Positions 1 through 34,585 of a DNA stretch of 34,585 nucleotides are shown in pieces. Position 1 is the stretch's first letter, and the number at the start of each line of letters is the position of its first letter. The DNA is taken from IMG/VR virus record IMGVR_UViG_3300042292_000592, positions 1 through 34,585 of that record, one strand, 5' to 3'. This DNA comes from a virus. Both the position numbers and the translations under genes were made by a program. The notes under the pieces were generated by a model. The model worked only from the letters and a program-made list of their open reading frames with translations, was not told where the DNA came from and ran no database searches.

Positions 1-2
1 AT

Positions 3-584
3 CTTGCTGCGGTGCTTACTGACGCTCCTGCTGAAGTGAAAGAATCGTTTGAAGAGGAAATTGACATTTATGGTGACGGGTTTGATGATTATGTTCCAAC
101 TGGATCAGACATTGATGTAGGAACTCGCAAGACAGTGCTTGCTGCAGCTGCAGCCGCAGCAACGGTGATTGCGGGCGCAAGCTCTGCTGGCTCGTCTAGC
201 GGAGGGTCTAGCGGCGGCTCTGGTGGAGGCTCAGGTGGTTCGGGTGGATCTTCAGGCGGAGAGGGTCGTTCAAGAAAGGAAGAGGATTCTGGCAATGAAC
301 CTTCTGGAGAAATTGCGGGTCCAGAGGATGATGATGGCGAAGAGTTTACAAAAAATAGTATTTTCAAGTATTATGTAAAGGAGGGTGAAGAAATGAAGAA
401 ATTTAATTGGTTTGGTTTTACTAAAAAAATGTGGGATATAACCGCTGCTTTAGTATTTACCCTTGCTGGTAGCTTTGTTGTGTACATTACATTGTCTGGT
501 ACAACTCAAAGACTTGCTGGAATATCAACTGTAATTGCTATTCTTGTGCATTATGTGCATGAAATTCTAAAGAATGACGAATAA
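3..584 (+). CDS. Gly/Ser-rich protein with C-terminal membrane segments (5' end missing)
   Basis: The reading frame is open from the window edge, so the gene starts upstream; the first GTG at 12 has no ribosome binding site and is probably internal. The visible part holds an acidic stretch (EEEIDIYGDGFDDY), an alanine-rich hydrophobic stretch at nt 141-185, a long Gly/Ser linker at about nt 185-265, a second acidic stretch, and then two hydrophobic segments (around WDITAALVFTLAGSFVVYI and LAGISTVIAILVHYV). I do not recognise the family. The last third is also an independent small gene with its own strong ribosome binding site, so this may be a structural or lysis protein fused in frame to a holin-like module. 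It lies directly before two other small membrane proteins and the endolysin. Confidence 0.6.
   Translation, partial: LAAVLTDAPAEVKESFEEEIDIYGDGFDDYVPTGSDIDVGTRKTVLAAAAAAATVIAGASSAGSSSGGSSGGSGGGSGGSGGSSGGEGRSRKEEDSGNEPSGEIAGPEDDDGEEFTKNSIFKYYVKEGEEMKKFNWFGFTKKMWDITAALVFTLAGSFVVYITLSGTTQRLAGISTVIAILVHYVHEILKNDE
393..584 (+). CDS. Nested holin-like membrane protein, 63 aa (internal in-frame start)
   Basis: An ATG at 393 follows AAGGAGGG (378-385) with a 7-nt spacer, one of the best Shine-Dalgarno matches in the window, although it lies inside a longer open frame. The product would be 63 residues: a basic start (MKKFNWFGFTKK), a hydrophobic helix (residues about 13-33), a short turn (SGTTQR), a second hydrophobic helix (about 39-57) and a charged end (KNDE). 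This two-helix, under-100-residue plan with charged ends is typical of phage holins, which make holes in the inner membrane so that endolysin can reach the wall. The position 500 nt before the endolysin supports this. Assignment rests on size, topology and context only. Confidence 0.55.
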   Translation: MKKFNWFGFTKKMWDITAALVFTLAGSFVVYITLSGTTQRLAGISTVIAILVHYVHEILKNDE

Positions 585-602
585 ATAACTCTAAGATATA
601 AT
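574..602 (+). promoter_or_regulatory. Candidate promoter for the lysis genes
   Basis: ATGACG (574-579, four of six matches to TTGACA) is followed after exactly 17 nt by a perfect TATAAT (597-602). The start of transcription would fall near 609, giving a leader of about 28 nt that carries the AAGGAGGT ribosome binding site of the gene starting at TTG 637. The -10 box overlaps the upstream ATG at 601, which argues against that ATG as a start. Confidence 0.45.
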
Positions 603-636
603 GGGTATCAGCCCATTAGGGCAAGGAGGTGGTCTT

Positions 637-834
637 TTGTCTACTTTGTTAAATGAGAATAATAAGAAAATGCTTGCGTCATGGGCGCGGTCGTTCGTTG
701 GTGCATCTTTGGCTGTCTATATGACAGGCAATCAAGATCCAAAAGCAATTGCTACTGCAGGTCTTGCAGCCTTGGCTCCAGTTATCATGCGTTGGTTGAA
801 TCCAAACGACGCAGCTTTTGGTAGAAAGAAGTAA
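637..834 (+). CDS. Small two-helix membrane protein, probable holin (TTG start)
   Basis: The protein from TTG 637 is 65 residues. I chose TTG because AAGGAGGT (623-630) lies 6 nt before it, while the in-frame ATG at 601 has no ribosome binding site and sits in a -10 box. It has a polar start (STLLNENNKK), a hydrophobic helix (ASWARSFVGASLAVYMTG), a short polar turn (NQDPK), a second hydrophobic segment (AIATAGLAALAPVIM) and a polar end (RWLNPNDAAFGRKK). Size, topology and position next to an endolysin fit a holin. The ending RWLNPNDxAFG resembles small membrane proteins of actinobacterial phages as I remember them, which I cannot check here. The neighbouring membrane gene could be the holin and this one a regulator, or the reverse. 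Confidence 0.7.
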   Translation: MSTLLNENNKKMLASWARSFVGASLAVYMTGNQDPKAIATAGLAALAPVIMRWLNPNDAAFGRKK

Positions 835-842
835 TATTTAAA

Positions 843-1091
843 ATGGCACAGATTAAAAACATCCTCCTGAGAATCGTTGCAACATTTGCGGCTTCTGGCT
901 TGGGTGTTGTCGGTGCCGGTACGATTGCGGGTGTCCCGCTATGGAAAGCAATTTTCATGGCGGGCATCGCAGGCGTAGCAACTGTCATTGAAGGACTGTC
1001 ACGAGCATTCCTAGATGATGGTAAACTTAGTCTAGACGAAATTGATCGTGTCTTTTCAAAAGTTGAAAAGAAAAAAGAGGAGATTAAATAA
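843..1091 (+). CDS. Small membrane protein, probable holin or lysis partner
   Basis: The 82-residue product has two hydrophobic segments (residues about 6-28, and about 32-50 around LWKAIFMAGIAGVATVIEGL) and a charged C-terminal tail ending in VEKKKEEIK. It looks like the r1t-type holin-like proteins found beside actinobacterial phage endolysins: Gly/Ala-rich helices followed by a soluble acidic and basic tail. The ATG at 843 has only a weak upstream purine run. The stop overlaps the endolysin start by one base (taATG), so the two are probably translationally coupled. Which of the three small membrane proteins here times lysis cannot be decided from sequence. Confidence 0.7.
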   Translation: MAQIKNILLRIVATFAASGLGVVGAGTIAGVPLWKAIFMAGIAGVATVIEGLSRAFLDDGKLSLDEIDRVFSKVEKKKEEIK

Positions 1092-1933
1092 TGGCTAAGA
1101 AAACTGAATGGGATTATATTGTTGATGTAAAGATGCCGGCGGCGTTGAAGAGCGTAGAGCCAGGCAAACTACACGCAAGTCTTTTGCGTGACATTCCAAC
1201 TGGGGGCAAGTTGTTTTACCTTGCAGCAGATGCTTGGAATGCAATGGTTGAGGCAGCAAAGGCTGATGGCGTAGAGCTCAAGCCCACGAGTAGCGGCGAT
1301 TTATATCGTAGTTACGACAGTCAAAAGGCTGGCTTTTTAAGTCGCTACAGTCTTCAAGATACGGGAACTGGTTCAACAAAAACTTTTGAAGGTAAGACTT
1401 GGTATTTGAAGAAAGGCATGGCGATGCTTGCCACACCAGGTAAGTCTCAGCACAATCTCGGCTTGGCTGTTGATATTGCTAATGCTTCAGAGAAAAAAAG
1501 AATTAATTGGTTGATTGCCAATGTTGAAAAGTTCGGGTGGAGTTGGGAAGTTGTTCCTTCAGAGCCTTGGCATATTCGTTATGTATGTGGTGATGCAGTA
1601 CCGCAAGCAGTGAAAGACTATGTTGCTCGTAATCCAAAGCCGGGTAGTGTATTTGGTTCAGTTGCGGAACAGAAAGTTGCAGCAGAACAGAAGGCAGCAG
1701 CTCCCGCAGCCAATGTTGCGGCTGCAGCGGGTAAGGCTGTTATTCGTTTAGGTCAAAAAGGTTTGGATATCAGAGAGGCACAGAGATTATTGAATAAGCA
1801 TGGTTTTGAATGCAAACCTGATGGAGATTTCGGCCCTAAAACACAAGGACTTGTTAAGCAATTCCAGAAAGCAAAAGGTATCCCAGTTACTGGTGATGTC
1901 GATCAGCCTACATGGGCTGCATTGCTGGCATAA
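1091..1933 (+). CDS. Endolysin: VanY-type D,D-carboxypeptidase (M15) plus peptidoglycan-binding domain
   Basis: This 280-residue lysin would cut peptide bonds of host peptidoglycan. Residues about 20-170 form a peptidase M15B/VanY domain: SxHxxGxAxD is present as SQHNLGLAVD with zinc ligands H121 and D128, and the EPWH motif gives the catalytic E158 and third zinc ligand H161. An Ala/Lys/Gln-rich linker (about 190-215) leads to a C-terminal PG_binding_1 domain (about 218-278; LDIREAQRLL, DGDFGPKTQ, VKQFQ). All catalytic residues are intact and the length is normal for phage lysins. The ribosome binding site AGAGGAGA precedes the ATG. No signal peptide is seen, so it needs a holin. The peptidase-binding-domain pairing points to a Gram-positive-type wall. 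Confidence 0.93.
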   Translation: MAKKTEWDYIVDVKMPAALKSVEPGKLHASLLRDIPTGGKLFYLAADAWNAMVEAAKADGVELKPTSSGDLYRSYDSQKAGFLSRYSLQDTGTGSTKTFEGKTWYLKKGMAMLATPGKSQHNLGLAVDIANASEKKRINWLIANVEKFGWSWEVVPSEPWHIRYVCGDAVPQAVKDYVARNPKPGSVFGSVAEQKVAAEQKAAAPAANVAAAAGKAVIRLGQKGLDIREAQRLLNKHGFECKPDGDFGPKTQGLVKQFQKAKGIPVTGDVDQPTWAALLA

Positions 1934-1943
1934 CTGATCTTTG

Positions 1944-1967
1944 ATAATATCTTATAGGAGATATTAT
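1944..1967 (+). promoter_or_regulatory. AU-rich hairpin over a ribosome binding site
   Basis: ATAATATC (1944-1951) is perfectly complementary to GATATTAT (1960-1967), with an 8-nt loop TTATAGGA. The loop holds most of the Shine-Dalgarno sequence (AGGAG) and the 3' arm includes the first two bases of the ATG at 1966. It could modulate translation of the first fibre-block gene. The stem is almost all A-U, so it would be weak. Confidence 0.3.
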
Positions 1968-2298
1968 GGCTGCAACAGTTAATATTCAAATTTATCAAGG
2001 TGATACTTATGTTCATCAATTGTCTTTGAAGAGTAGCGCGAATGCGGTTATAAATATTTCAACTAGAACATATGCTGGTCAAATTAGAAAAAGAAGCTCT
2101 TCTGATGCAATTACGGCGACATTTTCTACTGAAATAACAGATGGCGCTAACGGCGTTGTTGTGTTTAGTTTGGCACCGAATATTACTTCAAACATAGCAT
2201 CCGGGTCGTATGTATATGATTTCCAGGAAACAAATGGCGCTGTTGTTACAACACTTCTGAAGGGGAGTGTTGCCGTGATAGGTGAGGTTACAAGGTAA
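1966..2298 (+). CDS. Small beta-rich tail/baseplate protein
   Basis: The 110-residue protein begins VNIQIYQGDTYVHQLSL and continues with alternating polar and hydrophobic stretches suggesting beta strands, including GQIRKRSSSDA and ASGSYVYDFQETNG. This arrangement (a QGDTY-like start, strands describing a value range, a closing strand with an effector-like variable) resembles the N-terminal Ig-like domain of phage baseplate upper proteins (BppU-like) seen just before tail fibres. The start is set by TAGGAGATATT before ATG 1966. It overlaps the next gene by one base. It probably attaches fibres or serves as a small virion decoration; the family call is by resemblance only. Confidence 0.55.
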   Translation: MAATVNIQIYQGDTYVHQLSLKSSANAVINISTRTYAGQIRKRSSSDAITATFSTEITDGANGVVVFSLAPNITSNIASGSYVYDFQETNGAVVTTLLKGSVAVIGEVTR

Positions 2299-2534
2299 TG
2301 GCTGATGCAACAACCGTTCAAATCAGTACGAGTAATGTCTCCAATGTCTCTCAGGTAATTAATACTACTGTATTAAGCCAATCTAGTGGTACAATTAATA
2401 TACCAAGTTTAAGTTTAGCAACAACGGTTACCGATGTCGCTAGAAGTGGAGTTGTGGGTGTGAGTAACTTGGCGGCTAGGGCAGATCATGTCCACAGTGC
2501 AGCCAATCTTTTAGTTGATGGAGGGAATTACTAA
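2298..2534 (+). CDS. Short structural protein of the fibre block
   Basis: A 78-residue Ser/Thr/Val/Asn-rich product with no hydrophobic helix. Its end (GVSNLAARADHVHSAANLLVDGGNY) contains the DHVH motif that recurs in phage fibre repeats of the (A/G)xxDHxH type, where histidines can line a trimer axis. It overlaps its neighbours on both sides by one base (taATG), so translation is probably coupled with the genes at 1966 and 2534. It is likely a small fibre or fibre-linker protein. I do not recognise a named family. Confidence 0.55.
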   Translation: MADATTVQISTSNVSNVSQVINTTVLSQSSGTINIPSLSLATTVTDVARSGVVGVSNLAARADHVHSAANLLVDGGNY

Positions 2535-3727
2535 TGGCGAATACGCTAAGAATCAAGAGAAGGGCGACCGGCAATGCTGGTGCACCTACAAGTTTAGAGA
2601 ATGCGGAATTAGCATTTAACGAAGTAGATAACATTCTTTACTACGGTAAAGGGTCTGGTGGTGTAGGTGGAACCGCAACTACTGTTGAAGCAATCGGTGG
2701 TCTTGGTGCTTTTATCACCTTGACTGGTGAACAAACAATCACTGGTAACAAGACTTTTAGTGGAAACACAATTGTCCCTACTCCAACCGCAAACGGTCAT
2801 GCTGCTACTAAGCTTTATGTTGATGGCGCTATAGCTAATGTTGCTACAGCATTTACTGTATCTGGAGACAGCGGTTTCAATCAAACGATCACATCTGGCG
2901 CAGATACCTTAACAATTGCTGGCGGTACCGGTCTTTCGTCGATAGGAAGTAATACCGATACATTAACAATTAATCTTGACAATACCGCTGTTACAGCAGC
3001 AACTTATGGTAACGCAAGCTCAGTTGGAACATTCACTGTTGACGCCCAGGGTCGCTTGACCAATGCGGTATCTACATCGATTTCAATCACTGCTTCACAA
3101 GTTAGTGATAGAGCAACAAACCTTGTAACGGGTCTGACAGGAACTGCAAATGAAATTGCAGTATCAAACTCTGGTGTTGGTGCAGTAACGCTTAGCCTTC
3201 CAGCTAATGTTACTATCTCAAATAACCTTACAGTCTCTGGAGATTTGATTGTTAATGGTAATACAACAACTCTTAACACAGCAACACTTGTTGTTGAGGA
3301 CAAGAATATTGTTCTTGCTAATGTTGAAACACCGACAGATACTACTGCTGATGGTGCTGGATTTACAATCAAAGGTGCAACAGATAAGACATTAAATTGG
3401 GTTGATGCTACCGATGCTTGGACATCTTCTGAGCATTTCAATATTGTCGCTGGTAAGTCATTTTATATTGGCGGATCGGCAGTACTTTCAAATACAACTT
3501 TGGCTTCAAGCGTTGTTACTTCAAGCCTTACATCTGTAGGAACAATTGGTACTGGTGTATGGCAAGGTACTGCTATTGGTATCGCTTACGGTGGAACTGG
3601 TTCAACAACTACTGGAGATGCAAGAACTGCTTTAGGTCTTGCTATTGGTACGGATGTTCAAGCTTTCAGCTCGCAACTCACAGCGCTTGCTGCGAACACT
3701 GCTACTATTGATGGCGGTACTTTCTAA
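2534..3727 (+). CDS. Tail fibre protein
   Basis: The 397-residue protein starts with the module LRIKRRATGNAGAPTSLENAE / LAFNEVDNILYYGKG, a beta-rich attachment domain common at the N-terminus of fibre proteins of aquatic phages and shared with the next gene. After it come fibre repeats: LTGEQTITGNKTFSG, PTANGHAATKLYVDGAI, repeated VSGD/ITSGADTLTIAGG strands, TVDAQGRLTNAVSTS and a VVEDKNIVLAN stretch. The C-terminus (ALGLAIGTDVQAFSSQLTAL) is a typical phage fibre ending. A trimeric fibre that reaches for the cell surface is the likely role. GGAGGG lies before the ATG. No chaperone or enzymatic domain is seen. Confidence 0.75.
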   Translation: MANTLRIKRRATGNAGAPTSLENAELAFNEVDNILYYGKGSGGVGGTATTVEAIGGLGAFITLTGEQTITGNKTFSGNTIVPTPTANGHAATKLYVDGAIANVATAFTVSGDSGFNQTITSGADTLTIAGGTGLSSIGSNTDTLTINLDNTAVTAATYGNASSVGTFTVDAQGRLTNAVSTSISITASQVSDRATNLVTGLTGTANEIAVSNSGVGAVTLSLPANVTISNNLTVSGDLIVNGNTTTLNTATLVVEDKNIVLANVETPTDTTADGAGFTIKGATDKTLNWVDATDAWTSSEHFNIVAGKSFYIGGSAVLSNTTLASSVVTSSLTSVGTIGTGVWQGTAIGIAYGGTGSTTTGDARTALGLAIGTDVQAFSSQLTALAANTATIDGGTF

Positions 3728-3740
3728 ATAAGAGGCTTGA

Positions 3741-5099
3741 ATGGCTAATGTAATTAAATTAAAAAATTCAGGAACAGCAAACAGCACCCCCACTTCACTT
3801 GAGGTGGGGGAGCTTGCTATTAACTATGCTGACGGTATTTTGTATTATAAGAATTCTAGTAATGCAATTTCTATATTAAGCTCTGCGTTATCTGCTCAAG
3901 GTACTAGCAGTATAGAAATTGCTACAACACCACCAGCATCGCCATCAGAGGGTGATCTGTGGTTTGAATCAGACACTGGAAAAACATTTATTTATTATGA
4001 TAGTTTCTGGGTGGAAACTTCCGGCGCGGATGGCTCACAAGGATCAACTGGCTCCACTGGCCCCACAGGTCCAGAAGGTGGTACAACAACCTTAACAACA
4101 AAGGGAGATATTTTAGCAAGAGGCACTTCAGGGTCTGTGCGCCTTCCTGTTGGAACTGATGGAAAGGTGTTGACTGCAAACTCATCCACTACAACTGGTT
4201 TAGAGTGGGTATCCCCAACAGTTTATGCAACAGTTGCAAATCTAAGTACATTATCAAACACCGTAACAGACATTTCAGGTAATGCAAGTACTCTTTCAAA
4301 TACTGTCACAACCTTGTCTGCCAATGTCAGTACTCTTTCAAATACAGTTACAACCCTGTCTGCCAATGTCAGTACTCTTTCAAATACAGTTGCTTTAAAA
4401 GCCAACATTGCATCCCCAGCGCTTACTGGGGTGCCAACAGCCCCAACTGCCGCTAACACAGTAAATAATACACAGATCGCAACGACTGCTTATGTAAAAA
4501 CGGTTATTGGAGATTTGATAAATTCAGCACCAGAGACTCTTGATACTCTTGGAGAGATAGCAAGCTCTCTTGCTAATAATAACACACTCTCGTCAACGCT
4601 AACAACATCTATTGCGCTTAAAGCACCGCTAGCAGACCCTACTTTTACTGGAACGGTAACAATTCCTGCTGGTGCATCTATCTCTGGATTTGCAACACTT
4701 GCTGATCCTACCTTTACAGGAAATGTTGCGGGTATTACAAAAACAATGGTCGGTCTTGGAAGTGTTGATAACACAACAGACCTTGGTAAACCAATTTCAA
4801 ATGCTACACAGACAGCATTGGATCTTAAAGCTCCTCTTGCAAATGCTACATTCACAGGGACAATTGTTCTTCCAGCGACAACATCAATTGCTAATGTTAC
4901 ATCAACCGAAATTGGGTATTTAGATGGGGTTACTTCTGCAATTCAAACACAGTTGGATAATAAACAGGCAATCATTGCCAATGTTTCTGATACAGAAATC
5001 GGTTATCTTGACGGTGTAACAAGTGCAATTCAAACACAGTTGAATACAAAAGCTTCAACAGGAAAAGCCATAGCAATGGCAATAGTATTCGGAGGATAA
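3741..5099 (+). CDS. Tail fibre protein with collagen-like and coiled-coil repeats
   Basis: The 452-residue product shares its N-terminal module (IKLKNSGTANSTPTSLEVGE) with the preceding gene. Residues 95-113 are six collagen-like Gly-X-Y triplets. Next is a KGDILARG...LPVGTDGKVL fibre module (about 121-150), then a coiled-coil built of 14-residue repeats STLSNTVTTLSANV (about 183-217). PTAPTAANTVNNTQIATTAYV, repeated DPTFTGTV units and two copies of TEIGYLDGVTSAIQTQL end the fibre. These are standard building blocks of long thin trimeric phage fibres. AGAGG lies upstream of ATG 3741. A GC-rich hairpin lies in its first codons (3783-3814). The order of modules suggests assembly by recombination between fibre genes. 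Confidence 0.8.
   Translation: MANVIKLKNSGTANSTPTSLEVGELAINYADGILYYKNSSNAISILSSALSAQGTSSIEIATTPPASPSEGDLWFESDTGKTFIYYDSFWVETSGADGSQGSTGSTGPTGPEGGTTTLTTKGDILARGTSGSVRLPVGTDGKVLTANSSTTTGLEWVSPTVYATVANLSTLSNTVTDISGNASTLSNTVTTLSANVSTLSNTVTTLSANVSTLSNTVALKANIASPALTGVPTAPTAANTVNNTQIATTAYVKTVIGDLINSAPETLDTLGEIASSLANNNTLSSTLTTSIALKAPLADPTFTGTVTIPAGASISGFATLADPTFTGNVAGITKTMVGLGSVDNTTDLGKPISNATQTALDLKAPLANATFTGTIVLPATTSIANVTSTEIGYLDGVTSAIQTQLDNKQAIIANVSDTEIGYLDGVTSAIQTQLNTKASTGKAIAMAIVFGG
3783..3814 (+). other. GC-rich hairpin inside the start of a fibre gene
   Basis: CCCCCACTTC (3787-3796) pairs with GAGGTGGGGG (3801-3810) around an ACTT tetraloop: ten pairs with one G-U. An A-A mismatch is followed by three more pairs (AGC/GCT). 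No U-run follows. It falls about 45 nt inside the coding region, in the conserved TPTSLEVGEL module. The same module in the preceding gene lacks the hairpin. Confidence 0.35.
4287..4391 (+). repeat. 42-nt tandem repeat coding for 14-residue coiled-coil units
   Basis: Units start at 4287, 4329 and 4371 (last one partial) and are nearly identical, differing at a few silent positions. Each encodes STLSNTVTTLSANV, two heptads with hydrophobic positions spaced for a trimeric coiled coil. Copy number could change by recombination or slippage and so alter fibre length in 14-residue steps. Confidence 0.8.
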
Positions 5100-5100
5100 A

Positions 5101-5778
5101 ATGTCAGCACCAAATATCGTAGGCGTAACAAACATCAAAGGGAAAACAGCAGTTCTTGCTGTTACAACTACGGCTACACCTATCGTCAAAAACGAGGGTA
5201 GTAGCGCAGGCACAACAATTGTTGTTACCGCCAGCGGCTCATCTGCATATGTAGTTGGAGGCTCAAACAACGCAACTATTTCTGTTGTCCGTGGTGCAAC
5301 TTACACAATTCGGGTAAGCGCAGTTGGACATCCTTTTTGGATTCAGACATCGACGGGTGCGTATAACGCAGCCAATATCGTAACTTCTGGCATTACAAAT
5401 AACGGAACCGAGCTTGGCTATATCACCTATCAGGTTCCTGCTGATGCGCCAGACACTCTCTACTATGTTTGCCAAAACCACTCTGCTATGGCTGGTTCAA
5501 TCACGGTTACTGGTACCGCAAGCAACTCGGGCAAGGTATTTAAAGTTAACGCTCTTTATATCTCCAATGTTGACGGAACAAATAATGCAGATGTCACTGT
5601 TGATATCTTCCGTTCATCAACCGCATATCGTATTGTGAACACTGTTGTTGTTCCAGCAGATGCGGTTTTAGATGTTATTTCAAAAGCGTTTTACCTTGAA
5701 GAAGGAGACTCTTTGCGACTCACAGCAAGTGCTAACTCTGACCTTGAAGCCGTGTGCAGTTACGAAGAAATTTCGTAA
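5101..5778 (+). CDS. Virion protein with a cupredoxin-like (type 1 copper) domain
   Basis: The 225-residue protein has an N-terminal strand region (1-38), a domain at about 39-141 and a C-terminal beta domain (about 142-225; VFKVNALYISNVDG, ADVTVDIF). The middle domain carries HPFWIQT (H77) and YYVCQNHSAMAG (C124, H127, M130). The order His...Cys-x2-His-x2-Met is that of type 1 copper sites: the 47-residue His-Cys gap equals that of plastocyanin and the Cx2Hx2M spacing equals that of amicyanin. The same domain recurs in the hub protein at 26747, about 70% identical without gaps. The C-terminal part resembles proteins placed beside fibres. GGAGGATAA precedes the ATG. Copper binding and purpose are inferred. 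A copper-free structural or lectin-like use of the fold is possible. Confidence 0.7.
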   Translation: MSAPNIVGVTNIKGKTAVLAVTTTATPIVKNEGSSAGTTIVVTASGSSAYVVGGSNNATISVVRGATYTIRVSAVGHPFWIQTSTGAYNAANIVTSGITNNGTELGYITYQVPADAPDTLYYVCQNHSAMAGSITVTGTASNSGKVFKVNALYISNVDGTNNADVTVDIFRSSTAYRIVNTVVVPADAVLDVISKAFYLEEGDSLRLTASANSDLEAVCSYEEIS

Positions 5779-6669
5779 ATGGCACAGTTCCCATCTTCAA
5801 ATTCGGCTTCTGATATATGGTCATTGATTGACCAAAGAGAAGCCCAGATGGGCAGCAATTTTCCTACAATGTACATACCTCTGTCATCAATTGAATATTT
5901 AGTGATAGCAGGCGGTGGCGGTGGAGGTTCAAGACATGGTGGAGGTGGTGGTGCTGGTGGATACCGAACTTCGGTATCTGGAGCTACTTCTGGCGGTGGA
6001 GCCGCAGCAGAGTCTGCCCTGAGTATTACCCCAGGCACTTCATATACGGTCACTGTTGGCGGTGGTGGAGCGGGTAATACAAATGGCTCTGCTGGGTATG
6101 CAGGTGCGGCTGGGCAAAACTCTGTTCTTGCCTCAATAACTTCTACAGGCGGTGGTTTTGGCGGTGGAGATTATGGCAATGGCGGCTCTGGCGGCTCTGG
6201 AGGTGGAACTGGCTATTGTGCAAGCGGTGGTGCTGGTACGGCGAATCAGGGCTACGCAGGCGGTGGTGGTTGTTCTAATTACAACGGTGGTGCAGGAGGT
6301 GGTGCTGGCGCAGTTGGCGGAAACCATGCAAATAGAACCGGAGGCGTAGGCGTATCATCGCCAATAACTGGCTCCGCCGTTACTCGTGGTGGTGGTGGTG
6401 GTGGTGGCTCTTGGGATGCTGGTGGAGGGGCTGGTGGTGCAGGCGGAGGTGGAAACGCAAACGGTGGTGCTGCTACAGCAAACACTGGTGGTGGAGGCGG
6501 AGGAGGCGGCGGTGCGGGTGCTGGTGGAAATGGCGCTTCAGGCTTTGTTGCTTTACGCTATCCAGACACCTTCGATGCCGCTGTATCAACAACAGGTTCC
6601 CCAACCATAACAACAACAGGTGGATACAGAATTTATACCTTCACTGGTTCTGGGAGCATAACTTTCTAA
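5779..6669 (+). CDS. Glycine-rich tail adhesin, paralogue 1
   Basis: The 296-residue protein starts with FPSSNSASDIWSLIDQREAQMG, a short attachment region shared with the next two genes. The strand YLVIAGGGGGG opens a very glycine-rich domain (about residues 37-255) with runs such as GGSGGSGGG, broken by YTVTVGGGGAG and SITGSAVTRGGG. It closes with FVALRYPDTF and a beta end, TGGYRIYTFTGSGSITF. Glycine-rich tail adhesins such as gp38 of T-even-like phage S16 pack glycine strands as polyglycine II helices and show receptor-binding loops at the tip; a similar role is likely. ATG 5779 follows the previous stop directly with little ribosome binding site, suggesting coupling. Confidence 0.8.
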   Translation: MAQFPSSNSASDIWSLIDQREAQMGSNFPTMYIPLSSIEYLVIAGGGGGGSRHGGGGGAGGYRTSVSGATSGGGAAAESALSITPGTSYTVTVGGGGAGNTNGSAGYAGAAGQNSVLASITSTGGGFGGGDYGNGGSGGSGGGTGYCASGGAGTANQGYAGGGGCSNYNGGAGGGAGAVGGNHANRTGGVGVSSPITGSAVTRGGGGGGGSWDAGGGAGGAGGGGNANGGAATANTGGGGGGGGGAGAGGNGASGFVALRYPDTFDAAVSTTGSPTITTTGGYRIYTFTGSGSITF

Positions 6670-7523
6670 TGGCACAGTTTCCTTCTTCTTCATCCGCCTC
6701 TGGTCGCTGGACTTTAAAATTACAAAGACGAGCAAAGATGGGAAATAATTTTCCAGCGATGGCCCCGAGCTCTGTTGAGTATCTTATTGTAGCGGGCGGC
6801 GGTGGTGGTTCTAGCGGAACAGCTGGTGGTGCGGGAGCAGGCGGTTTACTCGCTGGTAATACGGCAATTACTGCTGGAACAGCTTACACAATTACTGTTG
6901 GCGGTGGTGGAGCAGGGGCTGGTCCTACCGCCGCTGGATCAAACGGTCAAAATAGTGCTGGGTTTGGACAGACGGCAATTGGTGGTGGTAGAAGTGCAAC
7001 ATCAAACCCATCAACAAATGCTGGTTCTGGTGGTTCAGGTGGTGGTGGTGCAAGTTATGCGGGCTGGGGAAGCGGTGCTGCGGGCTCTGGAACAGCAGGG
7101 CAGGGAAATAATGGTGCAACCTCGTCATGGCAAGGCGGTGGCGGTGGTGGCGGTGCAGGGGCTGCTGGTTCTGGCGCAACTGGCGGAATAGGTGTGCAAT
7201 CGTCAATAACAGGTACTGCGCTTTATTACGCTGGTGGTGGCGGAGGAATGGTAGACGGTGCTGGAGCCTCTGGCGGTTTAGGCGGAGGCGGTGCGGGCGC
7301 AGAGCATGGTGCTGTTGCTGGTACTGCAAACACTGGTGGCGGAGGAGGGGGAGGCTGGAGTTATTGCTGCAGTGTTGGAGGTACTGGTGGTTCGGGTGTT
7401 GTGATTGTTCGTTACCCCGACACATTCCCTCTTGCAACAGCAACAACTGGTTCCCCTACAATAACAAACCCAACGGGTTATAGAGTTTATAGATTCACTG
7501 CTTCGGGGAGTATAACCTTCTAA
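6669..7523 (+). CDS. Glycine-rich tail adhesin, paralogue 2
   Basis: I start this 284-residue protein at ATG 6669, which overlaps the previous stop (taATG) and gives MAQFPSSSSASGRWT, the same start as its neighbours; the frame stays open upstream as far as 6411 only because of the glycine codons of the preceding gene. The layout matches paralogue 1: YLIVAGGGGGS, YTITVGGGGAG, a central Gly/Ser/Ala domain, a Cys pair (WSYCCSVGG) not found in the others, VVIVRYPDTF and a closing TGYRVYRFTASGSITF strand. Loops between the glycine runs differ, as expected if these define receptor specificity. It overlaps the next gene by one base. Confidence 0.8.
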   Translation: MAQFPSSSSASGRWTLKLQRRAKMGNNFPAMAPSSVEYLIVAGGGGGSSGTAGGAGAGGLLAGNTAITAGTAYTITVGGGGAGAGPTAAGSNGQNSAGFGQTAIGGGRSATSNPSTNAGSGGSGGGGASYAGWGSGAAGSGTAGQGNNGATSSWQGGGGGGGAGAAGSGATGGIGVQSSITGTALYYAGGGGGMVDGAGASGGLGGGGAGAEHGAVAGTANTGGGGGGGWSYCCSVGGTGGSGVVIVRYPDTFPLATATTGSPTITNPTGYRVYRFTASGSITF

Positions 7524-8449
7524 TGCCTGATTTTCCTTCCTCCTCCTCAGCCTCTGGAATCTGGACGCTTGATAAACATGTAAAAGCAAAGATGGGTGGT
7601 AATTTTCCTATAAGCTCTATTGCCGTTCAATATCTCGTTATTGCTGGCGGAGGTGGTGGTGGTTCTGGTGCTACCAGCGCAAATAACGGAGGCGGTGGTG
7701 GTGCTGGTGGTTATCGCTCGTCTGTCACAGGTGAATCAACTGGTGGAGGGGGTACGCTAGAAAGCCCTCTGGACCTCTCACTTGGTGTTCAATATACGGT
7801 GACAGTGGGTGCTGGCGGTGCAGTAAATACATCTGGTGTCAATTCGGTTTTTTCAACAATTACCTCTACGGCTGGAGGCAAGGGTGGTGGGTTGAGCCCT
7901 GCTGTTGCACCCGCAACTGGAGGTTCAGGTGGTGGTGGTGGTCCTGCTGGGTCAGGAAGCAATTTACATTTAGGTGCGGCTGGAACTGCCAGTCAAGGTT
8001 ATTCAGGCGGTAATGGCAATCCTGCCTCTCCCTATCGTGGAGGTGGAGGTGGAGGTGCTGGAGCAGCGGGTAATGCTGGCGTAACAAACGGAAATGGTGG
8101 TGCTGGTATTTCATCATCTATTACTGGAAGTGCCGTGACTCGTGCGGGTGGCGGTGCAGGCTCAGGTGATGATGGCGGTGGAACAGGTGGTTCAGGTGGT
8201 GGTGGTAATGGAGGAGTTTTGAGCGGAGCGCAGGCTGTTGCTGGTACAGCAAACACTGGTGGCGGTGGTGGCGGTGGTGTTTCTCAAGGGGCGCAAATAG
8301 TCGGTGCCGCTGGTGGTTCTGGTGTAGTAATTCTTCGCTATCCCGACACTTTCTCACTCGCAACTGCAACAACTGGCTCACCAACCATAGCAACCACTGG
8401 CGGGTTTAGGATATATACTTTCACTGCATCAGGAAGTATCACTTTATAA
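7523..8449 (+). CDS. Glycine-rich tail adhesin, paralogue 3
   Basis: The third tandem member, 308 residues, starts PDFPSSSSASGIWTLDKHV and repeats the order of its neighbours: YLVIAGGGGGG, YTVTVGAGGAV, a glycine-rich middle with different loops (SPAVAPATGG, LHLGAAGTASQGYSGG), SITGSAVTRAGGG, VVILRYPDTF and a final GGFRIYTFTASGSITL strand. It differs in replacing MAQF with MPDF. The gene starts in a taATG overlap with paralogue 2. A weak 7-bp hairpin covers its stop codon (8438-8454). Because all three genes persist intact, the phage could carry a mixed or exchangeable set of adhesins. Which, if any, binds the current host is unknown. Confidence 0.8.
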   Translation: MPDFPSSSSASGIWTLDKHVKAKMGGNFPISSIAVQYLVIAGGGGGGSGATSANNGGGGGAGGYRSSVTGESTGGGGTLESPLDLSLGVQYTVTVGAGGAVNTSGVNSVFSTITSTAGGKGGGLSPAVAPATGGSGGGGGPAGSGSNLHLGAAGTASQGYSGGNGNPASPYRGGGGGGAGAAGNAGVTNGNGGAGISSSITGSAVTRAGGGAGSGDDGGGTGGSGGGGNGGVLSGAQAVAGTANTGGGGGGGVSQGAQIVGAAGGSGVVILRYPDTFSLATATTGSPTIATTGGFRIYTFTASGSITL

Positions 8450-8513
8450 GTGGTAGACAGATCAATGAATTTTTGATATTATAAAAGATATTACTAATAA
8501 TAGGAGAATATAG

Positions 8514-8879
8514 ATGGCACATTTTGCTGAACTTGGTGAAGACAACATTGTATTGCGAGTAATCGTAGTATCTAATAATGAATTGCTCGATGAGAACGGT
8601 GACGAATCAGAGACTAAGGGAGCCGACTTTTGCCGCAATCTTCTTGGCGGTACTTGGAAACAAACATCTTATAACGGTAACATGCGAGGTCGTTATGCTG
8701 GCATTGGTTATACCTATTCAAGTGCTCATGATGCTTTTATTGCCCCGAAACCTTTTCCATCATGGACTCTCAACGAAGAAACCACTGAATGGGAAGCCCC
8801 AGTTGCTTACCCAGAAGAGGGGATGTATGCATGGGACGAAGACGAGCAGGAATGGGTAGAAATATCTTTTCCTAATTAA
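8514..8879 (+). CDS. Conserved small tail-associated protein
   Basis: The 121-residue protein begins AHFAELGEDNIVLRVIVV, followed by a stretch with FCRNLLGGTWKQTSYNGNMR, YAGIGYTYSSAHDAF, PFPSWTLNEET, WEAPVAYPEEG and WDEDEQEWVEI. This series of aromatic-rich motifs is one I associate with a small protein often found among the fibre genes of aquatic tailed phages; its function is not known to me. The last 40 residues look like a compact beta domain with repeated Trp. AGGAGA lies before ATG 8514. A TATAAA at 8480-8485 could be a -10 box, but I see no good -35 at normal spacing. It is probably a virion component near the adhesins. Confidence 0.7.
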   Translation: MAHFAELGEDNIVLRVIVVSNNELLDENGDESETKGADFCRNLLGGTWKQTSYNGNMRGRYAGIGYTYSSAHDAFIAPKPFPSWTLNEETTEWEAPVAYPEEGMYAWDEDEQEWVEISFPN

Positions 8880-8882
8880 TCA

Positions 8883-8924
8883 ATGGCACTTTTCTTTCTT
8901 TTAACTCATCAGGAAATTTGGTAA
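8883..8924 (+). pseudogene. Possible decayed start of a fourth glycine-rich adhesin
   Basis: An ATGGCA three bases after the previous stop begins a frame of only 13 codons. Its DNA still resembles the start of the three adhesin genes: ATGGCAC followed by a pyrimidine-rich run, then AACTCATCAGG and ATTTGG, matching the codons for MAQFPSS-NSSG-IW. The best alignment needs a frame change, as one frame reads MALFF and another reads SFNSSGNLVIG. Nothing of the glycine-rich body follows. This may be the remnant of a deleted paralogue, or chance. Confidence 0.3.
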
Positions 8925-8970
8925 TTGGATAATGATTTTATATTCCACTTATGTTCGTAAAAAGACATTA

Positions 8971-8983
8971 TATAATCTATAAT
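8971..8983 (+). promoter_or_regulatory. Possible -10 region (two TATAAT boxes)
   Basis: Two perfect TATAAT hexamers (8971-8976 and 8978-8983) lie 12-24 nt before ATG 8995. No convincing -35 sequence is found at 16-18 nt upstream. The region is AT-rich, so chance occurrence is possible. Confidence 0.3.
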
Positions 8984-8994
8984 GGATATTAACC

Positions 8995-9156
8995 ATGACT
9001 GCCATTAACTTCCCGTCCAACCCCAGTTTAAATGATCAGCATTCTTCTGGTGCTAAAACATGGACATGGGATGGGGAGAAATGGATTTTAAATACACAGA
9101 ATGTCACTAATAAAATTAATGACTTAGAAGTGTCATTGGTAATGCAGACTTTTTAA
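8995..9156 (+). CDS. Short fibre-module protein, 53 aa
   Basis: A 53-codon frame reads MTAINFPSNPSLNDQ, then KTWTWDGEKWILNTQ and a hydrophilic end (NKINDLEVSLVMQTF). The FPSNPSLND...(W/Y)TWDGxxW motif is a frequent N-terminal or linker module of fibre proteins of aquatic phages, and the fibre at 3741 has a related stretch (SPSEGDLWFES...YYDSFWVE). It may be a small virion protein, or a fibre protein cut short: the frame ends shortly after the module. No clear ribosome binding site is seen before ATG 8995; two -10-like boxes lie just upstream. Together with 8883-8924 this looks like an eroded fibre region. Confidence 0.5.
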   Translation: MTAINFPSNPSLNDQHSSGAKTWTWDGEKWILNTQNVTNKINDLEVSLVMQTF

Positions 9157-9165
9157 AGGCTGAAA

Positions 9166-9180
9166 AACAGTAATACTGTT
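9166..9180. promoter_or_regulatory. 15-bp perfect palindrome, possible operator
   Basis: AACAGTA-A-TACTGTT is a perfect inverted repeat with 7-bp arms and one central base. Its last base is the first base of the TATAAT box at 9180-9185, so a dimeric protein bound here would block RNA polymerase. There is no U-run and little GC, so a terminator is unlikely. Confidence 0.45.
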
Positions 9181-9185
9181 ATAAT
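9177..9185 (+). promoter_or_regulatory. Extended -10 promoter for the head-tail connector genes
   Basis: TGT followed by TATAAT (9180-9185) is a full extended -10 element. No -35 match is seen at 17 nt. Six bases separate the box from ATG 9192, so transcription would begin at or next to the A of the start codon and the message would be leaderless. No ribosome binding site is present upstream of that ATG, which agrees. Confidence 0.5.
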
Positions 9186-9191
9186 TGAATT

Positions 9192-10118
9192 ATGGAAGAT
9201 GTAAAGATTGACACAAGCAAGACACTAACTCTGACGCTTCCTTCTGACCCTACATCGAACGCAGTATCTGTTAGTTTGTATCATGAGTTTGGAAATTTAG
9301 TAACCGGCCCGACCGCAGCAACAAGAATATCTGCTGGAGTTTACACAATAACATATGGACAGCAAGCTTCTGGGCATTATGTCCTTAATTCAGCAGGTAG
9401 GCATCGTGCTGATTTTACATATACTGTATCTGGCACTTCTTATACGAAATCTCAATATATAAATGTCTACACCCCTTACATCACGGCTGATGCCTTCTTT
9501 GAGGATCACCCAGAGCTCGAAAACGACTGGTTTGATAAGTTTGACAAGATGGAGAAGAAAGTCCGGAACATCATCAATACATTTTGCGGGCAAAGTTTTG
9601 ATCGTTACTTGGATAAGTCATTTGTTATATCTGGAACCAATAAGAAATCCCTTCATCTCCCCTACCCAGTAGATACTTTAACGAAAGTAACTATGAATGT
9701 CGGTGAAGATGATGAGGCGACGCTATTCGATTCTTCAGACCCTTCATATACCAGTATCCAGAAGTCAAAAGAACCGCACAATTTTGGGAGCTCTTATTAT
9801 ATTGAATATAGAAGATCAACTCTTGACAGCGTTCAAACAATTATTACAACGGCTAAGTTTAGGTCAGATGACTTCTTCACAATTGAGGGGGATTTTGGAT
9901 GGCAGTTTGTTCCTAACAATATTGAGCAAGCAGCCGATCTTCTGCTGGAAGATATGATGAATAATGATTCGGAATTCAGGAGGCATGGATTGCACTCCGT
10001 AGATATGGATATAGTCAAGTATCAAACTAGTGATAATTTTTATGAATCCACTGGAAACATTGACGCAGATGTTTTGCTGATGGACTACACCCTGTTCATT
10101 ATGGATTATGTTGTGTAA
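9192..10118 (+). CDS. Head-tail adaptor with an N-terminal Ig-like extension
   Basis: The 308-residue protein has two parts. Residues about 1-95 are a beta-rich domain (KTLTLTLPSDPTSNAVSVSL, GVYTITYG, GRHRADFTYTVSG) resembling Ig-like or carbohydrate-binding additions. From about 96 (TADAFFEDHPELEND) the sequence is helical with KKVRNIINTFCGQSFDRY, then LHLPYPVDTLTKVTM, TIEGDFGWQFVPNNIEQAA and a final helix LLLEDMMNND. That order of helix, strand pair, EGDFGW-like strand and helix fits gp6/gp15-type adaptors, which sit as a 12-fold ring under the portal. The next three genes fit the usual connector order. The Ig-like head is an unusual addition. The start is a probable leaderless ATG with an extended -10 just before. 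Confidence 0.7.
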   Translation: MEDVKIDTSKTLTLTLPSDPTSNAVSVSLYHEFGNLVTGPTAATRISAGVYTITYGQQASGHYVLNSAGRHRADFTYTVSGTSYTKSQYINVYTPYITADAFFEDHPELENDWFDKFDKMEKKVRNIINTFCGQSFDRYLDKSFVISGTNKKSLHLPYPVDTLTKVTMNVGEDDEATLFDSSDPSYTSIQKSKEPHNFGSSYYIEYRRSTLDSVQTIITTAKFRSDDFFTIEGDFGWQFVPNNIEQAADLLLEDMMNNDSEFRRHGLHSVDMDIVKYQTSDNFYESTGNIDADVLLMDYTLFIMDYVV

Positions 10119-10510
10119 TGTCAAATGGGACTTATTTTCGATTCTATCACAAATGTGATATCTATCAAAAAACATTTGCAACAAATGATGCCGGGCAGCA
10201 GTATCCCGCATATGCATTAGTGGACACTATCGAGATGCACTTCCAAGCCCCAACGACTCAATCCACTGGCTCTAGCGACAGAAGGCTTGTCCCTTACCAA
10301 GAAAATTTGGCAAGATACGAAGCAATTATTCCTTCTGAAAATATTACACATATTGCGTATGACAATAGGATTACAAACATAATTGATCGCTATTCAAATG
10401 TGATTGAGAGTGATATTTTCGAGATTGTATCGATACAGCCTAAGTTCGGTTTTTCTGGCAGAAAGCATCATATCATAGTCTCTCTAAGAAGAGTGGTTGA
10501 GGTTCAGTAA
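10118..10510 (+). CDS. Head closure (stopper) protein
   Basis: The 130-residue protein begins with YFRFYHKCDIYQKTFATND, continues with DTIEMHFQAPTTQSTG and ends in strands (FEIVSIQPKFGFSGRKHHIIVSLRRV). This beta-barrel pattern (start with CDIY...G, mid DRRLVPYQ, late D.FEIVSI...HH.IVSLRR) is typical of gp16-like head closure or head-tail joining proteins that gate DNA exit below the adaptor. Size and position between adaptor and neck protein agree. It overlaps both neighbours by one base (taATG). The assignment comes from pattern and gene order; it could not be tested against a profile here. Confidence 0.65.
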   Translation: MSNGTYFRFYHKCDIYQKTFATNDAGQQYPAYALVDTIEMHFQAPTTQSTGSSDRRLVPYQENLARYEAIIPSENITHIAYDNRITNIIDRYSNVIESDIFEIVSIQPKFGFSGRKHHIIVSLRRVVEVQ

Positions 10511-10848
10511 TGAAAGTCACTGGATTGGAAACCATTAGAGCAATGTCTAATAAAGTAGACGCACTCCCCATCGACATACAGTCGGCAGTCGCAGAGGGCT
10601 TGATGGCGAGCGAGTCTTCGGCTGTCGAGATTATTACTCAAGAGTACGGTGAGATTTTTTTAAATGTTGAAAGTCAAATTACAGGAGAGTCCGGGATGGA
10701 GATTTCTTTGAACCCAGGAGATGTTGAATATTTTAAAAATACAACAGGAGCTGATCTTAGTTATTTTAAAAATCCAATCTCGGAAATGGTCTTGGGTAAT
10801 ATAAGAATAGCCTTGGCTAGAAATACTGGTGGCAAGAATGTCTCTTAA
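10510..10848 (+). CDS. Neck / HK97 gp10-like protein
   Basis: The 112-residue protein starts VTGLETIRAMSNKVDALPIDI followed by a helix (QSAVAEGLMASESSAVEIITQ), a typical opening of gp10-like neck or tail-completion proteins (a helix with 'L..L..ka...a...A...i...a'). The rest is short and acidic (LNPGDVEYFKNTTGADLSYFKNP) and ends NIRIALARNTGGKNVS. Gene order (adaptor, closure, this, tail terminator, major tail protein) is the standard siphovirus connector order and is the strongest support. It overlaps the following gene by 11 bases if that gene starts at ATG 10838. Confidence 0.55.
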   Translation: MKVTGLETIRAMSNKVDALPIDIQSAVAEGLMASESSAVEIITQEYGEIFLNVESQITGESGMEISLNPGDVEYFKNTTGADLSYFKNPISEMVLGNIRIALARNTGGKNVS

Positions 10849-11254
10849 TCTTACTGCCTACAGCGTAAACACCGCACTCAAAGCGGACTCTGACTTGTCA
10901 AATATTGCGGGTAAAGTAATGAACTTCTTCCCAGTGATTGCGACAAATGGAGAGCCAGCCCCATTTGTTATATATTATTATCAACCAATGGTTCCCAATG
11001 TGGAGGCCTATTGGATGAGAAAAGACAGTATTCGGTATTCGATCTTTGACACCGATGCGGACAGGCTGTTTAAGATCGCAGAAAGAATAATCGACATATT
11101 GAGCGTCGGGGATCAAGTCGCCCAGTCTGGCGGTATTACTGGCGCTAACTCTAGAATACTTTCTTCATACCAAACTGGCTCTAGCTTGGTAGCCCCTCTT
11201 GAAAAAGAAGGCTGGTACAGAATGAATTTAGACTTTAAAATCTGCAATGTCTAG
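10838..11254 (+). CDS. Tail terminator / tail completion protein
   Basis: The 138-residue protein (from ATG 10838; an in-frame GTG at 10829 is an alternative) has a helix at the start (SLNLTAYSVNTALKAD), then FPVIATNGEPAPFVIYYYQPM, a strand with RYSIFDTDADRLFKIAERII and a strand at the end (GWYRMNLDFKICNV). The pattern of a helix, 'P..iyy.qp', 'sv...D...l..ia..i.d.L' and a closing 'y...l.f.i.' is that of gpU/gp17-like terminators, which stop tail-tube growth and join it to the neck. The position just before the major tail protein agrees. The neighbour at 11279 separates them. Confidence 0.65.
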   Translation: MSLNLTAYSVNTALKADSDLSNIAGKVMNFFPVIATNGEPAPFVIYYYQPMVPNVEAYWMRKDSIRYSIFDTDADRLFKIAERIIDILSVGDQVAQSGGITGANSRILSSYQTGSSLVAPLEKEGWYRMNLDFKICNV

Positions 11255-11261
11255 TGAGGTA

Positions 11262-11270
11262 TGGTAAAAT
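11262..11270 (+). promoter_or_regulatory. Possible extended -10 before a small tail gene
   Basis: TGG followed by TAAAAT (11265-11270; five of six to TATAAT) lies 8 nt before ATG 11279. Transcription would begin at 11277 or so, giving a leaderless or near-leaderless message. An AGGAT close to the ATG (2 nt) is too near for a normal ribosome binding site. Confidence 0.35.
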
Positions 11271-11278
11271 AATAGGAT

Positions 11279-11476
11279 ATGAAGTATAGTACTATTACAT
11301 ACATTGGCAAAAGCTCTGGTTATGTCGTCAAGCTTCGTAACACTGTTTACGAATTTGAATGGAATAAAGGTCTCGGTATTGGCAATCGTCTTGGCGAAGT
11401 CAATGCTAAAGATATAGATAGGATCGCCAAATGGCGAGACAAGAAGGGCAGGAAAATATTCCGCCTGGATAAATAG
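11279..11476 (+). CDS. Small conserved-looking protein between terminator and major tail protein
   Basis: The 65-residue product is basic and compact: YSTITYIGKSSGYVVKLRNT, VYEFEWNKGLGIGNR and DIDRIAKWRDKKGRKIFRLDK. The first half looks like a four-strand sheet, the second a short helix with many Lys/Arg. I do not recognise it. The ending (DIDRIAKWRDKKGRKIF) resembles the ends of small structural proteins in which a Lys-rich tail touches DNA or neighbouring subunits. It is probably expressed with the tail tube, as its stop lies 11 nt before the major tail gene and overlaps the TAGGAGG ribosome binding site of that gene. Confidence 0.6.
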   Translation: MKYSTITYIGKSSGYVVKLRNTVYEFEWNKGLGIGNRLGEVNAKDIDRIAKWRDKKGRKIFRLDK

Positions 11477-11487
11477 GAGGAAGTAAT

Positions 11488-12054
11488 ATGGCAGTTAATG
11501 TTTCTAACATTATCGTTGGCGAGGCAACCATTAAACTTGGTACAAACGCTAACGCAGTTTCCATTTCAGCAATGAACAACTTTGCTGACATTGGAGCAAC
11601 ACAAAACGGTTTGGAAATCTCGTGGGAGCCAGATATGGTTGACATCGAAATCGATCAATTTGGCGATGCCGCAAAGATCATTCAGTCGAAAGTTAAGGTA
11701 ATGGTTAAGACAACCCTTGCAGAAGGAACCTTGACAAACCTTTCGACAGCATGGAACTACGATGCATCGGATATCGCATCCGCTCAAGATGGTGCAAACA
11801 CCGCAACATTTAACTTTGGCGCACAGGGAGTAATTCCTTACGAGAAGGCACTTGTTGTAACAGGTACAGCACCAGGCTCAACAGCTGGCGCAACAAAGAC
11901 CAGATCATTCTACACAAAACGTGCAATTTCGATGGAATCATCGACAATCGCAATGAAGCGAGCAGAAGCAACAATGTTCACAGTTGGTTTTAGAATTTTG
12001 CCAACAGTGGCAGACACTGGTTACGAGTACGGTAAGATCGTCGATCAAACCTAA
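11488..12054 (+). CDS. Major tail tube protein
   Basis: The 188-residue protein has the size and place of a siphovirus tail tube subunit: after connectors and terminator, before paired chaperones and tape measure. It begins AVNVSNIIVGEATIKLGTN and has tube-like strands (LEISWEPDMVDIEIDQFGDA, KVKVMVKTTLAEGTL, ISMESSTIAMKRAEATMFTVGF). The stretch 'G...gl...w.pd...i..dq.g' followed by 'v..kttlae.tl.nL..a' is a pattern of gpV/gp17-type tube proteins. A strong AGGAGG lies 8 nt before ATG 11488, consistent with high output. A strong hairpin after the gene may limit read-through or protect the message end. No C-terminal Ig-like decoration is present. Confidence 0.82.
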   Translation: MAVNVSNIIVGEATIKLGTNANAVSISAMNNFADIGATQNGLEISWEPDMVDIEIDQFGDAAKIIQSKVKVMVKTTLAEGTLTNLSTAWNYDASDIASAQDGANTATFNFGAQGVIPYEKALVVTGTAPGSTAGATKTRSFYTKRAISMESSTIAMKRAEATMFTVGFRILPTVADTGYEYGKIVDQT

Positions 12055-12088
12055 TAATTAAGTAAAAAAAATAATTTAGCAAAGGCAA

Positions 12089-12129
12089 TGCCCCTGTATA
12101 TTCTGTGATAAACTTAATATACAGGGGCA
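12089..12129 (+). terminator. 14-bp perfect hairpin after the major tail protein
   Basis: TGCCCCTGTATATT (12089-12102) is the exact reverse complement of AATATACAGGGGCA (12116-12129); the loop is 13 nt. It is the strongest symmetric hairpin I found outside genes. No U-run follows (next bases are ACCTGTTAAC), so it is not a classic intrinsic terminator. It may be a partial terminator or attenuator lowering expression of the chaperones and tape measure relative to the tube protein, or a 3' end stabiliser. Confidence 0.5.
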
Positions 12130-12157
12130 AACCTGTTAACAAATAAAGGATGGTAAA

Positions 12158-12463
12158 GTGAGCGAAAAAAATAAAGACATTCTTGCCGGTACAGAAATTG
12201 TATTTGCAGATGGCAAAACACGAGTAATTAAGCCTTTAACAATTCGTAACCTTAGAAAGTTTATGAAAGTCGTAAAGGATCTCAAGAGCGAAGATACGCT
12301 TGATGACAAAGATATTGACATCATGGTGGAAGCAGCCGGTATCGCCTTGGCAGCAGTAGACCCAGAGTTGGGTAATGATAAAGAGAAGCTGGAAGATGTG
12401 CTTGACTTGCGTTCGTTTGGTGAACTTATGTCAGCCGCGATGGGTTCAGACCCTTCCTTCTAG
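12158..12463 (+). CDS. Tail assembly chaperone, short form (gpG-like)
   Basis: The 101-residue product starts at GTG 12158, 7 nt after AAAGGA. It is hydrophilic and acidic, with a beta start (GTEIVFADGKTRVIKPLTIRN) followed by helices (LRKFMKVVKDL, DKDIDIMVEAAGIALAAV, LEDVLDLRSFGELMSAAMG). The TIRNLRKFMK region resembles the common 'L..l..r.l..f' motif of siphovirus chaperones. Position between tube and tape measure genes, together with a -1 frameshift into the next frame, fits the lambda G/GT arrangement: the chaperones coat the tape measure and attract tube subunits. The zero frame stops at TAG 12461-12463, just before a strong RNA structure. Confidence 0.8.
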   Translation: MSEKNKDILAGTEIVFADGKTRVIKPLTIRNLRKFMKVVKDLKSEDTLDDKDIDIMVEAAGIALAAVDPELGNDKEKLEDVLDLRSFGELMSAAMGSDPSF

Positions 12464-12792
12464 GCGAAGAGGGAGACAGTGCATCCTCCCAGTCATGGGA
12501 GGATCTTCCTCTTCTAAAGTATGAATCCGAAGTTTTTGTAAAAACTGGTGCATGGATTAATTTTGATCTCCTTGAATCGAGTCTTACATTAAACGAATTG
12601 TTTCTTTTGTATAGAGCAGCTATGAATGAAACAAGCACTGCTATGAAAATCGCCGCAGCCTCTCAGGGTGCTGAAGTTGATTTCGATGATGACTGGTATG
12701 ATCCCGCACCGATTGTTGCTGCGAATTCACACGATATTCGCCAAATGGGATTCGGGTTGGGCTATGAGCAAGTTCCTGTTTCCAATGATTAA
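12158..12792 (+). CDS. Tail assembly chaperone, long frameshift form (gpGT-like)
   Basis: The -1 frame is open from 12424 to 12792 and has no start with a ribosome binding site near the zero-frame stop. Its sequence continues sensibly: LLGEEGDSASSQSWEDLPLL, then KTGAWINFDLLESSLTLNEL, FLLYRAAMNETSTAMKIAAA, DDDWYD and a Gly/Gln-containing tail. If slippage occurs at CCCTTCC the fused product is 211 residues (100 from the zero frame, 111 from the -1 frame). The FLLYRAA...MKIAAA helices resemble the T portion of GT proteins. The WYD and FGLGYE ending is acidic, as is common. Only a minority of ribosomes is expected to shift. The joint is inferred from frames and the RNA signal. Confidence 0.75.
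12451..12514 (+). promoter_or_regulatory. Programmed -1 frameshift signal of the tail chaperones
   Basis: CCCTTCC (12451-12457; zero-frame C-CCT-TCC) is the best slippery candidate: the P-site re-pairs perfectly (CCT to CCC), the A-site only partly (TCC to TTC). After an 8-nt spacer, GAAGAGGGAG (12466-12475) pairs with CTTCCTCTTC (12505-12514), ten pairs with one G-U. After a 7-nt bulge, ATCCTCCC (12483-12490) pairs with GGGAGGAT (12497-12504) around a 6-nt loop. The two stems stack directly on the 3' side. GGGTTCA at 12442-12448 is the alternative slip site. Confidence 0.65.
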
Positions 12793-12809
12793 TCTTAAAA
12801 ATTATTTCT

Positions 12810-12838
12810 TTGCTTTAATTGCCCTAATATGCGATAAT
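12810..12838 (+). promoter_or_regulatory. Possible extended -10 promoter for the tape measure gene
   Basis: TTGCTT (12810-12815) lies exactly 17 nt before GATAAT (12833-12838), which is preceded by TGC, giving an extended -10. Start of transcription near 12845 would leave about 10 nt before ATG 12855, where no ribosome binding site is visible. The -35 match is weak (three of six). Confidence 0.35.
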
Positions 12839-12854
12839 TACTATTGGCTAAATT

Positions 12855-15800
12855 ATGTCTGACACAGGTGATCTCACAGCGCGATTAGGTATTGATGCAT
12901 CTGTTACTGGTGCTGATTCCGTATCGGGTCTTGCTCAAAATGTAGCGTCCTTATCACAACAGCTTCTTCAGTTATCGCAAGGGGCCATCAGGCAGGCTAG
13001 TGTTCAGGATCAGTTGTCTAAGGCACTAGATCGCACCAAGTTGAGTACGAGCTTAGCACGGACTGCATTGCACGACTATCGTCAAAGCGCAGCCTTGGCT
13101 AATACGGTTATTAGACAAACAGAGAAGCACCTTATTGCTCTAGACGCTGCGCAAAGGAAAGTTGCTGCATCAGGCGGTATGACCCCAGCGATTCAAAAGT
13201 CTTATGCCCAAACAAATACTCATTTGAATTCGATGATTGCTTCTTCTGGCAAACTGGAAAAAGTTATGAAAGGAAATGCCATTGAAGCTTATGGTAACAA
13301 AATTTCTAAAGCCGGAATTGCTGCTCAAAGAAGTTCTTATTACATGGCGGCAGCAGTAACTGCCCCGATCTTGCAAGCATTCAGGACTGCATTTTTCAAC
13401 TATACAAAACTTGAAAGAGAGCAAGTTAGATTGACAAAATTAATTTCTGACGGATTTGGAACTGGCGCAGAAGCAATAGTTCTGGCAAGAAAAGAAATGG
13501 AAAAAATGAATGCTCCATTGGATAAGATCACAAGGACATTCGGAGTTTCCAGAATACTTGTGCAGGGACTTGCAGGTGATTTTGCTGAACTTGGTGTATC
13601 GACAGCGTTTTTTACCAACCTTGACGGTCAAGTCAGTAACGCCATAACTGAGCTTGTGGATCTAACTGTAAAGCTTGAGAAATTAGGTAACTTGGACATT
13701 GGTCAATCCCAGGCCTTCATTCAGTCGGTATATCAGAACATATTGAGAGTCCGTAGAGATTTGGCGACTCAGGGCGGGTATACCCTTGACTTGACTGATG
13801 CCGATACTATGCAAAAGATCATTGCTGAATTAACAGGTCAGCTTGCAATTTTCAACTTGGTTGAAAACAAAACAACGCTGTCTTTGAAGGATATAGCAGA
13901 TGCATTCCCTGAAGTGTCTGCTGCAGCGACAACTTTCGGTTTGTCAATGTCGGAAACAACAGCACTTCTAGCGCCGATGGTTGCTGCCGGATATCAAGTG
14001 GGAGCATCAGCGAACTCCATTAAAGTTTCTCTGCAGAGAATGGTCGCTATGACCAAGCAAAACACGGGTATAATTCAAGGCTTGAATCAAGCCCTTGGTG
14101 ATGATTTCCAATATTCCGCTGGCGTAGGTATGGAAAATATTCAAATGCTCGTTGATGGTTTTAATTCTTTGTTGTCGATCAAAGGTGAGCAAGGAACTCT
14201 TGAGTTATTTGCAAGACTTTTCGGTGTCAGACAGGGACCCCGAATGGAAACCTCAATTAGGCAACTTGCTGCTTTCCAAACGGAGCTCGATAAAGTTGGA
14301 AGCGCAGAAAGAACTATCGCTAATGAGTTGGAAAATAAAGTTAACCAAAGACTCAAAGCATATGGCTATGAAGGTGTCTCTCTAAAGAAGATAGTTGACT
14401 TAAGTAATCTCCATAGAATGGCGACAAAAGAAGTTAATGGTGAGTACACACAGCAAGCAAAGCTGGTACAAGAAGGACAGAAGGATGCTGCCAAAGCATT
14501 GCAAGGAGTTTACTCTGATACTACAGATTTTATTGCAAAAGTTGGAACTGAAGCTGGAAAGATTTATTTCATGGAAGCCATGGGTGGAGCGAGCTTTGCT
14601 GGCGCACAAATGGAGCAAGAACTTAATGCAGCAATTGATACTGCCGCTATTCGCTTTGATAAATTAAGAGAGGCGCTCCTCGGAATAGGTCGGGCAATAA
14701 TTCCAGTTGTCGATAGCGTTGTTAAAATTATTCTACCCCTATTCCAGAAAGTTGAAGATTTTCTAAAAGGATTAGGGCCCGGCACAAGAAAGGCGTTAGG
14801 ATTTCTAGTTTTTGCTGCGCTGTTAATTCCTCAATTTAAAATAATTATGGCTACTATGAAAGTTCTGTTCGGAGGGGCAATATCTGGTTTCGGCAAAATG
14901 ATTTTTGGCGCAAACGGTTTGCGCTCATCGCTTATGGGCGTAAAAGCCGTAACAGTTTCATTACAAGATATTCTTACAAACCCTAAAATAACTCGGGGTT
15001 ATAATAAGTTAACTCAATACACAGATGACACATTTTTATTGGAGCAAAAAAGGGATGCACCGGGTTATCGAAAAGGAATTCTAAATAGAAGAAAAATGGT
15101 CCCTGATGCCTCGGGTGTCAGTCTACCAGTTCGTGAATTACTTGAGAATTCTGGCATGGCTGATCCGTCTGGCAAGAAATCTGTTAAATCAATATTGGGC
15201 GCATCATCTAAGTTGGGGTTAAAAAATACTGAAGAGTTAATTGATTCTATGCTCAGAGATATGGGTGCCATCCCAGCGAAGATTGCTGACGCTTCAACAA
15301 AAGCAACAGAGAGCACTGCTAAGTCAATTGCTAAATCTTTAAAGGGAACGATATTTCAAAACAATACTTTTATTGGAAACAAGTTTGGAGGCGGAACTGC
15401 TGGTCCTGGTGGTACTGGCACTGGACCGCGCACTCCAAAAACTCCAGCAACAGGTGGAACACCAATAGGCGCACCAATCACTCCACGATCAGGCGGAAGA
15501 CCAGCGAGTGGGTTTGGAAGCCGCAAAGCTTTTGGTGGAATCAGTGATGTACTTATCGGTGAAGAGGAGAGATTGGCTGATTCTATGGCAACGCCAAGTC
15601 GCTATTTTACAGACCCAAGATTTGACCAAGCAAGTTCAAGAAAGATTTCAATCCCATCGGCTAAAGACATGGGTAAGGCTGCAACAATTAGTGCACCTAT
15701 TGCGGCAGCTGTCAAGGAAGTAGCTGATGGAGCCAAAGCTGAATTGGAAGCACTTAGCAAAACAGTTACAAAAGAAGTTGAAAAAGCTAAAGAGGTTGTT

Positions 15801-18800
15801 AAAGAAGCTACTAAGCCAAAGGGTAAGTCACCCCGTGGTTCGCCAAAGAAAGTAAAAACAGCAGTTGAAAAAACTGTTGGTGAAGCTGTTAGTGCAGCAA
15901 CTGCACCTCTAAAGGAGACAGTTGGGGCAGTAACAGAAGCATCGGCTGGAACAAGTGCTGCAGTAGAAAAAGCAACAAAGAATGCCGTTAAAGCTGGGAA
16001 GGTTGTTTCAAAAGCAACAAGAGCCCCGGCTGGACAAGCTGCTCTCGTAAAGCTTTCCTATAAAGAAATTGCTGATTTCTTTGATAGCGCTGGTCAGCAA
16101 ATCCCTGATGAATATGAATTTATCAAAACAACTCAAAGAGAAATGGAGCTCACCAAGAAGGCCAAATCTGATTTCTTTAAAAATCTTACAAAGCAATTTG
16201 AAAAGAAATCACCAACACCTTTTGGATCCTTTAGAGGTAAAAATTTCTTTGCGTTTAACGCAGAAAGGTCTGCGTCCTCTAGACCGTATCTGCCAGTAAT
16301 AAGTCAACTTTTGTCGGATCAAACGGACCCGAGAGTTAATCCTAGAATGTCTCAAACAATGAATGTTAATGCTAAAAATAAAGCAAGAAATTATGTTGGC
16401 TCGATTCAAGAAAAACTGGCACTTGATCAAGCAAGCAGAAGGTCGGGTGTATCAAATAGAGAAAAAGCCGAAGCGGTAAAGCAAAGGAAAGCGGCGCAGG
16501 CCGCAAGGCTTGCAGCATATTCCTTTGAAGACGGACCCCCTGTTGGTGTTGAACAAATACAAGGGCCGGCTAATGCTAATGTAATTAAAAAATTACAAGA
16601 TGATTTGGATGCTGCTAAAAAAGCATTCGATGCTCCAATTCAGCAGAAAGATTTGATTGGTTCATCAGTCGAAAAAGTTAGAGCAAAACAGAGGGGCGTG
16701 ATAAGGAAATCTCAAGATGCTCTGGTTAAGGCACTAATGTTGAACACTGAAAAATTCATCCCAGCGACCCCGGCAACTTCTGCACTATTAAATGTGCAAA
16801 ATCAAATGCCCTCGTCTCAGCTTCAAAACATGCCGTCTCAGAAAAAAGATTATTCAAATCTTCTTTCAAATGTGGTTAAAGATATTGACGCAACAGGTCT
16901 TGATCCAAAAGCCAGGGTGCTGTATGAAACAAATTTGCAAAAACAAATTGACTCTTTAAGAACAACAAAAGATAAAGTGCTTAAGCAAGTAATTGAAGAA
17001 GAATTTGCGCAAATCAAAGCAGATAACCTTTCTAAAGCGCCGTTAGGTAGCAAAATTACTTCTGCTGGAGAAAAGAAGATTAGAGAGCAAGCTCTTCGGA
17101 ATGTAGCTCAAAAAAGAGGTCTGGACAGTATTCAGGCATTCAACCCTCTCTCAGTTGATTACGATTCCGGTGCTGAAAAAGCATTGTTGTCGAATAAAAA
17201 AGCTGTTGATGCTACAAAGAAAATGTTTAAAAACATGGGAGACAGTGGAAAGGTATTTGCTGGTCATCTTGACGAAATGGTTGCAGATGTTTCTCCTGCA
17301 AAAACGGCAGCCCGAACTAAAGCGCTTAACCAATTCAAAAAGATGCGGGACAAGCTACCAGCTGTCAGCGGCGGAATGGGTGCTGTCGGCAAGGAGATGC
17401 AATCACTTAGGGATATTGTAAATAAATCTATTGATGATTTCGTAAATCAGCTTCCAAAGTCGTTTGGTGACAATAAGAAAGCAATCATTCGACAAGTTGC
17501 TCAGGCTACTGTTGGAGCAACTCCTGGAGCAGGAGTTGGACCAGTACTTGCAACAAGTCTTGATTTGATGAATCAGGAAGTTGATAGCGCTACTGCTAAA
17601 TCAATTAAATCTAGATTAGATAATACTATTAAAGATTTATTGATATCAATTAAACAAACCCCTCAACTAGGTAAAGGTAGCGCCAGCCCGGGCCAAATGG
17701 CGAAGAAAAGTTTGGGGAGGGTATTTGAAAAAGCCAAAGGTCTTGCTAAGAATGTAACGGCTAATCATACATTGCTTGTGCAATCCCTGTCTGATATTTT
17801 GACTGACTCCCTGGCATCGGGTACATATGCTGTTGCAGAGGCTGAGAAGGGCGCTCAGGGCATATTTAAACGAGCAGCTGGTCTTGCAGGAACCCTTAAG
17901 CAAAATACATTAATTGAAATGGGCAATATTGTCCAAGATGTGAGGAGAGGGAAGGCAGTTAAGGCGCAACGCTCTGCGGCAGGAGTCGGACCAGCTCAAA
18001 CTAGCCGACCCGCTGTTCGAAAGGCATCTCAGGCAGCAAGTAAGCTTGAAACAGAGGCAATACTAAATAAAGTAACAGGAGGGAAAGGAGCCGCACCTGC
18101 TGCACCTGCTGCTCCCGCTGCTCCCGCTGCTCCTGCCGCACCTGCTGCACCTGCCGCACCTGCCGCACCTGCTGCGCCCGCCGCACCTCCTGCGCCTCCT
18201 GCGCCTCCTGCGCCTCCTGCGCCCCCAGCGCCCCCTGCTCTTGCTGATGAGCAAATCACAAAAGCACTAGGCAAGGCGAAAGTTGCACAGATTGCTAAAA
18301 TAGAAAGTCAGATTGCCGCAATGACCGCAGAGCAGCTTGCATCAGAAAGCGGCTTAAAAGTCCAAAAGGCTCAGAAAGAACTAAAGGCAAAATTAAATAC
18401 ACTCGTTAAAGCACAAACTGAAGTCGCCGCTGCCCAAGCTAATGCTGAAGAGCTAGGTCGTTCTACAACAACTAGATTAAAAGCAGCAAAAGAAAAACTT
18501 GTTGGAGCAACGAATAATGCAAAGACCGCTACCGATAAGCTCGCCAGAGCGGTCTCCGCTGCAGCGACTAGTGTTGCTGCACCAACCTCTGCTCCGAAAC
18601 CCGCACCCGCTCCTCGGCTTGGCCCTACTGCACCCGCTACACCTTCTGCCGTTACTGCTCCGAAGATAAATATAAAAGACCTGAAAGGTATTGTGCCAGA
18701 CACCGACTCGGGTTCAAGTCGAATAGTCAAGGCGGTTAAAGAGACCGCTGTAAGTTTTGATAAATCACTCGCTAACTTCTTTAAAGGACCGAACTTCTTC

Positions 18801-21800
18801 CAGGGACCAAACATTTTCCAAGGGAAGCTGATAACGGCGGATAAGTTAAAATTCAATATAACCGATAGAGCAAAAGATGCGTCTAGGCTTGCCAAAGCAA
18901 GAGGCGATTTGATTGATCCAGATGATCCACGGGCTGTTGCGGCAAGGCAATCAATGGCAAGAAGGAATTTTGCTAAATTAAAAGGTCGGATAGAAACAAG
19001 AACTGGTAAGTCATTAACAGACGATCAACTTGCTAGCCTAGGCAGAAAAACTGGATATACTTTACCAAAAGGTTTAGTTTCAAAACCAAAAGCTCCAGTA
19101 TTCCCAACACCAACTGGTGCTGCAATACCAAAAGCCCCTTTCTTCCCAACGCCATCTGGTGCTCCGATAGATAAGATTACAAAATCACTAGGTACTCTTC
19201 AAGCAAAAGTTTCGAGTGTATCAAATGCTATAACTAGCAAATTAACTGGCGCAATGTCATCCGCATTTAAAGGTGCATCAGATGCCGCTGCGGGATTGGG
19301 CTCGGCTTACGCAAGAGCTGGCGGTGGCTTTATCGCCTCGCATCTAAAGTTGGCATCTTCTGGGTTGAGTGTGCTGGCAGAGGGGTACCGAATTTCATCT
19401 ACGGCGGCCTCAACATTTACCAAGATGTCGCTAGCAGCTTCTCGTGCTGCGGATAAAATTGGTTTTAGCGGTAAATTAACGAGCTCAGTAATAAAAGATC
19501 TCGGATTTGCGTTCGGAAAAGTCGGAAGCGTACTCGCCTCAACAACTAATGCGGAATTTAAAACATTCCTATCCACCTTGCAAAGATCAAAAGTAACTAA
19601 GGCCTGGACATTTATGTTGACTGCGGGAATGATTACTTTTGTTAAATCATTGAAATCTGCCATTATGTATCTCAATATATTTGGCAATACCCGTGCAAGA
19701 GTGGAAGCAATGCGGGCGGCAATCGCAGCTCTGCCTGCTGGAGTTAGTAGGTTTAGAAAATCACTCGTAGGCCTAGCTGCCTTCACTCAGATAGGAGCGG
19801 CTCTAAAAGCTGGCTTTGGCGGAATTCTAAAAACAATTTTCTCAGTATTAGCAATTGCTATCAAACTCAATGCCGCAATGCTGTTGTTTGCTCCAATAGT
19901 TATTGTAATAGGCGCAATATTTTTCCAATTGAAGAGAGGAGTCACTGATAATTCTAAAGCAATAGCTATCTTGAAAGAGGGAGTTATTTTAATAAAGGGA
20001 GCCTTCTATGCATTAGCAAATCCAATTATGGACATTATAAATGCTTATGGTGGATTTACAAAAGCAACCGATCAAAGCGGAAAAACTGCTGGTGTAATTT
20101 ACACCCTTGCAAGGGCGTTCAGGGCGGTTGCTAAGGCATTTAATGACTTCGCAAGAGGCACTGGCGCTAGTTTTATGAAGAATACGCTCGGCCCTGTTGT
20201 TATTAGATTAGTAAACAGATTCATCCTTTTAGGTAGAGCGATAAAAGGGGCGTTCTCGGGATCCGCAAGTGCTAGCAATAATTTTAAAGCATTCCTCCTT
20301 TCTCTTCTGTATGAAGTTTTGGCGTTTACTTCAAAAATTCTTGGTTATATGGAAACACTACTCCCTCATCTTGGCGGTGTTATCGGAGCGATCATTGGAG
20401 GTGTTGCAAAAGCAACCATAAAGATGCTTGAATACCTTGGCGGTTACGCTCAAGAAATCGCCATCCTATTTGGATCGCTAATAGCCGGAATCGGTATTGC
20501 CCTGCTTCCATTTACGGTGGGGGCCTCAGCAAAAATTGTTGCCGTGGGTGGGGCGCTGGTAACAGTCGGGCTTGCTGGGGAAGTGATTGGTAAGAAACTT
20601 GCTAAATCTAGTGGTGATATCGATAAATGGGCTTCTGGAGTTGGTCAGTCAATAGCTAACGGATTGGGCTCGGTCGCTGGGTCTGTAAATAACAAAGTTA
20701 AAGAAGGCATGGACAATATAGATAAATCGTATGCCAAGAAAATTGGAAGAGGAATAAATAAAGCACTTGCTGATGGAACAGGAGACCCTGATGGTATTAA
20801 GAAGGCAATAGATGAGTCCCTTAAGAAAAATGCCCCCGCCGCAACGGCTGGTGGAGAGGCGCTGGGGTCTGCAATAGCTAAGGGCATGAAAAAGAAGTTG
20901 CTCGAAGTCAAAGAAGACTTTACTGGCAGATTCTTCTCCAGAGCTGATGCTGGTGTCGATAGATACATTGACACATTAAAGCGAGGTCTTGATGATCAGA
21001 AAGATAAGGCACTAGAGGCTTTTGATGCGCAAATAGATGCAATTGGTCAGCTTGCTGACGCAGAAGAAAGATTGACGGCAAAAATAGAGTACGAAGAAAA
21101 GAGAAGGGAGATGATCAGGACTAAGGCCCTAGATCGAGAAAATTATTTACGAGAAAGAAAAGTTGCTTCGTATGAAGGCAGAACGGAAGATGTTCGATCA
21201 CTCGACCTCTCATTCCAGAAAACAGAAAGGGATTCCAATAAAGAGCTTAAAGATTTTGATTTAGAAAGAGTTAAGACGCAGCAGTCTGAGCAAAGAGAAA
21301 AGGCTATTGATGTAATCAATAAAGAAAAAGATTTGCTCGTTAAGCAGTATGAGCAAATGTTTAGAGACTTTGATAAGCAAATTGAAGACATCAAGACAGT
21401 TGGCTTCTCCACAGAGGATGAGTTTAAAACATTGCTATCAAGACTTGGTGTTGCATCTCAAGGTTTCTCCGATGAAATAGCTTCAACATTTGATACTGCA
21501 ATGAATAGCCTGCCTATGTCTATAAATGAAGTGAGTGACAGGTCAATCGGTATGTTCTCGACTTCAATGGATAAGCTGGTGGATGAGGCTAAATCAAAAT
21601 TTGGAGCAGCCAATGGCACTGCTAATGCTACATCAATACTTGGAGCCGCATACATGTTGGCAACAGGAATGCCTGATGCATTCAAGACAGCATTTAATGA
21701 TGGAATCATTGCCCAGTATGTAACTCCTTGGTCTAGCAAAGTTACTGCATCAATTGCTGGAATCATACCTAGAGATTTGTGGGTTGAGGCAGCCGGTTTC

Positions 21801-24800
21801 GCACTTGTTGAAATGGTCAATGAGTTGAAACGGAGACTTGTTGCCCTCAAGGGAACTTTATGGGCGGAATTTAAGGCAATCTTTGCCGCAATGCCTGAAG
21901 CTGATTTCCAAAGAGTATTTGGCGGAGCATTTGCAGATCTAGAGGATATTAAAGCAAAGATGACTGGGTTATTCGCTGAGATAGTAAGTATCGCAGCAGA
22001 GATCAACACAATCGAAATAAGCAGGGAGCAGGCGGACAGTGGAGGTGGAGGTGAAGGTGCGGCTAAAGGCTCTACTGACGGAATTGCACCTGGAGAGTCG
22101 ATGGGCAATAGGGATCCAAAATATGGAGAGCACCTAGTAAGAAGACCTCTCATCCCTAAGGTAGCTATTGAGGTTGGTGACGAAAAGAGTGGCGGTGGTT
22201 TCTTTAGCTCGATAGCGGATGGTGCAAAAAATCTTGCCGACATGCTTGGTCCTGTTAAAACAGCAATACTTGGAGCCGTTGGTGCAATAGCAGGGTTCTT
22301 CTCTCTTAAAATTTTGTTTGGAATAATACAAGCTGCCTTTGCAAAGATAATTTCGTTCATTGCAGTTTTGGCTACGGCAAGTGCGGCAGTAGCGCTAACA
22401 GTGGGTGTGATCATAGGAGTGCTCATATATTTATACATTAAAGTGGAGGCCTTTAGGAATTTTGTAAACAATGTCTTTACAAAGGCATGGGAAATTCTTG
22501 GCACTGTAGTCACGGGTGTGTTTGATGGAGTAATGCTGGCAATCAATGGAGTTTGGGATTCCATAAAGGCAATCGGTCAGAACATATTGGGCTTCATGAA
22601 AGAAATATGGGGTGCCATTGGCGGAATTGTTAAAGATACTTTCAACAAGATTGTTTCATTCTTTGTCGATGGTTACAATGCTCTTAAAGACAATTTTGCA
22701 AACCTAGCATCTAGCATTTGGAATTCCTTCAGCGGAGTAGCAGGTGCTGTGTTTGATGGGATTAAGGAAATACTGTCCCCCATAATGGAGCTTGTAGGAA
22801 AAATTGCTGCAGGAATCGGCATCGCTATTGGCATTATTGTTGGCGCTGTTATGGCTGTCGTGGGCGGAGTAGTCGTCGTAATTGTAAACATCTTTAACGC
22901 AATCAAGGGTCCATTATTCTCAGTAATAGGTTTCGTCATGGATGTCATTGCGAAAATATACGATATCGTAGGCCCAGTTCTTGAGTTCGTAATTGGTATG
23001 GTTGCGAAAGTCATATCTGCTCCGTTTAAAATAATAAATGGAGTGATTGATTTGGTTATCAGCATGGTATCTGGGATATCGGGAGCGATTATCCCAATTG
23101 GTTCAATAATTCTTAATGTCCTTTTAGCGCCGTTTAAATTGTTGATAGATGTATTCAAAAAAATTGCTGAAAATCCAATTGTCAGCTGGGTTGCTAGATT
23201 CGTCGCCATGCTTGCTCTTGTAGCTGCAGTTATTGCAACATGGGGTGTCAAGCTAGCTCTTGAAGCCGTTTGGGGCATGATTAAGAAAGTCGGGGACATA
23301 CTGTCCAGTCTGGCAAAGATTGTAATTGATGTGGTTGGCACTGCGTTTAGTTTTGTTAAAGACTTGGTTCTTGGCGTGTGGGATGCAATCTATAGTAAAG
23401 TTACAGGGTTTATCGATTGGTGGCATGAGAATATCGGATCCCTCTGGTTAATATTTGTTGCGGTATTCGCAATCTTGTACGAAGCGGCAAGATGGTTCTT
23501 TAGTTGGATGAAAGACACATTCGGTCCAATACTTGCAAAAGTATGGGATGGTTTCAAGGATGCTGTTGGTGTTGTGTGGGATCTTTTGAAGCAAGTTGGT
23601 TCTTGGATTGGATCGGCATTCAGTGCGGCTTGGGATGTGTTAAAGAAAGCAGCTTCATTGTTCTGGGACTATCTGGGCGGGGCTATTGGTTTTGCTTGGG
23701 GCATCATGAAGACAGTTGCTTCATGGATCGGCACAGCATTTGGAGCCGCTTGGGATTTCTTAAAGAAAGCAGCTTCACTGTACTGGGATTACCTAAGTTT
23801 CATCATTCCGTTTGCATGGGGTGTTTTGAAAAAAGTTGCTGGCTGGATTCAGACCGCATTTGTTTTTGCATGGAATGTCCTTAAGACTGCCATTAGTTTT
23901 GTGTGGGATGTAATTAAGGAAGGCGTAAATGCTGTACTTCCAACGCTCACTATTTTAGCTAATTTTATCGGAACAGTACTAGGGGCGGCTTGGGATATTT
24001 TGAGGCAGGGTATTAGTTTTGTTTGGGATGCAATTACAGTTGGCTTTGATTTGGTATCCCCAACTCTTGGCTTCTTTGCTGACATTGTGGGCAATGTCCT
24101 TGGGGGCGCATGGGGATTTTTGAAAGAGGGTGTGAATTTTGTCTGGGATGCAATCACAGCGGGTTGGAGCTTTATATCCCCAACTCTCGGCTTCTTTGCT
24201 GACATTGTGGGCAATGTGCTTGGTGGTGCTTGGAATGTTCTAAAAGAAGGTATTGGCTTTGTTTGGGATGCAATCAAAACGGGCTGGAACTTTGTGTCTC
24301 CAATACTCGGTTTCTTTGCTGATGCCATAGGAAAAGTTATTAGAGGTGCTATTGAGAAAGTTATAGATATCTGGAATGCCTTGAAGGGAGCGTTCCAAGC
24401 GGTTTGGGATTTTGTTCAGCCGATAATTCAAAAGTTTGGTGACTTTATAGGTAAGGCTATTAGGGGCTCTATTGAAAAAGTCGTAGAAATTTGGAATGGA
24501 CTGAAGACGGCGTTCCAGTCAGTTTGGGATTTCATTCAACCAATAATTTCAAAAATTGGTAATTTCATTAAAGATGTAATTGGCGGTGCAGTTGATTTCA
24601 TCTCAGCAGCGATAAGTGCGATCCCAAGTGTGTTCAAAACTATTCTGAACAGCATAGCGGGGCTATTCAATAGAGTAGTCGATCTTCTCGGCAACTTCGC
24701 ATTCCCCAAAACAATACTCGGAATCCCTGTTCCAATCATTGGCGGTAAAAAGGTTTCTGACTTTATTGAGCTACCTTATCTTCCAACACTTTACAATGGC

Positions 24801-25289
24801 GGCAAGGTTGGTTCGTACATGAAGGGCGGTATGACATACATGAATGGAGGTATGACATATATGAAGGGCGGCATGATGTATGGTGCTGGCGGCATGACAT
24901 ACGGCCCAGCGCAACAGGCTGTTCCTGCGATCTTGCATGGCGGAGAATATGTAATTAATCATAAAGCGGTGCAAAGAATTGGAACCGATGCTCTTGACCG
25001 CATGAACTCGCTTAGAATATCAAAGCCGAATTTGCCAACAATGCCAAGTGTTCCAAGTATAAATATGTCTAACATGAGAGCGAGCAATGTGCCTGGAGCG
25101 TCCAGCACTGGCACTGGTTACTCCACTCAGAATGTAAATATTTATGTTGATAATTTCATAGGCGAGCCTGAGTGGTTTAAGGGTATGATGAAAGAATACA
25201 ATACAAAAGTATTGCCAAGAAATCAAAAAGCGGCGGGGTTGGAAAATAGAGTAATCAATACCTATAACGGCATTAACAGGGGGATGTAG
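12855..25289 (+). CDS. Giant tail tape measure protein, 4144 aa
   Basis: The longest gene in the window. It fixes tail length, is wrapped by the chaperones, fills the tube and is ejected with the DNA. The N-terminus (SDTGDLTARLGIDASVTGAD) and the region around residues 330-405 (LKDIADAFPEVSAAATTFGL, GASANSIKVSLQRMV) match TP901-type tape measure cores. Residues about 760-2150 are Lys/Ala/Pro-rich low complexity with an (AAP)n tract (1746-1795). About 2200-2640 are hydrophobic helices. About 2708-2848 are a charged coiled coil. About 3200-3900 are hydrophobic and Trp-rich, including 40-residue repeats. Met/Gly repeats (3989-4017) and the usual tape measure ending GGEYVINHKAVQRIG close it. No lytic domain is evident. 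At 1.5 angstrom per residue, it predicts a tail of about 620 nm. There is no ribosome binding site. Confidence 0.93.
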   Translation: MSDTGDLTARLGIDASVTGADSVSGLAQNVASLSQQLLQLSQGAIRQASVQDQLSKALDRTKLSTSLARTALHDYRQSAALANTVIRQTEKHLIALDAAQRKVAASGGMTPAIQKSYAQTNTHLNSMIASSGKLEKVMKGNAIEAYGNKISKAGIAAQRSSYYMAAAVTAPILQAFRTAFFNYTKLEREQVRLTKLISDGFGTGAEAIVLARKEMEKMNAPLDKITRTFGVSRILVQGLAGDFAELGVSTAFFTNLDGQVSNAITELVDLTVKLEKLGNLDIGQSQAFIQSVYQNILRVRRDLATQGGYTLDLTDADTMQKIIAELTGQLAIFNLVENKTTLSLKDIADAFPEVSAAATTFGLSMSETTALLAPMVAAGYQVGASANSIKVSLQRMVAMTKQNTGIIQGLNQALGDDFQYSAGVGMENIQMLVDGFNSLLSIKGEQGTLELFARLFGVRQGPRMETSIRQLAAFQTELDKVGSAERTIANELENKVNQRLKAYGYEGVSLKKIVDLSNLHRMATKEVNGEYTQQAKLVQEGQKDAAKALQGVYSDTTDFIAKVGTEAGKIYFMEAMGGASFAGAQMEQELNAAIDTAAIRFDKLREALLGIGRAIIPVVDSVVKIILPLFQKVEDFLKGLGPGTRKALGFLVFAALLIPQFKIIMATMKVLFGGAISGFGKMIFGANGLRSSLMGVKAVTVSLQDILTNPKITRGYNKLTQYTDDTFLLEQKRDAPGYRKGILNRRKMVPDASGVSLPVRELLENSGMADPSGKKSVKSILGASSKLGLKNTEELIDSMLRDMGAIPAKIADASTKATESTAKSIAKSLKGTIFQNNTFIGNKFGGGTAGPGGTGTGPRTPKTPATGGTPIGAPITPRSGGRPASGFGSRKAFGGISDVLIGEEERLADSMATPSRYFTDPRFDQASSRKISIPSAKDMGKAATISAPIAAAVKEVADGAKAELEALSKTVTKEVEKAKEVVKEATKPKGKSPRGSPKKVKTAVEKTVGEAVSAATAPLKETVGAVTEASAGTSAAVEKATKNAVKAGKVVSKATRAPAGQAALVKLSYKEIADFFDSAGQQIPDEYEFIKTTQREMELTKKAKSDFFKNLTKQFEKKSPTPFGSFRGKNFFAFNAERSASSRPYLPVISQLLSDQTDPRVNPRMSQTMNVNAKNKARNYVGSIQEKLALDQASRRSGVSNREKAEAVKQRKAAQAARLAAYSFEDGPPVGVEQIQGPANANVIKKLQDDLDAAKKAFDAPIQQKDLIGSSVEKVRAKQRGVIRKSQDALVKALMLNTEKFIPATPATSALLNVQNQMPSSQLQNMPSQKKDYSNLLSNVVKDIDATGLDPKARVLYETNLQKQIDSLRTTKDKVLKQVIEEEFAQIKADNLSKAPLGSKITSAGEKKIREQALRNVAQKRGLDSIQAFNPLSVDYDSGAEKALLSNKKAVDATKKMFKNMGDSGKVFAGHLDEMVADVSPAKTAARTKALNQFKKMRDKLPAVSGGMGAVGKEMQSLRDIVNKSIDDFVNQLPKSFGDNKKAIIRQVAQATVGATPGAGVGPVLATSLDLMNQEVDSATAKSIKSRLDNTIKDLLISIKQTPQLGKGSASPGQMAKKSLGRVFEKAKGLAKNVTANHTLLVQSLSDILTDSLASGTYAVAEAEKGAQGIFKRAAGLAGTLKQNTLIEMGNIVQDVRRGKAVKAQRSAAGVGPAQTSRPAVRKASQAASKLETEAILNKVTGGKGAAPAAPAAPAAPAAPAAPAAPAAPAAPAAPAAPPAPPAPPAPPAPPAPPALADEQITKALGKAKVAQIAKIESQIAAMTAEQLASESGLKVQKAQKELKAKLNTLVKAQTEVAAAQANAEELGRSTTTRLKAAKEKLVGATNNAKTATDKLARAVSAAATSVAAPTSAPKPAPAPRLGPTAPATPSAVTAPKINIKDLKGIVPDTDSGSSRIVKAVKETAVSFDKSLANFFKGPNFFQGPNIFQGKLITADKLKFNITDRAKDASRLAKARGDLIDPDDPRAVAARQSMARRNFAKLKGRIETRTGKSLTDDQLASLGRKTGYTLPKGLVSKPKAPVFPTPTGAAIPKAPFFPTPSGAPIDKITKSLGTLQAKVSSVSNAITSKLTGAMSSAFKGASDAAAGLGSAYARAGGGFIASHLKLASSGLSVLAEGYRISSTAASTFTKMSLAASRAADKIGFSGKLTSSVIKDLGFAFGKVGSVLASTTNAEFKTFLSTLQRSKVTKAWTFMLTAGMITFVKSLKSAIMYLNIFGNTRARVEAMRAAIAALPAGVSRFRKSLVGLAAFTQIGAALKAGFGGILKTIFSVLAIAIKLNAAMLLFAPIVIVIGAIFFQLKRGVTDNSKAIAILKEGVILIKGAFYALANPIMDIINAYGGFTKATDQSGKTAGVIYTLARAFRAVAKAFNDFARGTGASFMKNTLGPVVIRLVNRFILLGRAIKGAFSGSASASNNFKAFLLSLLYEVLAFTSKILGYMETLLPHLGGVIGAIIGGVAKATIKMLEYLGGYAQEIAILFGSLIAGIGIALLPFTVGASAKIVAVGGALVTVGLAGEVIGKKLAKSSGDIDKWASGVGQSIANGLGSVAGSVNNKVKEGMDNIDKSYAKKIGRGINKALADGTGDPDGIKKAIDESLKKNAPAATAGGEALGSAIAKGMKKKLLEVKEDFTGRFFSRADAGVDRYIDTLKRGLDDQKDKALEAFDAQIDAIGQLADAEERLTAKIEYEEKRREMIRTKALDRENYLRERKVASYEGRTEDVRSLDLSFQKTERDSNKELKDFDLERVKTQQSEQREKAIDVINKEKDLLVKQYEQMFRDFDKQIEDIKTVGFSTEDEFKTLLSRLGVASQGFSDEIASTFDTAMNSLPMSINEVSDRSIGMFSTSMDKLVDEAKSKFGAANGTANATSILGAAYMLATGMPDAFKTAFNDGIIAQYVTPWSSKVTASIAGIIPRDLWVEAAGFALVEMVNELKRRLVALKGTLWAEFKAIFAAMPEADFQRVFGGAFADLEDIKAKMTGLFAEIVSIAAEINTIEISREQADSGGGGEGAAKGSTDGIAPGESMGNRDPKYGEHLVRRPLIPKVAIEVGDEKSGGGFFSSIADGAKNLADMLGPVKTAILGAVGAIAGFFSLKILFGIIQAAFAKIISFIAVLATASAAVALTVGVIIGVLIYLYIKVEAFRNFVNNVFTKAWEILGTVVTGVFDGVMLAINGVWDSIKAIGQNILGFMKEIWGAIGGIVKDTFNKIVSFFVDGYNALKDNFANLASSIWNSFSGVAGAVFDGIKEILSPIMELVGKIAAGIGIAIGIIVGAVMAVVGGVVVVIVNIFNAIKGPLFSVIGFVMDVIAKIYDIVGPVLEFVIGMVAKVISAPFKIINGVIDLVISMVSGISGAIIPIGSIILNVLLAPFKLLIDVFKKIAENPIVSWVARFVAMLALVAAVIATWGVKLALEAVWGMIKKVGDILSSLAKIVIDVVGTAFSFVKDLVLGVWDAIYSKVTGFIDWWHENIGSLWLIFVAVFAILYEAARWFFSWMKDTFGPILAKVWDGFKDAVGVVWDLLKQVGSWIGSAFSAAWDVLKKAASLFWDYLGGAIGFAWGIMKTVASWIGTAFGAAWDFLKKAASLYWDYLSFIIPFAWGVLKKVAGWIQTAFVFAWNVLKTAISFVWDVIKEGVNAVLPTLTILANFIGTVLGAAWDILRQGISFVWDAITVGFDLVSPTLGFFADIVGNVLGGAWGFLKEGVNFVWDAITAGWSFISPTLGFFADIVGNVLGGAWNVLKEGIGFVWDAIKTGWNFVSPILGFFADAIGKVIRGAIEKVIDIWNALKGAFQAVWDFVQPIIQKFGDFIGKAIRGSIEKVVEIWNGLKTAFQSVWDFIQPIISKIGNFIKDVIGGAVDFISAAISAIPSVFKTILNSIAGLFNRVVDLLGNFAFPKTILGIPVPIIGGKKVSDFIELPYLPTLYNGGKVGSYMKGGMTYMNGGMTYMKGGMMYGAGGMTYGPAQQAVPAILHGGEYVINHKAVQRIGTDALDRMNSLRISKPNLPTMPSVPSINMSNMRASNVPGASSTGTGYSTQNVNIYVDNFIGEPEWFKGMMKEYNTKVLPRNQKAAGLENRVINTYNGINRGM
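18090..18239 (+). repeat. Ala-Ala-Pro / Pro-Pro-Ala tract in the tape measure gene
   Basis: About fifty codons read GCN GCN CCN in a 9-nt period, shifting to CCN CCN GCN at the 3' end. Silent positions vary (cct, ccc, gct, gca, gcc, gcg), so it is old enough to have drifted or is held by selection on protein. It should form an extended, flexible linker. Short direct repeats of this kind slip easily, so length may vary between relatives. Confidence 0.85.
23581..24350 (+). repeat. 120-nt tandem repeats (40 aa, Trp-rich) in the tape measure gene
   Basis: A Trp codon preceded by Ala recurs in exact 120-nt register at 23631, 23751, 23871, 23991, 24111 and 24231. The unit pattern is roughly hydrophobic-x-G-x-hydrophobic-GAAW-x-hydrophobic-LK-x2-hydrophobic...FVWD. 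Some neighbouring units are nearly identical in DNA: the bases coding GFFADIVGNVL agree between 24071 and 24191. This implies recent duplication within a longer history of 40-residue units. The segment is strongly hydrophobic and may interact with the host membrane on ejection. Confidence 0.85.
24819..24905 (+). repeat. Met/Gly/Tyr tandem repeats near the tape measure C-terminus
   Basis: Four short units of the form (M/Y)(K/N)GGMTYM are encoded in tandem (MKGGMTYM, NGGMTYM, KGGMMYGA, GGMTYG), residues 3989-4017, just before the conserved GGEYVINHKA ending. The methionine density (about one residue in four) is exceptional. I know no function; flexible packing or oxidation-sensitive or metal-facing surface are speculative options. 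Confidence 0.75.
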
Positions 25290-25684
25290 TGAATACTAAC
25301 TCTTTATTGACCATCAATGGAACTGCGGTGACTGAGCATGGTAGGAAAATTTCACTTACTGAAGAGATTTCTGCTAATGATATTGAGCTCGCATCCGGGC
25401 TTAGGCGGCGGTTCTACAGTACAAATAAAAAACAGTTTTCTGTAACTTGGTCCTACCTACCTGATCTGCAATCAAAAACTTTAGATGCAAAACCGGGTCG
25501 TAATTTTCTACTGGCACTGGCGAACACTTCTGCCGTAGCGCTAGTTAGCATCGCCCTTGAGCCCGGTGAATCTCCCGTTGAGTATTCATGTTATCTTGAT
25601 TCTTATAGTGAATCATTACTTAGAAAAGACTTGTCAACTAAATGTTCATATTATGACGTTTCTTTGACATTGACGGAGCAATAA
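25289..25684 (+). CDS. Distal tail protein, short paralogue
   Basis: The 131-residue protein starts at GTG 25289, overlapping the tape measure stop by one base, with AGGGGG 7 nt upstream. The sequence is beta-rich: LTINGTAVTEHGRKISLTEE, RRRFYSTNKKQFSVTWSYLP, ARN-like PGRNFLLALA, and YSESLLRKDLSTKCSYYDV. It matches the last 130 residues of the next gene throughout (TEHGRK/TSHNRK, SVTWSYLP/NLSWSWLP, YSESLLRKDL/YSETLVRRDL), so the two are paralogues. Position right after the tape measure suggests a ring at the tail tip, equivalent to the distal tail protein or its partner. No enzymatic motif is seen. Confidence 0.7.
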   Translation: MNTNSLLTINGTAVTEHGRKISLTEEISANDIELASGLRRRFYSTNKKQFSVTWSYLPDLQSKTLDAKPGRNFLLALANTSAVALVSIALEPGESPVEYSCYLDSYSESLLRKDLSTKCSYYDVSLTLTEQ

Positions 25685-25687
25685 GAG

Positions 25688-26746
25688 ATGTCAGATAGTT
25701 TCTACTCTTTTAGTGAACCGTTTAACAGTGGTATAGATTTCTATAAAGCTGACGCTGCTGATGTTACAATTGATATTACTGTTAGTTCATCATTAGCAGC
25801 AGAAGTAAAAAAAATATCTCTTGCAAACACTGCAATCAATTCAAATTTAAACCTTACATCTAATTTGAGCAAGATAGCTTATGCTTCCGCTAATCTAGCA
25901 GTAGATGGCGCAACAGTAGTTGTCGCAACAGAAAGGCAGGATGGTTCCGTTGTAATAACGGCAGAAGTCTTTGTTGCAACTAATATTACAAAAATAGCAT
26001 TCGCCAATGCGTCTCTATCGATTGAGTCAAACGCCGCGTCCAGTGCTACTAAGCTATCAGCGGCTTCTTGCTCGCTAAGTTCTGAATCAAACTTAACATC
26101 TGTTGCAAAAAAGATTGCCAAAGCTCTGTCGCAAATAGCCCCCAACTCCACAATGACGGTTGGAGTGAAAAGGATTGCTACTGCTCTTGTAAGTCTTACT
26201 GGACAAATTAATCTATCAATTGCTGGAAAAATTACTCTTGCAACAATAAGAATAAATATTTTAAATAACGCAAATATTAGTGTGAAGTCAATTAAGTTTG
26301 CTATTGATGGGATTATGGACCTGTCGGCTATTCAGTCGTATATGTTAATTGATGACAAACCAATCACAAGCCATAACAGAAAGTTCGACTCCAGCTTGGA
26401 GCCCATATTTGTTCAAAATAAAAATTGGAACAACAGGAAGACTAGGTATTATAAATCTACATCTAGATCGGGCAGGCGAGTCTTTAATCTGTCATGGTCA
26501 TGGCTTCCCGGTTCCCAGGACCACACTGTCGATGGCAATAGGGCGAGGGATTTTATAAGCAGTATCGCTTCGGATCCAAGTCATCATACTTTTAAAATAA
26601 TTGATCTAGACGAGACAGGAATCACCCCTCCCACCGAGACGAGCTATAATGTATTAGTTAAAGACTACAGCGAGACGCTTGTTCGAAGGGATTTAGATAA
26701 TGGTGTATACTGGTGGGATTGCTCAATAAGCATGGAGGAAGTGTAG
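25688..26746 (+). CDS. Distal tail protein, long paralogue with repetitive N-terminus
   Basis: The 352-residue protein has two parts. Residues about 20-210 are irregular beta repeats rich in Ala/Ser/Asn with a recurring KIA-x-A...L...SNLTS pattern (KKISLANTAINSNLNLTSN, SKIAYASANLAVDGA, TKIAFANASLSIESN, KKIAKALSQIAPNSTM, KRIATALVSLTGQIN). From about 218 (LIDDKPITSHNRKF) to the end the sequence parallels the previous gene. A duplicated tail-tip subunit with an added solenoid-like arm is the simplest reading. The ATG at 25688 has a weak ribosome binding site (TAAGAG); the next gene is served by GGAGGAAG inside this one's end. Confidence 0.7.
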   Translation: MSDSFYSFSEPFNSGIDFYKADAADVTIDITVSSSLAAEVKKISLANTAINSNLNLTSNLSKIAYASANLAVDGATVVVATERQDGSVVITAEVFVATNITKIAFANASLSIESNAASSATKLSAASCSLSSESNLTSVAKKIAKALSQIAPNSTMTVGVKRIATALVSLTGQINLSIAGKITLATIRINILNNANISVKSIKFAIDGIMDLSAIQSYMLIDDKPITSHNRKFDSSLEPIFVQNKNWNNRKTRYYKSTSRSGRRVFNLSWSWLPGSQDHTVDGNRARDFISSIASDPSHHTFKIIDLDETGITPPTETSYNVLVKDYSETLVRRDLDNGVYWWDCSISMEEV

Positions 26747-29700
26747 ATGCTTGAATACGGCCTGTATGGCAAGGAAATATCAAGCTCTTTCAATAGCGCC
26801 TACACATCGATATCGCAAAAAGTAAAACCACTGATCATAGTGGATTGGCTAGATAGTCGTCATGTCGATAAGTTTGGAAACACTGAGATTGCCTCAACAA
26901 CATCTACATTATCCCAGCCGACCAGTGCCTTTGTGCAGTCAAGCGCATCGGGTATGCTCGCCAATGGCAGGTCTTTGTCAGAAAGAGAAATACAATTCAA
27001 TAGATCACGCCATGCTAATTTTTATTTTACTCCAAATGAATCAATTAATGGCATAGAACGACAGTCATTTACTTGGGCTGTGTGCGATGCTAAAGATGTA
27101 AATGGTAAAGTGATTACAGCAAATGGTCAATGGCATTGCCTTCCTTCTACGAAGGATGAAAATTATGAATTCGGCTATCAATCTTCGTCAAAAAGCACAA
27201 GCAATTTACATGCTACCCTGAACGGCTATGAGTTTTCCTCCCCGGTTGTAATGACATATGCATTTACAGAAAGAAAAGTTAATGTTATTAATGTAATAAC
27301 ATCTGAGTACAATGGTCAAATTAAATCTTATAATGTAAAAGCATACAATCAAACTGTTAATTTAGTTTACAATGAAGATGCTGAAATACCAGAAGATTCT
27401 TATTTTTTAGAGCACAATTTAATTGGTGTATCTAGTAATAATATTAATAAAATAGTTGTTACTGTATACACAACAAAGAATCCTTTGGATCATGCAAGGG
27501 TTAATGAAGTGTGCCCGATTTACAGAGAGGATATGACTGATTATGTCATTAACTTTGATGTCTCAAAAGTAAGAGATGTCCATGAAACCAGTCTGCCAAT
27601 AGGCGGAAGCGGCAGCTCGACATCTTCAATAACTTTTGATAACGGCGGCAAAGATTTTAATTTGTTTAGTTCATCATCAACATACGGCAAGTACATGAAG
27701 AAAGACATTCGTGTAAAAGTCTCCGCTGGGTGGGGTATCGGTAGTGCAAATCAAGAGTCGGCCTCTGCCGTACTATCTGCAAATGTCACTTCAACAAGTA
27801 ATGTTTGGACAGTTAACAGCGTCAACGATTTCCCAGCGGGCGGGGTTGGTGATGACTATGTTTTAACTATCAATAGTAGTAATATTTATAAAGAAAGAGT
27901 CTTGGCTCGAAAAGGTACTGGTAATTCATTTGATATTATCGAAAGGGGAATCGGAGGAACAGTTGCGAGAAGCCATGCTGCTGGGTCCGCAATATTTTTT
28001 GATGCGTTTGAATACGCACCGTATGGAATATTTTATGTTGATGAATGGCAGGGTTCATCATCAAGCATGACAGTAAGTGCCAATTTAACTGATCGAAGCA
28101 AGTTTGGTCAAGAAAAAATGATTACAAAAGGCTTTCTACTTCAAGAGGTGACGGTAGCGGAAGCAGTTGAGCATTTGACGCTGATGACTAATTATCCAAA
28201 ATCAGATATTGAATATCTTCTGAATCCAGCGAAAACTTATGCCAAAAGCAATTGCATTCTTCATTTGGGCTTTGATGAAAAAGATGTGGACAGGGCGAGC
28301 GCTCAAAGGATTGTTTCAAGTTCCTTAAGGGCTAGAATAGTAGAAATACCATCTACTGATTTAAATTCGGTGCGAGATATTAAGCTGGATGCAAATGATA
28401 GGAACCGTTCTTCTTATGAGAAGGCTCTTGATATAAATGGTTTTATCGCCCCCTCATTAACCACGACATCGAAAGAGATATCATCAAATAATGTTGTCGC
28501 TCTAAACTTTGTTTCGGGTAATTTTACGTCAAAAAATAATGATGTAATTGATAGCTATTTCAATGGCGTTTTTGATGGTTACTACATACCAGCAGAATCT
28601 GGTTTAAGAAACATAGTCATATCAATTAATAAAGGCGGAGTTCGTGTTTATCTGAATAAGATTAAAATTATTGATGAATGGTATGTGATAGATACTGGCA
28701 CTAATACGCCAGAAGTCCTCTATTCTGATTCATACGATATGGTTGCTGGAAAACCCTATGAATTAAGGATTGAATTTTTTACTGAGCAGCACATTGAAAA
28801 TGAGCCATTTAAGATATCATTGCTAACTGAGCATGATTCAACTCTATATTATATTGACTCTAGCGAGTGCTACACAATGGTTGCTGGCGATAGAATCGGG
28901 GTGAAGAATGAGAGCTCTTATTTAACATTTGCATCAAACACATGGACCCCAACAGCCAATGTGGATTATGTAAATAGGTCCTCAAGGACAAATGATGCCG
29001 TATACATAGGCCCAGTTAAAATCTCTGAGCCATCCGGGGTTGTCTCGGATCAAGAAAGCAAAAGTATTTTACTTGAATCTAATTCATACTTAAGAGTTCC
29101 TTATCATATATCTTATGATGTAACCAACTCATCAAGCGCCTCGCATACTGGCGCTTTCTCGATTGAGCTGTATGCGAAATTTCACACTCCAAGCGTGAGC
29201 GTGATTGCGGATCCAATTACCGTCACAAATAGTGGTGCATCCAGCTATTTAGTGAACGGAGTCCCTAATGCAACAATCGCTATGGTTCGCGGGGGGCTTT
29301 ACACATTTCAAGTTAACGCAACTGGTCATCCATTTTGGATTCAAACATCACCTGGCGCCCACAATCCAGCAAATGTTGTAACTTCTGGAATTGTAAACAA
29401 CGGAGCTGCTGTTGGGACCATCACATTTCAAGTTCCTGCTGATGCCCCAAGCACTCTGTATTATGTTTGCCAAAACCATTCCGTAATGGCTGGAACAATA
29501 ACTGTCACGGGAACGACCAGCCCACATGGATCATTCATGGGCGACGGGGAGTATGTTAGCAACTGGAATAACTCAAACTCATCTAGCGGCTTCGAGTTTT
29601 TTAACAATTCTTCAGAAAACGGTTTCAAAATAAAAGTTCTTGCTGCAAATTCTGCTGTTTTAACTAAAACAGTATCATCCGCATCCCCTCTTTTGAATTC

Positions 29701-31096
29701 ATCCTTTAGCCATGTGTCAGTGACATACGATGGCTCTTCCTTGAGATATTACACGAACGGTGTTTTGAGGGATACAGAGGTTGTTAATGGGACTCCAATT
29801 GCATGGTCATCAAAAGATGTTTGCATAGGGGGAAGGGGGGCTTCGTTTTCCGCAGGAGCAGAGCAACCACCTTCCGCCTTCAGAAGTTTTTATATTGATG
29901 AATTCGCTATCTTCAATAAATCCTTTAGTGACAAGGAAGTGTTGAATCATTACATAGAAACACAGATGCAGCCTGTTCGTATCATGCCATTCATTTACGG
30001 TAATGATGCAACGGTTCAGGAATTGATTGACAATATAAGCCTTGCTGACCTTGGAAGATTCTATATTGACGAAAACGGAATAGCTAAATACGAACACTAC
30101 CATAGGTTTTTTGAATCATCTATTGCTCAGCATGCAAATACTCAATTTACTCTTTCAGATACATCTAATATTATAGATGCAAGTTACGCAGTCCAGTTGC
30201 AAACCAATAAAGTTGTTGTTAAAGTAAATAAAGTTGCCAATAATTTAGTTTCAAAACAAGGATTGTGGAGAGCGGAAGACCCGACTACTCTTGGAATTAC
30301 ATCTCTTTCGTCTAATGTCAGTAACTCAGCTACTAGTATTAATGTTGTATCTACTGACAACCCTTTCTTCCCAAAATCTGGTTTTTTAAAAATTAATGAT
30401 GAAATCATTAAGTACAGTGGAATTTCTAGTAACTCTTTTACTTCGGTTGAGCGAGCACAGTTTGATACCGTTGCGTCATCTCATTTAACTACTAACCTTG
30501 TGAGAGAGGTAAAGAAGTACGATCTTCTATACGATAAATCACCGGCCTTCAGAGTTGAGAACCCGTTGATCACGAATCTTTCACTAGTGAACCCGCCTAA
30601 GGTAGAGATGATAACATTCAATCCCACTCCATACGGAGCTTTGCTCATTGTTGCCGCATCCAACAATACCGTTTCTGGTGAGATTGTGTATCTTGAGGGG
30701 GAAAACCCTCTTACCAATGAAAAGAATTTTGCTTCAATTGCGGGCATACCAGTTGTGTTTACCGAAAACACTGGCGATGTAAAAGAGAAGAAAGCCGTTC
30801 TTGATGACAACATTAGAAAGTACGGCCTTAAAGAGCTGATAATTGAAAATGAATTCATTACAGACCTTGACCACGCCCAGAGGTTGGCTACTTTTATTAT
30901 TGACAAAATGAGTGAGCCAGTCCCCATTATTAATTTAAACATCACTCCGATACCCACCATGCAATTAGGGGACCGAATACGAATATCTTCAATGGATTCT
31001 TTTGATATAATAGATGGAGACTATTGGGTTATAAGCTCTGACTTTAGCTATAGCGAGACATTATCTCAGTCAATAGTTGTAAGGAAGGTGGTTTAA
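26747..31096 (+). CDS. Tail tip hub-like protein with PA14, LamG and cupredoxin-like domains
   Basis: At 1449 residues it is the second largest gene. Residues about 1-430 are beta-rich hub-like sequence (FDVSKVRDVHETSLPIG, YAPYGIFYVDEW). About 590-705 resemble a PA14 sugar-binding domain (FNGVFDGYYIPAESGL, GGVRVYLNKIKIIDEWYV, MVAGKPYELRIEFF). A LamG-like fold begins at about 765 (SNSYLRVPYHIS, GAFSIELYAKF) and resumes at 927-1068 (VSVTYDGSSLRYYTNGVL, SFYIDEFAIFNKSFSD). Between its halves lies the cupredoxin-like domain (817-925; H861, C908, H911, M914). Two copies of a FPxxG...ERxxx...HAAG-like module lie at 337-421 and 1182-1252, and the C-terminus returns to hub-like strands. It probably forms the tail spike or hub that reads host glycans. 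GGAGGAAG precedes ATG. Confidence 0.75.
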   Translation: MLEYGLYGKEISSSFNSAYTSISQKVKPLIIVDWLDSRHVDKFGNTEIASTTSTLSQPTSAFVQSSASGMLANGRSLSEREIQFNRSRHANFYFTPNESINGIERQSFTWAVCDAKDVNGKVITANGQWHCLPSTKDENYEFGYQSSSKSTSNLHATLNGYEFSSPVVMTYAFTERKVNVINVITSEYNGQIKSYNVKAYNQTVNLVYNEDAEIPEDSYFLEHNLIGVSSNNINKIVVTVYTTKNPLDHARVNEVCPIYREDMTDYVINFDVSKVRDVHETSLPIGGSGSSTSSITFDNGGKDFNLFSSSSTYGKYMKKDIRVKVSAGWGIGSANQESASAVLSANVTSTSNVWTVNSVNDFPAGGVGDDYVLTINSSNIYKERVLARKGTGNSFDIIERGIGGTVARSHAAGSAIFFDAFEYAPYGIFYVDEWQGSSSSMTVSANLTDRSKFGQEKMITKGFLLQEVTVAEAVEHLTLMTNYPKSDIEYLLNPAKTYAKSNCILHLGFDEKDVDRASAQRIVSSSLRARIVEIPSTDLNSVRDIKLDANDRNRSSYEKALDINGFIAPSLTTTSKEISSNNVVALNFVSGNFTSKNNDVIDSYFNGVFDGYYIPAESGLRNIVISINKGGVRVYLNKIKIIDEWYVIDTGTNTPEVLYSDSYDMVAGKPYELRIEFFTEQHIENEPFKISLLTEHDSTLYYIDSSECYTMVAGDRIGVKNESSYLTFASNTWTPTANVDYVNRSSRTNDAVYIGPVKISEPSGVVSDQESKSILLESNSYLRVPYHISYDVTNSSSASHTGAFSIELYAKFHTPSVSVIADPITVTNSGASSYLVNGVPNATIAMVRGGLYTFQVNATGHPFWIQTSPGAHNPANVVTSGIVNNGAAVGTITFQVPADAPSTLYYVCQNHSVMAGTITVTGTTSPHGSFMGDGEYVSNWNNSNSSSGFEFFNNSSENGFKIKVLAANSAVLTKTVSSASPLLNSSFSHVSVTYDGSSLRYYTNGVLRDTEVVNGTPIAWSSKDVCIGGRGASFSAGAEQPPSAFRSFYIDEFAIFNKSFSDKEVLNHYIETQMQPVRIMPFIYGNDATVQELIDNISLADLGRFYIDENGIAKYEHYHRFFESSIAQHANTQFTLSDTSNIIDASYAVQLQTNKVVVKVNKVANNLVSKQGLWRAEDPTTLGITSLSSNVSNSATSINVVSTDNPFFPKSGFLKINDEIIKYSGISSNSFTSVERAQFDTVASSHLTTNLVREVKKYDLLYDKSPAFRVENPLITNLSLVNPPKVEMITFNPTPYGALLIVAASNNTVSGEIVYLEGENPLTNEKNFASIAGIPVVFTENTGDVKEKKAVLDDNIRKYGLKELIIENEFITDLDHAQRLATFIIDKMSEPVPIINLNITPIPTMQLGDRIRISSMDSFDIIDGDYWVISSDFSYSETLSQSIVVRKVV

Positions 31097-32574
31097 TGGC
31101 TTCTAGGTTCTCCTCTGGAATTTCCGAGGGTTGCATATTATTTTTTCAAGGTGGTCATGATCACAATGGTATATCTTCGTCATTAATAGATACAGCCAGT
31201 TATTCAATTTATGACTTTGTTGTCGGGAATGTTGGGTCATCAAGCAGACAGGCTAATCAGCAAAAGAATTTTGATAGCTTGAAATCTGTTATTTCAAACA
31301 TAGTTAAAACAGATGTGCTCGGGCCATCGGGTGTTCGGTTGAATCCTAACTCAATCCAGTCGATACATATAGAAGCCGGTGCTGTTACGGCTAGTGAGCT
31401 GTCTGCGAATATTGTATTGGTTAATAATATTATTAGAAGCAGTAATTTCGATGGCAATGTCGCAGCTAATGGTTCAATAACATCAAATGGCACTGTGGGT
31501 TGGGCAATATCTGGTGACGGCTCAGCTGTTTTTGATTCTAGTTATATTCGTGGAACAATTACAGCTGGGGCTGTATCAACGCCTGGAATTGATATTGACG
31601 CAAACGGGAATCTGACTGCCAATGCTTTTTCGCTTTTTGGAAATGGTGCAATCGTAACATCAAGCGGCAATTTTAGCGTCAGTGCTGGCGGGGCTTTATC
31701 CGCAACTGGCGCAAACATTAGCGGGCAAATAGACGCGACATCGGGAACAGTTGGTAACTGGGATATCAGTGGGGGTAATATTATATCTTCAGATGGCAAA
31801 ATTAGTCTTATTAATGATGATGGGGATACAGTAATTATTGCTCAAAGCGATATCGGGACATTTGCTTCATTAAATGGAGATGGCAGCATAATCGCACTTG
31901 AAGACGGTATAGAGACATCAATCAATGTCCCCTATGTTTTTGAGGGCGGGACTGTTTATACTTTTATAGTTAAACAAGTCAGTCAGCCTTTGAATGCGGT
32001 CAGGATAGCCCCTGGAAAACTTTTTGTAACAAGCCCAAGCGAGGGAATAGCATTAGATATGACTAACGGAATATTTTCAACTCTTCCAATCCAGAGCACC
32101 AGCACGGTTGAGATGGAGACGGGTCAGGTCAATGGTATAGGTATAATATATCCTGGAATTACAACTGGTCCAGGTACTGCTAATTATATGGGGCTTGTTT
32201 GGAATAACCCAGATATACGAGGAACAGTTGATAATGTCGTATCGGCTGTTCTTGGAACGGTGTCGGATGTAAGATCAAAGTCAAATATTTTAGATGCAGA
32301 AAATACTTGGCTAAATAAATTATATGATTCATTAAGGGTCGTATCTTTTAACCCAGTAGATTTGCTAGACGAAGAAAATCTGCACCTATACCCAAGAAGA
32401 CTTGGCTTAATAGCTCAGGAACTTAATGAGATTCTGCCTGATCTAGTAGTTTCAGCAAATCCGTATGATGAGGAAGCTTTTCTTTCAGTCAATTATCTTG
32501 GGTTGGTCCCTTATTTAATACAAGCAGTACAGGATCTAAACAATCGTGTCAAAGAACTAGAAAGTAAGGTATAA
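31096..32574 (+). CDS. Tail fibre/spike with self-cleaving S74 chaperone domain
   Basis: The 492-residue protein opens with ASRFSSGISEGCILFFQGG and a helix with SSSRQANQQKNFDSLKSVI. Residues about 85-285 are repeated short strands (AGAVTASELSANIVLVNN, ISGDGSAVFDSSYIRG, TLP-like turns) as in trimeric beta spikes. The last 103 residues form a Peptidase S74 (intramolecular chaperone) domain: SDVRSKSNI at 390, then RRLGLIAQELNEILPDLV, LSVNYLGLVPYLIQAVQDL and a coiled-coil ending NNRVKELESKV. In this family the domain trimerises the fibre and cuts itself off before the Ser of SDxRxK, here predicted at S390. It overlaps the hub gene (taATG), with GGAAGG upstream. Confidence 0.85.
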   Translation: MASRFSSGISEGCILFFQGGHDHNGISSSLIDTASYSIYDFVVGNVGSSSRQANQQKNFDSLKSVISNIVKTDVLGPSGVRLNPNSIQSIHIEAGAVTASELSANIVLVNNIIRSSNFDGNVAANGSITSNGTVGWAISGDGSAVFDSSYIRGTITAGAVSTPGIDIDANGNLTANAFSLFGNGAIVTSSGNFSVSAGGALSATGANISGQIDATSGTVGNWDISGGNIISSDGKISLINDDGDTVIIAQSDIGTFASLNGDGSIIALEDGIETSINVPYVFEGGTVYTFIVKQVSQPLNAVRIAPGKLFVTSPSEGIALDMTNGIFSTLPIQSTSTVEMETGQVNGIGIIYPGITTGPGTANYMGLVWNNPDIRGTVDNVVSAVLGTVSDVRSKSNILDAENTWLNKLYDSLRVVSFNPVDLLDEENLHLYPRRLGLIAQELNEILPDLVVSANPYDEEAFLSVNYLGLVPYLIQAVQDLNNRVKELESKV

Positions 32575-32575
32575 T
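32546..32575 (+). promoter_or_regulatory. Candidate leaderless promoter
   Basis: GTGTCA (32546-32551, four of six) lies 18 nt before TATAAT (32570-32575), which overlaps the stop of the fibre gene. Six bases then separate the box from ATG 32582, the same spacing as at 9192, so the transcript would begin at or next to the start codon. No ribosome binding site precedes that ATG. Confidence 0.4.
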
Positions 32576-32581
32576 AGATAA

Positions 32582-33247
32582 ATGGCTTACGAGAACTACA
32601 CTTTTGTATCATGGACAGACGGTACCCCAATCAGCTCAGACAGGCTTGCGCAGATGTCCATGAATATGGAACAAATTCGGGACTTCAATGATGCCAAGCC
32701 CGCAGGTGTTCTTGAATTTATACAATTAACAACAAACAATGTTGTTTCAAATGTTAGCAATACAGATACTCAAATACTAGCCTTAACCAATCCTGTTGGC
32801 GGGTCTGATCAAAGAGTGACAATACAGCCGAATAGGTACTACAAGGCTACTTGCGTATTCCCTGGGTTCACCATACTCGGTAAAGGCGCTGAGGACTGCA
32901 AATTAACTTTAAAAATATTTAATGCGGTCTCAAATGGGTACGCAGGAACTAGTCCTGTTATGGAATGGAACTTCACTCCATCTCCTCATATATTTTACAA
33001 CACTGCGGCGAACGCTAATGTCTTGACAAGCGGGTCCACCTTCAAGCAAGATAGCGGGCGCGTTGGCGCGGGCACCTACTCTGTCTACCTAGAGTCAGGC
33101 GGCGGTCTTAATGCGAATTCATTTTCTGTCTCTGTCTCACGAGTTTTTGGTACATCTGGCGCAACAAACGCTCCTCAAGTTAGCGTTAATCCGACATCAA
33201 CAGAAAAATTGCAACTTATTATTGAAGACGCTGGCGCAAGCGTATAG
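32582..33247 (+). CDS. Minor tail / virion structural protein
   Basis: The 221-residue protein starts AYENYTFVSWTDGTPISSDR followed by LAQMSMNMEQIRDFND, an opening that I associate with small tail-tip proteins of actinobacterial phages (WxDGTPI, RLxQM, N...i). The remainder is beta-rich (NRYYKATCVFPGFTILG, CKLTLKIFN, YSVYLESGGG, FSVSVSRVFG) and ends EKLQLIIEDAGASV, like a jelly-roll carbohydrate-binding or capping domain. No catalytic motif is seen. No ribosome binding site precedes ATG 32582, while a TATAAT lies 6 nt before it. It is the last recognisable structural gene before an HNH endonuclease. Confidence 0.65.
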   Translation: MAYENYTFVSWTDGTPISSDRLAQMSMNMEQIRDFNDAKPAGVLEFIQLTTNNVVSNVSNTDTQILALTNPVGGSDQRVTIQPNRYYKATCVFPGFTILGKGAEDCKLTLKIFNAVSNGYAGTSPVMEWNFTPSPHIFYNTAANANVLTSGSTFKQDSGRVGAGTYSVYLESGGGLNANSFSVSVSRVFGTSGATNAPQVSVNPTSTEKLQLIIEDAGASV

Positions 33248-33249
33248 TC

Positions 33250-33654
33250 ATGGGGCAACTAGCCTCTAGAAGAGATGACATTGAATGGTCAATAAGAAGT
33301 GTCTCTGGAGAGAATAATCCAAACTATGGCGGCGGAAAGTATATTGATGATAAAGGCTATGTTCGGATATTAAATCAAGAACATCCTTTTAGCATTAAAG
33401 GTTATATATACGAGCACAGGGCGGTGTTTGAGCAATATCTGGGGCGATTCCTGCAGCCATGGGAAACGGTGCATCATATTAATGAAATAAAGGCTGATAA
33501 TAGAGTGGGCAACTTATATCTATGTACAGTGCCGGAACATAGCGCTGTGCATAGAGAAGGGAAGAAGCCAACTAATGAGCATCGTCAAAAAATGAGGGCA
33601 AATATGAAAAAAAGAAATAAAGAAACTAGAGATGGCAGAGTAAAAAAAATATAA
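33250..33654 (+). CDS. HNH endonuclease
   Basis: The 134-residue protein has the HNH pattern in EHRAVFEQYLGRFLQPWETV, then HHINEIKADNRVGNLYLC and PEHSAVH. The HH at 75-76, N88 and H97/H101 are the probable metal and catalytic residues. It starts with a glycine-rich region (ENNPNYGGGKYIDDKGYVRI), a frequent opening of free-standing phage HNH homing enzymes, and ends in a Lys/Arg-rich tail suited to DNA contact. ATG 33250 lies two bases after the previous stop without a ribosome binding site. As it sits between structural and replication-like genes, it is either a mobile homing endonuclease or a DNA-processing accessory. The motif looks intact. Confidence 0.88.
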   Translation: MGQLASRRDDIEWSIRSVSGENNPNYGGGKYIDDKGYVRILNQEHPFSIKGYIYEHRAVFEQYLGRFLQPWETVHHINEIKADNRVGNLYLCTVPEHSAVHREGKKPTNEHRQKMRANMKKRNKETRDGRVKKI

Positions 33655-33664
33655 AAACCCATTC

Positions 33665-33696
33665 TTGACAACATTCCTCATTCAACCGTGTATAAT
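33665..33696 (+). promoter_or_regulatory. Candidate leaderless promoter of the metallophosphoesterase gene
   Basis: A perfect TTGACA (33665-33670) and a perfect TATAAT (33691-33696) flank a 20-nt spacer, longer than the usual 17. The box lies 7 nt before ATG 33704, so transcription would start at the start codon. No ribosome binding site is present. The 49-nt gap after the HNH gene holds nothing else. The spacer length leaves open that only the -10 matters. Confidence 0.5.
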
Positions 33697-33703
33697 TAAC
33701 CTT

Positions 33704-34585
33704 ATGAAAATTTGCGAAGCTGATAACTGTAATCAAGAATTTGAACCAAATACGGCAAACCATAAATATGCAGACAAGGAGTGTCGTAGATCAATCGACA
33801 GTTCTGGTATCTGCAAATACAGAAGAGAGAAAGGTTTATTCGAAGTGCCTAAAGATCCATTAAGCGGAGAAATCCCTAATTCAGATGCTGAGCTAAGAGT
33901 TGCATTCACACGGCTTCAGCAGGAATACAATAAAGTAAAAACTAAGAATGATGATTTAGCTGATGCTATTTATCAAGCGGTGAAAGAAGACATTGCTAAT
34001 AATAAATACAAGTCAGTTGCTAAGCCAGTCTTGACAAAAAAGAAGGGCGGAGAAGAAGTTGCCGTTGCTGTTCTTGCTGACTGGCAATTAGCAAAGATCA
34101 CTCCTGATTATAATTCACAAATCTGTGAAGAGAGAATTAATCTTTTTGCTGAAAAGGTGATAGAGCTGACAAACATCCAAAGACAAGACCACCCAGTCAA
34201 GGAGTTGAGAATCTGGGCCCTCGGTGACATCATTGAAGGCGAGCTGATATTCCCGGGTCAATCTTTCTTGGTTGATGGCGGTCTGTATAGACAGATCACT
34301 GTTGATGGACCACGGATTATGAAAAACTTCATTAACAAAATGTTGGAGAACTTCGAAAAAGTAACATTTGTTGGAGTGATTGGTAATCATGGTTCTATTG
34401 GTGGTCGTGCCCGCAGAGATCACGATCCTGAAACCAATGGTGACAGAATGCTCTACCGTATCACTCAGCTTATGTTTGAAAAAGAAAAGCGGATTGAATT
34501 TAAGATTCCAGACGGTCGTGGTGAACGACATTGGTATGCTATTGACAAGATTGGGAATTATAAAGCAATGCTCTGTCATGGCGAT
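33704..34585 (+). CDS. Metallophosphoesterase (calcineurin-like), 3' end missing
   Basis: The frame runs from ATG 33704 to the window end (294 codons). The N-terminus has a Cys/His pattern (C4, C9, H20, C27) that may bind zinc. A helical linker (about 60-105) follows. The phosphoesterase core then begins: VAVAVLADWQ (D126, with Q128 where most have His), WALGDIIEGE (G174, D175, E178 in place of the usual N or D), VGVIGNHG (G227, N228, H229) and LCHGD (292-294) at the edge. Such enzymes cleave phosphodiester or phosphomonoester bonds with two metal ions. The motif changes mean that substrate cannot be guessed. Related phage genes are found near DNA metabolism modules. It is probably expressed from its own promoter. 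Confidence 0.82.
   Translation, partial: MKICEADNCNQEFEPNTANHKYADKECRRSIDSSGICKYRREKGLFEVPKDPLSGEIPNSDAELRVAFTRLQQEYNKVKTKNDDLADAIYQAVKEDIANNKYKSVAKPVLTKKKGGEEVAVAVLADWQLAKITPDYNSQICEERINLFAEKVIELTNIQRQDHPVKELRIWALGDIIEGELIFPGQSFLVDGGLYRQITVDGPRIMKNFINKMLENFEKVTFVGVIGNHGSIGGRARRDHDPETNGDRMLYRITQLMFEKEKRIEFKIPDGRGERHWYAIDKIGNYKAMLCHGD

Follow-up and report, generated by a model that had tools for sequence, protein, structure and literature searches.

The tail-tip gene and its inserted domain

The window analysed here, the whole 34,585-nucleotide stretch of IMG/VR virus record IMGVR_UViG_3300042292_000592, carries on its plus strand an ORF of 1449 amino acids (26747..31096), the third downstream of a 4144-amino-acid tape-measure ORF. 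A match to phrog_10359 (best stretch residues 1251-1440, E 7.6e-20), together with this place downstream of the tape measure, marks the product as a tail-tip or minor tail protein, and its position and family make a receptor-reading role plausible. The parts of this protein described below also lie on the plus strand.

A PA14-like domain occupies residues 600-685 (28544..28801; Pfam PF07691, 34.7 bits against a cut-off of 24). It is followed by a LamG-like jelly roll that appears to be split in two. The N-terminal part (29015..29185, approximately residues 757-813) ends ...SIELYAKFH, and is defined by its continuity with the C-terminal part in uninterrupted relatives, by the AF2 model and by VIA alignments that begin at model residues 1-15. 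The C-terminal part (29528..29971, approximately residues 928-1075) contains the only match to Laminin_G_3 (PF13385), at residues 943-1065 (48.6 bits, cut-off 27.6), a confinement to the right-hand side that is expected if the left part has been split off. Between the two lies a cupredoxin-like domain with its linkers (29186..29527; core 29213-29521), which gives the protein 113 amino acids more than the uninterrupted relative L071. The preliminary description of this DNA had placed the domain at 29213-29523, and these positions do correspond to residues 823-925 of the ORF; comparison with uninterrupted relatives makes insert and linkers together slightly longer, approximately residues 814-927, give or take one residue. 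H, C, H and M do stand at residues 861, 908, 911 and 914, as had been read, and the LamG strands that had been picked out are present, with GAFSIELYAKF starting at residue 802, VSVTYDGSS at 990 and IDEFAIFN at 1050.

Near-identity searching of window positions 10001-30000 against named phages gave no match, and neither did a tblastn search of named phages with the C-terminal part of the tail-tip protein.

A domain within a domain

The AF2 model of residues 757-1078 (72-row alignment) has a pLDDT of 86.8 and a pTM of 0.75, and is weak at the linkers and the last residues. In this model the two LamG halves are predicted to close into one jelly roll around the insert, the outcome for which the preliminary description had proposed looking. 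VIA alignment of the model with single jelly rolls gave, in the best 50 rows listed, Z scores of 16.3-18.1 over 164-181 residues, with model ranges starting at residues 1-15 and ending at 314-322; because 164-181 aligned residues exceed the approximately 151 of the C-terminal half, both halves take part. The Pfam score above cut-off and the fold matches at Z 16-18 thus place this region, as modelled, among the LamG/ConA-like jelly rolls (PF13385), from which it differs in having an entire second domain within it. Top of the fold search were the binding-domain jelly rolls of clostridial neurotoxins, PTX3, PAPP-A and an arabinanase domain. A function taken from the neurotoxin domains at the top of this search was rejected, since the pentraxin, PAPP-A and arabinanase domains score alike, so that only the common jelly roll is shared with the neurotoxins.

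The relatives of the tail-tip protein were collected by scanning IMG/VR with both parts flanking the insert, and with the domain itself. ORFs with both flanks numbered 103, of which 78 were unique. Ten of the 78 carry the insert, in three lineages: the window's own record, with near-identical or cut copies, and two further lineages (L007/L009/L011/L012 and L080/L081/L082/L091). In scans made without the domain as a query the figure is five of 73 unique ORFs, the L007/L011 lineage with the insert having been found solely through the scan using the domain. The same LamG lacking an insertion, which had been suggested as something to search for in related phages, was found in the other 68 unique ORFs; in 67 of these the flanks are 11-27 residues apart, against 125 in the window, and in the remaining one the junction was not measurable. 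Where the insert is present its position is identical in all three lineages, after ...KFH and before ...GDGEY.

The detection by Pfam of the right-hand LamG part only might be taken to mean that the flanking strands are two small independent domains in a row and not one split LamG. We regard this as extremely unlikely, since all of the insert-free relatives in which the junction could be measured join the flanks across 11-27 residues, and the model aligns as a single jelly roll. A linear row of separate domains is likewise contradicted by the uninterrupted relatives and was rejected. Because these relatives join the LamG flanks, the domain-in-domain architecture first proposed from the window alone can be considered settled, structure prediction and relatives agreeing. 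The closed LamG remains a predicted structure; the insertion and its optional presence are demonstrated at the level of sequence alignment.

The optional nature of the insert is clearest in one pair of alleles. L080 has the insert and L077 lacks it, while their amino-acid identities on either side are 96.9% and 96.7% and their DNA is 95.0% and 96.4% identical in the two main blocks. The difference between them (ORFs of 1421 and 1309 amino acids) is a clean in-frame insert of 336 bp, or 112 amino acids. Four changes are clustered in the 15 bp to the left of the insert in DNA that is otherwise near-identical, which hints at the start of a recombination tract just left of the L080 insert. Insertion by a mobile element was rejected, since no repeats bracket the insert as the ends of an element would. 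No direct or inverted repeats of at least 14 nt were found in window positions 29000-29800, and of the two pairs listed in positions 4500-5500 of L080, a direct one of 17 nt (82%, spaced 852 nt) and an inverted one of 15 nt, neither brackets the insert.

The predicted cupredoxin fold and the candidate copper ligands

The AF2 model of the domain alone (34-row alignment) has a pLDDT of 89.6 and a pTM of 0.81, and is predicted to be a Greek-key beta-sandwich of the cupredoxin type. The top rows of a Foldseek search with it were rusticyanin, a CuA chimera with an amicyanin loop, and plastocyanin, with E values from 8.1e-5 (rusticyanin), and VIA aligned it with rusticyanin 2cal at Z 10.7 and an rmsd of 2.2 over 96 residues. 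At the level of the modelled fold, then, the initial reading of the domain as cupredoxin-like is borne out. In the rusticyanin rows whose chain numbering runs 34-155, residue 107 of the model is aligned with residue 155 of the chain. Model Met100 (equivalent to Met914) and rusticyanin Met148, the axial ligand there and a residue named in the titles of matched entries, each lie seven residues before that end of the alignment, and these ranges are consistent with the two methionines sharing the axial position.

Recognition by sequence profile is another matter. The window copy scores 12.3 bits against Copper-bind (PF00127), for which the cut-off is 21.2, and five of 34 members of the domain family match this model at E <= 10 (best E 0.0018). 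The amicyanin model TIGR02657 matches seven of the 34 weakly (best E 0.019) and the window copy not at all, and no copper family was found by Pfam in the whole tail-tip protein at E 1 or better. An hhalign comparison with one amicyanin gave a probability of 9.8%, with C, H and M aligned but not the first His. Searches of solved structures by sequence returned just one row (E 0.8) with the single domain as query, and weak rows alone, led by laccases (best E 0.019), with a profile. The At5g54830-like domain (PF25489) is matched weakly by six of 34 phage domains (best E 1.1e-4) and by three of ten cellular relatives scanned; those matches with scores given fall below its cut-off of 27 bits.

What the domain has in common with rusticyanin, plastocyanin and amicyanin is the modelled beta-sandwich and the order His-Cys-His-Met, with the last three residues in one loop (H861, C908, H911, M914). 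The spacing C-x2-H-x2-M is that of amicyanin (a sequence matching PDB 1aac end to end). Because these four residues are kept, with the short amicyanin loop, a type 1 site that binds a single copper ion is most likely. Unlike these proteins, which are free electron carriers, the phage domain is embedded in tail proteins, scores below the Copper-bind cut-off and has its copper assigned by inference.

Conservation of the ligands was counted in 148 unique domains gathered by an iterated HMM over the window, IMG/VR, 12 GenBank records and GTDB genomes; eight that were truncated or had a gap at a ligand were left out, leaving 140 in which all four positions are covered. In the sequence alignment, His861 (29327..29329) is H in 138 of the 140, Cys908 (29468..29470) and His911 (29477..29479) are C and H in all 140, and the candidate axial ligand Met914 (29486..29488) is M in 139. 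All four are present in 137 of the 140 (77/79 cellular, 43/44 IMG/VR, 17/17 GenBank), counts that lean upward because the locus scans used some ligand-containing patterns; the GenBank rows, from 12 records picked among 318 with matches, came by tblastn and are free of this bias. Thinning to 89 representatives leaves H in 87, C in 89, H in 89 and M in 88. Of the three rows that fall short, two are cellular and have Asn in the first His column, and the third is viral, with Gln replacing Met. The lack of the first His in L252 may be an alignment slip, since a His sits one residue earlier. Glutamine is a natural axial ligand of type 1 sites, as in stellacyanin. A second, diverged copy of the domain in L041 (5934-7307) has Gln as its axial residue (C-A-N-H-G-T-Q).

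The second copy of the domain in the window

The sole other match to the tail-tip domain within the record lies in a 225-amino-acid protein of the virion region (5101..5778, plus strand; domain approximately 5194-5529). The two copies had been estimated by eye to be about 70% identical, which proves accurate: the identity is 71% over query residues 2-103 (E 1.1e-44, at 5218-5523), or 65% over a 113-residue alignment, and on sequence their likeness is far beyond chance. The four candidate ligands are kept in both, as had been noted, H77, C124, H127 and M130 matching H861, C908, H911 and M914. Both copies also match the C-terminal domain of phrog_677 (positions 308-409 and 301-409 of 412, E 4.7e-18 and 3.2e-21). 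Neither corresponds to full-length phrog_677 ('baseplate wedge tail fiber protein connector'), about the last quarter of which, its final 100 or so positions, is all that is held in common.

The preliminary description had gone further, taking the sharing of the domain by two proteins to suggest its exchange between virion genes. Recent copying between these two genes was rejected, because their fourfold synonymous sites are 34% identical, a saturated level. Only an old relationship can be seen between them, the two copies falling in neighbouring clades of the domain tree. Exchange of a different kind is indicated below.

A second duplicated module in this virion region is implied by two neighbouring proteins (5779-6669 and 7523-8449), which match the same stretch of phrog_2295 (E 1.7e-41 and 7.3e-47).

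Probable movement between tail-tip lineages

The part of the exchange proposal that stands concerns tail-tip alleles of different phage lineages, and the evidence comes from the tip tree and from fourfold sites. A quick tree of the tip proteins was built without the insert, from rows of at least 900 amino acids thinned at approximately 98.5% (51 rows, five with the insert). On this tree the presence of the insert requires at least three changes, whether gains or losses, even counting well-supported branches only. In the domain tree (full-length rows thinned at approximately 93% similarity; 128 rows, few columns), in contrast, the inserts of all three lineages group together in a single clade (100/82). 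The fork joining this clade to the ORF-5101 type has support of 99/79, which is not full.

Fourfold sites of the insert are 62% identical between the window and L011, 55% between the window and L080 and 73% between L011 and L080, whereas those of the flanks are 33%, 30% and 35% identical for the same pairs (Fisher p 3e-4, 3e-3 and 5e-6). At these sites the average is 43% for domain pairs of 70-79% amino-acid identity and 49% for those of 80-89%, so that the insert values for window-L080 and window-L011 are only modestly high beside like domain pairs, and the contrast of the insert with its own flanks is the stronger point.

A single old insertion followed by many losses, with an insert that is simply more conserved than its flanks, would account for the shared site, the single clade and the similar right-hand linkers of the three lineages' inserts. 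But in all three pairs the fourfold sites are saturated in the flanks and unsaturated in the insert. The codons of the domain do saturate, as the 34% between the window's two copies attests, so no special synonymous constraint is seen, and we consider vertical descent highly improbable. Lateral spread of the module between tail-tip lineages is strongly indicated by these comparisons, most simply through recombination, with a relative of the ORF-5101 type as the source.

Distribution of the domain

The sequence family is not new: PHROGs already clusters it, and phage genomes carry it under names of structural proteins. Its identification as a cupredoxin whose type 1 ligand set is conserved, or its moves into and out of a LamG loop, were not encountered among the open-licence PMC papers listed in literature searches. 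By tblastn the domain occurs in 318 of 50,697 phage records, with identity below 60% in all, and the names of 312 of the 318 contain Synechococcus, Prochlorococcus or Cyanophage. Among the tail proteins of cyanophages the domain is widespread. The labels in the best 60 of the 318 matches are mostly of the baseplate wedge or tail fibre connector type, and those of the domain proteins in the 12 GenBank records are tail fibre, baseplate wedge or connector, long tail fibre, virion structural or hypothetical protein. In three cyanophage records the domain is C-terminal in proteins labelled gp9 or gp10, unlike the window's tail-tip protein in which it lies inside the LamG. With an almost invariant metal-ligand set and a model that reads as cupredoxin-like, a domain present in so many phage records gains some general interest.

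In IMG/VR, 64 domain loci were found, in ORFs of many kinds. A collagen-like run of at least five G-x-x triplets lies within 40 residues of the domain in 17 of 61 full-length phage rows, and the domain lies within 12 residues of the C-terminus in 11 of 51 phage rows with a closed 3' end. Among eight of the IMG/VR domain ORFs scanned with Pfam, one has Mtd_N and one an S74 chaperone.

The module is also found in cellular proteins, and may thus have a role that is not confined to tails. There are 69 cellular loci in 84,980 species genomes (43 in Bacteroidota by a count of titles, seven in archaea, the rest in others), with members 27-55% identical to the query, and the domain is C-terminal in 41 of 74 closed cellular rows. 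Its neighbours in ten cellular ORFs scanned, drawn from the 69 loci, include CHRD, Lipoprotein_15, collagen-like, starch-binding-type and T9SS sorting domains. Some cellular ORFs contain two or three matches to the domain (L244 3512-4657, L237 2291-5377, L208 2759-4309 and L189 3170-4450, one of the two in the last being weak at 1e-8). In an Ilumatobacteraceae MAG contig, a 290-amino-acid collagen-like protein with the domain at its end (L205, 1269-2138) adjoins the viral copies in the tree; this is possibly a phage contig binned into the MAG.

When viral structure models (BFVD) were searched, a ConA-like lectin protein from an uncultured phage was matched too. Further matches to the fold were small 'beta-sandwich' proteins from Pithovirus and Marseillevirus records (BFVD A0A481Z6J5, A0A481YVH3 and others), and the module may therefore reach into giant viruses that infect eukaryotes.

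A possible role in host contact

The tail-tip site illustrates clearly how an entire domain can come and go within a loop of another. The following arrangement is proposed. In the distal tail (tail-tip) protein of a long-tailed phage, a complete cupredoxin-fold domain would have entered, in frame, the loop that follows strand 804-812 of a LamG/ConA-like jelly roll, and the jelly roll would still close around it. Tail-tip alleles with and without this module circulate, and transfer between lineages would occur by recombination at the same site. The domain itself most likely acts as an accessory binding surface, stabilised by a metal that is probably copper and projecting from the tail-tip lectin, where it would add to or change the contact of the tail tip with the host surface. 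We infer the copper, the exposure and the host-contact role, and to the combined picture of an optional copper module, recombining between lineages and acting as an accessory host-contact surface, we give somewhat better than even chances. The module is a removable add-on, probably sited where the tail meets the bacterium, and its relatives are located in tail fibre and baseplate proteins.

The main rival is that the domain is an inert spacer or decoration, an interchangeable beta-sandwich like the Ig-like domains of tails, in which any metal would only stiffen the fold and nothing specific would be bound. Its presence or absence is, after all, tolerated within proteins that are 97% identical, and the module appears in many unrelated protein contexts, the collagen-like runs noted above among them. 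A spacer, however, has no need of an exact His-Cys-His-Met set, yet this is kept across viral and cellular members alike, and the sole axial change is to a residue that is itself a natural type 1 ligand. On balance the spacer seems unlikely, if to be taken seriously. The near-invariance of the ligands in the alignment is consistent with the specific job that the preliminary description had envisaged for the module.

More specific uses of a copper site can also be envisaged. Tailed phages of aquatic bacteria may carry true blue-copper adhesion domains that are exchanged into and out of a tail-tip lectin, the copper site helping to choose or engage the host through copper- or redox-dependent adsorption; this is a rather unlikely extension. 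More doubtful is a redox or metal bait, in which an active copper site at the cell surface would exchange electrons with, or offer copper to, a host receptor that is a metal-uptake or redox protein, in the manner of the 'Trojan Horse' idea for iron, with copper in its place. The complete type 1 ligand set and the blue-copper folds as nearest neighbours fit such a bait, and a hypothesis of metal in tail fibres exists for iron, iron-binding HxH motifs having been proposed in phage tail fibres under the name 'Ferrojan Horse' (PMC11705849). The likeness to the fibres as described there lies in a metal site proposed for a phage adhesion protein; the difference is that iron would sit on paired His residues, whereas the tail-tip domain is a cupredoxin with a Cys ligand. 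Against the bait, the recognised neighbours in the ten cellular proteins scanned point to no single redox pathway.

For the accessory host-contact surface that we prefer, the L080 and L077 tail tips, with and without the module, make its role directly testable.

The phage and its host

The GenBank matches of the domain suggested a cyanophage. Host markers were sought in 19 records, comprising the window, 15 contigs with tip homologues and three with the ORF-5101 type. WhiB scored over its cut-off in 17 of the 19, the insert-bearing L080 contig among them, and photosystem D1 (Photo_RC) in none, and a cyanophage host was rejected on these counts. Among 14 control genomes only Corynebacterium had a WhiB match. 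The window itself was found to have neither WhiB nor Photo_RC, so that its assignment comes through related contigs; as these carry WhiB, the phage most likely infects aquatic actinobacteria.

The tape-measure ORF (12855-25289) matches phrog_58, phrog_4200 and others, and also the endolysin-class phrog_971 (E 3.3e-14). Its length in a single ORF implies a very long tail.
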